A stretch of 64,000 nt of DNA, taken from Caulobacter sp. Root655. Lineage in GTDB: Bacteria; Pseudomonadota; Alphaproteobacteria; Caulobacterales; Caulobacteraceae. Positions 1-64,000 of this stretch are shown here, one piece after another (position 1 is the first letter of the stretch; each line of letters opens with the position of its first letter). A program made the translations under genes and the position numbers. Location of the stretch: the NCBI RefSeq assembly GCF_001427665.1, contig NZ_LMHC01000006.1, forward strand, positions 62,001 to 126,000. Reading direction: 5' to 3'. Under the pieces are notes generated by a model. It saw nothing but the letters and a program-made list of their open reading frames with translations, was not told the origin of the DNA and searched no databases.

Positions 1-608
1 TCGGAGCCCTGCAGCACGACCTCGACGTGACGCCAGGCGCCATAGCCCGCCGAACTCACCGGACCAGGGCTCAGCGGGTGCCCGAGTCGCGCGACGCCCA
101 CATAGCGATCGTCGAACAGCCCCTGGGCTCGGACCTCCGGTCCAATCGTTTGTTCGACGACGCCGGTCTCCAGATCGACGTCGCCATCGCGCAGCGGCGT
201 GCTGTCCTTGTCGAGCTTGGCGATAAAGCGGAGCCGCACGTTCGGGGCCTGTTCGGACACCCGAGACACCAGCTCGGCCCCAAAATTCTCCACGAAGCCC
301 TCGCGCGCGCGAAGGGTGAAGGTGCGGGCCAGGCGGGCTAAATCGAGCCGCTCCACCGGGCGCAGCACCGCCGCGGCCTGGTCAACCAGCTGACCGACGT
401 TCTCGCGCAGCGCCAGCGCTAGAGGCGTCGGCGCCAGGCCGCGGCCGGCCCGGACAAGCAGCTGATCGCCGGTGGTCTCGCGCAGCCGCGCGAGGGTCCG
501 GCTCATCGCCGAAGGGCTGAGCTGCAGGCGCTTGGCCGCGCGCGCGACGCTGCCTTCCGCGAGCAGGACATCCAGGGCCACGAGCAGATTGAGGTCGGGT
601 GTCGACAT
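1..608 (-). CDS. LysR-family transcriptional regulator, cut by window edge
   Basis: About 202 residues are visible; the C-terminus lies beyond position 1. Translation from ATG at 608 gives an N-terminal winged helix-turn-helix (residues about 1-60, with the stretch ARAAKRLQLSPSAMSRTLAR) followed by the start of the LysR substrate-binding domain. It is a DNA-binding regulator whose inducer cannot be read from the sequence. It is transcribed away from the cupin and exporter genes, the usual arrangement for a LysR regulator and its target, so those two genes are its likely targets (inference). A perfect inverted repeat overlaps its start codon. Family call is secure; function is not. Confidence 0.88.
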   Translation of the reverse strand, partial: MSTPDLNLLVALDVLLAEGSVARAAKRLQLSPSAMSRTLARLRETTGDQLLVRAGRGLAPTPLALALRENVGQLVDQAAAVLRPVERLDLARLARTFTLRAREGFVENFGAELVSRVSEQAPNVRLRFIAKLDKDSTPLRDGDVDLETGVVEQTIGPEVRAQGLFDDRYVGVARLGHPLSPGPVSSAGYGAWRHVEVVLQGS

Positions 609-619
609 CGGTCGATGTC
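604..619. promoter_or_regulatory. inverted repeat over LysR start, candidate operator
   Basis: GACATCG, two bases, then CGATGTC: a perfect 7-2-7 inverted repeat overlapping the ATG of the divergent LysR gene and about 115 bases upstream of the cupin start. The location suits autoregulation and control of the divergent unit. No binding data exist; this is inference from symmetry and position. Confidence 0.35.
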
Positions 620-733
620 TAGCACGACCTCGCTTCTGACATGGCGTCAAACGCACGAATGAATTGCAAATGGTGCGCGTTCCGCCCCATCGAGCTCGCG
701 GCTATCTCTCGGACAGAGCCGAAGGAGACAGCC

Positions 734-1276
734 ATGACCAAGACCGCCCTGGAAACATTCATCGACAACGTCCGGTCCGATTGGGGGCCGTTGACCAGCG
801 AAGTCGCCGCCGCGTGCAGCCGTCACTTGGCGGCGCTGCTCCGGGCGCCGGTGACCGAAGCGTGGTTGGCGAACCTGCATGCGAAGCCGCCGCTCAGCAC
901 GACGCTGTATCGCGACCCCGACCACGGCTTCATGCTGCTGGCCCACGCCGAGCCAGCCGGTCTCTACCGGCCGCCACACGACCACGGCCTCAGCTGGGTG
1001 ATCTATGGCGTTCAGCGCGGCCTGAGCGAGATGGGGACCTACGGGCGCTTGGACGGCGCCGACGGGCCGCGCCTGGTCAAGCGTAACGCCACCCTGGTCC
1101 AACCTGGTCAGGTGCAGGTCTACCTGCCAGGAGACATCCACGACACGCGCTGCACGAGCGGTCCGGCCCTGCTGTTTCGCTTCACCGAGCGCGACCTGAA
1201 GGTCGAGGACGCCGAAGAGCGCAGGATCACGCGTTACGTGGAGCGGAACGGCGTGTGGACGCGGGGCGCGCCATGA
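734..1276 (+). CDS. cysteine-dioxygenase-like cupin protein
   Basis: 180 aa. The start at 734 is chosen over an upstream in-frame ATG because GAAGGAG lies at 721-727. The sequence has the two cupin metal-binding boxes: RPPHDHGLSW around residues 79-88 (His pair) and a second box with GDIHDT near residue 137 supplying another His. This is the pattern of the cysteine dioxygenase/metal-dependent double-stranded beta-helix superfamily, which uses Fe(II) for thiol or small-acid oxidation; the substrate here is unknown. Its TGA overlaps the ATG of the exporter gene (ATGA), so the two are translationally coupled. The enzyme may modify a compound that the exporter removes (inference). Confidence 0.75.
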   Translation: MTKTALETFIDNVRSDWGPLTSEVAAACSRHLAALLRAPVTEAWLANLHAKPPLSTTLYRDPDHGFMLLAHAEPAGLYRPPHDHGLSWVIYGVQRGLSEMGTYGRLDGADGPRLVKRNATLVQPGQVQVYLPGDIHDTRCTSGPALLFRFTERDLKVEDAEERRITRYVERNGVWTRGAP

Positions 1277-2622
1277 CCATGCGCCCCGTCCGGGCGATTG
1301 CCGCGGTGCTGGCGGCCACGACGCTGGTGGTTCTGGATGCGGCGATCGTCAACCTGGCGCTACCGACGATCGGCCACGCTTTGCGGGTGTCGCCCGCGAT
1401 GTCGATCCTGGTGGTGACCGCCTACCAACTGGCGCTGGTGATGGCGTTGCTCCCTTGCGCCGCGCTCGGGGAGAGCCTCGGCTTTCGGCGTGTCTTCACG
1501 GCGGGCGTGGCGCTTTTCACGGCGGCTTCGGCGCTCTGCGCCGCCGCTCCGTCCCTGCCCTGGCTGGTGACGGCGCGATTTCTTCAGGGGCTCGGCGGCG
1601 CGGCGGTGATGGCCCTGGGCGTCGCCCTGCTGCGCCAGGTCGTGCCGCCTCACCGCCTCGGCGCCGCCATCGGCTGGAACGCGCTGACCGTCGCGCTCGC
1701 CACGGCGACTGGCCCGTCCTTGGGCGCTGTGATCCTCTCGGCGGCAAGCGGGCCCTGGTTGTTCGCCCTCAATCTGCCGATCGGCGCCGCGGCGCTCTTG
1801 GCCAGCCGCGCCCTGCCGCGCTCGCCTGGCTCCTCGCGAGCGCTGGATCCCCTCAGCATCGCCCTCAACGGCGGTGTCTTCGCCGCCTTGGTCGTCGGCG
1901 TGGATCTGCTGCCGACCCAGCCGCACCTTTCCCTCGTCCTGTTGCTCGGCGCGGGGGCGGGGCTAGCGATGCTGGTGCGTCGCGAAGCGCCCAAGGCGTT
2001 CCCCTTGGTCCCGTTGGACCTGTTGCGCGTGCCCTCCGTCAGCATTTCGGCAGCCGCCTCGGTGTGCCTGTTCACCGGTCAGACCGCGGCCCTGGTGGCG
2101 CTTCCCTTCTACCTGCAGCACGGCCTGGGCCTCAGCGCGTTGCAGATGGCGCTTTACATCACGCCCTGGCCGTTGACGGTGGCGATCGCCGCCCCGGTCG
2201 CTGGCTACCTGTCCGACCGCGTCTCAACCGCCTGGCTCTGCGCCTTGGGCGGCGGTATCCTCGCCCTGGGCCTTTCGGCGATGGCGATCCAGGCGCGGGG
2301 CGCGCCCCAGATCCTGGTTCCCTGCGTCATGCTGTGCGGCCTGGGCTTTGGCCTGTTTCAGGCGCCCAACAACCGCAACATGTTCCTCGGCGCGCCTCCG
2401 GAGCGTAGCGGGGCGGCCGGCGGTTTGCAGGGAACGGCCCGCCTGACCGGCCAGACGGCCGGCGCGGTGCTCATGACGGCGCTCTTCACCGCCACCTCCG
2501 TCGACCTGGCGCCGAGACTCGGCTTGGGGATCGGGGCCGCGCTGGCGTTGACGGCTGGGGCGGTTAGCACCCTGCGCGCCGGGCGCAGGAGCTTGTCCGC
2601 CGCCCGGCCGGCGCCTCGATGA
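1273..2622 (+). CDS. MFS transporter, DHA2 (EmrB/QacA-like) drug or metabolite exporter
   Basis: 449 aa, almost entirely hydrophobic with a dozen or more membrane spans. The N-terminus carries the DHA2-type motif around LDAAIVNLALP in the first helix, and there is an ARFLQGLGGA motif in helix 4. This is an inner-membrane proton-driven exporter. The ATG at 1273 overlaps the stop of the cupin gene, so it is expressed with it, probably under the divergent LysR regulator. The substrate is not predictable. Family confidence is high; a role as a drug pump rather than a metabolite exporter is a guess. Confidence 0.85.
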   Translation: MTMRPVRAIAAVLAATTLVVLDAAIVNLALPTIGHALRVSPAMSILVVTAYQLALVMALLPCAALGESLGFRRVFTAGVALFTAASALCAAAPSLPWLVTARFLQGLGGAAVMALGVALLRQVVPPHRLGAAIGWNALTVALATATGPSLGAVILSAASGPWLFALNLPIGAAALLASRALPRSPGSSRALDPLSIALNGGVFAALVVGVDLLPTQPHLSLVLLLGAGAGLAMLVRREAPKAFPLVPLDLLRVPSVSISAAASVCLFTGQTAALVALPFYLQHGLGLSALQMALYITPWPLTVAIAAPVAGYLSDRVSTAWLCALGGGILALGLSAMAIQARGAPQILVPCVMLCGLGFGLFQAPNNRNMFLGAPPERSGAAGGLQGTARLTGQTAGAVLMTALFTATSVDLAPRLGLGIGAALALTAGAVSTLRAGRRSLSAARPAPR

Positions 2623-2682
2623 TCGTCGCCATCGCGCCAGCAGCGGACAAATGGCGCCACAAGGTGACGCCGCCCTATCCAC

Positions 2683-3459
2683 TCACAAGGCCGACAGCGG
2701 CTCCGCCACCGCGCCATACCCGGCGTCCGGCTGGATGCGCAGCGACGGGCCGTCGACCCAGGGCTCGACGGTGACCAGAGGCCGGGCCAGCGCCGTCTCG
2801 ATCGCCGCGATCGGGCTGGCGCTCTCCGCCAGCAGTTGCAGGTTCATCCGCGTTGGAAAGATGAGTTTGCGCGCGCCCGAGGCCGCCAGGGCCAGGGCCT
2901 CGCCCGGGGCGATCCACTCGGCGTCGACCGCTTCGTGGCCGTCGCAGATCGCCAGTTGCGCCAGGGGCGCGTGGGCGACGTAGAACCAGGTGTCGAAGCG
3001 CTTGGCCATCAGCGGCGGGGTGATCCAGCGGGCGAAGATGGTCAGGGCCGCCAGGTCCAGCTTCAGGCCCAGGTCACGGACCACGTCGAGGAAGGCCACG
3101 CGGTCCTCGGCCACCGCCGCCCGCACGTCGATCGCCGCCTCGCCGACATAAGTCTCGCCGGCCGCGTCGCGGGCCAGCAGCACCCCCGCCTCCTCGTAGG
3201 CCTCGCGGATCGCGGCGATGCGCAGGGCGGCGCCGTCCTCGCCGACGCTCTCCCAGCCGGTGGCGTGGTCGCTCCAGGCTGGGTCGTGGTCGCCGGCATG
3301 GCTCTTGCCGCCCGGGAACACCAGGGCGCCGGCCGCGAAGTCGATCTGGTGGTGGCGCTTGACCATCAGCACCTCGAAGGGCGAGGCATCCGCCTGGGCG
3401 TCCCGCAGCAGCAGAATGGTGGCGGCGGGTCGGATGGGGTCGGTCGGGCGCTCTGACAT
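2683..3459 (-). CDS. Nudix hydrolase, NUDT19-like with split Nudix box
   Basis: 258 aa, starting at ATG 3459 (MSERPTDP); a longer frame upstream lacks a convincing start. The Nudix fold starts near residue 12. The Nudix box is interrupted: FPGGK occurs near residue 49 but REAYEEAG, the metal-binding helix, follows only some 40 residues later. An insertion at this place is typical of the NUDT19/RP2 group of CoA and acyl-CoA diphosphatases. The enzyme probably hydrolyses a nucleoside-diphosphate-linked substrate such as a CoA ester in the cytoplasm (family inference). It is convergent with the exporter and monocistronic. Confidence 0.8.
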   Translation of the reverse strand: MSERPTDPIRPAATILLLRDAQADASPFEVLMVKRHHQIDFAAGALVFPGGKSHAGDHDPAWSDHATGWESVGEDGAALRIAAIREAYEEAGVLLARDAAGETYVGEAAIDVRAAVAEDRVAFLDVVRDLGLKLDLAALTIFARWITPPLMAKRFDTWFYVAHAPLAQLAICDGHEAVDAEWIAPGEALALAASGARKLIFPTRMNLQLLAESASPIAAIETALARPLVTVEPWVDGPSLRIQPDAGYGAVAEPLSAL

Positions 3460-3540
3460 CGGACGAGCTTGGCGGAGAAGCCGCGCCTTGCCCAGACGTT
3501 TTCGAACAGGCGTTTGGTTAGAGCCGGGCAAACATTAACC

Positions 3541-3642
3541 TGTCATCCCGGACAAGCGCGCAGCGCGCCGATCCGGGACCGACGCGTGAACTCAGCGCTT
3601 CCGGCGGTCCCGGATCTTCGCTTCGCTACGTCCGGGATGACA
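3541..3642. repeat. palindromic intergenic repeat, family 1 copy 1
   Basis: TGTCATCCCGGA at 3541-3552 is matched by its exact inverse at 3631-3642. A nested perfect pair, GATCCGGGACCG (3570-3581) and its inverse (3605-3616), sits inside. The same outer arms recur at 24673-24784 and 47261-47303. It lies between the Nudix gene and the DUF2336 gene. It is a REP-like dispersed element that can form a long hairpin. Confidence 0.85.
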
Positions 3643-3664
3643 GTTTCAAGGTGGAAAAGACGCT

Positions 3665-4798
3665 CTACCCCACCGCCGCCTCGACCTGCTCGGTCAGGCG
3701 ATCGACGCGCTCCAGCAGGTAGTCGGTGTCCTCGCGCGACACCGCCGCCGAAGAGGTCAGGAACCGCTGGATCATGTGCTCCTGGAAGCGTTCGCGGTCG
3801 CCGGGGCGGCCGTCATAGTCCAGGGCGTGGAAGGCGTCGACGCCGGCCCGCAGGGCCGGGAACAGGCGCGACGGCAGGCCGGCCCGCTCGCAGATCGCCT
3901 TCAGACCCAGATGCCCGGCGTCGTGGATCATCAGCCAGGTGCGGTGATGGGGCACGCCCGCCAGCTCGGCGACGCCCCATTCGAAGAAGGTCATGTGGCC
4001 GTGGGCCAGGGCGCGCAGCAGCAGGGACGGCGTCAGGCGCTTGACGCTCGCCAGGTGCGCCGCGAAGCCCTTGGCGTCGGCCGCCCGGCCGGCCTGCTCC
4101 ACCAGGTCGATGGTCGCCCGCTCCTTGGCCCCGAGGATCAGGTCCAGGGTCCGCTCGGCCGACAGGGCGTGGTGGGTCAGGATGTGGTCGCGCAGCTGGT
4201 CGCCGACCATGTCGATCAGGCGCTCGGTCACCGCCAGCGGCAGGGCGGCGCGATAGGCCACCGCGCTCAGCACCGCCTCCGACTTGGAGAACCGGTCCAG
4301 CACGCGCTGCAGGGCCATGTCCGAGAAGCGGGCATTGTCGTTGGCGCAGGCGGTGGCGACCACCTCTTCCGACCCCTGGTCGACCAGCAGGGCGGTGATC
4401 TTGCTCGACAGCCTGGGACGTTTAGCCACGGCCAGTTGCCGCACCGGACCGCCCAGGCGGACGATCTCGGCCAGATCCTGGTCGCTGAACACCGGCGAGA
4501 AGCTGATGATCGGCAGCGACACGCTCTCGACGTCACGGGCCAGGCGGTTGGCGATATCGGGCGGCAGGGTCGGCGAATTGCGCAGGGTCACGGCCATGGC
4601 GCGGCGGACCAGTTCGGCGGCGTCGGCGGCCATCACCCGCAGGATGTCGGCGGCCAGGGCCCGCTGGGCCTCGTCCAGCTCGGCGCGGTCGATCGTGCGA
4701 CACAGCTTGTGGGCGGCCAGCGCCCGCTCGTCGGGCGTCGCGCCCTTCACCAGCATGCGGATGTCGTGGTCGGTCAGGGCGGCGCGGGTGGTGGCCAT
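3665..4798 (-). CDS. DUF2336-domain protein
   Basis: 377 aa, no signal peptide or membrane span; built from alpha-helical, HEAT-like segments rich in Leu, Ala and Arg (for example RDHILTHHAL near residue 210). This is the composition and length of the alphaproteobacterial DUF2336 family, which has no established biochemical role. It is transcribed divergently from a hybrid histidine kinase, with about 160 bases between starts, so a link to that signalling protein is possible but unproven. Family assignment is from overall pattern and length. Confidence 0.7.
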   Translation of the reverse strand: MATTRAALTDHDIRMLVKGATPDERALAAHKLCRTIDRAELDEAQRALAADILRVMAADAAELVRRAMAVTLRNSPTLPPDIANRLARDVESVSLPIISFSPVFSDQDLAEIVRLGGPVRQLAVAKRPRLSSKITALLVDQGSEEVVATACANDNARFSDMALQRVLDRFSKSEAVLSAVAYRAALPLAVTERLIDMVGDQLRDHILTHHALSAERTLDLILGAKERATIDLVEQAGRAADAKGFAAHLASVKRLTPSLLLRALAHGHMTFFEWGVAELAGVPHHRTWLMIHDAGHLGLKAICERAGLPSRLFPALRAGVDAFHALDYDGRPGDRERFQEHMIQRFLTSSAAVSREDTDYLLERVDRLTEQVEAAVG

Positions 4799-4959
4799 GG
4801 ATCTCCCCCCTATGCCTGGGAACAGCTGGGAATCGGATCATCCCTTGTTAGGCTTAACGATTGTTTGCCCGCATTGCGCTGTGGATTAACGATAAGCCGT
4901 AACCCCGTGCAAACCGCGACCGCCTAGGGTCCTCGTTCATCACCCGAGGAATCCGATCC

Positions 4960-6765
4960 TTGTTCGCCGAGCGCCGACCAACCGCCCCCGCAGTCAGCGG
5001 CGCCGACGCCCGTCTGGCGCTCGACGCCCAGACGGCGCTGCTGCCCTATGCGCTGGCGGTGTTCGCCGTCAGCCTGCCGATCTATGTCTGGGCCGGGTCG
5101 TTCGCCGCCAACGCCGTCTGGCTGGCGGTCAGCTTCGCGGTGTTCGCCATCAACTGGGGCGCCTTCTACGCCGTGGTCGCCTGGCTGCGCACGCCGGAGG
5201 CCGAGAACCTGGCTCGCCGCGCGCGGGTGCACGTGCTCTCGGGCCTGCTGTGGGCGGTGGGGGTGATCCAGATGGCGATCTTCGCCGACGGGGCCGGCCC
5301 GGCCCGCGACACTCTGCTGCTGCTGTCGGCCGGGGCGGCGGTGGTCTGCATCTTCTTCTCCGCGCCGTGCATGGTCGCCCTGCTGATCACCGCGCCGGTC
5401 GCCGCCTGCGGCCCCTTGCTGCTGCTGTTCTCGCGGCCCGACAGCCGCTGGGCCGGCACAATGGCCTGGGGCGCGATCGCCCTGGCGATGGCCCTGTCCC
5501 TGGTGCTGAACCGCATGCTGCGCCGCCAGCACGCCCTGGCCCTGGACCATGAGGCCCTGCTGGAGGAGCGTCTCAAGGTGCTGGAGTCCGCCGAGCGCAT
5601 GGCCCGCTCGAAGTCCGACATCGTCGCCACCCTGAGCCACGAGATCCGCAACGGCCTGACCGGGGTCACCCACGTGCTGGCCGCCGCCGCCGGCAAGGGC
5701 GGCCGCGCGGCGCCATCGCGCGAGCAGCTGAACGCCGCCCTGGACGCCGCCCAGGACCTGGTCGCCGTGCTCAACGCCACCCTGGACTCCGAGACCGCCG
5801 AGTCCGGCCGCCTGGCGGTCGAGCGCGTCGCCTTCGAGCCGGTGCGCCTGATCCGCGACCTGGTGCTGCTGGACCGGCCGCACGCCATGGCCAAGGGCCT
5901 GGAGCTGACCGTCCACGTCGAGGCCGAGCTGGAGCACCGCCAAGCCGGCGCGGCCATGGGCGACCCGCTGCGCACCCGCCAGATCATCGCCAACATCGTC
6001 GGCAACGCGGTGAAATACACGGTGCGCGGCCGGATCGAGGTGCGCGTCGAGCGACGCGGCGACCAGATCGCCATCGAGGTGGCCGACACCGGTCCCGGCC
6101 TGTCGGGCGAAGAGCTGGAACAGGCCTTCGAGGCCTTCCGCCGCATCGAGCGCACCGGCGCCGGCGTCAACGGGGCGGGCCTGGGCCTGTCGCTGTCGCG
6201 CCAGCTGGCCCGGCTGATGGGCGGCGCGCTCGAGGGCTCCAGCGCCGTGGGCGTGGGCAGTTGCTTCACCCTGACCCTGCCTTTCGACGAACTGGCCGTC
6301 TGCGTGGTCGAGACCCGGGCCGAGGCCGCCCAGCCGCCCGAGCCGGCCGGCGCGCCGCCGCGCAACCTGCGAATCCTGATCGCCGAGGACGACGCCCTCA
6401 ACGCCGCCATGCTGCGGGCCATCCTCGAGCAGCTGGGCCACCAGGTGGTCCACGCCCAGAACGGCCGCCGGGCCCTGGATCTGGCGCGGATCTGCGACTT
6501 CGACCTGGTGATGCTGGATGGCCGCATGCCGATCCTCGACGGTCCGCAGACCGCCGCCGCCCTGCGCGCCCTGGACAGCGGCAATCGCGACGTGGCGATC
6601 ATCGCGGTGATCGGCGGCGACGCCGACGAAGCCCGCGAGTGCCTGGACGCCGGCGCCGACACCGTGCTGCGCAAGCCCGTCAGCGTGGCCGCCGTGGCCC
6701 GCGCGGTCGCCGACGCCGCGACCCTGGACCGCAAGAGCGTCTCCAGCCAGGCCGCGGTCGCCTGA
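4960..6765 (+). CDS. membrane-anchored hybrid histidine kinase with receiver domain
   Basis: 601 aa, starting at TTG 4960; no ATG occurs in frame before the membrane region, and GAGGAA lies about 10 bases upstream. The N-terminus has about five to six hydrophobic spans (residues 25-190). The H-box LSHEIRNG places the phospho-accepting His at about residue 227. The ATPase domain shows the N-box NIVGNAVKYT, G1 ADTGPGL and G2 GAGLGLSLSR. A receiver domain follows with the acidic pair EDD and the phospho-Asp at about 520 (MLDGRMP) and Lys in LRKP. It senses an unknown cue at the inner membrane. There is no adjacent output regulator, so it probably acts through a phosphotransfer partner elsewhere. 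Confidence 0.9.
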   Translation: MFAERRPTAPAVSGADARLALDAQTALLPYALAVFAVSLPIYVWAGSFAANAVWLAVSFAVFAINWGAFYAVVAWLRTPEAENLARRARVHVLSGLLWAVGVIQMAIFADGAGPARDTLLLLSAGAAVVCIFFSAPCMVALLITAPVAACGPLLLLFSRPDSRWAGTMAWGAIALAMALSLVLNRMLRRQHALALDHEALLEERLKVLESAERMARSKSDIVATLSHEIRNGLTGVTHVLAAAAGKGGRAAPSREQLNAALDAAQDLVAVLNATLDSETAESGRLAVERVAFEPVRLIRDLVLLDRPHAMAKGLELTVHVEAELEHRQAGAAMGDPLRTRQIIANIVGNAVKYTVRGRIEVRVERRGDQIAIEVADTGPGLSGEELEQAFEAFRRIERTGAGVNGAGLGLSLSRQLARLMGGALEGSSAVGVGSCFTLTLPFDELAVCVVETRAEAAQPPEPAGAPPRNLRILIAEDDALNAAMLRAILEQLGHQVVHAQNGRRALDLARICDFDLVMLDGRMPILDGPQTAAALRALDSGNRDVAIIAVIGGDADEARECLDAGADTVLRKPVSVAAVARAVADAATLDRKSVSSQAAVA

Positions 6766-6898
6766 TATCACCGACGGAAAGACTTGTGCCAGGGTTGTAC
6801 GAAACCGTCGGTAAGGCCAAGCTAGGCTGCGGATCGCGACCCCTCCGGAGACGAAGGGCGCGGCCGGATAGCCGTCACGCTCCTCCCGAGATGTCCTC

Positions 6899-7213
6899 AT
6901 GAAAAAGACCCTCGCCCTCGCCTTGTCCGCGCTGGCCCTGTCGTCGGCGCCGGCCGCCTGGGCCGACGCCAATATCGAAGCCTCGCCCGCCGGCTGGCGC
7001 CTGCAGAACTACGCGCCCAACACTTTGCTGGTCCATTTCACGGGCTCGCCCTGCCAGTACGGCACCCTGTCATTTCCGGCCAACGCCACCAACGAGGACA
7101 GGAACCGGTTCTACGCCCTGGTGCTCAGCGCCGCGACGACCGGCAAGAAGGTCGGCGTCTATTACGAGACGGTCAGCGGCTCCTGCCAGATCACCTCGTT
7201 CTACACGCCCTGA
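6899..7213 (+). CDS. small secreted protein, paralogue 1
   Basis: 104 aa with a clear Sec signal peptide (MKKTLALALSALALSS..., cleavage after AWA near residue 22). The mature part of about 80 residues has two Cys (in GSPCQYG and SGSCQIT) that could form a disulfide, and the motif NRFYALVLSAATTGKKV. It is about 60 percent identical by eye to the next gene, so the pair is a tandem duplication. Short secreted proteins with one Cys near each end and a similar RxYALxLSA helix occur in other proteobacteria, mostly uncharacterised. Function unknown; periplasmic or extracellular location is inferred. Confidence 0.75.
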   Translation: MKKTLALALSALALSSAPAAWADANIEASPAGWRLQNYAPNTLLVHFTGSPCQYGTLSFPANATNEDRNRFYALVLSAATTGKKVGVYYETVSGSCQITSFYTP

Positions 7214-7274
7214 CCCCCCCGCGACGCAACCTCCCCGTTTGGCTCACGCCGAGACCTCCGCTCAGGACATCTCC

Positions 7275-7592
7275 ATGAAAAAGATCGCGACCATCGCTCT
7301 GCTCGCCTCCGCCCTCCTGGCGGCTTCGCCCGCCCTTGCCGACAACTATTTCGAGGCGGTCCCCACCGGCTGGAAAATGCAGAACTATGTGCCCAACAAT
7401 CTCATCACCTACTACACGGGCACGGCTTGCTACGCAGGTCAGATCTCCTTCGGCCCCAACGCCACGAACGAGGACAAGAACCGGTTCTACTCTCTGGTGC
7501 TGACGGCCCAGACCACCGGCAAGAAGATCGGCGTCTTCTACGAGACGGTCAGCGGTTCCTGCCAGATCTCGTCCTTCTTTCCAGTCCTCTAG
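7275..7592 (+). CDS. small secreted protein, paralogue 2
   Basis: 105 aa, starting at ATG 7275 (MKKIATIALLASALLAAS, predicted cleavage after ALA). It matches the preceding gene along its whole length: GW.(M/L)QNY.PN near the start, ATNEDKNRFYSLVL in the middle, YETVSGSCQI near the end, and the same two Cys. The genes are 61 bases apart and have a similar upstream sequence (GACATCTCC versus GATGTCCTC), pointing to duplication with its leader. Function unknown. Confidence 0.75.
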   Translation: MKKIATIALLASALLAASPALADNYFEAVPTGWKMQNYVPNNLITYYTGTACYAGQISFGPNATNEDKNRFYSLVLTAQTTGKKIGVFYETVSGSCQISSFFPVL

Positions 7593-7684
7593 CCCGGTCC
7601 TCCGGCGGCAAGCGACGTCGATCGTCCTTCCAACAAACGTTTGGATCGCCCACACTCGCCGCAACAAAAAAGCGGGAGAACGTC

Positions 7685-8872
7685 ATGCTGCGCGGATTGC
7701 GGGTCATCGAACTGGCCACCTACATCGCCGCCCCGGGCGCGGCCGGGATCATGGCCGACTGGGGCGCCGACGTGATCAAGATCGAGTCGCCCGACGGCGA
7801 CCCCATGCGGCGGTTCTTCGACACCATCGCCTCCGACCAGGACGCCAACCCGATCTTCGAGCTCGACAACCGCGGCAAGCGCTCGGTGGTGCTCGACATC
7901 CGATCAAAGGGCGGCGCCGCCGCGGCCAAGGCCCTGGTCAAGGACGCCGACATCTTCCTGACCAATGTCCGCCCGGCCGCCCTGGCGCGGGCGGGGCTGG
8001 ACTACGAGACGCTGAAGGCGGTCAATCCGCGGCTGATCTATTGCAGCCTCACCGGCTACGGTCTGGAGGGGCCGGACGCCGACAAGCCGGGCATGGACGT
8101 GGCGGCCTTCTGGTCGCGAGCCGGGGTGGGCGCGATCACCGCGCCGAAAGGGGCCGAGCCCTTCCCGATTCGCACCGGCATGGGCGACCACGTGACCTCC
8201 CTGGCGACGGTGTCCGCCATCCTGGCGGCGGTCCACGAACGGCATCGCACCGGAACCGGGCGGCTGGTCGAGACCTCGCTGCTGCGCACCGGCGTCTATG
8301 CGATCGGCTCGGACATGGCCATCCAGCTGCGGTTCGGGAAGCTGGCCTCGACGCGCGGGCGGCGCGAGGCGATCCAGCCCCTGGCCAATTTCTTCAAGAC
8401 CAGGGACGACCGCTGGATCTGCCTTCTGGCCCGCCAGGGCGCCACCGACTGGCGGCAGATCGCCGTCGCCGCCGGCCGCCCGGACCTGCCCGAGGATCCG
8501 CGCTTCGCCACCGCCCGCCTGCGTCGCGAGAACACCGCCGCCCTGGTCGACATCCTCGACGAAGCGTTCGGGGCGATGGACTACGCCCAGGCCAAGGAAG
8601 CGCTCGACGCCGGCGACATCACTTGGGCGCCCTGGCAGACGCCGCGCGACCTGGTGGGCGACCCCCAGGCCCAGGCGGCGGGATGCTTCGTGCAGACCCC
8701 GGACGGCCACGGCGCCACCTTCCCCGCCCCCGCCGGTCCGGCCCGCTTCCCGGGGTCGGAGGACGGGCCTAGAGGCCCGGCGCCGCGCCTGGGCGAGCAC
8801 ACGGCCGTCGTGCTGACCGAGATCGGCTATTCGGAGGACGAGATCGCGGGGTTGCGGCCGGTGGAGGCGTAG
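7685..8872 (+). CDS. CaiB/BaiF family (class III) CoA-transferase
   Basis: 395 aa, ATG at 7685 with GGGAG about 8 bases upstream. The N-terminus LRVIELATYIAAPGAAGIMADWGADVIKIESP is the family's CoA-binding Rossmann motif (cited here in part: DWGADVIKIE at residues 28-37). The conserved Asp is expected in GMDVAAFWSRAG near residue 140. Class III enzymes move CoA between carboxylic acids and often act in degradation of carnitine, bile acid or aromatic acids, or as racemases. Neither neighbour indicates the substrate; it converges on the transglycosylase gene. Confidence 0.88.
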   Translation: MLRGLRVIELATYIAAPGAAGIMADWGADVIKIESPDGDPMRRFFDTIASDQDANPIFELDNRGKRSVVLDIRSKGGAAAAKALVKDADIFLTNVRPAALARAGLDYETLKAVNPRLIYCSLTGYGLEGPDADKPGMDVAAFWSRAGVGAITAPKGAEPFPIRTGMGDHVTSLATVSAILAAVHERHRTGTGRLVETSLLRTGVYAIGSDMAIQLRFGKLASTRGRREAIQPLANFFKTRDDRWICLLARQGATDWRQIAVAAGRPDLPEDPRFATARLRRENTAALVDILDEAFGAMDYAQAKEALDAGDITWAPWQTPRDLVGDPQAQAAGCFVQTPDGHGATFPAPAGPARFPGSEDGPRGPAPRLGEHTAVVLTEIGYSEDEIAGLRPVEA

Positions 8873-8893
8873 GGATGAGCGGACCGAAATGAC

Positions 8894-9766
8894 CTACCGC
8901 CTGGTCTTGTCCCCGGCTTCCGACAGCACGCGCAGCATCTCGGACGAGAACATCGAGTTGGTCATCCGCGAGGCGGACGAGCCGCTGCTGTTCGACGCCA
9001 GGCTGAAGCCGCTGTCGACATCCTGCGAGCCGCGCAGGATCAGGTTGACGAGCGCTTCCTGCTGCTGGATGCGCTCCAGCCGGCGGCCGGTGGCGTACTG
9101 GATGAAGCCCTGGTCGGCGGCGGGCGTGGCGTTGGCCGAGGCGTCGAGGGCCGTGACGCGCTCGCCGCCGCCGGTCTTGGTCAGGTTGGCGTAGACCTCG
9201 CCGACCGTGGCCGCCCGGCCTTCGCGATAGAAGATCGAACGGTTGGCGGCGGCCGCGTCGGGGAACATCGCCGCGGCGCTGGCCCCGGGCGAGGCGTTGA
9301 CGGCCTCGATCAGTCGGGCCGAGCCCTGGGGCCCCAGGAAGTGGGCGGCGTAGAGCTCGCCGGAGGTCGGCGAGCGCCCTACCCGCCCGCGCAGGTAGGA
9401 GGCATGGTCGGAGGCCAGTTCGCCAGCCATCAAGGATGCGGCATGCGGATCGAGCTTCAGGCCCAGCACGGCCTTGCGGGCCTCGTCGCCAACTACCCGG
9501 TAGCGGCCGTCCGCGCCCTGTTGGATCAGATCGGCGTAGCGGGCGTAGCCGTACTTGGTCCCATGCTTCTTCAGCGTGGACAGCCAGGTCTGGTCGACGA
9601 ACTGGAACAGGCCCGAGGCCGAGGAGGTGCCAGCCTTGGCGTTGGGGTTGTAGCCGCTCTCGCGCTTGGCCGTGCCCATCAGGAACGTGAAGTCCACGCC
9701 CGTCGCGCTGGACGCGCGCTGGATCGCCGACTCGACGACGCTGCGGATGGAATTGACGGCTGCCAT
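8894..9766 (-). CDS. lytic transglycosylase (SLT-like), probably flagellum or polar-organelle linked
   Basis: 290 aa. An SLT-type lysozyme-like domain occupies residues about 15-180: the catalytic Glu is in TAKRESGYNP (about residue 37), followed by SASGLFQFVDQTWL and later AAHFLGP. The C-terminal 100 residues are low-complexity Ala/Ser. There is no obvious signal peptide. Such enzymes cut peptidoglycan to let flagella, pili or secretion machines pass. A perfect CtrA-type box lies 25 bases upstream of the start codon, which supports cell-cycle control and a polar-organelle role (inference). The box is so close to the ATG that the message may be leaderless or the true start may be further in. 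Confidence 0.8.
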   Translation of the reverse strand: MAAVNSIRSVVESAIQRASSATGVDFTFLMGTAKRESGYNPNAKAGTSSASGLFQFVDQTWLSTLKKHGTKYGYARYADLIQQGADGRYRVVGDEARKAVLGLKLDPHAASLMAGELASDHASYLRGRVGRSPTSGELYAAHFLGPQGSARLIEAVNASPGASAAAMFPDAAAANRSIFYREGRAATVGEVYANLTKTGGGERVTALDASANATPAADQGFIQYATGRRLERIQQQEALVNLILRGSQDVDSGFSLASNSSGSSASRMTNSMFSSEMLRVLSEAGDKTRR

Positions 9767-9791
9767 GGCGTCAATGTCTGAACCAGCGTGG

Positions 9792-9806
9792 TTAATGCGC
9801 GCTTAA
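9792..9806 (-). promoter_or_regulatory. CtrA binding box
   Basis: TTAA, seven bases, TTAA matches the full CtrA consensus. The 19-base context GGTTAATGCGCGCTTAACC differs by one base from a site at 29941-29959 upstream of another gene. It sits just upstream of the transglycosylase gene. CtrA is the master cell-cycle regulator of Caulobacter and binds flagellar and polar promoters. Confidence 0.7.
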
Positions 9807-9852
9807 CCATGCCGGCGCGGGGGCCCCGCCGCCCTGCGACAGGGTGTCTCGC

Positions 9853-9897
9853 TTACGATCGTAATAAATCTACGCTCGTAATATTTACAAACGTAAT
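9853..9897 (+). promoter_or_regulatory. AT-rich cluster of CGTAAT repeats upstream of tonB
   Basis: An AT-rich island in GC-rich DNA. TTACGATCGTAA is a perfect 12-base palindrome at 9853-9864. CGTAAT recurs at 9860, 9877 and 9892, spaced 17 and 15 bases apart. GTAA and TTAC arms also face each other at 9878-9888. The block ends 57 bases before the tonB start, the expected place for an operator plus promoter. The regulator is unknown; the sequence is not an obvious Fur box. Confidence 0.45.
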
Positions 9898-9953
9898 TCT
9901 TCGTGGGACGCTCGGGTGTCGATCCAGAGACATCGACGCTCAAGGAGGTTGCC

Positions 9954-10673
9954 ATGGTCGCCCATCAAGCCACGATCGGTTCCTACATTCCCGGCCTGAA
10001 CGACGCGCCGCGCGGCAAGCCGTCGAAAGCCATGGTCGCGGCGCTCGTCCTGGTCTCCGCCGCCCATGCGGGACTGTTCGCCTACCTAGCCTACCAGAAG
10101 TTCGTGATGCCGCAGCCTGTCATCGAGGACCGGGGCTTCATCCTCGAAGCCCCGCCACTGGAGCCGCCGCCGCCCAAGCCGCAGCAGGAAACGCCCAAGC
10201 CGGAGCAGTCCAACCCTATCCGGCCGCATGTGCCCGCTGATCCGCCGCCCCTGGCGACCCCCGACAAGCTGGTCGTGCCGGTCCCGCCGCCGAGCGACGT
10301 GGTCGGCTCGGGGCCTCCGAAGTTCACCTTCAATCCGCCCTTCGCCGGTGATCCGCCGGTCGAGCCGACGGTGGCCAAGGTGATCCGCAGCCCCAACTGG
10401 CTGAAGAAGCCCGGCGCCTCGGAGTTCAGCCGCTTCTATCCCGAAAGCGCCATGCGCCGGGAGGTTTCGGGCCAGGCCACCCTGGCCTGCACCGTCGCGG
10501 CCAACGGCGCCCTGCGCGACTGCGTGGTGGCCGGCGAGACCCCCGCCGAGGAGGGCTTCGGCAACGCCGCCGTCAAGCTGTCGAAGTACTTCAGGATGAG
10601 CCCCCAGACCGAAAACGGCCAGCCCGTCGACGGCGCCAGCGTGCGCATCCCGATCAAGTTCAGCGCGGGGTAG
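9954..10673 (+). CDS. energy transducer TonB, standalone copy
   Basis: 239 aa, ATG at 9954 with a strong AAGGAGG at 9942-9948. One N-terminal membrane anchor (residues about 22-45), a Pro-rich periplasmic spacer (EAPPLEPPPPKPQQ...), then a TonB C-terminal domain from about residue 155 (FSRFYPESAMRREVSGQATL) with the typical closing strand. It links the proton-motive force, via ExbB/ExbD, to outer-membrane receptors. It has no exbB or exbD beside it and its own AT-rich upstream region, so it may serve a particular receptor subset under a separate signal, using the ExbBD encoded 5 kb away (inference). Confidence 0.9.
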   Translation: MVAHQATIGSYIPGLNDAPRGKPSKAMVAALVLVSAAHAGLFAYLAYQKFVMPQPVIEDRGFILEAPPLEPPPPKPQQETPKPEQSNPIRPHVPADPPPLATPDKLVVPVPPPSDVVGSGPPKFTFNPPFAGDPPVEPTVAKVIRSPNWLKKPGASEFSRFYPESAMRREVSGQATLACTVAANGALRDCVVAGETPAEEGFGNAAVKLSKYFRMSPQTENGQPVDGASVRIPIKFSAG

Positions 10674-10680
10674 CTATCTC

Positions 10681-10854
10681 GCCCTCTCCCAGAGGGAGAG
10701 GGAGGGGCCCACGCCGTCAGGCGTGGGAGGGTGAGGGGTTTAGACGTTGGACGGCGTGCCGGCAGGGCGCTTGGGGATGAGCAGTTGACGGCGTCACCCC
10801 TCACCCTCCCACCGCTGCGCGGCGGGCCCCTCCCTCTCCCCTCCGGGAGAGGGC
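10681..10854. repeat. palindromic intergenic repeat, family 3
   Basis: GCCCTCTCCC at 10681-10690 pairs with GGGAGAGGGC at 10845-10854, with further matching inner segments (GAGGGTGAGGGGT near 10727 against ACCCCTCACCCTC near 10796). A second, smaller unit of the same style (CCTCCCCCTCTGGGGGAGG) follows near 10886. Together they fill the gap between tonB and the acyl-CoA dehydrogenase gene; no gene is seen there. Confidence 0.75.
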
Positions 10855-10954
10855 GCAGGAAGGGGCCGACTTTCCAACCAGATCCTCCCCCTCTGGGGGA
10901 GGTGGCCCGGAGGGCCGGAGGGGGTCCGCACGGCGCCCCCAGACGGAGAACCCC

Positions 10955-12118
10955 CTAATAGCTCTTCGGCAGCCCCAGCACCCGCTCAGCGATGAAGTTG
11001 AGGATCATCTCCCGGCTGACCGGCGCGATGCGGGCGATCATCGCTTCGCGGAAGTAGCGCTCGACGTCGTATTCCTTGGCGTAGCCCATGCCGCCATGGG
11101 CCAGGACCGAGGTTTCGCAGGCGGTGAAGCCGGCCTCGGCGCCCAGGTACTTGGCGGCGTTGGCCTCGGCCCCGCAGTCCTTGCCCAGGTCGTAGAGGGC
11201 GGCGGCCTTGAAGGCCATCAGGTTGGCGGCCTCCAGTTCGGCCCACGACCGGGCCAGCGGATGCTGGATCCCCTGGTTCTGGCCGATCGGCCGGCCGAAC
11301 ACCACGCGCTCCTTGGCGTAGGTCACCGCCCTGGACAGGGCCACACGGCCCAGGCCCACGGCCTCGACCGCGAACAGCACCCGCTCGGGGTTGAGGCCAT
11401 GCAGCAGGTAGGCGAAGCCCTTGCCCTCCTCGCCCACCAGGTCCTCCTGGGGCACGTGCAGGTCCTCGATGAACAGCATGTTACACTCGACCGCCTTGCG
11501 CCCCATCTTGGGGATCGGCTTGGCCTCGATCTTCTCGCGGTCGGTGTAGAACAGCGACAGGCCCTGGGTCGGCTTGGCGCACTGGTCCTTGGGCGTGGTG
11601 CGGGCGATGATCAGAATCTTGTTGGCCCGCTGGGCCCCGGTCGTCCAGATCTTGCGGCCGTTCAGCACATAGCCGTCATTGGTGCGCTCGGCCCGCGTCT
11701 CCAGGCTGGAGGTGTCGAGGCCCGAATTGGGCTCGGTCACCGCGAAGCACATCTTGTCCTCGCCGGAGATCAGCCGCGGCAGGTGCTTCTGGCGCTGTTC
11801 GTCCGTGCCGAACTTCACGATCGGCATCGGGCCGAAGATGTTCAGGTGGATGGCCGAAGCGCCGGAGAAGCCCGCGCCGGACTGGGCCACGGTCTGCATC
11901 ATCACGGCGGCTTCCGTCAGGCCCAGGCCCGCCCCGCCGACGCTCTCGGGCATGGCCACGCCCAGCCAGCCGCCCTCGGCGATGGCGGCGACGAATTCCT
12001 CGGGGAAGATTCCGGTCTCGTCGGTGCGGCGCCAGTACTCGTCGTCGAAGCCGGCGCACAACTTGGCGACGCCCTCGCGGATGGCTTCCTGTTCCTCGGT
12101 CAACCAGAATCCGGCCAT
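10955..12118 (-). CDS. acyl-CoA dehydrogenase
   Basis: 387 aa, full family length. The three-domain fold is evident: N-terminal helices; a middle beta domain with CFAVTEPNSGLDTSSLET and the flavin-contacting KIWTTGAQRA; and a C-terminal domain with ERVVFGRPIGQNQGIQHPLA and AHGGMGYAKEYDVERYFREA, which carries the FAD/tetramer motif. It oxidises an acyl-CoA to the enoyl-CoA with an electron-transfer flavoprotein. Chain length cannot be told. It lies 31 bases downstream of the FAD oxidoreductase gene on the same strand, so the two may be co-transcribed. Confidence 0.92.
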   Translation of the reverse strand: MAGFWLTEEQEAIREGVAKLCAGFDDEYWRRTDETGIFPEEFVAAIAEGGWLGVAMPESVGGAGLGLTEAAVMMQTVAQSGAGFSGASAIHLNIFGPMPIVKFGTDEQRQKHLPRLISGEDKMCFAVTEPNSGLDTSSLETRAERTNDGYVLNGRKIWTTGAQRANKILIIARTTPKDQCAKPTQGLSLFYTDREKIEAKPIPKMGRKAVECNMLFIEDLHVPQEDLVGEEGKGFAYLLHGLNPERVLFAVEAVGLGRVALSRAVTYAKERVVFGRPIGQNQGIQHPLARSWAELEAANLMAFKAAALYDLGKDCGAEANAAKYLGAEAGFTACETSVLAHGGMGYAKEYDVERYFREAMIARIAPVSREMILNFIAERVLGLPKSY

Positions 12119-12149
12119 GCGCCCCTGCCCTTGCTGTTGTCGTTGTCGC

Positions 12150-13139
12150 TCAGGCCTTCGAAAAGCGCCGCGCGTCGAAATGCGCGGCGTCCGGACCCGG
12201 GTCGTTGCCTGTCAGATACGCCGCGACCAGAGCGGCCACAAGCGGCGCCAGCAGCCAGCCGTTGCGCCGCGCCCCGACCGCCAGCATCACGCCGGGGGTC
12301 GCGCTCCAGCCCACCAGCGGCAGGCCGTCGACGGTGGTCGCCCGTACCCCGACCTGGGTGGTCATCGTCGCCTCGGCCAGCTCGGGCCGCAGGCGGATCG
12401 CCGCCCGGCGCAGGCCCTCGGTCGCGACAGGATCGATCGTCAGGTCGTTCCGCCCGACCTCCATGGTCGCGCCGATCGCCGGGTTTCGGCCCGGGCAGAC
12501 ATAGGCCCCCTCGCCCCGGATCACCGGACCGGTCGCCGGGCCGCGGTCGGCCCGCAAGATCTGGCCCTTGATCGGGGTCAGGGCGGCCAGTTCCGGGGCC
12601 AGGCCAGGAAGGCGGGCCGCCCCCGTGGCCAGCACCACGGCCTCGAAGGCCGCCAGGTCTCCGACCTCGAAAGCCCGCGCCTCGAACCGCACGCCCAGCG
12701 CCAGGGCCGCGTCATGCATCGCCGCCAGGGACGGCCGCGCCTCGAGCCGCCAATCCTCGTCGCTGGTCAAGGCGCCACCCTGCCGTCTCACAGGCGCGCC
12801 CACGGCCTCGAAGCGGGTCGCGACGGCCTCCAGCCAGGCCGCGTCGCCCTCGACCCTCAGGCCGCTCCTGAGCAGGGTGATCCCCAACGGCGCGGCGAAG
12901 GCCGGCCAGAGGTCGCGCGCCCGCCGCAGCAGGTCCAGGTGCGAGGTCGAGGCGGGGTCGAACACGGCTTCGGCGACCGGGGCCAGCATGCCCGCGGCCA
13001 CGCCCGAGGCGTTGTCGCCCAGGGGGCGCGGATCGAAAACCGTGACGTCCCGCCCGGCGCGCGCCAGGGCCAGCGCCACGGCCGATCCGATCGCGCCGGC
13101 GCCGGCCACCGCCACCCGCGCGCCAAGCCTCGTCTCCAT
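12150..13139 (-). CDS. FAD-dependent amine oxidoreductase, glycine oxidase (ThiO)-like
   Basis: 329 aa from ATG 13139. The N-terminal dinucleotide-binding motif VAVAGAGAIGSAVALALA is followed about 20 residues later by an acidic residue in VFDP. The C-terminus has TTVDGLPLVGW and RRNGWLLAP, the pattern of the DAO/ThiO family, which oxidises glycine or D-amino acids to imines with H2O2 release. No thiamine genes are nearby, so a ThiO role in thiazole synthesis is only one possibility; another is catabolic amine oxidation paired with the downstream acyl-CoA dehydrogenase. Confidence 0.75.
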   Translation of the reverse strand: METRLGARVAVAGAGAIGSAVALALARAGRDVTVFDPRPLGDNASGVAAGMLAPVAEAVFDPASTSHLDLLRRARDLWPAFAAPLGITLLRSGLRVEGDAAWLEAVATRFEAVGAPVRRQGGALTSDEDWRLEARPSLAAMHDAALALGVRFEARAFEVGDLAAFEAVVLATGAARLPGLAPELAALTPIKGQILRADRGPATGPVIRGEGAYVCPGRNPAIGATMEVGRNDLTIDPVATEGLRRAAIRLRPELAEATMTTQVGVRATTVDGLPLVGWSATPGVMLAVGARRNGWLLAPLVAALVAAYLTGNDPGPDAAHFDARRFSKA

Positions 13140-13321
13140 GGGCGGCAAACACCCCTGTCCGCGCGAAAGGTCAACCCCGGCGGGCGATTTTCGGGACAAG
13201 GACCTGATGTGTCAGAGACGTGACTAACGCAACCGCATGGGTCTATCCTGTGTTAACCAAGCTGGACCGCACGCCTCGCATCCACGCGCGACCGGGCGAT
13301 CGCTGGAGGGACCAGAAGCGG

Positions 13322-13744
13322 ATGACTGCAAAACCCCCCGCCGAAGCGGCTCACCCCGTCGACCTCTATGTCGGCGCCCGCCTCCGGATCCGCCGCAAGG
13401 TCCTGGGCCTGAGCCAGACGCAGCTGGCCGACGCCCTCGGCATCACCTTCCAGCAGATCCAGAAGTACGAGCGCGGCGCCAACCGCATCAGCGCCTCGAA
13501 GCTGTACGAGGCGGCGCGGCTGCTGCAGTCGCCGGTGTCCTACTTCTTCGAAGGCCTGGACGAAACGGCCGGAGGCGACGCCGACGACGGCTTCGCCCAG
13601 CGCATGACCCAGTTCGTGGCCACTCCCGAAGGCCTGGAACTGGCCGGCCTGTTTCCCCGCCTGAACGACCGCCGCCTGCGCCGCCGCGTGGTCGATCTGG
13701 TCAAGGCCATGGTCGACGACGAGCCGGCCGCGACGGCACGCTAG
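13322..13744 (+). CDS. XRE-family helix-turn-helix regulator
   Basis: 140 aa, starting at ATG 13322 with GAGGG 17 to 13 bases upstream. The Cro/CI helix-turn-helix spans residues about 19-75 (SQTQLADALGITFQQIQKYE is the recognition unit). The remaining 65 residues include an FFEGL segment and an Arg-rich end typical of the large alphaproteobacterial group of chromosomal XRE regulators of about 140 aa. Its target is unknown; it is monocistronic and divergent from the FAD oxidoreductase gene. Confidence 0.85.
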   Translation: MTAKPPAEAAHPVDLYVGARLRIRRKVLGLSQTQLADALGITFQQIQKYERGANRISASKLYEAARLLQSPVSYFFEGLDETAGGDADDGFAQRMTQFVATPEGLELAGLFPRLNDRRLRRRVVDLVKAMVDDEPAATAR

Positions 13745-13933
13745 GCCCACCGCGCCGACGCACGCTTCTTCGACGCCCGCGACGCGCGACGCCGCCTGAA
13801 CGCTCTGTTTCCCAGACTCAGGGTAGCGGCGCTGTGCCGCACAGGCTGGACCTATCGCAAAGCATCGTTGGCGCGCAGCATCGCTTTCAAGAAAGCGGCG
13901 CGCGACCATCCGCGCGCCAGGGGGGAGCGTAGA

Positions 13934-14074
13934 GTGGAAACGTCGGAGGCCGCTTTGGGCCGCATTCGATACTGGTGGCAGACCCGGCCCATGGCCGGCC
14001 TGACCGTGGGTTGGATCGTGATCATCCTGATCGGCTGGCGCGTCTGGGCCGCCGTATCCGGCCACCACGGCTAG
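13934..14074 (+). CDS. small single-span membrane protein
   Basis: 46 aa from GTG 13934, preceded by GGGGGAG at 13921-13927. It has one hydrophobic span (VGWIVIILIGWRVWAAV) near the C-terminus and a short basic, Trp-containing N-terminal part. A longer frame from 13868 lacks a ribosome-binding site. No family is recognised. The gap before it (13745-13933) shows no other feature. Confidence 0.4.
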   Translation: METSEAALGRIRYWWQTRPMAGLTVGWIVIILIGWRVWAAVSGHHG

Positions 14075-14158
14075 GGCATTCGTCGGCCAAGTTGGCTTAA
14101 CCCCAACACCGCCCATCCCGACGAATGCTCCAGGTCTCGCCCCCCCGCCCGGAAAACG

Positions 14159-14190
14159 AAAAAGGCCCGGCTTGGCGGCCGGGCCTTTTC
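14159..14190 (-). terminator. rho-independent terminator after tRNA-His
   Basis: On the minus strand GGCCCGGC pairs with GCCGGGCC around a short loop and is followed by CCTTTTTCG. It lies 13 bases beyond the 3' end of tRNA-His. The A-run on the other side means it could also work for plus-strand transcripts. Confidence 0.75.
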
Positions 14191-14202
14191 GACGTCTGGC
14201 GA

Positions 14203-14279
14203 TGGTACCGCCTCTCAGGCTTGAACTGAGGACCTCCGGTTCCACAAACCGGCGCTCTAACCAACTGAGCTAAGGCGGC
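14203..14279 (-). tRNA. tRNA-His (GTG)
   Basis: A 77-nt cloverleaf with encoded CCA. Anticodon arm CCGGT-TTGTGGA-ACCGG gives anticodon GTG; D-arm GCTCAGTTGGTTAGAGC; T-arm with TTCAAGC. The acceptor is GCCGCCT against AGGCGGT. The base before position 1 is C and the discriminator is A, so the canonical G-1:C73 pair of most tRNA-His is absent, as known for many alphaproteobacteria. Confidence 0.95.
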
Positions 14280-14350
14280 GCATCGCGAGGGAGTGTCTTT
14301 AGTCGGAGGCGTGAGCCGGATCAAGCACCGAAACAGCCCCGTTCACACGA

Positions 14351-14380
14351 AAACGCCCCGGAGCCGTGAAGCTCCGGGGC
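14351..14380 (-). terminator. terminator of the exbB-exbD-tonB operon
   Basis: GCCCCGGAGC and GCTCCGGGGC form a perfect 10-bp stem (14355-14380). Read on the minus strand it is followed by GTTTTCG. It sits 28 bases downstream of the tonB stop codon. Confidence 0.75.
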
Positions 14381-14408
14381 GCTCGTGGTCTTGCCGGTCG
14401 TCGGACCC

Positions 14409-15143
14409 CTAGCGGGGGACCTGGAAGACGATCGGGATCGTGATCTGACCACCGTCCACCGGAGCGCCGTCAAGCGTCTTCGGCTTCATGCGGAACAGTT
14501 TCGACAGCTTCATCGCCGCGTCGCCAAAACCGTAGTCGCCCGGGTTTTCCGAAACGACAGAGCAGCTTTCCAGCGACCCCCTGGCGGTGACGGTGCACGA
14601 CAGAGTCGCGCGGCCATTCACTTCCATCCGCTGAGCGCGGTCGGGGTAGTAGCGAGCCATGTCCTCACCGGTAGGCTTGCGGGCCCAATCCGGCTTGGTG
14701 ATGACCGACGCCCGCGCCGGCGGGTTCGAGGGAACCGGCGGCGTGGCGGAGATCACGGGCGGCGCCGTTTGCTCGACCCGTTCCTTGACAGGCGGGATCG
14801 GCAGGGGCGGCGGCGGCGTGATGTCCGGCGGCGGCGCGATCGGCGGCCTCGGCTGCACCACCGCGGGAGGCGGAGGCGGAGCGTTGGTCGGCGGCGGCGG
14901 CGGCGGCGGCGGAGGCGGCGGCGGCGGGGGCGGCGGAGGCAGCTCCACGTCCACGGCGTCGTCGTGGTACTCCTTCATCACTGCTTCGAACTTCTGCTTC
15001 GCCAGATACGCGAACAAAGCAGCGTGGAAGCCGACGACGACGATCAGCGCGATACCGAAGGCGCCGAGGCCCTTCTTCCGGCGCGGACCTTCTGAGGTGA
15101 GCGGGTCGTAGTGGCGATGCTCAGGCGCTTTTTGTTCAGCCAT
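14409..15143 (-). CDS. tonB: energy transducer TonB, operon copy
   Basis: 244 aa. Cytoplasmic N-terminus of about 24 residues, a membrane anchor with the SHLS-helix equivalent VVVGFHAALFAYLA (His in the span, as required for coupling), a long Pro-rich spacer, and a C-terminal TonB domain from about residue 165 (ARYYPDRAQRMEVNGRATLS). The spacer starts with 17 consecutive prolines coded by an almost pure CCG tract (14891-14942), a likely slip site. It is the last gene of exbB-exbD-tonB, 9 bases after exbD, and provides energy for TonB receptors such as those at 41.4 and 62 kb. Confidence 0.95.
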   Translation of the reverse strand: MAEQKAPEHRHYDPLTSEGPRRKKGLGAFGIALIVVVGFHAALFAYLAKQKFEAVMKEYHDDAVDVELPPPPPPPPPPPPPPPPPTNAPPPPPAVVQPRPPIAPPPDITPPPPLPIPPVKERVEQTAPPVISATPPVPSNPPARASVITKPDWARKPTGEDMARYYPDRAQRMEVNGRATLSCTVTARGSLESCSVVSENPGDYGFGDAAMKLSKLFRMKPKTLDGAPVDGGQITIPIVFQVPR

Positions 15144-15152
15144 GCATCACCC

Positions 15153-15587
15153 CTAGCTGTTCTCATCCTTGCCGATCAGAGCCACGCTATAGAAGCCATT
15201 GTCCTGGAGGGCGTTCATGACCTCCATGAAAGCTCCGTAGCGCGTCTTTTCGTCGGCGCGGATGAAGATGCGCTCCTTGGTAGGGTCGCGTCTGCCGATG
15301 TTCTTCGTCAGGTCTTCACCCATCGTGTCAACCGTGGTCGGAAAGTCTCCAATAAAGACTTCGCCCGATTCCTTGATCGAGATGTAGACCGGTTTCGGCG
15401 GATTAGGCGATGCCTTCGCGACCGCCGGCGGCAGGTTCACTTCGACCGACACGGAGGCGAGCGGCGCCGCCACCATGAAGATGATCAGGAGGACCAGCAT
15501 GACGTCCACGAAGGGCGTGACGTTGATCTCGCTGTTCTGTTCGACGTTAAACCTGTCGCCACCACCGCCTGAGAGTTTGGCGGCCAT
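15153..15587 (-). CDS. exbD: biopolymer transport protein ExbD
   Basis: 144 aa. One N-terminal membrane helix with the essential proton-carrying Asp at residue 28 in INVTPFVDVMLVLLIIF, followed by a periplasmic domain (VYISIKESGEVFIGD...). It forms the proton channel with ExbB and drives TonB. It starts 5 bases after exbB ends and is followed by tonB, so the three are one operon. Confidence 0.95.
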   Translation of the reverse strand: MAAKLSGGGGDRFNVEQNSEINVTPFVDVMLVLLIIFMVAAPLASVSVEVNLPPAVAKASPNPPKPVYISIKESGEVFIGDFPTTVDTMGEDLTKNIGRRDPTKERIFIRADEKTRYGAFMEVMNALQDNGFYSVALIGKDENS

Positions 15588-15592
15588 CGGTC

Positions 15593-16498
15593 TTAGGCTC
15601 CTTTGTCGAGCTGGCGCGAAATGGCGTTCATCAGTTCAGCGACGAAACCTTCCGAGCGCGTGCCGTAACCCGAGATGCGGGTCTGGAAGTAGTTGTAGAA
15701 GATAACCGCCGGGATAGCGGCGAACAGACCGATACCGGTGGCGAGCAGCGCTTCGGCGATGCCGGGGGCGACGACGGCCAGGTTGGTCGTGTTGGTGTTC
15801 GCGATGCCGATGAACGAGGTCATGATCCCGTAAACCGTACCGAACAGACCGATGAACGGACCGGCCGAACCGACCGAGGCCAGGAACACCATGCCGCCCG
15901 ACAGACGCTTCACCAGCGAGGCTTGCACCGCGTTGATGGCGTAGGTCGCGCGCGACAGCGTCGAGTCACGGTGCTCGCCGGTGACGGCCAGACCCGCTTG
16001 ACGCGACAGTTCGACTTCTTGGGCGGCCGCGGCGGCCATGTCGGCCATCGGGTTGCCTTCGAATTCTTCCGACGAACCGATACGGGCGATGTCGGCGATC
16101 GAACGGGCGCCGCGGAAGGCTTCCAGGAACTTGTCCGATTGTTTGTTCAGGGCGCCGAACTCGAAGATCTTGGTGATCAGCAGGACCCACGAGAAGATCG
16201 AGGCCAGGATCAGGCCGATCATCACGACCTTAACCACCGCGCCAGCGGCGAGGAACATGCCGACCGGGGTCAGCGAGTGCGATTCCTTCTTGGGTTCGGC
16301 GGCGGCGGCGTCAGCGGCCGGCGGAGCGGCTTCGGCGGGAGCCGGGGCCGGAGCGGCGGCGTCACCGGCCGGAGCGGCGGCTTCGGTGGTGGCCGGCGCA
16401 GGAGCCGCAGCGTCCTGAGCGAAAGCCGGAGCGCTCGCCATCAGCGCCATGGCGCCGACGAGTGCGATGAGGGGGGTCTTCCGTTTAATGTCGAGCAT
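15593..16498 (-). CDS. exbB: biopolymer transport protein ExbB (with signal peptide and Ala/Pro-rich extension)
   Basis: 301 aa from ATG 16498, with AGGAA about 10 bases upstream. A signal peptide (APAFAQ near residue 28) and an Ala/Pro-rich segment of about 50 residues precede the MotA/TolQ/ExbB domain with three membrane helices. The core motif FIGLFGTVYGIMTSF and the stretch GIAEALLATGIGLFAAIPAV line the channel. ExbB scaffolds ExbD and TonB at the inner membrane. The extended periplasmic N-terminus is common in alphaproteobacterial ExbB. First gene of the operon. Confidence 0.95.
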   Translation of the reverse strand: MLDIKRKTPLIALVGAMALMASAPAFAQDAAAPAPATTEAAAPAGDAAAPAPAPAEAAPPAADAAAAEPKKESHSLTPVGMFLAAGAVVKVVMIGLILASIFSWVLLITKIFEFGALNKQSDKFLEAFRGARSIADIARIGSSEEFEGNPMADMAAAAAQEVELSRQAGLAVTGEHRDSTLSRATYAINAVQASLVKRLSGGMVFLASVGSAGPFIGLFGTVYGIMTSFIGIANTNTTNLAVVAPGIAEALLATGIGLFAAIPAVIFYNYFQTRISGYGTRSEGFVAELMNAISRQLDKGA

Positions 16499-17394
16499 CT
16501 GTCGCCAGTTCCTGATTGGTCTAGCACGTTTGGACCGAGGGTCGTCGCGCGAGAGCGTCTCCACCCTAACTTGAATAGCCTGCGTGACGACCGATCTCTC
16601 GGTAGCCCCGCGGACCCGCTTCGCTGCGCTCGACCCGTTACGCCCCCCTTGCCGGGCTTGTGCCCCTGAGAAGGATCGTTTCGAAGCGCGTGTGACCGCC
16701 GCCCCTATGAGGCAGCGATCTTACCGCAATGTTAGAATTGCGGCAGGGGTCCTTTGGCAACCCCTTTTCGCACCGTCAAGGGGTGAGGGAGGGCATAAAT
16801 TCACCGTCCCTTTGACGCACGCACTATCGTTGCCGCACCGCACAAAAGGGAAATCAGGATTTGAGGGCGGTTTTTCCCTATCATGGAGAATATCCATGCT
16901 GCGCTGCAACAAACTGACAAAACGCCGGTCTTGCAGGCGTGACCACGGCGAGCACCGAGCCAAAGCGCAATCCTGCGGCGAACGTCCCTGGCCGTTCTCG
17001 GGCGCTCGCCGGGCGTCGCCTCCCGCCGAAAGCCGGGGAATGGGCCCGTCGGCGCCTTCCGCCAGGCCGAAAATGGCCGCGCCCGGCTGAAATCCGTACC
17101 TCGATCGGTCGGAATCGGCGGCCGAGCCTGACGATTCCGGTCTCAGACGGCCGCCGCCGGACCGAAGCTCCACCGCCGGATTCCGGACGCGTCGCCATGG
17201 CCATCCGCCCGTCGCGAAGACGCCGGGCGGGCCGGTGGCCGGCGCGCCCAGGCATGACGCCGATGGGCGGCTAAAATTTCACTTCTGCACGGGAGGGGGA
17301 CGGAAGTGATGAAAGTCGCGGCGCCGGCCCACGAGCCACCCCACGTCACGAGCGATGACTTCGATCGAATGACCAGGCCGCGGATGAGGAGAAG
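16499..17394. other. gene-free stretch upstream of exbB
   Basis: About 900 bases without a convincing gene: the open frames are Arg/Pro-rich shadows without ribosome-binding sites. It must hold the exbB promoter on its left side. One clear structure is the perfect inverted repeat CCGCAAT, six bases, ATTGCGG at 16724-16743, some 225 bases before exbB. Nothing else is recognised. Confidence 0.5.
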
Positions 17395-17470
17395 TGGTGC
17401 CTGGGGCCGGAATCGAACCAGCGACACGCGGATTTTCAATCCGCTGCTCTACCAACTGAGCTACCCAGGC
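17395..17470 (-). tRNA. tRNA-Phe (GAA)
   Basis: A 76-nt cloverleaf with encoded CCA: acceptor GCCTGGG/CCCAGGC, D-arm GCTCAGTTGGTAGAGC, anticodon arm GCGGA-TTGAAAA-TCCGC giving GAA, T-arm with GGTTCGATTCC. All stems pair. It follows yacG on the same strand, 110 bases downstream. Confidence 0.97.
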
Positions 17471-17580
17471 CCTGAGCCTTGGAGGCGGTCGAAACCGCCC
17501 CGGCGCCCGCCTGACGGCGAGGAGCCGCGTCTATAGGTGAGCCGAAAAACGAAGTCCAGTCCCTCGTGGGCGATCGCCGA

Positions 17581-17751
17581 TTATTCCCGCTCGAAGTCTG
17601 TGGACGGCGGGTTTTCCTCGTCCTCGTCGGCGCCGGGCACGACGTAGCGGTCCGACAGCCAGCGGTTCAGGTCGACGTCGGCGCAGCGCTTGGAGCAGAA
17701 CGGCCGGAACTCCGGGATCGCGGGCTTCTTGCAGATCGGGCAGGCGCTCAT
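17581..17751 (-). CDS. yacG: DNA gyrase inhibitor/zinc-binding protein YacG
   Basis: 56 aa from ATG 17751. A single zinc site is formed by CPICKKP near the N-terminus and FCSKRC 15 residues later, then DLNRWLSDRYVVP and an acidic tail, as in the YacG/DUF329 family. The E. coli member binds and inhibits GyrB. The start overlaps the stop of the upstream RNase gene (ATGA), so it is translationally coupled to it. Confidence 0.9.
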   Translation of the reverse strand: MSACPICKKPAIPEFRPFCSKRCADVDLNRWLSDRYVVPGADEDEENPPSTDFERE

Positions 17752-18788
17752 GACGCGGAGACCTCCAGGCGGTCGTTGGGCCAGTCGGCGACGACCGACA
17801 GGGTGAAGCGCCGGCCGATCTTGTCGGCCAGGCCGGCGTCCAGGGCCGCGAAGGCCTCGGCGACGGCCGGGCCGCAGCGTCCGGCCAGCCTGCCGCCGGG
17901 GTCGGCCCTGCCCTCGCGCTCGAAGGCCCGGACCAGGCGCAGGGCGCCGGCGCGGGCCGACAGGCCGCCCGTCTCGTCGAGCAGCCGGTCGAGGATCGGC
18001 CGGGTCCGGCGCGGCACGATCATCTCGAGCGCCCCGAACTTGCTGATCGGCCCCAGGCCGACGCCGGGATTGTCGATGGCGAAGGCGTTGCGCGCCGCCG
18101 TGGTCAGGGCTGGACCGTCGTGGCCCCGGCCGACCAGGTCGAACACCACAAGCCCCGCCAGGCCCTTCAGGCGCAGGACCCGGGCGGCCGTGGTGAAAGC
18201 GGCCATGTTGGCGGCGCGGGCCGCCTTCTTGGAGTCGCCGTCGCGGTTTCCGAGGTCGACGTCGACGGCCACCAGGGCCCGGGTCGGTTCGACGGCGATG
18301 TCGCCGCCGCCCGGCAGGGCGAAGACGGTCATCAGGGCCTCGGCCTCGGCGGCCTCGACCGCCTCCAGGGCGGCCAGGCCCTGGGTGGGCGAGCCCGACT
18401 TCACCCACAGGCGCAGCAGCTCGTCGATGGTCGGGGCGTGGGCTAGGACGCGGGGCTCGCCCTCGGCCTCGCCGATGAAGCGGGCCACGGCCGACTTGTC
18501 GCGGCGCGAGGGCGCGCGGATCTCGATCTCGACCAGTTGGCCCTCGACCAGCTTGGGCATGTCGGGGCGCAACGGCAGCAGGATGTCGGCCCCGCCCGGC
18601 AGGGCGACGAAGGCCGAGGCGAAGGCGCGCTCGATCTTCTTGACCCGGGCCACGCCGCGCACGCCCTCGGCGTCCAGCGGATCGTCACCGTCCCAGGTGG
18701 CGACCAGGCGTTCGGGGCGACCGTCCAGGGTGACCACCCCGACCGTCTCGCCGATGCCCTTGTAGAGATAGGCGCGCCGCTCGCTCAT
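17748..18788 (-). CDS. short ribonuclease E/G-family protein
   Basis: 346 aa, shorter than E. coli RNase G (489 aa). An S1-like segment lies at residues about 40-75 (GVARVKKIERAFASAFV). The catalytic core keeps both metal-binding Asp: ALVAVDVDLGNR (residues about 168-179) and GLVVFDLVG (about 210). The Zn-link CPxC region and the C-terminal dimer part of RNase E/G are missing. It probably acts in RNA processing or rRNA maturation, or may be a regulatory derivative. It overlaps maf upstream and yacG downstream by 4 bases each. Confidence 0.8.
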   Translation of the reverse strand: MSERRAYLYKGIGETVGVVTLDGRPERLVATWDGDDPLDAEGVRGVARVKKIERAFASAFVALPGGADILLPLRPDMPKLVEGQLVEIEIRAPSRRDKSAVARFIGEAEGEPRVLAHAPTIDELLRLWVKSGSPTQGLAALEAVEAAEAEALMTVFALPGGGDIAVEPTRALVAVDVDLGNRDGDSKKAARAANMAAFTTAARVLRLKGLAGLVVFDLVGRGHDGPALTTAARNAFAIDNPGVGLGPISKFGALEMIVPRRTRPILDRLLDETGGLSARAGALRLVRAFEREGRADPGGRLAGRCGPAVAEAFAALDAGLADKIGRRFTLSVVADWPNDRLEVSAS

Positions 18789-19372
18789 GGTTTCTTCCAG
18801 TCGAGACCCTGAAGCAGGTTCATGGTCTCATAGAGGGGCAGGCCGACGACCGAGGTGTAGGAGCCATGCAGGTCGATGATGAAACCGCCCGCCACGCCTT
18901 GCACGCCGTAGCCGCCGGCCTTGCCGTTCCATTCGCCGCCGGCCAGGTAGTCGGCCTTCTCGGCGTCGGACAGATGCTTGAACTGCACCCGGGTCTCGAC
19001 CAGCCGCGAGGCCTCGCGGCCGTCGGGGGCGATCGCCGCGACGCCGGTCAGCACCATGTGGTTGCGGCCCGACAGCAGCTTGAGACAGTAGGCCGCCTGC
19101 TCGGGTGTCTCGGCCTTGGGCAGGATGCGGCGACCGACGGCGACGACGGTGTCGGCGGCCAGCACCAGGCAGCCGGGCGAGCGCGGGGCCACCGCCCTCG
19201 CCTTCTCGACGGCCAGACGCAAGGCATGGCGCCGCGGGGTCTCGTCCCGCGACGGCGCCTCGTCGATGTCGGCGGGATCGACCCGATCCGGGACGACGCC
19301 GACCTGCGCGAGCAGGTCCAGGCGCCGGGGGCTCGCACTGGCCAAAACCAGCGGCGTCCGCTGGACGACCAT
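18785..19372 (-). CDS. maf: Maf-family nucleotide pyrophosphatase
   Basis: 195 aa. The family signature LASASPRRLDLL is at residues 9-20, and ADTVV (residues 73-77) and the EWNGKAGGYGVQG loop follow. Maf proteins hydrolyse non-canonical or excess nucleoside triphosphates (dTTP, UTP, m5UTP and others) to prevent misincorporation, and some affect septation. It sits between infA (8 bases upstream) and the RNase gene (ATGA overlap) in the conserved alphaproteobacterial order. Confidence 0.93.
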   Translation of the reverse strand: MVVQRTPLVLASASPRRLDLLAQVGVVPDRVDPADIDEAPSRDETPRRHALRLAVEKARAVAPRSPGCLVLAADTVVAVGRRILPKAETPEQAAYCLKLLSGRNHMVLTGVAAIAPDGREASRLVETRVQFKHLSDAEKADYLAGGEWNGKAGGYGVQGVAGGFIIDLHGSYTSVVGLPLYETMNLLQGLDWKKP

Positions 19373-19380
19373 CGCCAGCC

Positions 19381-19599
19381 CTACTTGAAGCGGTAGGTGA
19401 TGCGGCCCTTGGTCAGGTCGTAGGGCGTCATTTCCACGAGCACCTTGTCGCCGGCCAGCACGCGGATGCGGTTCTTGCGCATCTTGCCGGCGGTATGGGC
19501 GATGATCTCGTGATCGTTCTCCAGCTTCACGCGGAAGGTCGCGTTGGGCAGCAATTCGCTGACCGTACCGGGAAACTCGAGCAGTTCTTCCTTAGCCAT
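19381..19599 (-). CDS. infA: translation initiation factor IF-1
   Basis: 72 aa from ATG 19599, the exact usual length. One OB-fold: [19 protein letters not shown], then [20 protein letters not shown] and the end RITYRFK are highly conserved IF-1 sequence. IF-1 binds the ribosomal A site during initiation. It is followed 8 bases later by maf. Confidence 0.98.
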
Positions 19600-19696
19600 C
19601 AGGCCTCTCAAAACGGGTGACGCCATGCCGGTAGAGCCCCCGCGACGATTGAGTCGGGGAGCGGATCGCGGCTGCGAGGCGGGGTGTATAGCGCAT

Positions 19697-20152
19697 TCAC
19701 CCCCCGAACGTCGATGGCGCGCCGAAACGTTGTCGAATCGCGTTGGCCAGGGCGTCGCGCACCTCACGATAGGCGGTAAGCATGGCGTCGCGGGAACCGA
19801 TCGCAAGGGTGGGGTCGTGGGTCGGCCAGTACTCGATGTCGGTGGCCCGGTCGCGAGCCAGCTCCACGGCCCGGTGCTGGGCCTCGGGGGTCAGGGAGAT
19901 GACCACGTCGAAACTGTCGTCCTCCAGCTGGGCGAAGCTCTTGGGGCGATGACCGGCGACGTCCAGGCCCATCTCGTCCATGACCACGGCCACGAACGGA
20001 TCGACGCCCTCCTCGGCCGGGTCGCCCTTCAGGCCGCACGAATCGACGAAGGCCCGGGCGCCGTAGAAATGCCGGAACAGGGCCTCGGCCATCGGCGAGC
20101 GCACGCGGTTGTAGTTGCAGGCGAACAGCACCGCGTCCGGAAGCCCCGACAC
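19697..20152 (-). CDS. low-molecular-weight protein tyrosine phosphatase / ArsC-like
   Basis: 151 aa, starting at GTG 20152. The P-loop CX5R is CNYNRVR (Cys12-Arg18) followed by [10 protein letters not shown], and the general acid is probably Asp in THDPT. This is the LMW-PTP/arsenate reductase fold. Its constant place between infA and UPF0262 in alphaproteobacteria suggests a housekeeping phosphatase rather than arsenic resistance, and no ars genes are present. Confidence 0.85.
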
Positions 20153-20157
20153 CCCTA

Positions 20158-20269
20158 GAGCCTCTCTCTGCCGAACAAGCTCAACCGCTCAGAAGAGAGA
20201 GGCTCCAGAGTCTGGGTTCTTGGGCGTGTTCTCATCGTGAAACCGGGGCCACTTTCGCGGAACACGCCC
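20158..20269. repeat. two palindromic hairpins between UPF0262 and phosphatase genes
   Basis: GAGCCTCTCTCT (20158-20169) pairs with AGAGAGAGGCTC (20194-20205). A second unit pairs GGGCGTGTT (20222-20230) with AACACGCCC (20261-20269) around a GTGAAA/TTTCGC core. They may attenuate transcription between the two genes or be dispersed repeats. Confidence 0.6.
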
Positions 20270-20761
20270 TCAGCCCCGCCAGTGCAGCGCGCAGATCAGG
20301 GTGAACAGCCGTCGGGCGGTGTCGAGGTCGGTCTTGACCTTGCCCTCCAGCCGCTCGCGCAGCAGCGACGAACCCTCGTTGTGCAGGCCGCGCCGGCCCA
20401 TGTCCAAGGCCTCGATCTGCTGCGGCGACGAGTTGCGGATCGCCGAATAGTAGCTGTCGCAGATCATGAAGTAGTCCTTGATCACTCCCCGGAAGGGCGA
20501 CAGGGACAGCAGGTGCCGGCGCTCCCAGCGCTCGCTTTCAGGGCCCGGCCCGACGATGTCGAAGGCCAGGCGGTTCTCGATCAGCGACAGGCGCAGGTCG
20601 TAGGGCCCGCCCGCCGCCTCGGCCGGCTCGAAATAGTTGCCGTCCAGCAGGTCGAAGATCGCCACCTGCCGCTCCTGCTCCTGGTCGCGGGACGCCGCCG
20701 CGAGGCTGTCCTCGTCGATGACGATGGACTTCAGGGACTGGCTGGCTTTGACGTCTGACAT
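20270..20761 (-). CDS. UPF0262 family protein
   Basis: 163 aa, soluble. Recognised by [14 protein letters not shown], the [25 protein letters not shown] core and the length of the alphaproteobacterial UPF0262 family, which has no known function. It follows hisD by 18 bases and is almost always next to it, so co-transcription with histidine biosynthesis is likely though a direct metabolic role is not shown. Confidence 0.88.
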
Positions 20762-20779
20762 CGGAGGGAGACTTGCGCC

Positions 20780-22081
20780 TTACGGCTTCGAAGGCAACCG
20801 GCCAGACGGGAGGCGGATCGACGCCGACAGCGCGTGGGCCGGCAGGCCCTCGGCCCTGGCCAGGGCCACGGTGTGGGGGCCGAGGATCCCGAACGACGCC
20901 GCGTCGCATTTGACGATCGAGGTGCGCTTGAGGAAGTCGTAGATCGACAGGCCCGACTGGAAGCGCGCCGCGCGGCTGGTCGGCAGCACGTGGTTGGAGC
21001 CGGCCACGTAGTCGCCGATCGCCTCGGGCGTCAGCCGGCCCAGGAAGATCGCCCCGGCGTGGCGCACCCGGTCGGCCAGGCGCTCGGGGTCGTCGATCGC
21101 GAACTCGACGTGCTCGGGGGCCAGCAGGTCAACCAGGCGCGGGCTATCGTCCAGATGGCACAGGATGATCGCCCCGTGGTCGCGCCACGACTCGGCGGCG
21201 TCGACGCCCGTCGGCAGGGTCTTCAGCAGGGCGTCGACGGCGTCCGACACCGCCTGGGCGAAGTCCTCGTCGTCGGTGATCAGGATCGACTGGGCGGCCG
21301 GGTCGTGCTCGGCCTGGCTCAGCAGGTCGGCGGCGATCCAGTCGGGATTGTTGTTGGCGTCGGCGACCACCACGATCTCGGACGGGCCGGCCAGGGCGTC
21401 GATGCCGACCACGCCGTACAGCCGGCGCTTGGCGGCGGTGACATAGGCGTTGCCCGGGCCGACGATCTTGTCGACCGGCTGGATCGGCCCCGCGCCATAG
21501 GCCAGGGCGGCGACGGCCTGGGCCCCGCCGATCCGCCAGATCTCGGTGACCCCGGCCTCCTTGGCGGCGGCCAGCACCGCCGGCTCCAGCTTGCCGGGCG
21601 GGGTGACCATGGCGATGCGGTCGACGCCGGCCACCTGGGCGGGCACGGCGTTCATCAGCACGGTCGAGGGATAGGCTGCGCGACCGCCGGGCACATAGAC
21701 GCCCACGGCCTCCAACGGCGTCCAGCGCCAGCCCAGCTGCACGCCGGCCTCGTCGGTCCACGACTGGTCGGTGGGGCGCTGGCGTTCGTGGAAGGCGCGG
21801 ATGCGGGCGGCGGCGAAGGCGATGGCCTCGCGGACCTCGGGGGTCGCGGCGGCGGCGCCGGCCTCGATCTCCTCGGCGGTGACGCGGATCGTTTCTTCCG
21901 TCAGCTCCACCCCATCGAAGCGGCTGGTGAAGCTGAGCACGGCGGCCAGGCCGTCGGCCCGCACGGCGTCCAGCACGTTGCGCGCGGCCGCATCGACGTT
22001 CTCGGGCGCGCCCCGGCGCTCGTCGAGGAAGGCCTTGAAAGCGGCGGGAAAGGCGGGGTCGGCGGAGTTGAAACGACGCAT
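20780..22081 (-). CDS. hisD: histidinol dehydrogenase
   Basis: 433 aa from ATG 22081. It catalyses the last two steps of histidine synthesis, L-histidinol to L-histidine, with NAD and zinc. Family landmarks: [43 protein letters not shown] (zinc and substrate region) and GSNHVLPT near the C-terminus. Length matches the family. The genes normally upstream in alphaproteobacteria (DUF2948, murA) are found 9 kb away here. UPF0262 follows in the same transcript. Confidence 0.97.
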
Positions 22082-22144
22082 GGGGCCTAGATGCGGGTTT
22101 TTGTGTGGGATGCAAGTTTTGATGCACGAGGCCGCCAACCCAAA

Positions 22145-22280
22145 GCCTCCCCCTGTGGGGGAGGCGATCGCGCAGCGATCGGTGGGGGGGAGTTTTGGGG
22201 TTGTCGATCGTAGGACTGGCCATCGGCCTATCACTCCCCCCTCCGTCGGCTTCGCCGACACCTCCCCCACAGGGGGAGGC
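22145..22280. repeat. palindromic intergenic repeat, family 3
   Basis: GCCTCCCCCTGTGGGGGAGG at 22145-22164 has its exact inverse at 22261-22280. Inner segments (GATCGCGCAGCGATC and GTCGGCTTCGCCGAC) are themselves hairpins. It is just upstream of hisD; similar units lie at 10681 and 22898. Confidence 0.8.
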
Positions 22281-22339
22281 TTTACGGACACATGACTTCG
22301 CCGCCTGACGGGATGTCCCGAAAGGGTGGTTGAGGAGGA

Positions 22340-22730
22340 CGCGGAGCGGCCGGGCCAAGCCCGGATGACCGTGAGTTTGTGTGTGCGTTTCGGCTAGACC
22401 TGACCGCTCCGCGAAACCGTTCTTCTCAAGGGACGGCGATTGAGGGCTTGTTTCATCCCGATCGACGTTTCCCCTCGGACGGGCAGGATCAAAGCCGCCC
22501 GGAAGGGGCCGTCGGCGACTCCGACTGATCCTGGAACAGGGATTGATCGGGCCCGAGCGGGCGTCGGGGTGCAGGACGCAAGTCCCGGCGAGGTTTCGGT
22601 GGGTCCCGGATCTATCCACGAACAGACCCACACCTGCCTCGCGCGCGGCCCTGCGCGGCCCCGCTCGGTTCCATCCCCATCGCCTGCTTGGGCCGGTACC
22701 AAGAGCCCTCCCCGTGATGGAGACAGCTCT
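22340..22730 (+). ncRNA. candidate structured RNA, class unknown
   Basis: No convincing protein gene, but dense nested complementarity. 22340-22349 pairs with 22404-22413 (10 bp). GAGGGCT 22442-22448 pairs with 22704-22710. CCCGATC 22457-22463 pairs with 22545-22551. CAGGATCA 22484-22491 pairs with 22526-22533 and encloses two hairpins (22497/22506 and 22511/22521), a three-way junction. GAGCGGG 22555-22561 pairs with 22660-22666 and encloses GGAC-GCAA-GTCC (a GNRA loop) and GTGGGTC 22599-22605 with 22625-22631. The loops look right only on the plus strand. It lacks the RNase P signature GAGGAAAGTCC, a tmRNA tag and the SRP loop. Promoter and terminator are not clear. Confidence 0.4.
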
Positions 22731-22897
22731 ATTGTGCAGCGGGTTTGAGCGCGGCGGTCAATGTGACGCTGATTTTCTTGCAGGGCGTTGGAAAGGCTGG
22801 GGTTCCTTCCGGCGCGGGCGGGGATACAGGCACGCCCGTCCCCGTCAGGCGGATGCTTTCAACGTCCGAGAAGGGTGGAAGTCAGACAACCGTTCTT

Positions 22898-23024
22898 CCC
22901 TCCCCCTTGTGGGGAGGGGGGACCAGCGAAGCTGGTGGGTGGGGCTTCACCGCCGCAAGGACGCCCTGCACCGGACCCCCACCCGACCCGCTACGCGGGC
23001 CACCCTCCCCGCAGGGGGGAGGGA
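22898..23024. repeat. palindromic intergenic repeat, family 3
   Basis: CCCTCCCCCTTGTGGGGAGG (22898-22917) faces CCCTCCCCGCAGGGGGGAGG (23003-23022) with matching inner segments (ACCAGCGAAGCTGGT is a hairpin). It ends about 70 bases from the permease stop codon. Confidence 0.75.
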
Positions 23025-23095
23025 CGGGATGGTTTTGGGTTTCAGATGCTGACCGTTCGAACCTCCGCAACGGGTCGAAAGCGGAAACCAACGCC

Positions 23096-24580
23096 CTATT
23101 GGAAAGCCGACGCCCTCGCCCCGCCGCCAACCCGCATCGCCGCCCAATAGACCGCCGCCGCCAGTCCCGCCCCGACGAACCACGCATAGTCGTAGAGCCC
23201 CGTCCACGGCGCCCCGAGCCCGGCCGCCGCCGGCAGGCCGGCCGCCTTCAGGAACCCCGGCAGGTTCGGCGCCACGCCGATCACGAAGGCCGCCAGCGCC
23301 GCCAGGTTCCAGCCCTTGAAATAGGTATAGCGCCCCGTCCGGTCGTACAGCGCCTCGACGTCCAGCCGGGTCCGCCGCAGCGGCCAGTAGTCAGTGATCA
23401 GGATCCCGGCCACCGGCCCCAGCAGGGCGCCATAGCCGGTCAGCCAGACGAAGATGTAGCCCTGCGTGCTCTCCAGCAGCTTCCACGGCATGATCAGCAC
23501 CCCGATGACAGCGGTGATGTAGCCGCCGGTGCGATAGCTGATCCGCTGGGGCCACAGGGCCGAGAAGTCGTAGGCGGGGCCGACCAGGTTGGCGGCGATG
23601 TTGCAGGAGACGGTGTCGAGGCTGATGATCAGCAGGCCGACCAGCACCGCGATCCCGCCGATGTCGCCGGCCAGGGCCACCGGGTCCCAGATCGGCTTGC
23701 CGAAGATCAGCACCGTGGCCGAGGTGGTGATGACGCTCATGGTCGCCAACAGGGCCATCGGCCCCGGCAAGCCCACGGCCTGGCCGACGATCTGGTCCTT
23801 CTGCGACCGGGCGAAGCGCGTGAAGTCGGGGATGTTGAGGGCCAGGGTCGCCCAGTAGCCGGTCATGGCGGTGACGGCGGGGCCGAAGTCGCGCCAGAAG
23901 GTCCCGGCCTTGGCGCCGCCGGGGTCGTAGGCCGAGGGTTCGTGCAGGATCGGCCCCAGGCCGCCGGCCTTGCTCAGCGCCCACCAGACCAGCAGGCCAC
24001 AGACGACGACCTTGACCGGCGCCGTCCAGGTCTCGAGCTTGCGCACCGTCTCCAGGCCCTTGGTGACGAACAGCAACTGGATCGCCCAGAAGGCGGCGAA
24101 GGCCAGCAGTTGGCCGACCCCGATGCCCAGCACCGGGACCATCGGCCCGACCAGGCCGCGCCCGACCATCACCCCCAGCAGGGTCAGCAGCGCCCCGCCG
24201 CCGATCCAGGTCTGGATGCCGTACCAGCCGCAGGCGACCACCGCCCGGGCCAGGGCCGGGGCCCGCGCCCCGCGCCAGCCGAACGAGGCCCGGGCCAGCA
24301 CCGCGTAGGGCACGCCCCAGCGCGCCCCGGCGTGGCCGATCAGCAGCATCGGGACCAGCACCACCAGGTTGCCCAGCAGCACCGCCCACACCGCCTGTCC
24401 GGCCGACATCCCCTGCTCGATCAGGCCCGCCGCCAGCATGTAGGCCGGCACGGCGATGACCATGCCCAGCCACAGGGCCGCGAAGTGCTGGGCGCGCCAG
24501 GTGCGCTGCTCGGGCGTGGTCGGCGCCAGGTCAGGGTTCCAGAGCGTGTTGCCGCCCTGAAGGTCGATTTTCTGATGCAT
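23096..24580 (-). CDS. NCS1-family nucleobase/hydantoin/allantoin permease
   Basis: 494 aa from ATG 24580, with about 12 membrane helices. The N-terminus NTLWNPDLAPTTPEQRTW, the helix-1 region AALWLGMVIAVPAYMLA and the central NIPDFTRFARSQKDQIVGQ segment are typical of the Mhp1/PucI branch of NCS1 sodium or proton symporters. Substrates of this branch include hydantoins, allantoin, uracil and cytosine. No purine or pyrimidine catabolic gene is adjacent, so the substrate stays open. It lies in the accessory stretch between hisD and DUF2948. Confidence 0.88.
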   Translation of the reverse strand: MHQKIDLQGGNTLWNPDLAPTTPEQRTWRAQHFAALWLGMVIAVPAYMLAAGLIEQGMSAGQAVWAVLLGNLVVLVPMLLIGHAGARWGVPYAVLARASFGWRGARAPALARAVVACGWYGIQTWIGGGALLTLLGVMVGRGLVGPMVPVLGIGVGQLLAFAAFWAIQLLFVTKGLETVRKLETWTAPVKVVVCGLLVWWALSKAGGLGPILHEPSAYDPGGAKAGTFWRDFGPAVTAMTGYWATLALNIPDFTRFARSQKDQIVGQAVGLPGPMALLATMSVITTSATVLIFGKPIWDPVALAGDIGGIAVLVGLLIISLDTVSCNIAANLVGPAYDFSALWPQRISYRTGGYITAVIGVLIMPWKLLESTQGYIFVWLTGYGALLGPVAGILITDYWPLRRTRLDVEALYDRTGRYTYFKGWNLAALAAFVIGVAPNLPGFLKAAGLPAAAGLGAPWTGLYDYAWFVGAGLAAAVYWAAMRVGGGARASAFQ

Positions 24581-24672
24581 GCCGCCCCCGCGATGTCGTG
24601 GGCGGAGCATCGGTCAGGTTGGGGGTGGACGTCACGCTTTAAGTGGGGTGGCGGCGGTCAGCTCCCTAGTGC

Positions 24673-24784
24673 TGTCATCCCGGACAAGCGCGCAGCGCGC
24701 CGATCCGGGACCGGCGCGTGAACGCAAGCGCTTCCGGCGGTCCCGGATCTTCACCCGGCTTCGCCGGGTTCGTCCGGGATGACA
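24673..24784. repeat. palindromic intergenic repeat, family 1 copy 2
   Basis: The same TGTCATCCCGGA arm (24673-24684) and its inverse (24773-24784) as at 3541-3642, with the interior nearly identical to copy 1 for the first 60 bases. Confidence 0.85.
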
Positions 24785-24804
24785 ACAGTTGGGGTTTGGT
24801 CGCC

Positions 24805-24999
24805 CTACCCCATCCCCGCATAGGCCAGGGTCGCCAGCCCCGCCCCGAACAGCAGGAACATCGCCACCAGCCCCACCCGGCCCCACTGGATGCAGGGACC
24901 CATGTGCCGCAGCTCGGCGGAGGCCGGCTTGTTGATGTCGCATTTCCTGAAGAACACGGGACGCACGCGCACACGGGTCGCATACATGGCGTCGACCAT
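24805..24999 (-). CDS. small single-span membrane protein
   Basis: 64 aa from ATG 24999 with a strong AGGGAGG seven bases upstream. The N-terminal 40 residues are basic with two Cys (FRKCDINKPA and MGPCIQW), and one hydrophobic span (VGLVAMFLLFGAGLATLAYA) ends the protein. No family is recognised. The ribosome-binding site makes it a credible gene. Confidence 0.55.
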   Translation of the reverse strand: MVDAMYATRVRVRPVFFRKCDINKPASAELRHMGPCIQWGRVGLVAMFLLFGAGLATLAYAGMG

Positions 25000-25108
25000 G
25001 GTGAACCTCCCTAACGATGCCCGCCCCTCTGGCGGGGACGTGGGTCGAGGTTAACACGAAACTCGCCTGATAGGCGAACAACGGGCGTGACCATCCGCCT
25101 TGCGCGCA

Positions 25109-25591
25109 TCACTCGCGCGGGCCCGGAAGCGGCGGGGATCGCGACGGCACCGGGGTCGACTGGACGATGGAGGTCGTGGTCTGGCCGTAGGCGAGGAACC
25201 GGTCGAGGATCTGGTCCATGTTTTCCAGCGCGTCCAGATGGACCTTGAGGATGAAGCAGTCCTCGCCGGTGATGCGGTGGCATTCGGCGACCTGCGGGAT
25301 CGACTCCGCCAGTTCGATGATCCTGGGAAGCTGCCCGGCCATCGGCCTGACCCGGATGAACGCCGTGATCGGCCACCCCAGCGCCTTGGCCGACAGTTCG
25401 AGGCGATAGCCCAGGATGACGCCGGCCTCCTCCAGCCGGGTCAGGCGCTCCTTCACGGCCGGGGCGGACATGCCGATCCGCCGGGCCAGTTCCGAAACGC
25501 TGGCGCGGGGATCGCTGTCGAGCAGCCGCAGCAGTTCGACGTTCCTGGCGTCGAGAAGCAGATCATCGAAGTGAAGGTTATTTCGCGCCAT
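25109..25591 (-). CDS. Lrp/AsnC-family transcriptional regulator
   Basis: 160 aa from ATG 25591. An AsnC-type winged helix-turn-helix (residues about 10-60, SVSELARRIGMSAPAVKERL) is followed by the RAM effector domain with FIRVRPMAGQ and GEDCFILKVH. Such proteins sense amino acids and control their transport or metabolism. It is divergent from an EamA exporter gene with 115 bases between starts, containing TTGC-ATT-GCAA at 25654-25664. It therefore probably controls that exporter (inference). Confidence 0.9.
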   Translation of the reverse strand: MARNNLHFDDLLLDARNVELLRLLDSDPRASVSELARRIGMSAPAVKERLTRLEEAGVILGYRLELSAKALGWPITAFIRVRPMAGQLPRIIELAESIPQVAECHRITGEDCFILKVHLDALENMDQILDRFLAYGQTTTSIVQSTPVPSRSPPLPGPRE

Positions 25592-25706
25592 GACCTTCAA
25601 ACTCGTCCTGATAATCCGGGATGGACCTTTGACTCACCATGGACCCAGGCCCGTTGCATTGCAAAGATGATGGCCTTCACGGATCGCGGCGATGCACGGA
25701 GCCGAC

Positions 25707-26591
25707 ATGACGCTTTCAACCTCCGGATCGACCTTGGCCGCTCGGTCGGCGCAAGTTCCGCCACATCTCTATTTCGTGGCCAGCGCGGTCTTCCACTATC
25801 TGGGCCCGGCCTTCGCGGTGCTGCTGTTCGCCCGGGTCGAGCCGCTGGGCGTCGCCTGGCTGCGGATCGCCAGCGCCGCGATCATCTTCGCGGCCTGGCG
25901 GCGACCCTGGCGGTTCTTCCGCCAGCTGTCGGCCGCCGACCGCCGTACAGTGGTCGCCCTGGGCGTGGTGCTGGCCCTGATGAACGCCACCTTCTACCTG
26001 GCCATCGACCGACTGCCGCTGGCGACGGTGGGAGCGATCGAGTTCCTCGGCCCGATCGGCCTGGCGGCGTTCGGCATGCGGTCCGTCCGCAACGGGCTGG
26101 CCCTGGCCATCGCCGTGCTGGGGGTCTGGCTGCTGACCCAGGTCCGCATCGAGGGTGAGCCGATCGGCTACCTGTTCGCCTTCCTCAACTGCGGGCTGTT
26201 CATCCTCTACATCGTGCTCGGCCACCGGATCGCGGCGGGCGGCGGCGTGGCGGGGATCGATCGGCTGGGCATGGCGATGCTGATCGCCATGGTCGCGGCC
26301 CTGCCGATCGGCCTGCGCGACGCGGCGCCGGCCTTCGCCCACCCGCTGCTGCTGGCGGCGGCGATCGGGGTCGGGATCTCGTCGTCGGTGATCCCCTATG
26401 TCTGCGACCAACTGGCCATGGCGCGGTTGCCGCGCGCCACCTTCGCCCTGCTCCTGGCGCTGCTGCCGGCCACGGCGGCGGTGATCGGCGTGGTCGTGCT
26501 GCGCCAGGTTCCCACCCTCTGGGAGATGGTCGCCATCGGCCTGGTGGTGCTGGGCGTGGCGATCCATCGTCCCGAGGGGCGGGACGCCTAG
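25707..26591 (+). CDS. EamA/DMT-family inner-membrane exporter (RhtA-like)
   Basis: 294 aa; the start at ATG 25707 is preferred because GGAG lies six bases before it, although ATG 25692 is also in frame. Ten hydrophobic spans in two repeated EamA halves, with PLATVGAIEFLGPIGLAAF typical of the threonine/homoserine exporter RhtA group. It probably exports an amino acid or analogue, under the divergent Lrp regulator. It converges on the peptidase gene with no gap. Confidence 0.83.
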   Translation: MTLSTSGSTLAARSAQVPPHLYFVASAVFHYLGPAFAVLLFARVEPLGVAWLRIASAAIIFAAWRRPWRFFRQLSAADRRTVVALGVVLALMNATFYLAIDRLPLATVGAIEFLGPIGLAAFGMRSVRNGLALAIAVLGVWLLTQVRIEGEPIGYLFAFLNCGLFILYIVLGHRIAAGGGVAGIDRLGMAMLIAMVAALPIGLRDAAPAFAHPLLLAAAIGVGISSSVIPYVCDQLAMARLPRATFALLLALLPATAAVIGVVVLRQVPTLWEMVAIGLVVLGVAIHRPEGRDA

Positions 26592-28502
26592 CTACTTGAC
26601 GATCGTATCCACCGTCTGCCGCGTGACCGCGTGATAGAGCGGCCGGGTCTTGGCGTAGACCCGCTTGGCGATCGGCTGGCCCCACGTGCCCTGCTCCATC
26701 AGGTCCTTGAATAGCGGCGCGACGAACTTGCGGCGGCCCTGGTCGGTGAGGAAGGCCTCCAGCGACGGCGTGGCCGGGTCGTAGCGGTTGGCGATGGCCA
26801 GTTGCAGCCAGACGAAGCGGATCTCGCTGTTGCCTTGGGCCGACAGGCCGAAGGCCTTGTCCAGGGCCGCCAGCCGCTCGGCCGACAACTGGCGCGGCAG
26901 GCTGGCGACGAAGCGGGTGCGCTCAGGCGTGCTCCAGGCCGTCCATTTGGCGCTGGGCGCGGGACCGCCCTTGGCGAAGGCCGCGGCCAGGGCGTCCACC
27001 GCCGGGAAGGCGGCCGACTGCACGTGGACGGCGTTGCCGGGCAGGCCGGCCTCGTAGACCCATTTGTCGATGCCGATCGCGGCTTCCAGCTTGGGGTCGC
27101 CCTTGATCAGGTTGGCGCGCAGGTCGGCGACGAAGCCGGCCGTGGTCTGCGACTGGAAAGCGTGGCGGGCGAAATATGCCTTCAGATAGGCGTCCCAGCG
27201 TTCGCGGCCGACGGCCTTTTCGATGGTCCGCAGGAAGGTCGCGCCTTTCTGGTAGGCGATGTCGGTCATGCCGTCGTCGGGGTCGCGGCCGGTCAGGTCG
27301 AGATGCAGCTTGGTGTTGGGGCTGGCGGGCCCGCCGGCGTCCTTGATGGCCTCCTGCAGATCGCTCCAGCCCAGGTCGGCCAGCATGTCGGCGCGTTCCT
27401 TGCCGTACAGCTTCTCCATGATCCGGTTCTCGAAATAGTCGGTGAAGCCCTCGTTCAGCCAGAAATCCGACCAGGTGGCGTTGTTGACCAGGTTGCCCGA
27501 CCACGAGTGGGCCAGTTCATGCGCCACCAGGCTGACCAGCGAGCGGTCGCCGGCGATGATGGTCGGGGTGGCGAAGGTCAGGCGCGGGTTCTCCATGCCG
27601 CCGAACGGGAACGACGGCGGCAGCACCAGCAGGTCGTAGCGGCCCCAGGCATAGGGCCCGTAGAGGCTCTCAGCCGCCTCGACCATCTTCTCGACGTCGA
27701 CCAGCTCGTCGGCGGTTTTGTCCAGCACCGAGGGCTCGGTATAGACGCCGGTCCGCGCGCCCAGCGGCTTGAACGCCAGGTCGCCAATGGCGATGGCGAT
27801 CAGGTAGGAGGCCACCGGCTTGTCCATCCTGAAGCGATAGAGGCTGCCGCCGGCCACGGGCTCGCCATCGGGGGTCAGCATCTCGGCGCTCATCACCGCC
27901 TTCAGGCCTTCGGGCGCGACGATGCGGGCCGTCCAGGTCTGGCGAATGCCGGGGCTGTCCTGGGTGGGGATCCAGGTGCGGTTGAGGATCGCCTCGCCCT
28001 GGCTGAACAGGTAGGGCGTCTTCTTGCCGGCCGTCTGGGCCGGGGTCAGCCATTGCAGGGCCGCGCCGCCGGGCGCGCTGTCGTAGCTGACGACGATGCG
28101 GCGGGCGCCGTTGAGGGTAACGGTCAGCGGCGCGCCGAGGATCGGGTCGGCCTTGCCCAGGGTCCACGGCAGGGCCACGCCCTTGGCGTCGGCAACGCCC
28201 TTGATGACCAGGCCCTTGCTGTCGAGCACCACCTCTTTCGCGTCCGGCGCGGCGGCGATGTCGAGGGCGGCCGTGCCGGTCATCTTCTGGCCGGCGAAGT
28301 CGGCGGTCAGGTCGAGGTCGACATGGGTGACCCGGGCGACCAGCGGCTGGGCGTAGGAGTGGATGTCGCGCGCCTCGGGCGTCATCAGGATGGCCGGAAC
28401 CGGGGGCTGGGCGGGCGTCGCCGCCATCACCGCCGTCGCGGCCGCGCCGCACAGGAGGAGCGCCAGCAGGGCGGCGCGGGCGGCGGTCTTGTTCAAGGTC
28501 AT
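26592..28502 (-). CDS. secreted M1-family zinc aminopeptidase
   Basis: 636 aa from ATG 28502 with a Sec signal peptide (ALLALLLCGAAATAVMAA). The exopeptidase motif FGGMENPRLTF and the zinc motif VAHELAHSWSGN followed by NEGFTDYFE (third zinc ligand Glu) are complete. The length and C-terminal helical domain resemble the leukotriene-A4-hydrolase/ColAP branch. It removes N-terminal residues from peptides in the periplasm or outside the cell. It stands alone, followed by the EamA gene in convergent orientation. Confidence 0.93.
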   Translation of the reverse strand: MTLNKTAARAALLALLLCGAAATAVMAATPAQPPVPAILMTPEARDIHSYAQPLVARVTHVDLDLTADFAGQKMTGTAALDIAAAPDAKEVVLDSKGLVIKGVADAKGVALPWTLGKADPILGAPLTVTLNGARRIVVSYDSAPGGAALQWLTPAQTAGKKTPYLFSQGEAILNRTWIPTQDSPGIRQTWTARIVAPEGLKAVMSAEMLTPDGEPVAGGSLYRFRMDKPVASYLIAIAIGDLAFKPLGARTGVYTEPSVLDKTADELVDVEKMVEAAESLYGPYAWGRYDLLVLPPSFPFGGMENPRLTFATPTIIAGDRSLVSLVAHELAHSWSGNLVNNATWSDFWLNEGFTDYFENRIMEKLYGKERADMLADLGWSDLQEAIKDAGGPASPNTKLHLDLTGRDPDDGMTDIAYQKGATFLRTIEKAVGRERWDAYLKAYFARHAFQSQTTAGFVADLRANLIKGDPKLEAAIGIDKWVYEAGLPGNAVHVQSAAFPAVDALAAAFAKGGPAPSAKWTAWSTPERTRFVASLPRQLSAERLAALDKAFGLSAQGNSEIRFVWLQLAIANRYDPATPSLEAFLTDQGRRKFVAPLFKDLMEQGTWGQPIAKRVYAKTRPLYHAVTRQTVDTIVK

Positions 28503-28618
28503 GGGAGCCGGTTCCGATTGCGGCGGGGCGTCCGCCCGCGCGTGGACTTTGAACCGTCTTAGCTCAGACCCGCCCGGGGTCCAGCCCCAATACCCCCAAC
28601 GCTGCCGTCTCGAACTCC

Positions 28619-28721
28619 GTGCGTCCTTCGAGGCCCGCTTCGCGGGCGCCTCAGGATGAGGAGCTTTGTGCTGATTCCTCATCCTGAGGTGCGAGGCGCA
28701 GCCGAGCCTCGAAGGACGCAC
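28619..28721. repeat. palindromic intergenic repeat, family 2 copy 1
   Basis: GTGCGTCCTTCGAGGC (28619-28634) has its exact inverse at 28706-28721, with inner CTCAGGATGAG/CTCATCCTGAG matches. The same unit lies at 41276-41377. This copy contains a GATTC (CcrM-type) site at 28673. Confidence 0.85.
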
Positions 28722-28740
28722 GGCGTGGGCCCGTTCGCGC

Positions 28741-29865
28741 TCAGAGATAATCCAGCAAACTCGTCCCGCCCGAATTGACGCTGCCGTCCGAATTGAACAT
28801 CGAGGCCAGCTTTTCCGACAGGTTCTGCATGGCGATCATCTTGTCGTAGAGCGCCGGGGTCCAGCCCGCCGCCTGGCGTTCCTCGTCGCTCATCGAGGCA
28901 TATTGGGTGATCAGGGTCTTGCCGAACGCCGAGGGGTCGGACGAGCCCTTCGTGCTGATGAAAGCGCCCGAGACGCTGTCGCGGTTGCGGGTGCGGATTT
29001 CGGCCGCCGCCTGGGCGACCTCGTGGTCGGAGAACTGGTCGCCCTTGTTCAGCGCCACCGCCGCCAGCGACCGGTCGTCGAACTTGGAAAAGTCGATCTG
29101 GCCGTCGTCGGGGCCGGTGGCCATGCCGTCCTTGGTCGCGGCGGCGTACTGCTTGTTCAGCACGCTGCGGACGTCGGAGGCGACCTTCTCGATGTCGCGG
29201 GTGCGGGGGTTGGACACCACCCCGCCGGTGTCCTTGAGATAGGCCGCGACCGGGTCGCCCTCGATGCCCTTGGGCTGGACGCCGGGCTTTTCCGTCGCCT
29301 GCTTGAGACCCTCGGTCAGGGCGGCCTTGTCCTTGGCCCACTGGCCCATGGCCTTCTCCTCGGGACCGGCGGCCTCGAGGTTGGCGAGCGCGGCCTTGTA
29401 GAGCCCGGTGTAGTCGCCGGTCACCCGCATCACCGAGGCCGAGGCGGAGAGGCTGGCGTCGCGGTTGGCCTTCAGCTGCAGGCTGGCGACCACCTGCTCC
29501 TCGATCGGGAACTTGCCGCCCTGGTTGCTGGCGATGGCGTAGAGGCCGCGGCGGTCCAGGCCGCTGACGTCGATCGTGGCCTTGCCGTTCTTGAGGGCGC
29601 TGGTCGCCTTGGCGTCGGCCAGCAGCTTGTCGAGCGCCGTGCGCGCGGCGCCGACCACCGCGTCGGTGGCGCGGGTGTCGGTCTGGGCCGCCAGCGCCGC
29701 CTGGGCCTGGGCCGACAGGGTGACATTGACGCTGGAGCCGCCGGCCTTGGCGGCCGCAGCGCTAGAGGCGTCCGAAGTGGCGGCCGTCGTCGCGGCGTTG
29801 GCCGCCGTCCCGGTGGTCGTCAGATAGGGGTTGGCCGCATAGCCGTTGGTAACGCTGCCGACCAT
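28741..29865 (-). CDS. uncharacterised Ala/Ser-rich protein with CtrA box
   Basis: 374 aa from ATG 29865. No signal peptide, membrane span or known motif is visible. The first 60 residues are low-complexity Ala/Thr/Ser, the middle is helical, and the C-terminus ends NSDGSVNSGGTSLLDYL. The overall look (Ser/Thr-rich N-terminus, SSVNVTLSAQAQAALA) recalls flagellar or other type III-exported proteins, but this is only an impression. A complete CtrA box lies 77 bases upstream, nearly identical to that of the transglycosylase gene, which supports a cell-cycle or flagellar role. Confidence 0.65.
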   Translation of the reverse strand: MVGSVTNGYAANPYLTTTGTAANAATTAATSDASSAAAAKAGGSSVNVTLSAQAQAALAAQTDTRATDAVVGAARTALDKLLADAKATSALKNGKATIDVSGLDRRGLYAIASNQGGKFPIEEQVVASLQLKANRDASLSASASVMRVTGDYTGLYKAALANLEAAGPEEKAMGQWAKDKAALTEGLKQATEKPGVQPKGIEGDPVAAYLKDTGGVVSNPRTRDIEKVASDVRSVLNKQYAAATKDGMATGPDDGQIDFSKFDDRSLAAVALNKGDQFSDHEVAQAAAEIRTRNRDSVSGAFISTKGSSDPSAFGKTLITQYASMSDEERQAAGWTPALYDKMIAMQNLSEKLASMFNSDGSVNSGGTSLLDYL

Positions 29866-29942
29866 GACCACCCCGACGCATCCGTCGCGAGATTACGAAT
29901 CGCGACCAGCCTGAAACACCGCCACACAAGGCGGCAACAGGG

Positions 29943-29957
29943 TTAAGAGCGCATTAA
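29943..29957 (-). promoter_or_regulatory. CtrA binding box
   Basis: TTAA, seven bases, TTAA. Read on the minus strand the context is GGTTAATGCGCTCTTAACC, one base different from the box at 9790-9808. It is 77 bases upstream of the ATG at 29865, a normal place for a CtrA-activated promoter. Confidence 0.75.
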
Positions 29958-29971
29958 CCATCATGAGAGCT

Positions 29972-30038
29972 GGGGACACACACTCGTTCCCGGCGCCTTG
30001 CCATGACGTCCACGGCCATGGAGCGAGTGTGTGTCCCC
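29972..30038. repeat. 67-bp REP-like palindrome, left copy
   Basis: GGGGACACACACTCG and its exact inverse end a 67-base element. An element of identical length and arms, but a different interior, lies at 31081-31147. Outer AGCT bases on the far sides extend the matching arms of the pair. Confidence 0.8.
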
Positions 30039-30051
30039 GTCGTCTCGCACC

Positions 30052-30363
30052 TCAATCCCGGGCGCTGACCTGGGCGATCGGCGTGATGTCGCTGAAGTTG
30101 ACGATGTCGCCGCTGACCTCGGCGCCGCGCGGGCCGGCCAGAGAGGCCTGCATGGCGGCGGCGTCCTCGAAGGCCAGGTGAACCATGGCCACGAACGGCG
30201 CGGGGCCGCCGTCGGGGGCCGACAGCCCCTTGAACACCTGCACGTCCTTCAGGCCCGTGGAGGCGAAAGCCGCCTTCACCAGCGGGATGTGGACGTCGTC
30301 GTAATAGGCCTGATCGAACTTTCCGCCGGGGGTCGCGGGATAGAGCACGCTGAAGATGACCAT
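30052..30363 (-). CDS. EthD-domain protein
   Basis: 103 aa. A dimeric alpha/beta-barrel of the EthD type: VIFSVLYPATPGGKFDQAYYDDVHIPLV at the start (cited in part: YYDDVHIPLV, residues 20-29, holds the conserved His) and FEDAAAMQASLAGP later. Family members act in oxidative degradation or as small isomerases; the specific role is unknown. It lies within the pair of 67-bp palindromes. Confidence 0.8.
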   Translation of the reverse strand: MVIFSVLYPATPGGKFDQAYYDDVHIPLVKAAFASTGLKDVQVFKGLSAPDGGPAPFVAMVHLAFEDAAAMQASLAGPRGAEVSGDIVNFSDITPIAQVSARD

Positions 30364-30456
30364 GTCGTCTCGCCGATCCGCGGCTCCGCTTGAGCGCGGG
30401 CCGTCCTGACGTTCACTTAAGCACGGGCGGGACGGGGCGCCACCGAGGCGGCCCCG

Positions 30457-31056
30457 CTACCGCGCCGCCCACAGGTTGCCGGCGGCGGCCTGCAGGTCGC
30501 CCGACACGCCGCGACGGGCCAGGGACAGGCCTTCCAGCTCCACCCGGTCGGCGCGCAGGGTGCGGGGGTGGACGCTGTAGCCCAGGTGATAGACGGCGCG
30601 GTCGGTCTTGGTGACCCCGTCCTGGATGAACACCGTCAGCACCCCGACCGGCACGCGGCCCGTCCTGGCCTTGCCCGCCGCCTTGCGCAGGCCGTTCTCG
30701 ATCCAGTCGACCTCCAGGCGCGGATTGCCGGTGGTCTCGACGCTGTCGCCACGGATCTGCGGCGGGAACCAGACGGTCTGGGTCTGGATCACCTGGCCCT
30801 CGTTGACCGAGGTCAGGCGCACCCGCTTGCCGTCGTCCTCGCGCGCGCCGGTCATCACGAAGCTGAGCTTCTGGGCGTCGGCCCTGGCCTGGGCCTGGCG
30901 CTCGCTGGCGGCGGCGGTGCGGTCGCGGTCCTCGCGGGCTCGCTCGCGGTGCGAATCCCAGAAGCCGAGACCGGCGATCAGCAGGGCGCCGACCCCGACG
31001 AACTCGGCCAGGGTCAGCCAACGGACCTGCAGGCGCTTGCGGGACTCTTCGGTCAT
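30457..31056 (-). CDS. uncharacterised membrane-anchored protein
   Basis: 199 aa from ATG 31056. One N-terminal membrane helix (residues about 15-32), then a charged, coiled-coil-like stretch rich in Arg, Ala and Glu (about 34-62), then a soluble beta-rich domain of about 130 residues. No family is recognised. It sits with the EthD gene between the paired 67-bp palindromes. Confidence 0.6.
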   Translation of the reverse strand: MTEESRKRLQVRWLTLAEFVGVGALLIAGLGFWDSHRERAREDRDRTAAASERQAQARADAQKLSFVMTGAREDDGKRVRLTSVNEGQVIQTQTVWFPPQIRGDSVETTGNPRLEVDWIENGLRKAAGKARTGRVPVGVLTVFIQDGVTKTDRAVYHLGYSVHPRTLRADRVELEGLSLARRGVSGDLQAAAGNLWAAR

Positions 31057-31080
31057 CGGGGCTCCGCTCGTGGCAAGGTC

Positions 31081-31147
31081 GGGGACACACACTCACGGCG
31101 AAAACCTAGCCGCATTGGCCCAGGCCGTGCAGTGAGTGTGTGTCCCC
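31081..31147. repeat. 67-bp REP-like palindrome, right copy
   Basis: GGGGACACACACTCA and its exact inverse end a 67-base element, the partner of 29972-30038. Confidence 0.8.
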
Positions 31148-31164
31148 AGCTGTATCCGAAACGC

Positions 31165-31588
31165 TTAGTCCGCGTGAGCCGGCTTGCGCGGCGTCGACCA
31201 CGGCTCCGAGACGTCGGCCAGGACCACGTCCAGGCAATCGACGCTGACCTTCAGGTCGCCGCCGCCGGCGAAGGTCAGCAGCACGCTGCCGCCCGGCGCC
31301 TCACCCGCCTCGAAGGCCACCGACAGCAGTTCGACCACCGCCGACTTGGCGTCGCGGCGCAGCTTGCGGGCCTGAACGCCGGTGACGTCGCCCAGTTGCA
31401 GAGCCGAGCGCACGCGCTCACCCTTCCTGCCCGCGCCTTCCCACCGGAAGCGGTTGCAGGCCAGGGTCAGGGTGCGCCCCTGGGCGTCCCAGCGAATGTC
31501 GCCGATCTTGGCGACGGCGTCCTGCAGGACGGCGGAGATCACCGCCAGGTCTTCGGCCTCATGGGCCAGCAGCTTCAGGGGGGCGGCG

Positions 31589-31596
<8 letters not shown>
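31165..31596 (-). CDS. DUF2948 family protein
   Basis: 143 aa, soluble. The opening [22 protein letters not shown], the [13 protein letters not shown] core and its position after murA identify the alphaproteobacterial DUF2948 family, of unknown function. Its ATG overlaps the murA stop by 8 bases. In most relatives hisD follows; here hisD is 9 kb further on. Confidence 0.88.
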
Positions 31597-32887
<1,291 letters not shown>

Positions 32888-33008
32888 TGAAAGTCCCTCG
32901 TCGCGCGGCTGAAGACGTGGGGGCGCCGCGCGGTCACATGTGAAGGGGCGGTTCTACCGGTTGCAAGGGCCCACGCAAGAGCCTGCACCGAATCCGCACG
33001 GTTCGTCC

Positions 33009-33164
33009 TCAGTCGGATGACGGTTCGGGGGTTTCCGGCTTGGCCGCCGCCGCGGGCGCGGCCTTCCTACGGCGAAGATTGGTCCGCAGCGCCTGGGCCA
33101 GCCGCGCTTCGCGGGCCGCTTTCTCCCCGTGGGGCTTGGTGTCCGACTTGGGGTTTTGGCTCAT
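33009..33164 (-). CDS. small basic protein
   Basis: 51 aa from ATG 33164. Strongly basic and disordered in appearance (EKAAREARLAQALRTNLRRR, then an Ala/Pro tail). Proteins of this type are common near murA or tRNA genes in alphaproteobacteria and are uncharacterised. The ribosome-binding site is weak, so confidence is moderate. Confidence 0.5.
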   Translation of the reverse strand: MSQNPKSDTKPHGEKAAREARLAQALRTNLRRRKAAPAAAAKPETPEPSSD

Positions 33165-33254
33165 ATGTCCACAGGTGAAAGCCGTGCGACGATCGGTCAA
33201 GACGATTTTGGCTTTGCCAACCGCGTTTGGTTCGCTATACGCCCCCTCCTCTTC

Positions 33255-33329
<75 letters not shown>

Positions 33330-33330
33330 T

Positions 33331-33364
33331 CGGGACCCAGACCCTGCAAGGGGTTTGGGTCCCG
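33331..33364 (+). terminator. hairpin after tRNA-Thr
   Basis: CGGGACCCA (33331-33339) and TGGGTCCCG (33356-33364) form a 9-bp stem directly after the tRNA CCA end, with an inner CCC/GGG pair. There is no T-run, so it may act as a processing or rho-assisted stop. Confidence 0.5.
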
Positions 33365-33406
33365 ACCACTCCAATCTCCCCATATCCCTACCTCCCTACG
33401 CCGAAC

Positions 33407-34309
33407 CTAGGCGCCGACCTTCCCGTGCGCCGCGCGGGCGGCCAGGGCATGGTCGATCACCGCGCGCACCTTGGGCGATAGCTGTCGGGCGGCCGGATAG
33501 AGGGCGTAGAGTTCGCGGTCGGCGACCCGCCAATCGCCGAACGTCAGCTCGATCAACTCGGGAAAGCGGCCGGCCAGCCCCTTGGGCAGATAGCCGACGC
33601 CCAGGCCTCCCCGCACGGCGAGGGCGCCGAGGGACAGGTCGTCGACCGAAGCGCCCAGCGCACGCGGCGTGAAGGTGAAGGCCTCGCCGCCCGCCTGGGC
33701 GAACCGCCAACCGTGGATCGGCGGCGTGACGACGGCGGGCAGGCGGACCAGGCGACGCGGATGGTCCAGATTGGCGGCTTCGGGCCAGCGCTCAAGGAAA
33801 GGGCGGCTGGCGAACACGCCATAGGGCGCGGCCCACAGCTTGCGGGCCACGTGACGGCCGTCCGGCAGCGGGGCCAGCTGGAAGGCGACATCGACGCCCT
33901 CCTCGATGAGATCCGGGACCCCGTTGGTCAGGCGCAGGTCCATGACGAGGTCGGGATGGGCCGCGGCGAAGTCCAGCAGTTGGGGCGCGAACTCCTCGTT
34001 GCACACATGGTAGGGGGCGGTGACCGTCAGGCGCCCTGACAGCCGGGAGTCGCACAGGTCCAGGCCACGCGTGGCCGCCTCGATCTCGTCCATGGCCGCC
34101 GCGCAGCGATCGGCGAAGGCGCGGCCGTCGTCGGTGAGGCCGACGGCGCGGGTGGTGCGGCGCAGCAGCTGGGTCTTCAACCGCTCTTCCAGGGCCGCCA
34201 CCCGGCGGCTGACCGAACTCGTCGGCAGGCCCAGGCTTCGGGCGGCCGCCACGAAACTGCCCTCGCGCGCCACCCGCAGGAAGATCGCCACGTCGTCATA
34301 GCCCAGCAT
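33407..34309 (-). CDS. LysR-family transcriptional regulator
   Basis: 300 aa from ATG 34309. N-terminal helix-turn-helix (VAAARSLGLPTSSVSRRVAA) and a substrate-binding domain in which IEEGVDVAFQLAPLPDG fits the large CrgA/YafC-like LysR subgroup. It is divergent from a quinone-oxidoreductase-like gene and likely regulates it, probably in response to an electrophile or aromatic compound (inference). Confidence 0.92.
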   Translation of the reverse strand: MLGYDDVAIFLRVAREGSFVAAARSLGLPTSSVSRRVAALEERLKTQLLRRTTRAVGLTDDGRAFADRCAAAMDEIEAATRGLDLCDSRLSGRLTVTAPYHVCNEEFAPQLLDFAAAHPDLVMDLRLTNGVPDLIEEGVDVAFQLAPLPDGRHVARKLWAAPYGVFASRPFLERWPEAANLDHPRRLVRLPAVVTPPIHGWRFAQAGGEAFTFTPRALGASVDDLSLGALAVRGGLGVGYLPKGLAGRFPELIELTFGDWRVADRELYALYPAARQLSPKVRAVIDHALAARAAHGKVGA

Positions 34310-34386
34310 GCGATCGCTCCTCGCCCACGCTTCGGGATTCAGATCGGCGCCGGCGCCGCCGAACGCAAGGCGGGCATTATCCCAAA

Positions 34387-34407
34387 CATGGAAAACAGCG
34401 CTCCATG
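34387..34407. promoter_or_regulatory. inverted repeat, candidate LysR operator
   Basis: CATGGA, nine bases, TCCATG lies midway in the 179-base gap between the divergent LysR and oxidoreductase genes. Spacing and place fit a LysR recognition site (T-N11-A type). Not tested. Confidence 0.5.
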
Positions 34408-34488
34408 AGCGCGGATTGTCCCATCGGCCCATGGACGGCATCTCCCATCGCGCCTCGCAGCCTCCGCGAGGCCCAAGGAGTAGACCCC

Positions 34489-35472
34489 ATGAAAGCGCTT
34501 GTTCAGGACCGGATCGGCTCGCCCCTCGACGTCGTGGAACTGCGGGACGTTCCCAAGCCGCGCGCCGGACCTGGCCAGACTCTGGTGCGGATGGTCGTCG
34601 CCGGGATCCACCCGGGCGACTTCTTCTTTACCCAGGGCCTCTATCCCGAAGCCAAGCGGCCCCAATTGCCGGGTCAGATCGTCGGCAACCACGGCGTGGG
34701 GCGCGTGGTCTCCGGCGATGGCCGCGCCGACCTGGCGCCGGGGACCCTGGTCGCCTTCAGCGCCGGCCGTGTCTGGGCCGAGTACGCGGCGATCGACACG
34801 GCGGCGCTGATCCCGCTGCCGGACGACTATCCGATCGACCGCGCCGCCCAGCTGATGCCGGCGATCACCGCGCGCGACCTGCTGACGGCCAGCGGAGTCC
34901 AGGCCGGCCAGTGGCTGGCGGTGACGGCGGGCCACTCGCTGGTCTCGAGCCTCTTGATCCAGATGGCGCGTCGACGCGGCGTGCGCGTGCTGGCGGTCGT
35001 CCGCCGTCGGATCGTCGGCCGCGACCTGGAGGCGCTGGGCGCCGAAGCCGTGATCGCGCTCTCCGACCTCCAGATCCCGCTGGCCGAGGCCGTGCGTGCG
35101 GCCACGGGCGGAGCCGGCCTGAACGGCGTGGCCGACGCCGTCGGCGGCGAGGTCCTGACCCAGTTGCTGGAGGTCCTGGCCTTGCGCGGCCGGGCGGTGA
35201 TCGTCGGCGCCTATGACCCCCAGCCCTTCAAGGCCTCGGCGCTGAAGGTGCTGATGGACCTGCTGGAGATCCGCTCGTACGTCTATCGCTACTTCTTCGA
35301 GCCGCCGGCCGCCGGGGACGGTGACTATCTGAAAAGCGTTCTCGACGAGCTGGCCGACCCCGCCACCGTCGTGCCCATCGCGGGCCGGCACCGCCTGGAA
35401 GATTTCCGCCAGGCCCTCGAGGAGACCGCTGCTCGCCCCGAGGCCGGCAAGCGCGTGCTGGTGTTCGACTAA
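34489..35472 (+). CDS. zinc-independent MDR-superfamily oxidoreductase (quinone-reductase-like)
   Basis: 327 aa, ATG at 34489 with AAGGAG nine bases upstream. GroES-like N-terminal domain (ELRDVPKPRAGPGQTLVRMV) and a Rossmann nucleotide-binding domain. The catalytic zinc Cys/His and structural zinc Cys cluster of alcohol dehydrogenases are absent, as in quinone or enoyl reductases of this superfamily. It probably reduces a quinone or enone with NADPH. Expected to be controlled by the divergent LysR regulator. Confidence 0.85.
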   Translation: MKALVQDRIGSPLDVVELRDVPKPRAGPGQTLVRMVVAGIHPGDFFFTQGLYPEAKRPQLPGQIVGNHGVGRVVSGDGRADLAPGTLVAFSAGRVWAEYAAIDTAALIPLPDDYPIDRAAQLMPAITARDLLTASGVQAGQWLAVTAGHSLVSSLLIQMARRRGVRVLAVVRRRIVGRDLEALGAEAVIALSDLQIPLAEAVRAATGGAGLNGVADAVGGEVLTQLLEVLALRGRAVIVGAYDPQPFKASALKVLMDLLEIRSYVYRYFFEPPAAGDGDYLKSVLDELADPATVVPIAGRHRLEDFRQALEETAARPEAGKRVLVFD

Positions 35473-35558
35473 CCCGCGGGTCGCCGGCTCGCGCGGACCG
35501 CGATGGGGGCCACCGCGGGCGCGGCCGACAGGATCAGGAAGAGCGCAGCGCGTCGCAC
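35469..35558 (-). CDS. possible 29-aa leader-like peptide or remnant
   Basis: GTG at 35558 overlaps the last base of the sugar-porter stop codon (TAGTG) and follows GGAGGGG at a good distance. The product starts like a signal peptide (RRAALFLILSAAPAVAP) but stops after 29 residues, inside the 3' end of the convergent oxidoreductase gene. It may be the stub of a gene lost from the end of the operon. Evidence is thin. Confidence 0.25.
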   Translation of the reverse strand: MRRAALFLILSAAPAVAPIAVRASRRPAG

Positions 35559-36925
35559 TAGTGGCCCCTCCGGAAATCCATGTCCTCGAGGGCGATGCCG
35601 TTGGTCTCGGGCATCACCTTCCAGACCCACAGGAACTGCAGCAGCATCATCGCGCCGAAGAAGGCGAACACCCATCCGCCGACATGGGCGGCGAAGACCG
35701 GGAACGCCCAGGTGATCGCCGCCGCCATCACCCAGTGGGTGGTGCTGCCCAGCGCCTGGCCCTTGCCCCGCACGGCGCTGGGGAAGACCTCGGAGATGAA
35801 CACCCAGATGACCGCGCCCTGCGAGATGGCGAAGGCGGCGATGAAGCCCAGCAGCCCGGCCAGGACCAGGGCGCCGTTGGGATGAGCGCTCTCCAGTTGC
35901 AGGCCCACCAGGATCAGGGCGACGGCGGTGGCCACCGACCCGAAGTAGAGCAGGGGTTTGCGGCCGTAACGGTCGATCAGGAAGAAGGCCAGCAGGGTGA
36001 AGATCAGGTTGGTGCCGCCCACCGCGACCGACTGCAGCAGGGCGCTGTCGACGCCGGCCCCGCCCAGTTCGAAGATGCGCGGGGCGTAGTAGAGCAGCGG
36101 GTTGATGCCCGACAGCTGGTTGAACATGGCGATGGCGATGGCGCAGGTCACCGGCACCGAATAGGCCGATTGGAAGAGGCTGGGCTTGGCGGCCGCGACG
36201 TCGCGCTCGGCGGCGACGCGCATGTGCGCCACCTCGGCGTCGGGGTCGCGGAAGCCGAGCCGGGCCATCACGCCCCTCGCCTCGCCGTCACGTCCGTTGA
36301 CGACCAGCCAGCGCGGGCTGTCGGGCAACAGGAAGGTGACCACCAGGAACAGGATCGACGGAACCGCCACGATGCCGAACATCCAGCGCCAGGCGGTGTC
36401 GGCCGGCGCGAGGCTGGAGATGACGTAGTTGGAGAGGAAGGCCAGCAGGATGCCCAGCACGATGTTGAGCTGGTTCAGCGCCACCAGCCGTCCGCGCACA
36501 TGGGTGGGCGCGACCTCGGCGATGTAGATCGGGGTGACGACCGAGGCCGCCCCGATCGCCAGCCCGCCCAGGAAGCGGAACGACACCAGGGCGTACCAGT
36601 CGAGGGCCAGGCCCGTCCCCAGCGAGGACACGACGTAGCAGATCGCCACGGCCAGCAGCATGGGCTTGCGCCCGAAGCGGTCCGAGGGCCAGCCGGCGAC
36701 GAGCGAGCCGATCACCGTGCCGATCAGCGCCGAGGCGACCGTGAAGCCCAGCGCCCCCTCGCTCAGGGCGAAGCGGTCCTGCAGCGCCGAGGTCGTGCCG
36801 GAGATCACGGCGGTGTCGAAGCCGAAGAGCAGCCCGCCGAGGGCCGCGCCGGCGGCGCTGAGGATCATCGCCAGGGTGACTCCCGATCTCGTGGGTGGCG
36901 GGGCCGCGGTCTGTGTCGTCGTCAT
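35558..36925 (-). CDS. sugar porter (MFS, XylE/GalP-like proton symporter)
   Basis: 455 aa, 12 membrane helices. Sugar-porter signatures are complete: GFDTAVISGT in helix 1, WPSDRFGRKP between helices 2 and 3, RFLGGLAIGAAS in helix 4, PDSPRWL before the central loop, QLSGINPLLYYAPRIF in helix 7 and the second DRYGRKP. It imports a hexose such as fructose or glucose. It starts 3 bases after the ROK kinase gene, so uptake and phosphorylation are co-expressed. Confidence 0.93.
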   Translation of the reverse strand: MTTTQTAAPPPTRSGVTLAMILSAAGAALGGLLFGFDTAVISGTTSALQDRFALSEGALGFTVASALIGTVIGSLVAGWPSDRFGRKPMLLAVAICYVVSSLGTGLALDWYALVSFRFLGGLAIGAASVVTPIYIAEVAPTHVRGRLVALNQLNIVLGILLAFLSNYVISSLAPADTAWRWMFGIVAVPSILFLVVTFLLPDSPRWLVVNGRDGEARGVMARLGFRDPDAEVAHMRVAAERDVAAAKPSLFQSAYSVPVTCAIAIAMFNQLSGINPLLYYAPRIFELGGAGVDSALLQSVAVGGTNLIFTLLAFFLIDRYGRKPLLYFGSVATAVALILVGLQLESAHPNGALVLAGLLGFIAAFAISQGAVIWVFISEVFPSAVRGKGQALGSTTHWVMAAAITWAFPVFAAHVGGWVFAFFGAMMLLQFLWVWKVMPETNGIALEDMDFRRGH

Positions 36926-36928
36926 GGG

Positions 36929-37897
36929 TCAGGAGACCTTCGCGAGGGTGGAGACGGAGCTCTGTTGCGCGCCGATCGCCCAGTGCATGGGCCATTGGCG
37001 CGTGATCGTGCGGTGGGCGATGGCCAGGGCGCCGGTCAGGCCCGCCGAGGCGCCGGCGGTCGGTGCGGCGACGTAAACGCTCATGTCGAGGTCCCGGACG
37101 CTGGCGTCGTAGTCGGCCAGCTTGTCGGTCAGGGCGCGGCGGACCTGTTCGTACATGTTGGCCTGCTGCATGACCCCGCCGCCGATGATGATCCGGTCGG
37201 GGCGGACGATGTAGGTCAGGGTGGCGCAAAGGCCGGCGATGTAGTCGGCCTCGATGGCCCAGGCGGGATGATGGGCGGGAAGCTCTTCGGCCGGCGCGCC
37301 CCATCGGGCCAGCATGGCCGGTCCGCAGGCCAGGCCCTCCAGGCAGTCGCCATGGAACGGGCAAATGCCTTCGAAGGCCTGGTCGCCGACGGCGCGCGGC
37401 AGGCGGATATGGCCGGCCTCGGGATGGTTGGCGCCACCGTGCGGCACGCCGCCGATCAGCAGGCCGACCCCGATGCCGGTGCCGATCGTCACATAGCAGA
37501 AGGTGTCGAGCCCCCGGCCGCCGCCGAACAACAGCTCGCCCACGGCCGCGCAGTTAACGTCGGTGTCCAGCGCCATCGGAACGTCCAGCCGCCGCCGGAA
37601 GTGGCCCAGGAGGTCGATGTCGCTCCAGCCGGCCTTGGGCGTCGAGGTGATCGAACCGTAGTTGGCCGAGGTCTGGCGCAGGGACAGCGGGCCGAAGCTG
37701 CCGATCGCCAGGGCCGACAGCGGGCCATGGGCGGTCGCCGCCCGGTCGAAGAAGGCGCTGGCCGCCCCCAGGGTCTCGTCGGGCGTGGTGGTGGGGATGC
37801 GCACCTGGTCGAGGATCACGCCATCCTCGTTGGCCACCCCGCACAGGAACTTCGTCCCGCCGGCCTCGACGCCGCCCAACAACATGCGATCTGACAT
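36929..37897 (-). CDS. ROK-family fructokinase
   Basis: 322 aa from ATG 37897. N-terminal phosphate motif GGVEAGGTKFLCGV; catalytic Asp in MALDTDVNCAA; the ROK zinc site H..CPFHGDCLEG (residues about 176-192); a second phosphate motif IGTGIGVGL. The substrate-binding pattern matches the YdhR/Mak-like fructokinase group. It phosphorylates fructose (or mannose) entering through the adjacent porter. First gene of the two-gene unit, with an inverted repeat 270 bases upstream. Confidence 0.9.
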   Translation of the reverse strand: MSDRMLLGGVEAGGTKFLCGVANEDGVILDQVRIPTTTPDETLGAASAFFDRAATAHGPLSALAIGSFGPLSLRQTSANYGSITSTPKAGWSDIDLLGHFRRRLDVPMALDTDVNCAAVGELLFGGGRGLDTFCYVTIGTGIGVGLLIGGVPHGGANHPEAGHIRLPRAVGDQAFEGICPFHGDCLEGLACGPAMLARWGAPAEELPAHHPAWAIEADYIAGLCATLTYIVRPDRIIIGGGVMQQANMYEQVRRALTDKLADYDASVRDLDMSVYVAAPTAGASAGLTGALAIAHRTITRQWPMHWAIGAQQSSVSTLAKVS

Positions 37898-37986
37898 GGT
37901 TTCAATACTCGTGGATGGCGGCTTACTGGCCGGTTTGACGGAGGCGCCCGGCCGGGCAGGCGCCGTCGCGCGCCCGGACCGGGAGG

Positions 37987-38100
37987 CTAGAACCTGTGGG
38001 TGAGGCTGGCGAGATGGCCGTGTCCGGCTTGCGCCGGAGGAGCGAACGCGCGCCCCGCGGCCAGGGACACGGACGTGCGGCGGCAAGCTCTGAAGGTCAT
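37987..38100 (-). pseudogene. probable deletion remnant of a TonB-dependent receptor
   Basis: A 37-codon frame with a very good ribosome-binding site (GTGAGGAAAC, ATG at 38100). The start is signal-peptide-like (RTSVSLAAGRAFAPPAQA) and the last residues, HLASLTHRF, resemble the closing beta-strand of an outer-membrane receptor ending in Phe. Fusion of a TonB receptor's two ends by an internal deletion would explain this. Its place between a ROK regulator and a sugar kinase/porter unit is where such a receptor would be expected. Interpretation is speculative. Confidence 0.35.
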
Positions 38101-38165
38101 TGTTTCCTCACGCGATGCGTCTTTCGAGACGCTATTCTTCCCGCCGGTCGGCGGCGTTATCCAAT

Positions 38166-38186
38166 TAAATCTAGTAAAGTGATTTA
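38166..38186. promoter_or_regulatory. AT-rich inverted repeat, candidate ROK operator
   Basis: TAAATC, nine bases, GATTTA within an AT-rich patch, between the ROK regulator stop and the kinase unit. ROK/NagC-type regulators bind AT-rich palindromes of this kind. It would control the remnant and the kinase-porter unit downstream. Confidence 0.5.
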
Positions 38187-38215
38187 GTCGAGTCAACGGC
38201 GAGGATGAAGCCCGC

Positions 38216-39349
38216 CTAGTCGTCGGCGCCTTTCAGGAGCGAGCCGAGGTTGGGGGTGTAGCTGGCATAGAGCGGCAGGAGCCCGGCCCCCACCGCCGGA
38301 GCGACTTCGCCGATCCGGCCGCGAAGCAGGCTGGGCGTGAAGAAGTCCCGCGGCGCGCTGGCGGCGATCTTCCCTTCGACCAGCTGGCCAAGGGCCTCCA
38401 GGGCGGCCTCGTCCAGGGCGCCGCTGAGCACCACCGCGTCGAGGTCCAAGAGGCTGTTGGCGCCGATGGTGACGAAGGCGATGGCCTCGGCGCAGTCCTC
38501 GAGCCAGGCCTGGCGGATCGCGGCGTCGTCGCCGGACCCCAGGCGCGCTTCCAGGCTGTAGAGCGACGCCCTGTGGAGCAGGAAGTCCCGGCCTCCGGGC
38601 GTCGCAACCGGCATCGAGGCCAGGGCCGCGGCGTTGCCATGGCGGCCCTGGTGGATCTGGCCGCCCAGCACCAGGCCGCCGCCGACGAAGGCGCCGATGT
38701 GGAAATAGAGGTAGTTCTCGATCCCCAGGCCGACGCCGCACAGGAGCTCGGCCAGCGCCGCGGCGTTGCCGTCGTTCTCGAAGAACACCGGACAGTCCAG
38801 CCCGGACCGGAAGGCCTCCTCGACATCGGCCCTCCCCCAGTCCTTGGCCTGGTCGGCCGAAACGCCGATCTCGTCGCGCCATTCGCCGATGAACCACGGC
38901 ATGGCGATGCCGACCCCCAGGAACGCCTCGCGCCGCTCCGGCGCCAGGGCGGCCAGCTGGACCCGGGCGAACCGCGCGATCTCGGCGATCACCGCCTCAG
39001 GCTGAGGGAACGTCACGTCATGGGTCTGGGTGGCCAGGACCACGCCGTCGAAGTTCAGCAGCACGCAGGTCAGGCGGTTGCGCCCGATCTCGACGCCGAT
39101 GGTGAAGCCGTTGTCGCCGTTGATCTTGTAGATCGTGGAGGGCTGGCCCATCCCGCCCGTGCGCCGCCCGGCCACGACCAGCAGGCCGTCGGCTTCCAGG
39201 CCTTCGACGATGCGGACGGCCGCCTGGGGCGACAGTCCGGTGATCTTGGCCAGGTCGGCCTTGGAGGCGCCGTCCAGTCGGCGGATCGTCGAGAGGACGA
39301 GGCGCTCGTTGTAGCGGCGAACGCCGTTGGAATTGCTGCCGCGCGCCAT
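38216..39349 (-). CDS. ROK-family transcriptional regulator
   Basis: 377 aa. An N-terminal winged helix-turn-helix (residues about 10-65, SKADLAKITGLSPQAAVRIV) precedes a ROK sugar-binding domain (FTIGVEIGRNRLTCVLLNF; FENDGNAAALAELL; FHIGAFVGGGLVLGG). It lacks the Cys cluster of active ROK kinases, as regulators often do. It probably represses the kinase and porter genes downstream until sugar is present. Confidence 0.92.
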   Translation of the reverse strand: MARGSNSNGVRRYNERLVLSTIRRLDGASKADLAKITGLSPQAAVRIVEGLEADGLLVVAGRRTGGMGQPSTIYKINGDNGFTIGVEIGRNRLTCVLLNFDGVVLATQTHDVTFPQPEAVIAEIARFARVQLAALAPERREAFLGVGIAMPWFIGEWRDEIGVSADQAKDWGRADVEEAFRSGLDCPVFFENDGNAAALAELLCGVGLGIENYLYFHIGAFVGGGLVLGGQIHQGRHGNAAALASMPVATPGGRDFLLHRASLYSLEARLGSGDDAAIRQAWLEDCAEAIAFVTIGANSLLDLDAVVLSGALDEAALEALGQLVEGKIAASAPRDFFTPSLLRGRIGEVAPAVGAGLLPLYASYTPNLGSLLKGADD

Positions 39350-39541
39350 TCGACGGACACCCTCTAGGCCGGTGGGGCCGGCATGATAGCCGCGCGGCTT
39401 CGAGTCGCTAGCCGGTCAATCCTGTCGCCCGTCGTCGGGCCCCACGCCCCTCCCCCATTCGACGAAACCTCGCTCACCGGTTCGGTGCGGGTGCGCGACG
39501 CGGATGCGGATCGGCGCCGGAAGGCCGGCGGAGTCCGCTAG

Positions 39542-40867
39542 CTAGCAGGCGATACGGTCGGCCGGCTTGGCCCCGCCGTCGGCCCGCGCTTCGCCCCGAT
39601 GCCGGTACTGCTCCAGGGAAGCGGCCTTCATCTGGATCGAGAAGCCGGGCGCCCGCGGCGGCATGTAGGCGGCGTCGCGGATGACGCAGGGCTCGACGAA
39701 GTGCTCGTGCAGGTGATCGACATATTCGATGACGCGGCCCTCGCGCGTTCCCGAGAAGCACAGGTAGTCGATCATCGACAGGTGCTGAACGTATTCGCAC
39801 AATCCCACCCCGCCGGCGTGCGGGCAAACCGGCAGGTCATACTTGGCCGCCATCAGCAGCACGGCCAGGACCTCATTGACCCCGCCCAGCCGGCAGGCGT
39901 CGATCTGCACCACGTCGATCGCGCCGTTCATGATGAACTGCTTGAACAGAATGCGGTTCTGGCACATCTCGCCGGTCGCGACCTTGACCTCGCCGATGCC
40001 GGCGCGGATGCGGGCGTGGCCGTAGACGTCGTCCGGGCTGGTCGGCTCCTCGATGAACCACGGCTTGGCGAAGGCCAGGGCGTTGACCCAGTCGATGGCC
40101 TCCTCGACGTCCCACACCTGGTTGGCGTCGATCATCAGGGTGCGGTCGGGGCCCAGCACCTCGCGCGCGATGCTGACGCGGCGGATGTCGTCGGCGCGGT
40201 TGGCGCCGACCTTGAGCTTGATGTGGCGGAAGCCGGCGTCGACGGCCTCCTGGGCCAGGCGCCGCAACTTGGCGTCGTCATAGCCCAGCCAGCCGGCCGA
40301 AGTGGTGTAGCAGGGGAAGCCCTCGGCCTCGAGGGTCTCGACCCGCCCGGCCTTGCCCTCGGCGCGGGCTTCCAGCAGCGCCAGCGCCTCGGCGGGCTTG
40401 ATGCAGTCGGTCAGGTAGCGGAAGTCGATGGCGCGGACCAGTTCGGCGGGCGACATGTCGGCCACCAGCCGCCAGACCGGCTTGCCCTCGGCGCGGGCCC
40501 ACAGGTCCCAGACCGCGTTGACGACCGCGCCGGTCGCCAGGTGCATGGCGCCCTTGTCGGGGCCGATCCAGCGCAACTGGCTGTCGCCGGTCAGGTGGCG
40601 CCAGAAGCGAGCCGGGTCCTGCTTCACCCAGTCCAGATCGATCCCGACCACCAGGTGGCGCATGGCCTCGATCGCCGCGATGCAGATCTCGTTGCCGCGA
40701 CCGATCGTGAAGGTCAGGCCGTGGCCTTCCAGCCCATCCTGATCGGTTTCCAGCACGACATAGGCCGCCGAATAGTCCGGATCGGGATTCATGGCGTCCG
40801 AGCCGTCCAACGCCTGGCTGGTGGGGAAACGCACGTCGGCCGTCCGCAGGCCAGTAATTCGAGCCAT
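39542..40867 (-). CDS. L-fuconate dehydratase
   Basis: 441 aa, enolase superfamily. It removes water from L-fuconate to give 2-keto-3-deoxy-L-fuconate. Active-site residues line up with the characterised Xanthomonas campestris enzyme one residue earlier: Lys217 and Lys219 (HIKLKV), Asp247 (MIDANQ), Glu273 (FIEEP), Glu300 (ATGE) and His350 (CPHAGG). Length is the same. It is monocistronic, about 6.5 kb from the other pathway enzymes, but shares their promoter element. It fills the one step missing from the fucP operon. Confidence 0.95.
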   Translation of the reverse strand: MARITGLRTADVRFPTSQALDGSDAMNPDPDYSAAYVVLETDQDGLEGHGLTFTIGRGNEICIAAIEAMRHLVVGIDLDWVKQDPARFWRHLTGDSQLRWIGPDKGAMHLATGAVVNAVWDLWARAEGKPVWRLVADMSPAELVRAIDFRYLTDCIKPAEALALLEARAEGKAGRVETLEAEGFPCYTTSAGWLGYDDAKLRRLAQEAVDAGFRHIKLKVGANRADDIRRVSIAREVLGPDRTLMIDANQVWDVEEAIDWVNALAFAKPWFIEEPTSPDDVYGHARIRAGIGEVKVATGEMCQNRILFKQFIMNGAIDVVQIDACRLGGVNEVLAVLLMAAKYDLPVCPHAGGVGLCEYVQHLSMIDYLCFSGTREGRVIEYVDHLHEHFVEPCVIRDAAYMPPRAPGFSIQMKAASLEQYRHRGEARADGGAKPADRIAC

Positions 40868-40971
40868 CAGGACTGGGCCCCTCTCAGGCTGTGGACGCAG
40901 GTCAAGGCGGTGATCTCCAAGGGTCGCGTTCGGGGTCGGGGCGCACGCGGAGGACGATGTTTCAACGGTGA

Positions 40972-41014
40972 TTTCGTATGTGGAATATACGTTCGCATTT
41001 AAAATGCAGTCAAC
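40972..41014 (-). promoter_or_regulatory. promoter of L-fuconate dehydratase with operator palindrome in spacer
   Basis: On the minus strand: -35 TTGACT (41008-41013), 18-base spacer, -10 TATATT (40984-40989). The spacer holds GCATTT-T-AAATGC (40995-41007). The block, ending with CCACATACGAAA, is about 80 percent identical to 44208-44251 upstream of the TonB receptor. Expected transcript leader about 110 bases. Confidence 0.65.
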
Positions 41015-41140
41015 ACCCTAGCGAACGGCGAGCGCGGACCTGGACCGCGACGCCGATCACCCGGCGGCGCGTTTTCGGGGCTGAAATCAAAGACCAACCT
41101 CAAAAAAGGTAGCGATAACATCGTCGCGGATTGTTACGAC

Positions 41141-41156
41141 AAATGCAAGCGCATTT
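41141..41156. promoter_or_regulatory. palindrome AAATGC-N4-GCATTT
   Basis: A perfect 6-4-6 inverted repeat with a further TGCATT copy just after it, in an AT-rich patch 270 bases upstream of the dehydratase. Its arms repeat the GCATTT/AAATGC words of the promoter palindrome at 40995-41007, so it may be an auxiliary operator. The rest of 40868-41410 holds no gene. Confidence 0.4.
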
Positions 41157-41275
41157 GCATTCTACTTTTACCAATGAACCGCCGGTGTTTCATTGCCTCG
41201 CGGACACCTGACGCTCGGAGCGCGCCCTAGGAGCCGTGGACGGTAGGCGTTGAAGGTTGGTTTCGGCCGCGCCTT

Positions 41276-41377
41276 GCGTCCTTCGAGGCTTCGCTACGCT
41301 ACGCACCTCAGGATGAGGGAGGCAGCACAGACTTCCTCATCCTGAGGCGCCCTCCAAAGGAGGGCCTCGAAGGACGC
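41276..41377. repeat. palindromic intergenic repeat, family 2 copy 2
   Basis: GCGTCCTTCGAGGC (41276-41289) with its inverse at 41364-41377 and inner CTCAGGATGAG/CTCATCCTGAG pairs, as at 28619-28721. It lies just after the receptor stop codon. Confidence 0.85.
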
Positions 41378-41410
41378 AGGGCGCTTCAAGACCTCAGCCG
41401 CCCACAGCTC

Positions 41411-44179
41411 TTAGAACTTCGCGCGCACGCCGGCCGTGAACCTGCGGCCGACATTCTCGTAGCCGCGGCTGTAGCCGTAGGCGTTCTGGTCGATCCGGGC
41501 GCTGTCGGTCAGGTTCTGGCCGTCGACGGTCAGGCTGATGCTCTTGGTCAGGTCGTAGCTGGCCGAGAAGTCGACCTGCCCGTAGGACTGGCCATAGCTG
41601 CCGTCGCCGAAGGTCGAGGTCGTGCTGTTCACGAACTTGCTGCGGAAGTTGTAGGCGAGGCGAGCGCTGAGGCGGCCGTTCTCGTAGTAGCCGACCAGGT
41701 TGTAGCTGTATTTCGAAACGCCAGGCAGCGGCAGCGGCGGCCCGCCCTGCACCGTGGAAACGTCGTCGGCGTCGATGTAGGTGAAGTTGGCGATGACCCC
41801 GAAGTCGTCGAACGGCCCCGGCAGGAAGGTCAACGGGGCCTGGACACCCAGCTCCGCGCCCTTCAGCTTGCCGCCGGCCCCGTTGTCGGGCTGCGAGATC
41901 GTGAAGGTCCGCGGCACGATCGCCCCGGTCTCGGTCAGGGTGACGTTGATGTTCTCGACGCGGCTGGTCGAGACGACGAAATTCTGGACGTCCTTGTAGA
42001 ACAGCGCGGCGCTGACCAGGCCGCCCTGGCCGAAATAGTATTCCACCGACACGTCCAGCTGCTTGGCCCGGTACGGGTCGACATTGGGGTTGTTGATGGT
42101 GATGAAGCTGGTGTTGGCGTTCACCGTCGTCGACGGCGACAAGGTCGACATCGTCGGACGCGACATCACCTTGGCCACGGCGGCGCGCAGCACCAGGTCT
42201 TCCCGCAGGTTGTAGCGAAGGTTCAGGCTGGGCAGCCAGTCGTGGTAGGCGCGCTTGATCGACACCGGCGTGACGCTGGGCAGGGTGGTGGTCGAGGAAC
42301 CCAGCGAGAAGCGAATCTGCGTCAGGTCCGGGGCGTAGCCGGCCGAGTCCTGGTCGGTGTGCACGTAGCGGAGGCCGACATTGCCGGTCAGCCGGTCGTC
42401 GCTCGTCGCGAAATCGGCGCGCAGATAAGCCGAGGCCTCCTTCTCGCCCACCGCGTACTCATTGGCCAGGGCGCGGACCGTCGGCGCGACCTTCAGGATG
42501 GCGTCGAGCGGCGCCTTGGCGAACAGCAGCGCCGGGTCGGCCGACAGGAAGGTGCTCGGATATTTCACCGGGCCGTCATAGCTGTTGAAGAAGTGGTCGA
42601 ACGAATAGAGCCGCATCAGGCTGGAGGCGTCGAACGACGGGCCGTCGACCGAGGCGACGACCGGCAGGCCCAGCAGGCCGGCCAATTGCGCGGCGGTGAC
42701 CTTGATCTGGCTGGTGCCGAATTCCTGCTTGCGATCCGAATAGCGCGCGCCGGCCTTCACGCCCCGCAGGAAGCCCTGGCCGGTGTCGTAGGCCAGGTCG
42801 AGCTTGGTGTCCCAGTTGCGGTCGTCGATCGGCCGGCGATAGTCGCCCGACAGCCCGATGCCCTTGAAGTTGGCCGGGTTCAGCGGGTCATAGCCGCGGG
42901 TGAAGTTGAACTGCGGGAGGTTCTTCGGGTCCTGGCGGAAGTCGTAGGAGGCGCTGGCGCGCCCCAGCACCGTCGGCACGAAGCTGTCGAACAGCTGCTC
43001 GGCCTTCGAATAGGAGCCCTCGCCGTTCACCGTCAGGCGGCCGAAGTCCAGCTTGAAGCCGGTCCCTCCCGATTTGAGCGTGTTGTAGGTGTTGGAGACG
43101 GTGTTGGTGTTGCGATAGTCGACACCGTCGGCGTCGAGGTAGATGACCCGGCCGTTGGCGTCGAGCGCGCTGTCGCGGATGCACCCGCCCGGCGCCACGC
43201 CCTGCTGGGCGGTCGGGCAGATGATGCTGGTGAACCGCAGGGTGTTGATCGGCTGGCTGAGCTTGGTCTCGTACTTTGAATAGAGGAAGTCGCCATACAG
43301 CTCGATGCGGTCGGTCGGTCGCGCCTGGAACCCGCCGATCGCGGTCACGCGCTTCGAATTGCCCAGGATGATCCGGGTGCCGGCCTCGTGGTTGAAGCGC
43401 AGGCTGTCGGCGAAATCGCCGTCCCGGTTGTAGTCGAGCTTGGGCGTGCGGGTGTTCTCGACGCCGTTCTCGAAGCCGAAGCCGCGGAAGGTGTCGGACC
43501 GGAAGTCGCGGCGCTGGTAGTTGACGCCCAGGCTGACCCCGAACCGGTCGGAAAACAGGTGATTGACCAGCACGGCCACCTGCGGCTCGACCTTTTGCGA
43601 CTTCTGCTCGTACAGGCCTTCGGCGCTGATCGCGATGCGGTCGCGACCCAGGTCCAGCGGCCGGGCGGTGTTGATGTTGACCGTCGCGGCCAGGCCGCCG
43701 CTGAGCTGATCGGCCGAGGGGGTCTTGTAGACCTCGACCGAACTGACGAAGTCGGAGGCCAGGGTGGCGAATTCGAAGCTGCGACCGCCGCTCGGGGTGG
43801 TCAGCACGCGGCCGTTGTATAGGGTTTGGGTGAAATCCGGGCTCAGGCCGCGGACGCTGATCCGCGAGCCTTCGCCGTTGGTGCGGGTGATCTGCACGCC
43901 GGTGATGCGCTGCAGGGAGTCGGCCAGGTTCTGGTCGGGGAACTTGCCGATGTCCTCGGCCGAAATGACGTCGCTGATCACCGAGGCGGTGCGCTTGATG
44001 GTCGCGGCCTTGGCCAGGCTTTGGCGAAAGCCGGTGACGATGACCTCGTCGACCGTGCTGTCGGCGGCGGCGGGCGGCGGCGGGGCTTCGGCGGCTTGAG
44101 CATGGGCCAGGCCCGGAAGCAGGGCCATCAAGGCCAGCGCCGAGACCCCTCCGATGAGCGAACTCTTTTCCAACGTCAT
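41411..44179 (-). CDS. TonB-dependent receptor, probable fucosyl-oligosaccharide importer
   Basis: 922 aa from ATG 44179, chosen for GGGGGAGGAT just before it. Signal peptide (ALMALLPGLAHAQ), TonB box DEVIVTGFRQSL, plug domain with DIGKFPDQNLADSLQRI and ISVRGL, and a 22-strand barrel ending in RFTAGVRAKF. This is the long Caulobacter/Xanthomonas carbohydrate-receptor type (TIGR01782-like). Divergent from the alpha-fucosidase gene and carrying the fucose-locus promoter element, it probably imports fucosylated saccharides across the outer membrane. Confidence 0.93.
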   Translation of the reverse strand: MTLEKSSLIGGVSALALMALLPGLAHAQAAEAPPPPAAADSTVDEVIVTGFRQSLAKAATIKRTASVISDVISAEDIGKFPDQNLADSLQRITGVQITRTNGEGSRISVRGLSPDFTQTLYNGRVLTTPSGGRSFEFATLASDFVSSVEVYKTPSADQLSGGLAATVNINTARPLDLGRDRIAISAEGLYEQKSQKVEPQVAVLVNHLFSDRFGVSLGVNYQRRDFRSDTFRGFGFENGVENTRTPKLDYNRDGDFADSLRFNHEAGTRIILGNSKRVTAIGGFQARPTDRIELYGDFLYSKYETKLSQPINTLRFTSIICPTAQQGVAPGGCIRDSALDANGRVIYLDADGVDYRNTNTVSNTYNTLKSGGTGFKLDFGRLTVNGEGSYSKAEQLFDSFVPTVLGRASASYDFRQDPKNLPQFNFTRGYDPLNPANFKGIGLSGDYRRPIDDRNWDTKLDLAYDTGQGFLRGVKAGARYSDRKQEFGTSQIKVTAAQLAGLLGLPVVASVDGPSFDASSLMRLYSFDHFFNSYDGPVKYPSTFLSADPALLFAKAPLDAILKVAPTVRALANEYAVGEKEASAYLRADFATSDDRLTGNVGLRYVHTDQDSAGYAPDLTQIRFSLGSSTTTLPSVTPVSIKRAYHDWLPSLNLRYNLREDLVLRAAVAKVMSRPTMSTLSPSTTVNANTSFITINNPNVDPYRAKQLDVSVEYYFGQGGLVSAALFYKDVQNFVVSTSRVENINVTLTETGAIVPRTFTISQPDNGAGGKLKGAELGVQAPLTFLPGPFDDFGVIANFTYIDADDVSTVQGGPPLPLPGVSKYSYNLVGYYENGRLSARLAYNFRSKFVNSTTSTFGDGSYGQSYGQVDFSASYDLTKSISLTVDGQNLTDSARIDQNAYGYSRGYENVGRRFTAGVRAKF

Positions 44180-44207
44180 ATCCTCCCCCGTCAGCGCTTG
44201 CCGCGCA

Positions 44208-44251
44208 TTTTGCATGTGGATTTTATGTTCGTATTTAAAATACCTGTCAAC
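44208..44251 (-). promoter_or_regulatory. promoter of TonB receptor with operator palindrome in spacer
   Basis: On the minus strand: -35 TTGACA (44245-44250), 18-19 base spacer, -10 near TAAAAT (44220-44225). The spacer holds GTATTT-T-AAATAC (44231-44243). Flanking words GTTCG and CCACAT match the site at 40972-41014. Confidence 0.65.
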
Positions 44252-44276
44252 TCATTGGCGTAAATTCGGGAAGACC

Positions 44277-44321
44277 AATATGAAATGCAACTTGCACATA
44301 TAAACTCATATTGCCTATCTA
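44277..44321 (+). promoter_or_regulatory. promoter/operator region of the first alpha-fucosidase
   Basis: AATATGA (44277-44283) faces TCATATT (44306-44312). A possible promoter is TTGCAC (44292-44297), 18 bases, TATCTA (44316-44321). The words TATGAAAT and CATATAA also occur at 52480-52502. This lies 135 bases before the ATG. Confidence 0.4.
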
Positions 44322-44455
44322 GGGTCGCGGCCTTTGGGGGACCGGCTGAACGGACCCGGTAGCAACGACCCGGGTCGCCCGGCGCGCCGCTCCGCCACGG
44401 CCGCCCAAGACCCGTTCGGCGGTCGACGGCTTTCGAAACCGAGGAAAAAGGTCAG

Positions 44456-46354
44456 ATGAAGAACCTTCGCATCGCGGCGCTAGCCCTGCTGGTCGCGCCC
44501 ACCCTCGCCCTCGCCCAGACGCCGGACCCGACCGCCGACCAGCGCCGAAGCGCAGAGGCCAACGAACCCACCGGGATCGGCGCGCCGGCCGCGCGCGACA
44601 GCCAGGCCCTGGCCCGCGCGCGGGACGGATGGTGGACCCAGGCCCAGCAGACCCGCGACCAGCGGCTGCAATGGTTCCGCGACGCCCGCTTCGGCGTCTT
44701 CGTGCACTGGGGCCCCTACTCGGTGCTCGGCGGTCAGTGGGAAGGCCGGCCCAATCCAGGCTATTCCGAGCACATCATGCGCGTGGCGCGCATCCCTCGC
44801 GAGACCTACAAGAACGAGGTCGCCGCCAAGTTCCGGCCCGACGCCTATGACGCCCGGGCCTGGGTCAAGCTGATGAAACAGGCCGGGGCCGGCTATGTCA
44901 TCCTGACCGCCAAGCACCATGACGGCTTCGCCCTGTGGCCGTCCGACGCCAGCGACTACAACATCGCCAAGGTGTCGGGCTTCCAGCGCGCCCCCCTGGC
45001 CGAACTGGTCGCGGCGGCGCGGGCCGAGGGCCTGAAGGTCGGCTTCTACTATTCGCACGCCTTCGACTGGGAAGACCCCGACGCCCCCGGCAATGACTGG
45101 GACTACGCCAATCCCGGCGGCGACAAGAAGCTGCACGGCGTCGACTGGTGGAACAACGACCCGAAGTTCCTGGTCAACACCCAGCGCTATGTCGACCACA
45201 AGGTCGTCCCGCAGCTGACCGAGCTGATCACCCGCTACCACCCCGACATCCTGTGGTTCGACACGCCCGGCAAGCTGCCGTTCTTCCAGCAGGCCCAGGT
45301 GGTCGAGGCGGTTCGCCGGATCGATCCGAACGTCGTCATCAACGGCCGGGCGGCGCGCACCGCCGAGGCCAATCTCGGCGACTTCCTCGACACTTCCGAC
45401 CGGCCGGCCGAACTGCGCCCCACGCCGGGCGACTGGGAAGCCATTCCCACGACCAACGAGTCCTACGGCTACAACGCCCTCGACCACAGCCATAAAAGCG
45501 TCGCGCACTTCGTGCGGCTGATCGCCAAGGCGGCGGCCAAGGGCGGCAACATCCTGCTCAACATCGGTCCCAAGGGCGACGGGACGATCGACGCGCCCGA
45601 CGCGGCGATCCTGCAGGGCGTCGGCCGCTGGATGGCCGTCAACGGCGACAGCATCCACGGCTCGACGCGCACGCCGCTGGACCGCCAGGCCTGGGGCGAC
45701 AGCACGATCAAGGGCGACCAGCTCTATCTGCACGTCTTCGACTGGCCCAAGGGCGGAACCCTGCGGCTGGGCGGCCTGCTGAGCCCGCCCAAGAGCGCCT
45801 GGCTGATGGCGAACAAGACGCCGGTGACGTTCCGCCGCGTCGGCGCCGGCGACTACGAGTTCAGCCTGCCCAAACAGGCGCCCGACGCCGCCGACAGCGT
45901 CATCGTCGTCAAGACCGACGGTCCGGTGCGGGGAGAGGCCGGACGCCTGATCGAGACCCGCTGGGGCGACAACCAGCTTCTGGCCTTCGACGCCCAGGCT
46001 CGCGGCGCGGGCTTCACCTATGGCGACGGCAAGACCGCGCGGTTCTATGTCGACGGGTTGGAACGGGCCGGAAACAGCCTGGCCTGGCCGGTCCGGGCCA
46101 CGCAGGGCGCCCCGGTCAAGGCCAGCCTGCGCTACAGCACGCCGGGCCCGGTGGGTCCGAACGCCCGCTTCGTCCTGCGCTACGGCGCCGCGACCCTGTC
46201 CGCGCCGATCACCGCGACGGCCTCGCCGACGGACCTGCGGCGCCTGGATCTGGGCGCGCTGCCGCTGCGGGCCGGAGACCTGGCCGACCTGACTCTGGCC
46301 ATCGAAGGCGGCGATGCGCCGGTCCATGTTTTCGATTTGCAACTGGAGCGATGA
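44456..46354 (+). CDS. alpha-L-fucosidase, GH29 (copy 1)
   Basis: 632 aa with a Sec signal peptide (LALLVAPTLALAQ). GH29 barrel at residues about 65-400: WFRDARFGVFVHWGPYS, TAKHHDGFALWPS, GFYYSHAFDW, and the predicted nucleophile Asp269 in ILWFDTPG. A C-terminal beta-sandwich of about 200 residues follows. It releases terminal L-fucose from glycans in the periplasm or outside. It is followed by the iclR gene with an ATGA overlap, so enzyme and regulator are coupled. Confidence 0.93.
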   Translation: MKNLRIAALALLVAPTLALAQTPDPTADQRRSAEANEPTGIGAPAARDSQALARARDGWWTQAQQTRDQRLQWFRDARFGVFVHWGPYSVLGGQWEGRPNPGYSEHIMRVARIPRETYKNEVAAKFRPDAYDARAWVKLMKQAGAGYVILTAKHHDGFALWPSDASDYNIAKVSGFQRAPLAELVAAARAEGLKVGFYYSHAFDWEDPDAPGNDWDYANPGGDKKLHGVDWWNNDPKFLVNTQRYVDHKVVPQLTELITRYHPDILWFDTPGKLPFFQQAQVVEAVRRIDPNVVINGRAARTAEANLGDFLDTSDRPAELRPTPGDWEAIPTTNESYGYNALDHSHKSVAHFVRLIAKAAAKGGNILLNIGPKGDGTIDAPDAAILQGVGRWMAVNGDSIHGSTRTPLDRQAWGDSTIKGDQLYLHVFDWPKGGTLRLGGLLSPPKSAWLMANKTPVTFRRVGAGDYEFSLPKQAPDAADSVIVVKTDGPVRGEAGRLIETRWGDNQLLAFDAQARGAGFTYGDGKTARFYVDGLERAGNSLAWPVRATQGAPVKASLRYSTPGPVGPNARFVLRYGAATLSAPITATASPTDLRRLDLGALPLRAGDLADLTLAIEGGDAPVHVFDLQLER

Positions 46355-47214
46355 TGAAGGTCCCTTCCGTTCGCCCCCACCCATCGGCTATCCCTTTGTC
46401 CATGACACGGGAGAAGCCGGTGGCGGGCGCATTGAGCAAGGCCGGGATCGACGGCGACGACGAGCAGCGCTATCGGGCGCCGGCCCTCGAAAAGGGCCTG
46501 GACATCCTGGAGCTGATCTCGCGAGCGTCCGAGCCCATGTCGATCGGGATGATCACCCAGGCGCTGGGCCGCTCGACCGGCGAGCTGTTCCGGATGATCC
46601 AGGTGCTGGAATATCGCGGCTTCATCGAACAGAGCGGCGCCGGCTATGTGCCTACGGCGCGCCTGTTCGCGCTGGGCATGGAGCAGGCCCCGGTCAAGTC
46701 GATCCTGGAGGTGGCCCTGCCGGTCATGCGCAAGCTGGCCGAGGAGGCCGAACAGAGCTGCCACCTGGCGCTGCGGGCCGACGGCGACATCGTCGTCGCC
46801 GCGCGGATGGAGTCGGCCGGGCTGATCGGCTTCTCGGTGCGCATCGGCTATCGCCAGCCCCTGGTGCTGACCGGCTCGGGCACGGTGCTCTACGCGTTCC
46901 AGTCGCCGGCCACCCGGGCGCGCTGGGAGGCCGCGTTCGACCCGAACCTGCCGGCTGACAAGCTGGCGGCCTTCCGGGCCCGCGCCGATCGCGTCCAGGC
47001 CAACGGCTATGACGAGCATCCCAGCGACGTCGTGCCCGGCATCGTCGACCTGGCCGCGCCGGTCCTGCGCGGCGAGGTCGCGGCCGCCGCCCTGACCATG
47101 CCCTTCGTGCGCAAGGTGCCGCTCAATGTCGAGCAGGGCCACGCCCTGCAGATGGTGCGCGAGGCCGCGCGCGAGATCTCGTCCGAACTGGCCTCGAGCG
47201 ACGTGCGGGTCTGA
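46351..47214 (+). CDS. IclR-family transcriptional regulator of the fucose locus
   Basis: 287 aa from ATG 46351 overlapping the fucosidase stop; ATG 46402 is an alternative. Winged helix-turn-helix at residues about 45-105 (SIGMITQALGRSTGELFRMI) and an IclR effector domain (ESAGLIGFSVRIGYRQPLVLTGSGTVLYA, cited in part: VRIGYRQPLVLTGSG). As the only regulator inside the locus it is the best candidate to bind the palindromes in the fucose promoters. Effector is probably fucose or a pathway intermediate (inference). Confidence 0.9.
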   Translation: MMKVPSVRPHPSAIPLSMTREKPVAGALSKAGIDGDDEQRYRAPALEKGLDILELISRASEPMSIGMITQALGRSTGELFRMIQVLEYRGFIEQSGAGYVPTARLFALGMEQAPVKSILEVALPVMRKLAEEAEQSCHLALRADGDIVVAARMESAGLIGFSVRIGYRQPLVLTGSGTVLYAFQSPATRARWEAAFDPNLPADKLAAFRARADRVQANGYDEHPSDVVPGIVDLAAPVLRGEVAAAALTMPFVRKVPLNVEQGHALQMVREAAREISSELASSDVRV

Positions 47215-47260
47215 CCGTCGGGTGATGGGCGCCGGCTACCGGCCAGCGCCCTCCGTTCCC

Positions 47261-47303
47261 TGTCATCCCGGATCTGCGCGCTGCGCGCTTGTCCGGGATG
47301 ACA
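47261..47303. repeat. palindromic intergenic repeat, family 1 short copy
   Basis: TGTCATCCCGGA (47261-47272) and its inverse (47292-47303) around GCGCGCTGCGCGC-type sequence. It sits between two convergent genes and may serve as a bidirectional terminator. Confidence 0.8.
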
Positions 47304-47322
47304 GGATTTGTATGCCCTTCGT

Positions 47323-48162
47323 TCAGCCCGCGACCACCACCTGGTCCTGCTGGCCCAGACCCGCGATGCCCAGCGAGACGCGGTCGCCGACATCGAGCCA
47401 GACCTGCGGCTTCTGCCCCAGGCCCACGCCGGGCGGCGTGCCGGTGGTGACCACGTCGCCCGGCTGCAGGCTCATGAACCGGCTCAGATACGAGAGGATG
47501 AAGGCCGGCCGGAAGATCATCGTCGACGTCGACCCGTTCTGGTAGCGCTTGCCGTTGACCTCCAGCCACATGTGCAGGTCGTGGAGGTCCGGCAGTTCGT
47601 CGGGGGTGACCAGCCAGGGACCCAGAGGCCCGAAGCTGTCGCAGCCCTTGCCCTTGTCCCATTGCGACGACTGCATCTGGAAGGCGCGCTCGGAGACGTC
47701 GTTGCAGACGCAGTAGCCGGCGATCGCCCGCGCGGCCTCTTCTTCCGACACATAGGCGCAGTGGGCGCCGACCACGAAGGCCAGCTCGACCTCCCAGTCC
47801 AGCTGGGTCGAGCCGCGCGGCTTGAGGATGGGGTCGTTGGGCCCTGACAGGGCGCTGGTCGCCTTCATGAAGACAACCGGCTCGTCCGGGATGGGCAGGC
47901 CGGATTCGGCGGCGTGGTCAGCGTAGTTCAGGCCGATGCAGATGAACTTGCCGGGCCTGGCGACGCAGGGACCCAGCCGCGTGTCAGGCGCGACCACCGG
48001 CAGGCTGGCCGGGTCCAGCGCCCGCAGGCGGTCCAGGCTCTCGGGCGTCAGCGTGGCTCCGTCAACGTCGGCGATGACGCCGCTCAGGTCGCGGATGACG
48101 CCATCGGCGTCGAGCAGTCCGGGCCGCTCACGACCCTCTTCCCCAAAGCGCAGCAGTTTCAT
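47323..48162 (-). CDS. 2,4-diketo-3-deoxy-L-fuconate hydrolase (FAH family)
   Basis: 279 aa. C-terminal fumarylacetoacetate-hydrolase fold with CIGLNYADHAAESG, the metal ligands Glu in LDWEVELAFVVG, the KGCDSFGPLGPW loop and GDVVTTGTPPGVG. In this context it cleaves 2,4-diketo-3-deoxy-L-fuconate to pyruvate and L-lactate. The neighbouring dehydrogenase supplies its substrate. It is the last gene of the fucP operon, 25 bases after the SDR. Confidence 0.9.
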   Translation of the reverse strand: MKLLRFGEEGRERPGLLDADGVIRDLSGVIADVDGATLTPESLDRLRALDPASLPVVAPDTRLGPCVARPGKFICIGLNYADHAAESGLPIPDEPVVFMKATSALSGPNDPILKPRGSTQLDWEVELAFVVGAHCAYVSEEEAARAIAGYCVCNDVSERAFQMQSSQWDKGKGCDSFGPLGPWLVTPDELPDLHDLHMWLEVNGKRYQNGSTSTMIFRPAFILSYLSRFMSLQPGDVVTTGTPPGVGLGQKPQVWLDVGDRVSLGIAGLGQQDQVVVAG

Positions 48163-48187
48163 CAGAGGTCTCCGAGTTTCGAGGAAG

Positions 48188-48943
48188 CTACATCACCCAG
48201 CCGCCGTCGATGACGTGCGTCTGGCCGGTGGTGAAGGCGGAGACGTCGGAGGCCAGGTAGAGCGCCAGGCCGGCGACCTCCTCGGCCTTGCCGACCCGTC
48301 CCATGGGCTGGCGCGCGACGAAGGCGCTCCAGGCGGCGTCGTAGTCGCCGGTCGCGCGCAGGCGTTCGTGCAGCGACGGCGTCTCGACGGTTCCCGGGCA
48401 GATGGCGTTGCAGCGCACCCCCTGGGTGACGAAGTCGGCGGCGACGGCCTTGGTCAGGCCGATGACGGCGGCCTTGGTGGCGCAATAGGCGAACCGGTTG
48501 GGCACGCCTTTGATCGAACTGGCCACCGACGACATGTTGACGATGCTGCCGCCGCCCTTGGCGATCATCCCCGGCAGGGCGGCGCGGATCGTGCGGTACA
48601 TCGCCGTGACGTTGAGGTCGTTGGCGAACGCCCACTCGTCGGGCGAGCAGTCGAGGATCGTGCCGGCCGACACCACGCCCGCGCAGTTGAACAGGATGTC
48701 GAGTTCGCCAGCCTGGCCGATCACCTCGCGGACCATGGCGTCGTCGCGTACGTCGAGCCGGGCGACGCGGCAGCCGGCCAGGCCGTTCAGGGCGTCGAAA
48801 TTGACGTCGGTGGCCCAGACGGTCGCCCCCTGGGCCGCGAACAGCTCGGCGGTGGCGCGGCCGATGCCCTGACCAGCGGCGGTGATCAGCGCGGTCTTGC
48901 CGGCCAGTTGTCCCAAGGCGGCCGCTTGCGTTCGGTCAGTCAT
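48188..48943 (-). CDS. 2-keto-3-deoxy-L-fuconate dehydrogenase (SDR)
   Basis: 251 aa, classical short-chain dehydrogenase: TAAGQGIG nucleotide motif, NCAGV, catalytic Ser in VNMSSVASS, and YCATK with Tyr and Lys. It oxidises 2-keto-3-deoxy-L-fuconate at C4 with NAD. Its ATG overlaps the lactonase stop by 8 bases. The assignment to this substrate rests on the surrounding pathway as well as family likeness. Confidence 0.9.
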   Translation of the reverse strand: MTDRTQAAALGQLAGKTALITAAGQGIGRATAELFAAQGATVWATDVNFDALNGLAGCRVARLDVRDDAMVREVIGQAGELDILFNCAGVVSAGTILDCSPDEWAFANDLNVTAMYRTIRAALPGMIAKGGGSIVNMSSVASSIKGVPNRFAYCATKAAVIGLTKAVAADFVTQGVRCNAICPGTVETPSLHERLRATGDYDAAWSAFVARQPMGRVGKAEEVAGLALYLASDVSAFTTGQTHVIDGGWVM

Positions 48944-49781
48944 GATCGTGGTCCTTAAGTCCGTAGAGTCGGGCGGCGTTGCCGCCCATGATCGCCGCGC
49001 GCCGCGTCTCGTCCAGCGGCGCCAGCAAGCTTGAGGTGATGTCCAGCCACGCCGCGTAGCCGCCGGCCAAGGTCAGCACGGGCCAGTCGCTGCCCCAGAC
49101 GATCCGCTCCGCGCCGAAGGCGTCGAGCAGCACCGACAGGACCGGACGCAGGACCGAAACGCCCGCGCCGGGCGGGGCCTGCGTCAACAGGCCCGACAGC
49201 TTGACGCTGGCGTTCGGCGCGGCGGCGGCGGCGCGGATTCCCGCCTCCCAGGCCCGCAATCCGGCCGGCGTGAAGGTGGGCTTGCCGGCATGGTCCAGGA
49301 TGATGGTCAGGCGCGGATGGCGCTGGGCCAGTTCGGCGACCACGCCCAGTTGGTCGTCCCGCACCAGGGCGTCGAGCACCAGGCCTTGCCGGGTCATGGC
49401 CTCGAGGCCCGGCGCGACGGCGGGTCCCAGGATCCAGGCGGGGTCCTCCAGGTCCTGCAGCATCGGCCGCAGCCCGACCAGGCCCGGCCGCCGCGACAAA
49501 CCGACGACCCGCGCCGCCGCGTCAGGAGCCGACAGGTCGGTCCAGCCGACCACCCCGGCGATCCACGGATGAGCCTGGGCGGTGGCCAGCAGGAACTCGG
49601 TCTCGGCCTCGGTGGGCGCGGCCTGCACCAGGATGGTCGCCCCGACCCCGCCGGCCAGCAGTTGGGGGCGCAGCGCCTCCGGCTCGAAGTCCTGGTGCAG
49701 CACGCCCATGGCCGGCGTCAGCCAGCCGTAGTCGCCGCGCGCCAGACGCCAGACGTGATGATGCGCGTCGATGCGCGTCAC
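48936..49781 (-). CDS. L-fuconolactonase (amidohydrolase 2 family)
   Basis: 281 aa from GTG 49781 (overlapping the upstream TGA as GTGA). The metal-binding start RIDAHHHVWR, the HPWIAGVVGWTDL segment, LDHAGKP and the closing WGSDWPV are those of the amidohydrolase-2 lactonase group. It opens L-fucono-lactone to L-fuconate. A spontaneous reaction is possible, but the gene is kept in tight coupling with the dehydrogenase that makes the lactone. Confidence 0.9.
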   Translation of the reverse strand: MTRIDAHHHVWRLARGDYGWLTPAMGVLHQDFEPEALRPQLLAGGVGATILVQAAPTEAETEFLLATAQAHPWIAGVVGWTDLSAPDAAARVVGLSRRPGLVGLRPMLQDLEDPAWILGPAVAPGLEAMTRQGLVLDALVRDDQLGVVAELAQRHPRLTIILDHAGKPTFTPAGLRAWEAGIRAAAAAPNASVKLSGLLTQAPPGAGVSVLRPVLSVLLDAFGAERIVWGSDWPVLTLAGGYAAWLDITSSLLAPLDETRRAAIMGGNAARLYGLKDHDHD

Positions 49782-50806
49782 GCCGGATCGCCCGGCAGCG
49801 CCGCCTCGGCATCGACCAGCCCTTCGCTTCGCAGCTCGCGCCAGAGGTCGGCGGGCAGCTTCCGGGCGTACAAGGCGAGCGTCTGGTCGACCCGCGCCAC
49901 CGAGCCCAGGCCGGGGATGACGCTGACGACGGCGGGATGGGCCAGGGGAAACTGCAAGGCCGCGGCGGTCAGGGGCGCGCCATGCCGGTCGCAGACGGCC
50001 TCCAGCCGCCGCACCCGTTCGACGATGTCGTCCGGGGCCTGGCCATAGTCGTAATAGTGCGGGCCGTCGCGCTTGACCCCGCTGGCCAGGATTCCCGAAT
50101 TGTAGGCGCCGCCGATGACCACCGAAACCCGCCGCGCCAGACAGGCGGGCAGGAAGGTCGTCAGGGCGGTCTGTTCCAGCAGCGTGTAGCGCCCGGCCAG
50201 CAGGACGACGTCCAGGTCGACGTGGTCCATCGCCTCCAGGCAGATCTCCCACTCGTTGACGCCCAGCCCGAAGGCGTTGATCGCGCCACTGTCGCGCAGC
50301 CGCTCCAGGGCCCGGAAGCCCCCGCCCGTGGTCAGTTGCGCGAAGGTGCGTTCGTGGTCGTCGCCATGGGTCAGGCGACCAATGTCGTGGACATAGAGGA
50401 TGTCGATCTTCGCCAGCCCCAGACGCTGCAGGCTGTCCTCGTAGGACCGCATGACGCCGTCGTGGCTGTAGTCGTAGACCTGCTCGAACGGCATGGCGGA
50501 CCGGAAGCCGTGCCGCTCGCCGTCGCCGCTCAGGCTTGGATCCGGCGTCAGCAGGCGGCCGACCTTGGTCGACAGGACCGTGTCCCGGCGGTCGCGCAGC
50601 AGGTCGCCCACCCGGCGTTCGCTGAGGCCGTGGCCATAGCGCGGCGCGGTGTCCACATAGGTCATCCCAGCTTCGAGCGCGGCCTCGAGCGTCGCCTTGG
50701 CCTCCCCGTCGCCGACCGGCCGATAGAGGTTGCCCAGCGACGCCGCGCCGAACCCCAGTTCGCTGATCGCCAGGCCCGTGCGCGGAATCGTGCGCTTGGG
50801 GATCAT
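49778..50806 (-). CDS. L-fucose dehydrogenase (aldo-keto reductase)
   Basis: 342 aa from ATG 50806. AKR barrel: LGFGAASLGNLY at the start, catalytic Asp and Tyr in YVDTAPRYGHGLSE, Lys in STKVGR, His in LYVHDIGR, and cofactor loop VIPGLGS. It belongs with the D-threo-aldose/L-fucose and pyridoxal 4-dehydrogenase group and oxidises L-fucose to the lactone. Overlaps both neighbours by 4 bases. Confidence 0.88.
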   Translation of the reverse strand: MIPKRTIPRTGLAISELGFGAASLGNLYRPVGDGEAKATLEAALEAGMTYVDTAPRYGHGLSERRVGDLLRDRRDTVLSTKVGRLLTPDPSLSGDGERHGFRSAMPFEQVYDYSHDGVMRSYEDSLQRLGLAKIDILYVHDIGRLTHGDDHERTFAQLTTGGGFRALERLRDSGAINAFGLGVNEWEICLEAMDHVDLDVVLLAGRYTLLEQTALTTFLPACLARRVSVVIGGAYNSGILASGVKRDGPHYYDYGQAPDDIVERVRRLEAVCDRHGAPLTAAALQFPLAHPAVVSVIPGLGSVARVDQTLALYARKLPADLWRELRSEGLVDAEAALPGDPA

Positions 50807-51147
50807 GCGTCGCGCTCCTGTTCGTCGAGCGCGAAGATGCGGGCCATCGGCGTCCATTTTGGGCCGTCGTCGCGGATCGGCTTCTGGAAGGCGTCCATTT
50901 CCTGTTCCCAGGCTTCGACCCGCGCCCGCAACCCGGGATCGGCGGGGCGCGGGAAATCGTCCTCGACCTCGGCGATCATCACCAGGCGGTCCTCGATCCG
51001 CCAGATCTCCATCGACCGATAGCCGCGCTGGCGAATGTCGCGGACCACCTCGGACCAGACCGCGCCAGGCGCGTGGCGGGCCTCGTAGGCGGCGATCAGC
51101 CCCGCGTCCGCGACCAGGTCCAGGGCGTGGACCAGCCGCCGGCTCAC
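50803..51147 (-). CDS. L-fucose mutarotase (RhaM/COG3254 family)
   Basis: 114 aa from GTG 51147, overlapping the fucP stop (GTGA). One ferredoxin-like domain: HALDLVADAGLIAAYEARH at the start, SMEIWRIEDRLVMIAEVEDD in the middle, and a final W-rich KWTPMARIFALDE, the family's conserved end. It interconverts alpha and beta anomers of fucose to feed the anomer-specific dehydrogenase. Confidence 0.9.
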   Translation of the reverse strand: MSRRLVHALDLVADAGLIAAYEARHAPGAVWSEVVRDIRQRGYRSMEIWRIEDRLVMIAEVEDDFPRPADPGLRARVEAWEQEMDAFQKPIRDDGPKWTPMARIFALDEQERDA

Positions 51148-52424
51148 GGGCGCTTCTCGCGAAGGACGAGGATGGCGAAGCCCAGCACCACGGCGAAGCA
51201 CAGCATCGGAATGGCCATCATGTGGTGGATTCCGCCGATGCGGTCGGAGACCAGCCCCATGGCCGGCGGGATCAGGGCGCCGCCGATGATCGACATGATC
51301 AGGAACGACGAGCCGTTCTCGGTTTCCTCGCCCAGGTCCTCGACCCCCAGGGCGAAGATGGTCGGGAACATGATCGACATGAAGAAGCTGGTCAGCCACA
51401 GCGCCGCCACCGCGACCTCGCCGCTCAGGGTCGCCGCCGCCCCGCAGAGCACCACATTGGCGACGGCATAGATCGCCAGCAGCCGGGCCGGCGCGACCCG
51501 GCGTTGCAGGAAGGCGCCGCTGAACCGGCCAACCATCAGCATGGCCAGGCTGCCCGACAGCAGGAAGGCGACACTTCGTTCACCCAGCTGGGGCGCCTGG
51601 CTCTTGGCGAAGTCGATGAAGAAGCTCCAGACCCCGACCTGCGCGCCGACATAGAAGAACTGCGTCACGACGGCCCGAACCAGGCGCTGGTGACGCAGGA
51701 CCGCCCAGAACGAGCGGACCTCGGTCCGCTCCGCCAAGAGCCGTTCGATGCGCGGGAACCTGGTTCGCGCGATCAGCACCGCCAGCAGACAGACCGCGAT
51801 CCCGATCGCCACATAGGGCCCCTGGACCGTGGCGGCCTCGCTGGTCCGCCAGGCCGCGCGCTCGGCGGCGGTCATGGCCGACAGGGCGGCGGGGCTGTGC
51901 TCGACGCCGGAGAGCACGAAGAGACCACCGATCACCGGCCCCAGGATCGCGCCGACGCCGTAGAAGGACTGGGCCAGGTTCAGGCGGGCCGACGCGGTCT
52001 CCTTGGCGCCGAGGATCGAGACATAGGGGTTGGACGCTGTCTCGAGGAAACCCAGGCCGATGGCGATCACGTACAGGGCCGTCAGGAACACGCCGAAGCG
52101 CTGGACCTCCGCGGCCGGGTAGAACAGGAACGCACCGGCGGCGTAGCAGCCGAGCCCGAACAGGATCGTGGCCTTGTAGCCGTAGCGCCGGATCAACAGG
52201 CCGGCCGGGATCGCCGCGCAGAAGTAGCCGAGATAGAACGCCGTCTGGATCAGGCTCGACTGCGTGCGGGTCAGGTCCAACGCCTTCTGGAACTGGCGGA
52301 TCAGGACGTCGTTCAGCGCCGCCGCCAGGGCCCATGAAAAGAACAGTGTCGTGACCAGCGCGAACGCGACGGCATAGCGGCGCTCCACGATCGGTGGCGG
52401 CGCGGCCGCGACATCGGTCGGCAT
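51144..52424 (-). CDS. fucP: L-fucose:proton symporter FucP
   Basis: 426 aa from ATG 52424 with GGAGGG upstream. Twelve membrane helices of the FHS family: FFSWALAAALNDVLIRQFQ in helix 1, GLGFLETASNPYV in helix 4 (ETxxNPY signature), QFFYVGAQVGVWSFFIDF in helix 7. It takes L-fucose from the periplasm with a proton. First gene of the operon fucP-mutarotase-dehydrogenase-lactonase-SDR-hydrolase. Confidence 0.93.
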   Translation of the reverse strand: MPTDVAAAPPPIVERRYAVAFALVTTLFFSWALAAALNDVLIRQFQKALDLTRTQSSLIQTAFYLGYFCAAIPAGLLIRRYGYKATILFGLGCYAAGAFLFYPAAEVQRFGVFLTALYVIAIGLGFLETASNPYVSILGAKETASARLNLAQSFYGVGAILGPVIGGLFVLSGVEHSPAALSAMTAAERAAWRTSEAATVQGPYVAIGIAVCLLAVLIARTRFPRIERLLAERTEVRSFWAVLRHQRLVRAVVTQFFYVGAQVGVWSFFIDFAKSQAPQLGERSVAFLLSGSLAMLMVGRFSGAFLQRRVAPARLLAIYAVANVVLCGAAATLSGEVAVAALWLTSFFMSIMFPTIFALGVEDLGEETENGSSFLIMSIIGGALIPPAMGLVSDRIGGIHHMMAIPMLCFAVVLGFAILVLREKRP

Positions 52425-52472
52425 TGAACAAAACCCTCCTCGATCGGCGCGTCTGACGCGCGCCCTTGTTTT

Positions 52473-52511
52473 CTGACAAATATGAAATACAGGTTCATAT
52501 AAGAAATGCAA
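52473..52511. promoter_or_regulatory. divergent fucP/lldD promoters with shared operator
   Basis: ATATGAA, seven bases, TTCATAT (52480-52500) is a perfect inverted repeat. Toward lldD: CTGACA (52473-52478), 17 bases, CATATA (52496-52501). Toward fucP on the minus strand: TTGCAT (52506-52511), 16 bases, TATTTC (52484-52489). The repeat lies in both spacers, so one bound protein could block both promoters. Confidence 0.6.
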
Positions 52512-52533
52512 GCGAACGCAGGGCCGGAAAGCG

Positions 52534-53670
52534 ATGATCGCCACCTCGACCGAGGACTTCAGGCAGGCCGCCAAACGGCGGCTGCCGCGCTTCCTGTTCG
52601 ACTATATCGACGGCGGGGCCGGCGACGAGAGCACCCTGCGCCGGAACGTGGATGACCTGTCCACCTTGGCGGTTCGACAGCGGGTTCTCAAGGACGTTGG
52701 TGGCGTCGATCTGACGACGTCGCTGTTCGGGCAATCCCTGGCGGCGCCCATCGTGCTGGGGCCCGTGGGCCTGAGCGGCATGTACGCCCGGCGCGGCGAG
52801 GCCCAGGCCGCCTGCGTCGCCGCCGAACGTGGTTTGCCATTCTGCCTGTCGACCGTTTCGGTTTGCGGGCTGGAAGAAGTGGCGGCCGCCTCGGCCGCGC
52901 CGATCTGGTTCCAGCTCTATGTGATCCGCGACCGCGGCTTCATGCGCGACCTGATCGCCCGGGCGAAGCAGGCGGGCGCCAGCGCCATGGTCTTCACGGT
53001 CGACATGCCGGTTCCGGGCGCGCGGCGGCGCGACGCCCACAGCGGACTCTCCGGCCCCCACGCGGCGTGGCGCCGCTATCTGCAGGTCGCCGGCAAGCCC
53101 GCCTGGGCCTGGGACGTGGGCCTTCACGGTCGCCCTCATCAGCTGGGCAACATCGCGCCGGTCCTGGGCCAGGCCAGCGGCCTCGAGGATTTCATGGGCT
53201 GGCTGGGGGCCAATTTCGACCCCACCGTCCAGTGGCGGGACCTGGAATGGATCCGCGAAGCCTGGGACGGCCCGCTGATCATCAAGGGGATCCTCGATCC
53301 GGACGACGCCCGCGACGCGGTCCGCCTGGGCGCCGACGGGCTGGTGGTGTCCAACCACGGCGGACGCCAGCTGGACGGCGCCCCGTCCACCGCCCGCGCC
53401 CTGCCCAGCATCGCCGAGGCGGTGGGCGACAAGCTGACCGTCCTGGCGGATTCCGGCGTCCGCTCGGGACTGGACGTGGTGCGGATGCTGGCGCTGGGCG
53501 CCAAGGGCGTGCTGCTGGGCCGCGCCTGGGTCTATGCGTTGGCGGCCGCCGGCGGCGGGGGCGTTGGCCAGTTGCTCGACATGATGACGGCCGAGATGCG
53601 CACCACCCTGGCCCTGGCCGGCGTCACGACCATCGCCGACATCGATCGCGGCCTGCTCGACCTCCGATAA
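52534..53670 (+). CDS. lldD: L-lactate dehydrogenase (FMN, quinone-linked)
   Basis: 378 aa, FMN-dependent alpha-hydroxyacid oxidase family: [52 protein letters not shown], catalytic His in [11 protein letters not shown], and [20 protein letters not shown]. It oxidises L-lactate to pyruvate, passing electrons to the respiratory chain at the inner membrane. L-lactate is the second product of the fucose pathway encoded here, which explains its place opposite fucP. Confidence 0.93.
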
Positions 53671-53699
53671 ACGAGGCCCCAATAAACGAAGGCCCCAAT

Positions 53700-53731
53700 A
53701 AAAAAGGAGCCGGACGACGGGAGTCGTCCGG
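53700..53731 (-). terminator. rho-independent terminator of second alpha-fucosidase
   Basis: CCGGACGAC (53710-53718) and GTCGTCCGG (53723-53731) form a 9-bp stem with a four-base loop; on the minus strand it is followed by CTCCTTTTTTATT. It also lies 40 bases past lldD. Just before it, a 17-base unit around CGAGGCCCCAATAAA is repeated in tandem. Confidence 0.85.
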
Positions 53732-53758
53732 CCCAGGCGGGGAGGTTTCGACGCGCCG

Positions 53759-55582
53759 CTAGTTGGCGGGCGTCAGGTAGAGCGCGCGGATCGCGAACAG
53801 TTCCTGGCCGGCGGTCTGGGGCCGGATGGCGACGGTGTAGCGGCCGGGCTTGTCGAAGTGCAGGATCCCGACCGGCTGGAACGCCAGGAACACCGGCTTG
53901 CGCCGTTCGATCTTGCCGGTCTCGACCACGCCGAAGGCGCGCTTCTGGTCGTTCATCTCGACCACGCCCTCGCGGCCGGCCTGGGCGGCGGTCGCCGAGT
54001 ACTGCAGGTCGATGTGGTAGTCGCCGGGGCGCTCCACCTGCACGGTCCAGGCGATCGACTTGGCCGGATCGTCCAACCCGACCACGGTGTAGTATTTCCG
54101 CGTGTCGTCGACCGACAACTGGGTCTTCACCGCCTCAAGCCCGACGCCTTCGCTCAGGACGGCGTCGGCGACGTCGAGCGGCTGGCGGCCATAGACGGGC
54201 GACAGGACCGCGCCCTGGTCGCGTCGCGCGGCGACCGGCTCGCGGGTGTCGACGGCGATCACCAGGTCGTCGCTAGGCGTGGCGTCCTTGGGCAGGGTGA
54301 TCGCCAGGCCGTCGCCCTGCTTGAAAGGCAGGGCCGCGCCACCGGCCAGCAGCGTCACCTTGGTGACCGCTTCGGTCAGGCCCGGAACGCGGATCACGCC
54401 GTCGGCCGGACGATCCAGGACGTGCAGGTAGAGGCGCTTGCCGCGCTGGGTGGCCACGCCCCACGGCGTCTGCGGCAGCGGCGAGCGCGTCGTGCCGTAG
54501 ATGCTCTCGCCATTGACCTTCAGCCAGTCGCCGACCTTGAGCAGGCGAGACTGCGCGCCCTCGGGGAAGCGGCCCCGGCCGTCGGGACCCATGTTGAGCA
54601 TGAAGTTGCCGCCGCGGCTGGCCGAGGTGGCCAGCAGCTCGATCAGGGTGTCCGTCGACTTGAAGTCGTTGTCGAAGGCCGAATAGCCCCAACTGCGGTT
54701 GTGGGTGAACACCGACTCCCAATCGCCGCCATGCACCAGGCTGGCCGGGGGGACCTCGGAATCGGACGGCGAGCTGTAGTCGCCCAGGCCGTTGCCGATC
54801 CGGCTGTTGAGCAGGCAGTCGGGCTGCAGCTTCTTGACCAGCTCACGCAGGCGCTTGGAATATTCGGGCGCCATGGGTCCTGGCGTGTCGAACCAGATTT
54901 CGCGCAAGGGTCCGTAGTTGGTCAGCAACTCGGTGACCTGCGGGACGACCTTGGTGTTGAAGTAGGAGTCGAAGTCGGTCTTCTTGGGGTCGAATTCCCA
55001 GTCGTTGCCGCCACCGTTCGGCTCGGTCCAGTCCTGGTATTGCGAGTAGTAGAAGCCCAGGCCGACGCCCTCGGCCTTGGCGGCCTCGGCCAGTTCCTTG
55101 AGCGGGTCACGGCCGAAGCGCGTGCCATCGACGATGTTGTGCTTCGACGCCGCCGACTTGAACATCGCGAAGCCGTCATGGTGCTTGGCGGTGATCACCA
55201 CATAGCGAAAGCCCGCGGCCTTGATCGTGCGGATCCAGGCCTTGGCGTCGAAATCGACCGGGTTGAACTCCTCGGCCAGGGCCAGGTATTCGGCGCTGGG
55301 GGTCTTGCTGCGCTGCATCAGCCATTCGGACGCGCCGTAGAACCGCTTGCCGCGGATCACGCCGCCGGCCTGGGCGTAGATCCCCCAGTGGATGAACATC
55401 GCGTAGCGGTCGTTGTTGAAGCGCGCCAGCGCCTGGGTCGTCGCCGCATCGTGCTGGACGGGCTCATAGACCTGGGCCTTGAAACGCGTCTGCTCCGGAG
55501 GCGCGCCGACCGCGTCCTGCGCCTGCACGGAGGTGCTCGTCATCAAAGCCAGAACCAGCGCGCTGACCGTCAATCGTATCAT
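53759..55582 (-). CDS. alpha-L-fucosidase, GH29 (copy 2)
   Basis: 607 aa with signal peptide (VLALMTSTSVQAQ) and GGGGAGG upstream of ATG 55582. GH29 barrel: ARFNNDRYAMFIHWGIYA, TAKHHDGFAMF, GFYYSQYQDW and predicted nucleophile Asp232 in EIWFDTPG. The C-terminal 200 residues form beta domains ending RYTVAIRPQ. It differs clearly from copy 1 (about one third identical by eye), so the two probably cut different linkages. Confidence 0.92.
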   Translation of the reverse strand: MIRLTVSALVLALMTSTSVQAQDAVGAPPEQTRFKAQVYEPVQHDAATTQALARFNNDRYAMFIHWGIYAQAGGVIRGKRFYGASEWLMQRSKTPSAEYLALAEEFNPVDFDAKAWIRTIKAAGFRYVVITAKHHDGFAMFKSAASKHNIVDGTRFGRDPLKELAEAAKAEGVGLGFYYSQYQDWTEPNGGGNDWEFDPKKTDFDSYFNTKVVPQVTELLTNYGPLREIWFDTPGPMAPEYSKRLRELVKKLQPDCLLNSRIGNGLGDYSSPSDSEVPPASLVHGGDWESVFTHNRSWGYSAFDNDFKSTDTLIELLATSASRGGNFMLNMGPDGRGRFPEGAQSRLLKVGDWLKVNGESIYGTTRSPLPQTPWGVATQRGKRLYLHVLDRPADGVIRVPGLTEAVTKVTLLAGGAALPFKQGDGLAITLPKDATPSDDLVIAVDTREPVAARRDQGAVLSPVYGRQPLDVADAVLSEGVGLEAVKTQLSVDDTRKYYTVVGLDDPAKSIAWTVQVERPGDYHIDLQYSATAAQAGREGVVEMNDQKRAFGVVETGKIERRKPVFLAFQPVGILHFDKPGRYTVAIRPQTAGQELFAIRALYLTPAN

Positions 55583-55608
55583 CTAGGACCTCCCCTATGA
55601 GCCATTCG

Positions 55609-55641
55609 TTTCATATGTGGCATGGCATTTCTTATGTGAAA
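55609..55641. promoter_or_regulatory. operator-like inverted repeat upstream of second alpha-fucosidase
   Basis: TTTCATAT (55609-55616) faces ATGTGAAA (55634-55641). TTTCATATGTGG differs by one base from TTTCGTATGTGG at 40972-40983, and the core GCATTTCTTATGTGAA resembles the fucP/lldD site read on the other strand. It lies 27 bases before the ATG. Confidence 0.5.
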
Positions 55642-55802
55642 GTCATTGCGCAAATCTCGGCGACGGTCAATCCCGAGTTATCGAGGGGCGCGTGATAGGG
55701 AATTGATGGCTTTCGCAGGCCGTCTCGGCATGGCCGAGGGACGCCCAGCGCGGGGGCGCTGGGGCGGGAAAGCCGTGTCGAACAGCAGGCGGGTGGCGCG
55801 GC

Positions 55803-58800
55803 TCAGCCGGCCTTTGGCTTGAAGCGGAAGGCCCCGCGGCCGGGTGGGACGGCATAGACCGCGCAGCCCGCTTCCTTGCGCAGGAACCGCGCGCCGGCCG
55901 GGGCGCGGGGCAGCCGCTCGCCGCCGTTCGGCAGCCAGGCCTCGGCCACGCAGGCCCCGGGGATGGCCACCTCCAGCACGGCCAGCCCGTCCGGCTCGCG
56001 CCGCCAGTGCGAAGCGGCCAGGCCGCGCGGCGTCAGGATCGTCGCCCCCGCTCGGTCCAGCCCGGTCGGCAGGATGGGCCGCGCCTGGAGGCGGGCATAG
56101 CCCGGCGCGGTCGGTCGCAGCCCGGCCAGGCCCTCGTAGAACCAGCTGCTGATCGACGCGAAATAGTGGTGGTTCCACGACCGCGCGCCCAGGCCCCAGC
56201 CCTCGGGCATGCTGCGGATGTCGTTCTTCAGCCAGAAGCCCCAGCTGGGTTCGTCGGTGCGAGTCGCCACCCGGTAGGCGACGTCGCCATGGCCATGGTC
56301 GCCGAGCAACCGGGGCAGGTAGCGCAGGGCGTAGACCCCGACGTCCAGGCGGTAATTCTTGGCGACCAGATCGGCCGCCAGGCCGTCGACCACCGCCTGG
56401 GCCTGGCCGTCGGGGACCAGGCCCAGGGCGACAGGCAGGACGTTCATGGTCTGGGCGTAGACCGCCGGCTTGCCGCCGGTCGCCGGGGCCAGGTAGCGCC
56501 GCCCGGCGGCGTCCCAGTAACGGCGGTTGTAGGCCTCGCGCACCTGGGCGGCGAGCGCGGCGTAGCGCGCCGCCTCCTCGGCCTGGCCCAGTTGGCGAGC
56601 GCTGGCGGCCGCGCCGGTCAGCATGTGGAAGAAGAACGCGGTCGAGGTGGCGTCGACCGGCCCGGTCGGCCCGGCGGCGGCGTATTCGCCCAGGCCCCGG
56701 TCGTAGCGGAAGTCCGGCCCCTTGATGAAGGTCGCGGTGTAGTCGGCCAGGCGGCGGCGCATGGCCTGGGTGCGGGCCTCGATCCGCCGGTCGCCGAACC
56801 GCAGGGCCATCTCCTCGGGCAGGATGAAGGCGGCGACGTCCCAGGCCGGGGTCGGGCCCCAGATATAGTTCCAGCCCGGGCTGTTTTCGTAGCCGTAGAA
56901 CGGCGTCGTGGGTACGATCTCGGGCAACTCGCCGCTGGGGGCCTGGGCGTCGCCGAAGTCGTCCAGCCACTTGGTCCAGGTGCGAGCGACGTCGAAATTG
57001 ACCGCAGCGGCGGCCGAGGAGGCCTGGGCGTCGCCGGTCCAGCCGTTCTTCTCCAGGGTCGGGGTGTCGGTCTGGGCGGCGTGCAGGTTGTTGAGCAAGC
57101 CCTGACGCGCCGCGTCGTGGATCTGATTGAGCAGGGCGTCTCCGCAGTCGAACGTCCCGATCGAGGCGACCGCCGAATGCACCTCGACAGCGGTCACCGT
57201 GTCGGGCGCCGGCGGGCCGGCCAGGCCGGTGACCTGGACATAGCGGAAGCCGCCATAGCCGAAGGCCGGCCGCCAGGTCTCGGGACCGGTTCCGGCCAGG
57301 GTGTAGCGGAAGGTCAGCAGCTGGGCGTCGATCAGGCCGCTGGCGACCTGGATCGTCCCGTCCTTGCGCGGCTTCTCGGCCAGGACCAGCGAGATCGTCC
57401 GCCCGGCCGGGCCGGCGGCGGCCAGCACCGGCTGGCCGGTGATGATCCGGCCGAAATCGAACACCCAGACGCCAGGCGAAACCTCCCGGGTCGCCACCGG
57501 CCTGTGGGTGGCCACACCCGTGACGGGTTCATGGATCGCCGCGACCAGGCGGCCGGCTGGAGCCTTGGCGACCCGCGCCGGCTCCCAGGCCGCGTCGTCG
57601 AAGGCGGCCGTGCGCCAGCCGCGCGGCTCCAGCCGCGCGTCGTGGCGTTCCCCAGCATAGATCGAGTCGAACAGGGTCGGGCCGTCGGCGCTCTTCCACG
57701 AGGGATTGGTGACCAGCACCTGGACCTCGCCATCGGCGCGGACGATCTCCAGCCGGGCCCGCATCGCCGGCTCGGCCGTCCAGGGCGCCTTGTGGAAGTA
57801 CCATTCGTTGGGTTCGGTCACGCCGTACCAACCGCGTCCCAGTTCGGCGGCCAGGACGTTGCGCCCCTCGCCGATCAGGGCCGTGACGTCGTGGGCCGCG
57901 TAGAGCACCCGCTTGTCATAGGCCGTCCAGCCGGTGGCCAGCGGCCCCGCGCCGATCGCCCGGCCGTTCAGGCTGAAATCGGCCCAGCCGCCGGCCGCGA
58001 CATAGAGCCGGGCCCGCGCCACCAGTCCCGCGACCTCGAACCCACGCCGCAGCAGCGGCGCGGGATGAGCCAGGGGCAGCATGATGTCCTTGCCAGGCAC
58101 CCCGGCGGCGATGGTCAGGCCGTCGGGCCCGGGGTCGCCGCCGGTGAAGGGATTGTCGCCGCCCTCGAACCGGGTCTCGAAGCCCGGGCGGTCGGGGGCG
58201 GTCAGGCCGACGCCATGGATCACCGCCGCGCCGGCCTCCGGCGCCAGGAAGCCGAACGTGCCCTCGGCCTGGGTCGCGTCGTCCAGGGTGTCGATGACGA
58301 CGCCGTCGAGGCTGACGCTCAGCGTCGCGCCCTTGGCGGTGATCGCCAGTCGCCGGCGCTGGCCGGCCAGGGTCGCGAAGGCGGCCGGCAGCGGCGTGGT
58401 CTTCAGCTTGCGCAGCTTGACCTGCGGGCTGGCCCCGCCCGGATACTGCCGGACCTGGACCATCAGCGACGGCGCGCCCTCGACCTCGCCGATCCGCAGG
58501 ACATAGGCCTCGCCATAGGTCTTGCCCTCGGGCCGGGCCCGCAGCAGCACGTCGAAGAACCGGCCCTTCAGGGTGAAGTCGACGGTCAGGACCTGGTCGG
58601 CCCAGCCGCGCGGCGGGGCCAGATTGCGACCGATCCAGGCCGCCTCGCCCCAGTCGGCGGGATCGAGCAGGCCCATCTCGAAGGCGGCGGGCGCGCTCCA
58701 GGCCCCTGCCCGGTCGGCGGTGTCCCACAGCCGGACCCGCCAGGCGCGACGCTGGCGCGAGGCCAGGGGCGGACCGGCATAGACCGCCTCGACCGCGTCG

Positions 58801-59090
58801 GCGCTGGCCACCTTGCCGCTGTCCCAGACCGGCCGGCCAGCCGCGAGCTCGGCCTCCGACCCGGCGACCTGCACCTGATAGGCGCTCTGGCCGACCGCCG
58901 GCGGACGCCACATCAGCCGGGGCCTGGGCTCGTCCAGACCGATCGGGCTGGGCGCGTATTCCACACGCGGATCGACGGGGGCTCCCGTCGCGCCGCCGCC
59001 GGTTTCCAGCGCCGAGGCCCCGCCCGCCGTCAACCAGCCGGCCAGCGCCGCGCCGCCGCCGAGCGCATCGCGCCGCGTCGCCTTGACCAT
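55803..59090 (-). CDS. alpha-L-rhamnosidase, GH78
   Basis: 1095 aa. The N-terminus has a twin-arginine-like leader (ATRRDALGGGAALAG), then beta domains, and an (alpha/alpha)6 barrel from about residue 620. Family landmarks: TPTLEKNGWTGDAQ with catalytic acid Asp, PEIVPTTPF, GWNYIWGPTPAWD, and WGFWLKNDIRSMPEGWG with a following SWNHHYF. It removes terminal L-rhamnose from glycans or plant glycosides. Preceded by a small secreted protein gene 25 bases upstream, probably one operon under the TetR-linked element. Confidence 0.9.
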   Translation of the reverse strand: MVKATRRDALGGGAALAGWLTAGGASALETGGGATGAPVDPRVEYAPSPIGLDEPRPRLMWRPPAVGQSAYQVQVAGSEAELAAGRPVWDSGKVASADAVEAVYAGPPLASRQRRAWRVRLWDTADRAGAWSAPAAFEMGLLDPADWGEAAWIGRNLAPPRGWADQVLTVDFTLKGRFFDVLLRARPEGKTYGEAYVLRIGEVEGAPSLMVQVRQYPGGASPQVKLRKLKTTPLPAAFATLAGQRRRLAITAKGATLSVSLDGVVIDTLDDATQAEGTFGFLAPEAGAAVIHGVGLTAPDRPGFETRFEGGDNPFTGGDPGPDGLTIAAGVPGKDIMLPLAHPAPLLRRGFEVAGLVARARLYVAAGGWADFSLNGRAIGAGPLATGWTAYDKRVLYAAHDVTALIGEGRNVLAAELGRGWYGVTEPNEWYFHKAPWTAEPAMRARLEIVRADGEVQVLVTNPSWKSADGPTLFDSIYAGERHDARLEPRGWRTAAFDDAAWEPARVAKAPAGRLVAAIHEPVTGVATHRPVATREVSPGVWVFDFGRIITGQPVLAAAGPAGRTISLVLAEKPRKDGTIQVASGLIDAQLLTFRYTLAGTGPETWRPAFGYGGFRYVQVTGLAGPPAPDTVTAVEVHSAVASIGTFDCGDALLNQIHDAARQGLLNNLHAAQTDTPTLEKNGWTGDAQASSAAAAVNFDVARTWTKWLDDFGDAQAPSGELPEIVPTTPFYGYENSPGWNYIWGPTPAWDVAAFILPEEMALRFGDRRIEARTQAMRRRLADYTATFIKGPDFRYDRGLGEYAAAGPTGPVDATSTAFFFHMLTGAAASARQLGQAEEAARYAALAAQVREAYNRRYWDAAGRRYLAPATGGKPAVYAQTMNVLPVALGLVPDGQAQAVVDGLAADLVAKNYRLDVGVYALRYLPRLLGDHGHGDVAYRVATRTDEPSWGFWLKNDIRSMPEGWGLGARSWNHHYFASISSWFYEGLAGLRPTAPGYARLQARPILPTGLDRAGATILTPRGLAASHWRREPDGLAVLEVAIPGACVAEAWLPNGGERLPRAPAGARFLRKEAGCAVYAVPPGRGAFRFKPKAG

Positions 59091-59115
59091 CGGTCGTCTC
59101 CGAAGGTGGGCGCGA

Positions 59116-59526
59116 TCAGTGCGCGCCGGGCGCCGTACCCGTCGCCGATGCGCCCGGCATGGAGCCAGCAGGGCCGGCGGCCGGCGCGGGCACCTTGGCC
59201 AGGGCCTCGCCCAGGGCCTTCAGCGCTTCCTCGTCGAGATTGGCCTGCGGGAAGCCGGCCAGTTCGCGCGGGCTCAGCCCCTTGATCAGCTCGGCCGTGG
59301 CCGCCTGCTCCTCGGGCGGCGCCTCGGGCTGGCCGGCGGCCTCGCCGCGCTTGCGGAAGAACTCGCTGAGCACCGCCCGGGCGGCCGGGTCGGCGAAGAT
59401 GTCGGCCATCTTGGTGTCGACCGAATAGTGGGGCGTGGCCGGGGCCGCCTGCCGCGCCTGGGCCATGCCGCCCGCCGACAGGATCGCCACCGACGCCATC
59501 AGGGCGATCGTCAATTTCCTCGACAT
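59116..59526 (-). CDS. small secreted protein upstream of the rhamnosidase
   Basis: 136 aa from ATG 59526 with GGAAGG seven bases upstream. Signal peptide (ALMASVAILSAGGMAQA), then YSVDTKMADIFADPAARAVLSEFF. A similar 'ADPAARAVL' helix occurs as a tail in some secreted hydrolases of sphingomonads and Caulobacter. The rest is Ala/Pro/Gln-rich. Function unknown; first gene of the rhamnosidase operon. Confidence 0.65.
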   Translation of the reverse strand: MSRKLTIALMASVAILSAGGMAQARQAAPATPHYSVDTKMADIFADPAARAVLSEFFRKRGEAAGQPEAPPEEQAATAELIKGLSPRELAGFPQANLDEEALKALGEALAKVPAPAAGPAGSMPGASATGTAPGAH

Positions 59527-59590
59527 GTCGAACCTTCCATTCAAAGCCAAAAAGAGCGTTTCCAGCGAAGGACGAGCGCCTTCGTTCTTC

Positions 59591-59617
59591 GTTACGTTAT
59601 GCAACCGTATAACCAAA
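59591..59617 (-). promoter_or_regulatory. 27-bp conserved element, rhamnosidase-operon side
   Basis: GTTACGTTATGCA then nearly the same 14 bases as at 60349-60375 in inverse orientation; 23 of 27 bases agree. It contains GTTAT, eight bases, ATAAC. It stands 65 bases before the small secreted protein gene, in the same orientation to transcription as the esterase-side copy. Confidence 0.65.
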
Positions 59618-59628
59618 GTCGAGCCTCA

Positions 59629-60240
59629 TCAGCGCACCATGATCGCCACCAGCGCGTCGGCATGGGCCTCGATCACCGCGGGGTCCGAAGGGTCCACGCC
59701 CCACACCCGCCGGACCTCCGGCGCCAGGGTGTAGAACAGCTGGGCCGCGCCGACGAAGATGTAGACCGAGGCCGGGACCGAGACCTTGGGCAGGATCCCC
59801 TCCTTCTGGCACAGCAGCACGAAGGCCTCGGCCGCCTGGCGGGTGTGAACGATGAACTCGTCGGCCGCCCAGCGGAAACGCTCGCTGTCGCGCACGCTTT
59901 CCTGGACCATCAGCCGGGCGTGCTCGGGGTGCCGCGCCGAATAGAGCACCACCGCCCGGATCACCGCCTTGGCGAAGTCGCGGTACGAGCCGTAGGCCGG
60001 ATCGTCCGGAGCCGGCAGCTGCAACTCCTCGGCCTGACGCTTGAACAGGAACGACACCGCCGCCCGCCACAGGGCGTCCTTGCTGTCGAAATGGTACTTG
60101 ATCAGCGCGTGGTGCACGCCCGCGTGGGCGGCGATCTCGCGCGTCGATGCGCCCTCGAAGCCCTGTTCGGAAAAGATCTCCAAGGCCGACTGGAGAATGC
60201 TGGCCTGGGTGGCCGCCTTCTGGCGCGCGCGAATGTTCAA
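59629..60240 (-). CDS. TetR-family transcriptional regulator
   Basis: 203 aa from TTG 60240 with AGGGA eight bases upstream; there is no ATG near the start and a TTG at 60270 is an alternative. TetR helix-turn-helix at residues about 8-60 (STREIAAHAGVHHALIKYHF), then the usual all-helical ligand domain. Located between two operons that carry the same 27-bp element, it is the obvious regulator of both. The inducer may be a rhamnosylated compound or its aglycone (inference). Confidence 0.88.
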   Translation of the reverse strand: MNIRARQKAATQASILQSALEIFSEQGFEGASTREIAAHAGVHHALIKYHFDSKDALWRAAVSFLFKRQAEELQLPAPDDPAYGSYRDFAKAVIRAVVLYSARHPEHARLMVQESVRDSERFRWAADEFIVHTRQAAEAFVLLCQKEGILPKVSVPASVYIFVGAAQLFYTLAPEVRRVWGVDPSDPAVIEAHADALVAIMVR

Positions 60241-60320
60241 GACGGGATCCCTGGGTCGTGGGCGCCGCAACCCGCGACGCGCGGTGAGACTAACAAGAGA
60301 CTCGGCGGAAATGAAATTGG

Positions 60321-60336
60321 TTCACCAAGCGGTGAA
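60321..60336. promoter_or_regulatory. palindrome TTCACC-N4-GGTGAA
   Basis: A perfect 6-4-6 inverted repeat between the divergent tetR and esterase genes, a common form of TetR-family operator. It is not repeated on the rhamnosidase side, so it may serve autoregulation. Confidence 0.5.
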
Positions 60337-60348
60337 TCAGGCTCGACA

Positions 60349-60375
60349 TTTCATTATACAGATGCATAACGTAAC
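60349..60375 (+). promoter_or_regulatory. 27-bp conserved element, esterase side
   Basis: Ends with TGCATAACGTAAC, the exact inverse of 59591-59603, preceded by TTATACAGA. It lies 42 bases before the esterase ATG. See the partner at 59591-59617. Confidence 0.65.
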
Positions 60376-60417
60376 ACAGTCGATACGGACCGCACAGAGT
60401 CCGAGGGGAAACGCGAG

Positions 60418-62022
60418 ATGCGCGATCTGAAGCGAAAGCCGTTGGCGCGCGTGTCCTACGCGCCGCTCCTCGCCGTGGCCCTGAGCCTGGCCGCTTGCGG
60501 CGCCCAGAGCCAGACCCCGCCGCCCAACACGCCCCTGGTTCCTGTCGAAGCCCGGATCGCCGACGGCGCCCTGCGCGGCTACACGGCCTCGGGCGTCAAC
60601 ACCTTCAAGGGCGTGCCCTACGCCCAGCCGCCGGTCGGAGCCCTGCGCTGGCGTCCGCCGCAGGCCGCCCAGGCCTGGACCGGCGTGCGCGACGCCCAGG
60701 CCTTCGGTTCGGACTGCATGCAGAACCGCGCCGGCTGGGACGATAGCCAGTCCACCCTGCCGGTCAGCGAGGATTGCCTGACCCTGAACGTCTGGTCGCC
60801 CGACAACGCGGCAAAAGCGCCGGTCATGGTCTGGATCCATGGCGGCGGCTTCGTGATGGGCTCGGGCAGCCAACCGGTGTTCGACGGCGCGGCCCTGGCC
60901 CGTCGCGGTGTGGTGGTGGTGACCTTCAACTACCGCCTGGGCCGTTTCGGCTTCTTCGCCCACCCGGCCCTGACCGCCGAGCATCCCAACGAGCCCAAGG
61001 CCGACTACGGCCTGATGGACCAGGTCGCGGCCCTGGCCTGGGTGAAGGCCAACATCGCCGCGTTCGGCGGCGATCCGGGCAAGGTGACGATCTTCGGCCA
61101 GTCGGCCGGCGGCGGCTCGGTCAACCAGCTGATGCTGATCCCCACGGCGCGCGGCCTGTTCAGGCAGGCCATCGCCCAGTCGGGCGGCGGCCGCGACCTG
61201 TGGCCTCTGCTGTCGTCGGACCGCCCCGGCAAGGTCTCCGCCGAGTCGACCGGGACCGCCTTCGCCGCCAAGGCCGGGGTGAAGACCCAGGACGCCGAAG
61301 CCTTGCGCGCCCTGCCCGCCGCCAAGGTGCTGGGCAAGCTGGACCTGCTGAACCAGGAGGAGGCCACCTATTCCGGCCCGGTGATCGACGGCAAGCTGGT
61401 CACCAGCTCGGCCGCCGAAGGCTTCGCGGCCGGCCACCAGGCCAAGGTCCCGCTCCTGATCGGGGCGGGCAGCGACGAAATGGGCATCATCCCCGGTTTC
61501 CTGAAGGGCATGTTCGCCGGCAAGATCGTCGCCCAGCTGGGGATCCCCGAGGACAAGCTGCTGGGCGTCTACGGCTCCAAATCGGCGCTGAACGCCGACC
61601 TGCCCAGCGACGCCTCGTTCGTCGAGCCCGCCCGCGCCCTGGCCGGACTGGCGGCCAAGTCCGGCCAACCCGTGTGGCTGTACAGCTTCGGCTATGTCGC
61701 CGAGGGCAAGCGCAAGGACTGGAAGGGCGCGCCGCACAGCAGCGACCTGGCCTATGTCTTCGACACCCTGTCGACGCTGAAGGACAAGACCTCGCCGGCC
61801 GACCAGACCATGGCCACGCGCTGGGCCGACACCTGGGTCGCCTTCGCCAGGACCGGCGCGCCCGACACCGCCGCCCTGCCCGGCTGGCCCCGCTACGACG
61901 CGGCGACCGACCTGCGCATGGCCGTGACCAACGACGGCGCGGCGCCGGGCGCCTCGCCCGACCGCATCCGCGCCCTGGCGACGCTGCGCGACGCCCAGGC
62001 CGCCGCCACCAATCAACCATAA
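60418..62022 (+). CDS. lipoprotein carboxylesterase, type B
   Basis: 534 aa. Lipoprotein signal with lipobox LAAC (Cys27). Alpha/beta-hydrolase of the type-B carboxylesterase family: FKGVPYAQPPVGALRW, SEDCLTLNVWSP, oxyanion hole IHGGGFVMGS, nucleophile Ser229 in FGQSAGGGS, Glu in GSDEMG and His in GAPHSSDLAYVF. It probably removes acyl groups from glycans or plant glycosides, outside the inner membrane. Followed by the TonB receptor gene 18 bases later. Confidence 0.92.
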   Translation: MRDLKRKPLARVSYAPLLAVALSLAACGAQSQTPPPNTPLVPVEARIADGALRGYTASGVNTFKGVPYAQPPVGALRWRPPQAAQAWTGVRDAQAFGSDCMQNRAGWDDSQSTLPVSEDCLTLNVWSPDNAAKAPVMVWIHGGGFVMGSGSQPVFDGAALARRGVVVVTFNYRLGRFGFFAHPALTAEHPNEPKADYGLMDQVAALAWVKANIAAFGGDPGKVTIFGQSAGGGSVNQLMLIPTARGLFRQAIAQSGGGRDLWPLLSSDRPGKVSAESTGTAFAAKAGVKTQDAEALRALPAAKVLGKLDLLNQEEATYSGPVIDGKLVTSSAAEGFAAGHQAKVPLLIGAGSDEMGIIPGFLKGMFAGKIVAQLGIPEDKLLGVYGSKSALNADLPSDASFVEPARALAGLAAKSGQPVWLYSFGYVAEGKRKDWKGAPHSSDLAYVFDTLSTLKDKTSPADQTMATRWADTWVAFARTGAPDTAALPGWPRYDAATDLRMAVTNDGAAPGASPDRIRALATLRDAQAAATNQP

Positions 62023-62040
62023 AAAACGGAGGGGACGAAA

Positions 62041-64000
62041 ATGTTGAGGTTCAAGACGGGATTGGCGCTGGGCGCCTCCATGGTCGCGCTGATGTCCGGC
62101 CAGGCCCTGGCCCAGGACGCCAAACCCGCTGACGAAGCCATGCTGATCACCGAGGTGGTGGTCACCGCGCAGAAGCGCGAGGAAAAGCTGCAGGACGTGC
62201 CGATCGCCATCAGCGTGGTCGGCGAACAGGAGCTGATCCGCCGCAACATCGGCAATATCGACCAGTTGAAGCTGGTGGTTCCCAGCTTCGACGCCACCGC
62301 GTTCGGCGTCTCGGTGCGCGGCGTGGGCACCTCGACCTTCTCGACCTCGATCGAGCCGACGGTCTCGACCGTGCTGGACGGCGTCGTGCTGGGCCGGCCG
62401 GAAATGGCCCTGGGCAGCTTCTACGACGTGGCCCGGGTCGAGATCCTGCGCGGCCCGCAGGGTATGTTGTTCGGCAAGAACGCCTCGGCGGGCCTGGTCA
62501 GCATCACCACCAGGTCGCCCAAGCTCGACGCGCTCGAGGCCCTGGCCAATGTCAGTGTCGGCGAGGGCGGCTACACCAAGTCCGACGCCGCCGTGAACCT
62601 GCCGCTGGGTGACAAGGCCGCCCTGCGGGTCGCCGGCTTCGTCAACAAGCTGGACGGCGTGCTGAACAACAAGTTCGACGGCCGCCAGTTCAACGGCAAT
62701 GACGAGTGGGGCGGCCGGGCCAAGCTGCTGTGGCGGCCGACCGACACCATCGACGTGCTGCTGACTGCCGACTACGCCAAGCAGGACCAGTCGGTGACCT
62801 GGTCGCCCTACAAGGTGAACCCGGCCGGCGCGCCGAGCTTCGTCTATTTCGGTTGCGGCGTGGTCGCCTCGCCCGACAACACCGACCTGTGCATCGACGG
62901 ACCGCAGTACAAGCGCCGCGAGAACTACGGCTTCGCGGCCCAGGTCGACTGGAGCCTGCCCGCCGGCCTGACCCTGACCTCGATCACCGCCGTCCGGCGC
63001 GACTTCGACGACAGCAACGGCGACTCCGACAGCCTGCCGGTCAACATCCTCAACGACAACATCTCCAACCAGGACCTGCGCCAGGTCAGCCAGGAGGTGC
63101 GCATCGCCTCGCCGACCGGCGGCAAGTTCGACTACGTGGCCGGCGTCTACTACTTCCGGCAGAAGACCATCCAGGTCACCGACCAGACGGGCGGTTTCGG
63201 CCTGCCGTTCAACCTGAAGGGCAGCAGCACGATCAACAGCCTGGTGGACACCGCCAGCTACGCCGTCTTCGGCCAGGCCCACTACCAGTTGACCGAGCAG
63301 CTGAGCCTGATCGGCGGCGCGCGCCTGACGCGCGACGAGGTGTCGCTCGACTTCCATCAGTTCGCCAAGCCGTTCCCCTACATCGCCGTCAACCCGAAGG
63401 TCGACTCCTACGACATCGCCCGGGAGACCAACCTCTCCTGGAAGCTCGGCGCCCAGTACCAGTTCGCCGCCAAGACCATGGGCTATGCGACCATCTCGCG
63501 CGGCTACAAGGGGCCGGGCTTCAACCAGACGGGGGTCAGCAACGCCACGACCAGCCAGGAGGTCGGTCCCGAGATCCCGACCAGCTACGAGATCGGCGTG
63601 AAGACCACTCTGCTGCAGGGCCTGGCGGTGCTGAACGTCGCGGCCTTCGACACCAAGTTCGAGGACTATCAGGCCCAGACCGTCGATTTCACCCTGACGC
63701 CGCCGGCCTTCCGCACGATCAACGCCGGCGACCTGAAGACCCGGGGCGTCGAAGCCGACCTGACCGCGATCCTGGCCCCTGGCCTGATGGTGACGGCCGC
63801 CGCGGCCTATATCGACGCCAAGTACGGCCAGTTCGCGCCGATCTCCTGCGACCCCGTGGTCACGCCCGTCGGCTGCGTGGTGCTGAACCCGTCACGCCCC
63901 CCGCTCACCCCGCCGCTCTACGGCTATGACGCCTCGGGCCAACGCCTGGGCGGGGTGTCCAAGTGGAAGGCCAGCCTGGCGGCGGTGTACGAGCGCCCGA
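62041..64000 (+). CDS. TonB-dependent receptor, C-terminus beyond window
   Basis: About 653 residues are visible, open to the end of the window. ATG 62041 follows GGAGGGG. Signal peptide (ALMSGQALAQ), TonB box ITEVVVTAQKREEKLQDVPI, plug domain (VSVRGVGTSTFSTS; VARVEILRGPQGMLFGKNAS) and barrel strands (VYYFRQKTIQVT; TISRGYKGPGFN). The 'AQKREEKLQDVP' subtype is common in sphingomonads and Caulobacter for glycoside and aromatic uptake. Co-transcribed with the esterase; it should import the esterase/rhamnosidase products. Confidence 0.93.
   Translation, partial: MLRFKTGLALGASMVALMSGQALAQDAKPADEAMLITEVVVTAQKREEKLQDVPIAISVVGEQELIRRNIGNIDQLKLVVPSFDATAFGVSVRGVGTSTFSTSIEPTVSTVLDGVVLGRPEMALGSFYDVARVEILRGPQGMLFGKNASAGLVSITTRSPKLDALEALANVSVGEGGYTKSDAAVNLPLGDKAALRVAGFVNKLDGVLNNKFDGRQFNGNDEWGGRAKLLWRPTDTIDVLLTADYAKQDQSVTWSPYKVNPAGAPSFVYFGCGVVASPDNTDLCIDGPQYKRRENYGFAAQVDWSLPAGLTLTSITAVRRDFDDSNGDSDSLPVNILNDNISNQDLRQVSQEVRIASPTGGKFDYVAGVYYFRQKTIQVTDQTGGFGLPFNLKGSSTINSLVDTASYAVFGQAHYQLTEQLSLIGGARLTRDEVSLDFHQFAKPFPYIAVNPKVDSYDIARETNLSWKLGAQYQFAAKTMGYATISRGYKGPGFNQTGVSNATTSQEVGPEIPTSYEIGVKTTLLQGLAVLNVAAFDTKFEDYQAQTVDFTLTPPAFRTINAGDLKTRGVEADLTAILAPGLMVTAAAAYIDAKYGQFAPISCDPVVTPVGCVVLNPSRPPLTPPLYGYDASGQRLGGVSKWKASLAAVYERP

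Follow-up and report, generated by a model that had tools for sequence, protein, structure and literature searches.

Predicted tandem operators for an IclR-family regulator at four promoters of an L-fucose locus in Caulobacter sp. Root655

Two similar blocks of DNA, preceding the genes for an enolase-superfamily dehydratase and a TonB-dependent receptor, very probably form tandem operators for the IclR-family protein encoded at 46351..47214 (plus strand; all positions are those of the window, the whole 64,000 nt stretch that was analysed). Each operator would consist of two 14-bp palindromes in tandem, with a consensus of approximately TTTCANATNYGAAA, their centres 19 bp apart and the stronger copy upstream. 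The pair was also found at the fucP/lldD divergent region and before a second alpha-L-fucosidase gene, which suggests one regulator for L-fucose uptake, release and catabolism. Sequence comparison showed that the pair exists with this spacing, is confined to this locus within the genome, is conserved in relatives and accompanies IclR homologues.

The dehydratase (39542..40867, minus strand) carries MR_MLE domains, scored above the cut-off of no NCBIfam model and was called as an L-fuconate dehydratase from its context. The receptor (41411..44176, minus strand) has Plug and beta-barrel domains. A GH29 alpha-L-fucosidase, GH29a (44456..46354, plus strand; PF01120), overlaps at its end the reading frame of iclR, for which a later ATG, near 46402, is a possible start. 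The FucP L-fucose permease (51144..52424, minus strand, start codon read from sequence; TIGR00885 383.4 bits, cut-off 280.4) heads a run of mutarotase-, AKR-, lactonase-, SDR- and FAH-like genes. Divergent from fucP is a possible further target, the L-lactate dehydrogenase LldD (52534..53670, plus strand; NF033901 598.8 bits, cut-off 550). The second GH29 alpha-L-fucosidase, GH29b, is at 53759..55582 on the minus strand (PF01120).

The two blocks, 40972-41014 and 44208-44251 on the minus strand, had been described in an earlier note as the same promoter with a repressor palindrome in its spacer; the observation was confirmed and the interpretation partly supported. Global alignment of the blocks (43 and 44 bases) gave 35 identical positions and one 1-base gap, in agreement with the estimate of about 35 of 43 bases in common. 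The top local alignment of the upstream regions scored 26, compared with 10.7 +/- 1.4 and a maximum of 20 in 500 Markov resamplings. The 13-base palindrome that was described, GYATTTTAAATRC, indeed occurs at these two places only, both in the window with up to two mismatches (0.21 matches expected) and in the whole 5.2-Mb genome with up to one. The likeness between the blocks is predicted to consist of a -35 hexamer followed by two tandem operators.

The promoter reading held for the dehydratase, where a sigma70-like TTGACT-18-TATATT was found at 40984..41013 (minus strand; 10/12 matches, 0.1 expected in shuffles). For the receptor, a TTGACA -35-like hexamer was identified from the sequence at 44245..44250 (minus strand), followed by a 19-base spacer to TAAAAT; its TTGAC is kept in the sister genome G188, in Root343 and in BIN4 (Root343 was present as L017, L102 and L103, and BIN4 as L016 and, by sequence, G215). 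The promoter scan called no sigma70 pair at the receptor, fucP or GH29b promoters, leaving the dehydratase as the only one of the four with a called -35/-10 pair at 16-18 nt spacing. Near the dehydratase and receptor promoters there are also elements of the form TGCAA..TTGCA, open to a LacI-like reading, with a single exact occurrence in the genome.

At the dehydratase promoter, operator 1, TTTTAAATGCGAAC (40991..41004, minus strand; PWM score 18.3, a training site), sits inside the -35/-10 spacer, and operator 2, TTCCACATACGAAA (40972..40985, minus strand; PWM score 16.2-16.3, not used to build the matrices), lies 19 bp downstream and overlaps the last two bases of the -10. The CCACAT that had been counted as part of the shared promoter falls within this second, weaker copy 19 bp nearer the gene and, given the 19 bp between the two 14-bp palindromes, is assigned to the operator instead. 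The same 19 bp separated the copies at the other three promoters, all on the minus strand and all with a training site as operator 1: TTTTAAATACGAAC (44227..44240; 20.8) and ATCCACATGCAAAA (44208..44221; 10.0) at the receptor, TTTCTTATATGAAC (52493..52506; 24.6) and TTTCATATTTGTCA (52474..52487; 15.6 with a matrix built without it) at fucP/lldD, and TTTCACATAAGAAA (55628..55641; 24.1), the sole exact TTTCANATNNGAAA in the genome, and TGCCACATATGAAA (55609..55622; 13.2) at GH29b. The intergenic region had, on its GH29a-iclR side, the promoter side of iclR itself, a weak single site only, a possible operator TTGCACATATAAAC (44292..44305, plus strand; 16.4); the corresponding scores were 15.5 (G188), 13.8 (best site of BIN4) and only 7.9 (Root343).

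Within the 64-kb window, the eight highest-scoring single sites all fell in intergenic regions of the fuc locus; five were training sites and three were not. For 12 strong sites in four loci, a partner scoring above 8 occurred, among the offsets 10 to 44, at 19 alone, in 10 cases; counted as pairs, the four fuc loci had 12 at offset 19 and no more than one at each of the remaining offsets between 10 and 40. Operator 1 had TTT[CT] and a central AT in 12/12 composites, followed by GAA or AAA in 11/12. Copy 2 was weak at several promoters, its PWM scores in the 12 pairs ranging from 6.3 to 18.7. A search for the motif in relatives, proposed in the earlier note, recovered the receptor pair at the same 19-bp offset in G188, Root343 and BIN4; for the dehydratase no good pair was found in Root343 and BIN4.

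As first proposed, the promoter appears to be overlaid by a conserved site for a regulator, with IclR as the likely predicted binder. At the dehydratase and the receptor, copy 1 would fill the spacer behind the TTGAC -35 and copy 2 would start at the end of the -10. Two IclR dimers, as a tetramer, may bind side by side, and from the position of the sites the bound protein would exclude RNA polymerase and so repress, with release by fucose or, more probably, by a pathway intermediate. It is rather unlikely that IclR binds these pairs as an activator. Members of the family can act as activators or as repressors (PMC12566272, as excerpted), and three of the four promoters have no called sigma70 pair; at the dehydratase promoter, however, the two copies are both located between the -35 and the start region, a position from which bound protein should obstruct the polymerase, and the nearest tested IclR-type fucose regulator is a repressor. 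This is FucR (Cj0480c) of Campylobacter jejuni, the mutant of which is derepressed and the protein of which binds its promoter in a gel shift from which fucose did not release it (excerpted text of PMC12566272). The high confidence given above covers the tandem IclR operator alone; an activator model would differ only in the last, inferred step.

The centre of the palindrome was placed by comparison beyond the two blocks. At the two block sites alone, the 13-bp frame pairs 6/6 and the shifted 14-bp frame 3/7; at six sites at other promoters, the 13-bp frame pairs only 2-3 of 6, against 5-6 of 7 for the shifted frame; and over the full set of 12 rows the mean paired fraction is similar for the two frames (0.61 and 0.63). 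Preference for the shifted frame thus comes from the other promoters, the relatives and the distant loci, and not from the two block sites. On these comparisons all the sites share the 14-bp palindrome TTTYANATNYGAAM, shifted by 3.5 bases and incorporating the word GAAC, and not the 13-bp G(C/T)ATTTTAAAT(G/A)C. The outer arms of the 13-bp palindrome were considered as evidence of selection and not upheld: the proposal that they changed in concert fails in G188, where the two sites read GTATTTCAAATGC and CAATTTTAAATAC with broken outer pairs, and both outer pairs are intact in 3/12 homologous sites.

It is improbable, in our view, that the 13-bp palindrome is itself the true operator, or that it serves the receptor and dehydratase promoters as a third box providing an extra binding register. 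Its frame is also perfect at the Root343 receptor, so that the perfect sites include three different outer arms (GC/GC, GT/AC and AC/GT), and three-box IclR sites have been predicted for 32 orthologous groups (PMC8222616, as excerpted). Against it stand the outer pairs broken in BIN4 as well as at both sites of G188, and the poor pairing at the six other-promoter sites. A related and slightly more doubtful idea is that each pair of sites amounts to four alternating half-sites spaced evenly at about 9.5 bp, among which IclR could pair two group 1 palindromes or one inner group 2 palindrome, the 13-bp palindrome adding a register over the -35 at the receptor and dehydratase. If true, register switching with inducer could grade output between the promoters of one regulon.

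The specificity of the predicted tandem operator was assessed across the genome and genus. The lone 14-mer was rejected as a genome-wide predictor, being too loose (187 matches with up to two mismatches, compared with 79 for a backward control), and a composite profile of the pair, trained on 12 tandem pairs, was used instead. At E <=10 it returned four places in the 5.2-Mb genome, all training places and each with E below 1e-4: dehydratase (3.2e-7), receptor (6.0e-7), fucP/lldD (1.6e-5) and GH29b (8.0e-5). No further place was matched, hits at E 0.96 and 4.2 being the opposite strand of two training places. The first-copy scores and the four own-genome matches are high by construction, having been used in training, and the informative part of the search is the otherwise empty genome. 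Among 75 Caulobacter genomes, scanned at E 0.01 with stricter filters that lose weak matches, four had matches, all in the fucose locus or a related second one; genomes among the other 71 may carry the locus. The sister genome had a further copy beside a second iclR (E 0.0085), outside the training set. Genomes of the genus with a distant IclR and fucose-type genes (e.g. G064, G082, G091 and G106) gave no profile match at E 0.01.

Distant IclR homologues were then used to link the pairs to a regulator. From 53 genomes with an IclR match besides the window's own, 20 loci were picked by hand before counting; their IclR proteins, from other genomes of the order, are 39-53% identical, and 13 of the loci are fucose-type clusters. 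The 20 loci held 17 pairs at 19 bp and at most six at any other offset. None of 200 permuted matrices did as well at offset 19 (mean 0.8, largest 6), and if each was allowed its best among five offsets, the largest count rose to 9. Pairs were present in 13/20 loci and absent from seven at the thresholds used, and three of the 17 were not near any identified gene. The composite profile matched five of the loci at E <=1, two of these below 0.01. The 16 control pieces, taken from eight genomes and partly overlapping, were empty at every offset and are thus unmatched in composition; better control comes from the comparison across offsets and from the permuted matrices. The occurrence of 19-bp pairs beside IclR homologues in other genomes indicates that the binder is probably the IclR at 46351-47214.

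This protein has HTH_IclR and IclR_C domains (PF09339 43.3 bits, cut-off 22; PF01614 57.6 bits, cut-off 24), which places it in the IclR family. It is kept in G188, Root343 and BIN4 at 83-97% identity (four loci compared, including the window's own), and its HTH region was largely conserved in 16 aligned proteins. The ROK repressor proposed as an alternative binder, which combines a MarR-like HTH with a ROK domain, is encoded at 38216-39349, adjoining the dehydratase gene on the same strand, and G188 has a 98% identical copy. A role for it at these sites is very unlikely: it is absent from the fetched Root343 and BIN4 loci, both of which keep sites; the best ROK match in all of Root343 is only 34% identical, so that site and ROK regulator do not co-occur there; no composite profile match lies near the ROK gene or its kinase; and in other genera pairs were found beside IclR homologues. 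A likeness due simply to two AT-rich sigma70-type promoters or a recent duplication, with no regulator, would fit two neighbouring promoters with TTGAC and 35 identical bases and is equally hard to credit, as the fucP and GH29b pairs carry operators with no called sigma70 promoter and pairs at exactly 19 bp are seen again next to IclR genes of other genera.

For comparison with known systems, COG3254 was taken to be mutarotase and HL-49, 'A. marincola', to belong to the genus Aliidiomarina; TtgV, an IclR-family regulator of efflux genes, is among the PDB matches of the IclR protein (2xrn, E 1.4e-5). In the excerpted text of Suvorova and Gelfand 2021 (PMC8222616), IclR group 1 motifs are palindromes with TTYCR...YGRAA half-sites, tandem sites have 18-22 nt between centres (mainly 19-21; 94 orthologous groups) and sites lie mostly 20-80 nt before the start codon. 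The TTYC...GRAA half-sites and the centre spacing are both seen here, as is proximity to the regulator gene, with iclR in all four loci and pairs in the 13 distant ones. The predicted operators differ in having six bases between the half-site C and G, where the four described sub-groups have seven or eight (RYW3-4RY); the top palindromes beside distant IclR genes, e.g. TTTCATTTGTGAAA, likewise have six. The dehydratase pair is also further out, approximately 112 and 131 nt before the start codon. The same excerpt describes sugar and sugar-acid IclR regulogs, names COG3254 and COG3618 as frequent associates (the latter a fuconolactonase, per a title in its reference list) and cites the crystal structure of TtgV on its operator as evidence of tetramer binding.

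The C. jejuni system is similar by description, an IclR-type regulator with an L-fucose gene set; in the excerpt FucR controls one operon, compared with the four promoters predicted here. KdgR, of pectin and oligogalacturonate use, belongs to the same family, and the PDB matches include two KdgR structures (5y6i and 1ysp); however, the IclR protein scored 58.9 bits with the NCBIfam KdgR model, far below the cut-off of 275, which places it outside KdgR, and the published KdgR motif RWWGAAACGNCGTTTCAKKA, as excerpted, has the opposite half-site order. Fucose/fuconate loci with predicted FucR sites have been described for bacteria of the oxidative L-fucose pathway; in the excerpted text these are Halomonas, the Aliidiomarina-like HL-49 and a Rhodobacteraceae bin, and not Caulobacter (PMC5507952). 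No IclR fucose operator in Caulobacter was among the literature matches listed, and the supplementary tables of PMC8222616 may list the regulog.

The analysis proposes a regulator, its operator and a small L-fucose regulon of uptake, release and breakdown for an uncharacterized Caulobacter locus, and the genome-wide specificity of the pair makes it a clean test case. Comparison with other promoters and relatives moved the centre of the palindrome by 3.5 bases and exposed the second copy, a lesson for the choice of palindrome frame. The half-site spacing, one base below that of the four published sub-groups, would add slightly to the recognition code of the IclR family.

The locus encodes an enolase-superfamily dehydratase (39542..40867), a TonB receptor (41411..44176), two GH29 fucosidases (GH29a, 44456..46354; GH29b, 53759..55582) and an IclR regulator (46351-47214, plus strand), together with the FucP permease (51144..52424) and LldD (52534..53670), both over the NCBIfam cut-offs. 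Further genes resemble FAH, SDR, AKR, lactonase and mutarotase. Against the 2,4-didehydro-3-deoxy-L-rhamnonate hydrolase model, which has a cut-off of 500 bits, the FAH protein reached 412.5 bits; for the mutarotase-like protein there was no NCBIfam hit. The dehydratase matched several NCBIfam dehydratase models and passed no cut-off, so the name L-fuconate dehydratase rests on context. The closest relatives of the receptor were in Caulobacter BIN4 (89% identical) and Root343 (87%), in keeping with the assignment of the window to Caulobacter. The receptor query also matched, at 32% identity, a TonB receptor in a record titled Bacillus subtilis SK7B5, and such an outer-membrane protein in a Bacillus suggests a contaminated assembly. 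The iclR gene may start at a later ATG, near 46402, and not at 46351, because the BIN4 match begins where this second methionine lies. An MFS sugar transporter, a ROK kinase and a ROK regulator (35558-39349) adjoin the locus and resemble a separate sugar operon; this set was absent from the Root343 and BIN4 loci that were fetched.

Two similar blocks were present on the minus strand upstream of the dehydratase and the receptor, and alignment of 40972-41014 with 44208-44251 gave 35 identical bases and a single 1-base gap. The local alignment score of the upstream regions (26) exceeded all 500 Markov resamplings (largest 20). The 13-base palindrome that the earlier note had recognized within the blocks occurred only at these two places, both in the window at up to two mismatches and in the 5,211,878-base genome at up to one, and the wider word ATTTTAAATRCGAACRTA at up to three mismatches again returned just the two block sites. 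The pattern TTGAC + ATTTYAAAT + GAA, sought in 75 genus genomes, gave five matches in three of them, every one inside the fucose locus. The palindrome arms had been described as changing in concert; in these matches and in alignments the outer arms were not kept in relatives. The near-identical sister genome G188 has GTATTTCAAATGC upstream of the dehydratase and CAATTTTAAATAC upstream of the receptor, and the receptor-upstream counterpart is ACATTTCAAATGT in Root343 and TTCTTTCAAATAT in BIN4. The constant part of the sites was TTTY..AT, and in most of them GAA or AAA came next.

Related words were found elsewhere in the intergenic DNA of the locus, TTTCACATAAGAAA upstream of GH29b and GTTCATATAAGAAA between fucP and lldD, and both types have counterparts in Root343. 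All sites fit a single 14-bp palindrome near TTTCANATNYGAAA, the centre of which lies 3.5 bases off that of the 13-base palindrome and which takes in the adjoining GAAC. A symmetric matrix was made from ten operator sites and scanned over the window, and its top eight scores all fell in intergenic regions of the fuc locus, five being training sites and three (40972, 44292 and 55609) lying outside the training set. Matrix sites stood in pairs 19 bp apart at the dehydratase (40972/40991), the receptor (44208/44227), fucP/lldD (52474/52493) and GH29b (55609/55628). With a matrix of first copies only, which score high by construction while second copies and distant loci lie outside its training, 10 of the 12 strong sites from four loci had a partner scoring >8 at offset 19, and none had one at other offsets from 10 to 44. 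The shared CCACAT, previously read as part of the shared promoter, therefore belongs to the putative second operator.

The two frames were compared over 12 composites, each a tandem pair, from four genomes. The 13-base frame was fully paired in three, the two window blocks plus the Root343 receptor; over all 12 rows mean pairing was similar for the two frames (0.61 and 0.63). At the six sites of the other promoters the 13-base frame gave 2–3 of 6 pairs and the shifted frame 5–6 of 7; at the two window blocks the shifted frame gave only 3 of 7. The 13-base palindrome is thus perfect at its two named sites, yet it is not the feature common to all sites.

The 12 composites aligned without gaps over 41 columns and were used to make a sequence-only profile. 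Searched against its own genome at E up to 10, the profile recovered the four window pairs, all training rows (E 3.2e-7 to 8.0e-5), and nothing beyond them; two extra matches (E 0.96 and 4.2) were the opposite strand of two window pairs. Among 75 Caulobacter genomes at E 0.01, in a search whose filters lose weak matches, four matched (its own, G188, Root343 and G215, the last with sites identified by sequence as those of BIN4), mostly through training rows or near-copies of them. A weak match on G188 contig 215 (E 0.0085) was neither; it lies between an apparent second dehydratase start, read by eye, and a second iclR (82% identity to the window gene); past this iclR is a gene end resembling, also by eye, the GH95-like gene of Root343. 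This stretch (1-1851 of the fetched piece), in which the match is a TTGAC-plus-pair block before the apparent dehydratase start, suggests that G188 may carry a second copy of the fucose switch. Genus genomes that combine a distant IclR with fucose-type genes, G064, G082, G091 and G106 among them, had no profile match in the 75-genome search, and over 20 neighbourhoods of distant IclR homologues five matched at E up to 1, two of these below 0.01, which together counts against breadth.

Two regulators, the ROK and the IclR proteins, were considered as binders. The ROK regulator has a 98% identical copy in G188; its best Root343 match was just 34% identical, and neither the Root343 nor the BIN4 locus, as fetched, contained it. 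The IclR protein is 83–97% identical in G188, Root343 and BIN4, and 54 of 398 genomes of the order, its own included, encode a match to it at E ≤1e-40. The 20 distant loci were fetched from the 53 other genomes, and 13 had fucose-type neighbours (three or more of fucP, lactonase, AKR, SDR, FAH and mutarotase), the exceptions being six g3 loci and L152. These 20 loci held 17 pairs at offset 19, distributed over 13 of them, while no other offset in the range 10 to 40 had more than six; 200 symmetrically permuted matrices gave a mean of 0.8 and a maximum of six pairs at 19, and at most nine at the best of five offsets. On inspection, 12 of the 17 directly precede a fuc-type gene or iclR, two more stand before a receptor or SDR gene and three are near no identified gene. 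Sixteen control pieces, taken around relatives of the dehydratase where this IclR is missing, had no pairs at 19 or any other offset; being empty at every offset, they are not composition-matched and weigh less. The HTH region around RS.SELFRMIQVLE was largely conserved among 16 aligned IclR proteins. By association, the IclR protein is the putative binder of the pairs.

A promoter shared around the palindrome had also been proposed. At the dehydratase the spacer of TTGACT-18-TATATT is occupied by the first copy, and the second starts at the end of the -10; at the receptor TTGACA and TAAAAT are separated by 19 bases, outside the rule of the promoter scan. The scan called no sigma70 pair at fucP and GH29b. 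Operator centres lie 57.5 and 38.5 bases upstream of the start for the receptor, 52.5 and 33.5 for GH29b, 130.5 and 111.5 for the dehydratase, and about 75.5 and 56.5 for fucP, with the start codon read from sequence. The GH29a-iclR side of the intergenic region had one weak single site only. In Root343 and BIN4 the dehydratase lacks a good operator pair and sits some 215–220 bases behind the receptor gene, from whose promoter it may be transcribed.

Several other elements were observed. The DNA separating dehydratase and receptor contains a REP-like inverted repeat, CCTCATCCTGAGG ... GGCCTCGAAGGACG (41335-41376); its pattern had 99 genome matches (46 and 53 by strand), and the region is not alignable in G188, so the repeat may have moved in recently. 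The palindrome TGCAAATGCGCTTGCA (41144-41159) occurs once in the genome, is identical in G188 and resembles CAAATATGCTTGC before the dehydratase in Root343 and BIN4; part of it was also called terminator-like on the plus strand, and it is possibly an operator of another regulator. In Root343, locus L102 has a fifth operator pair (3905-3937) before a gene that we take from its N-terminal motif to be GH95 fucosidase-like, and overlapping profile matches on both strands before GH29b (6432-6488), as would be expected of three successive operators in 19-bp steps. The receptor/GH29a intergenic region of Root343 (L017, 5700-5900) contains GGTAGCGCTACC, which presumably resembles the Caulobacter xylose operator.

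The simplest reading of the operator positions is repression by occlusion, in which the putative IclR repressor would occlude the promoter. FucR of Campylobacter jejuni provides a precedent for an IclR-type repressor in fucose use; in that study fucose did not reverse its gel shift, which leaves an intermediate as a possible ligand (PMC12566272). No paper on this operator in Caulobacter was found among those listed by the literature searches, and the regulog may already stand in the supplementary tables of Suvorova and Gelfand (PMC8222616). That work describes IclR motifs in tandem, at a distance of 18–22 nt, for 94 orthologous groups; COG3254 and COG3618 are among the members of its sugar-acid regulogs. 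The half-sites and the tandem arrangement are the same, and the sole difference found against the four sub-groups of that work is a centre one base shorter at the present site. That the Caulobacter site is a new member of this IclR tandem-operator kind is therefore well supported.
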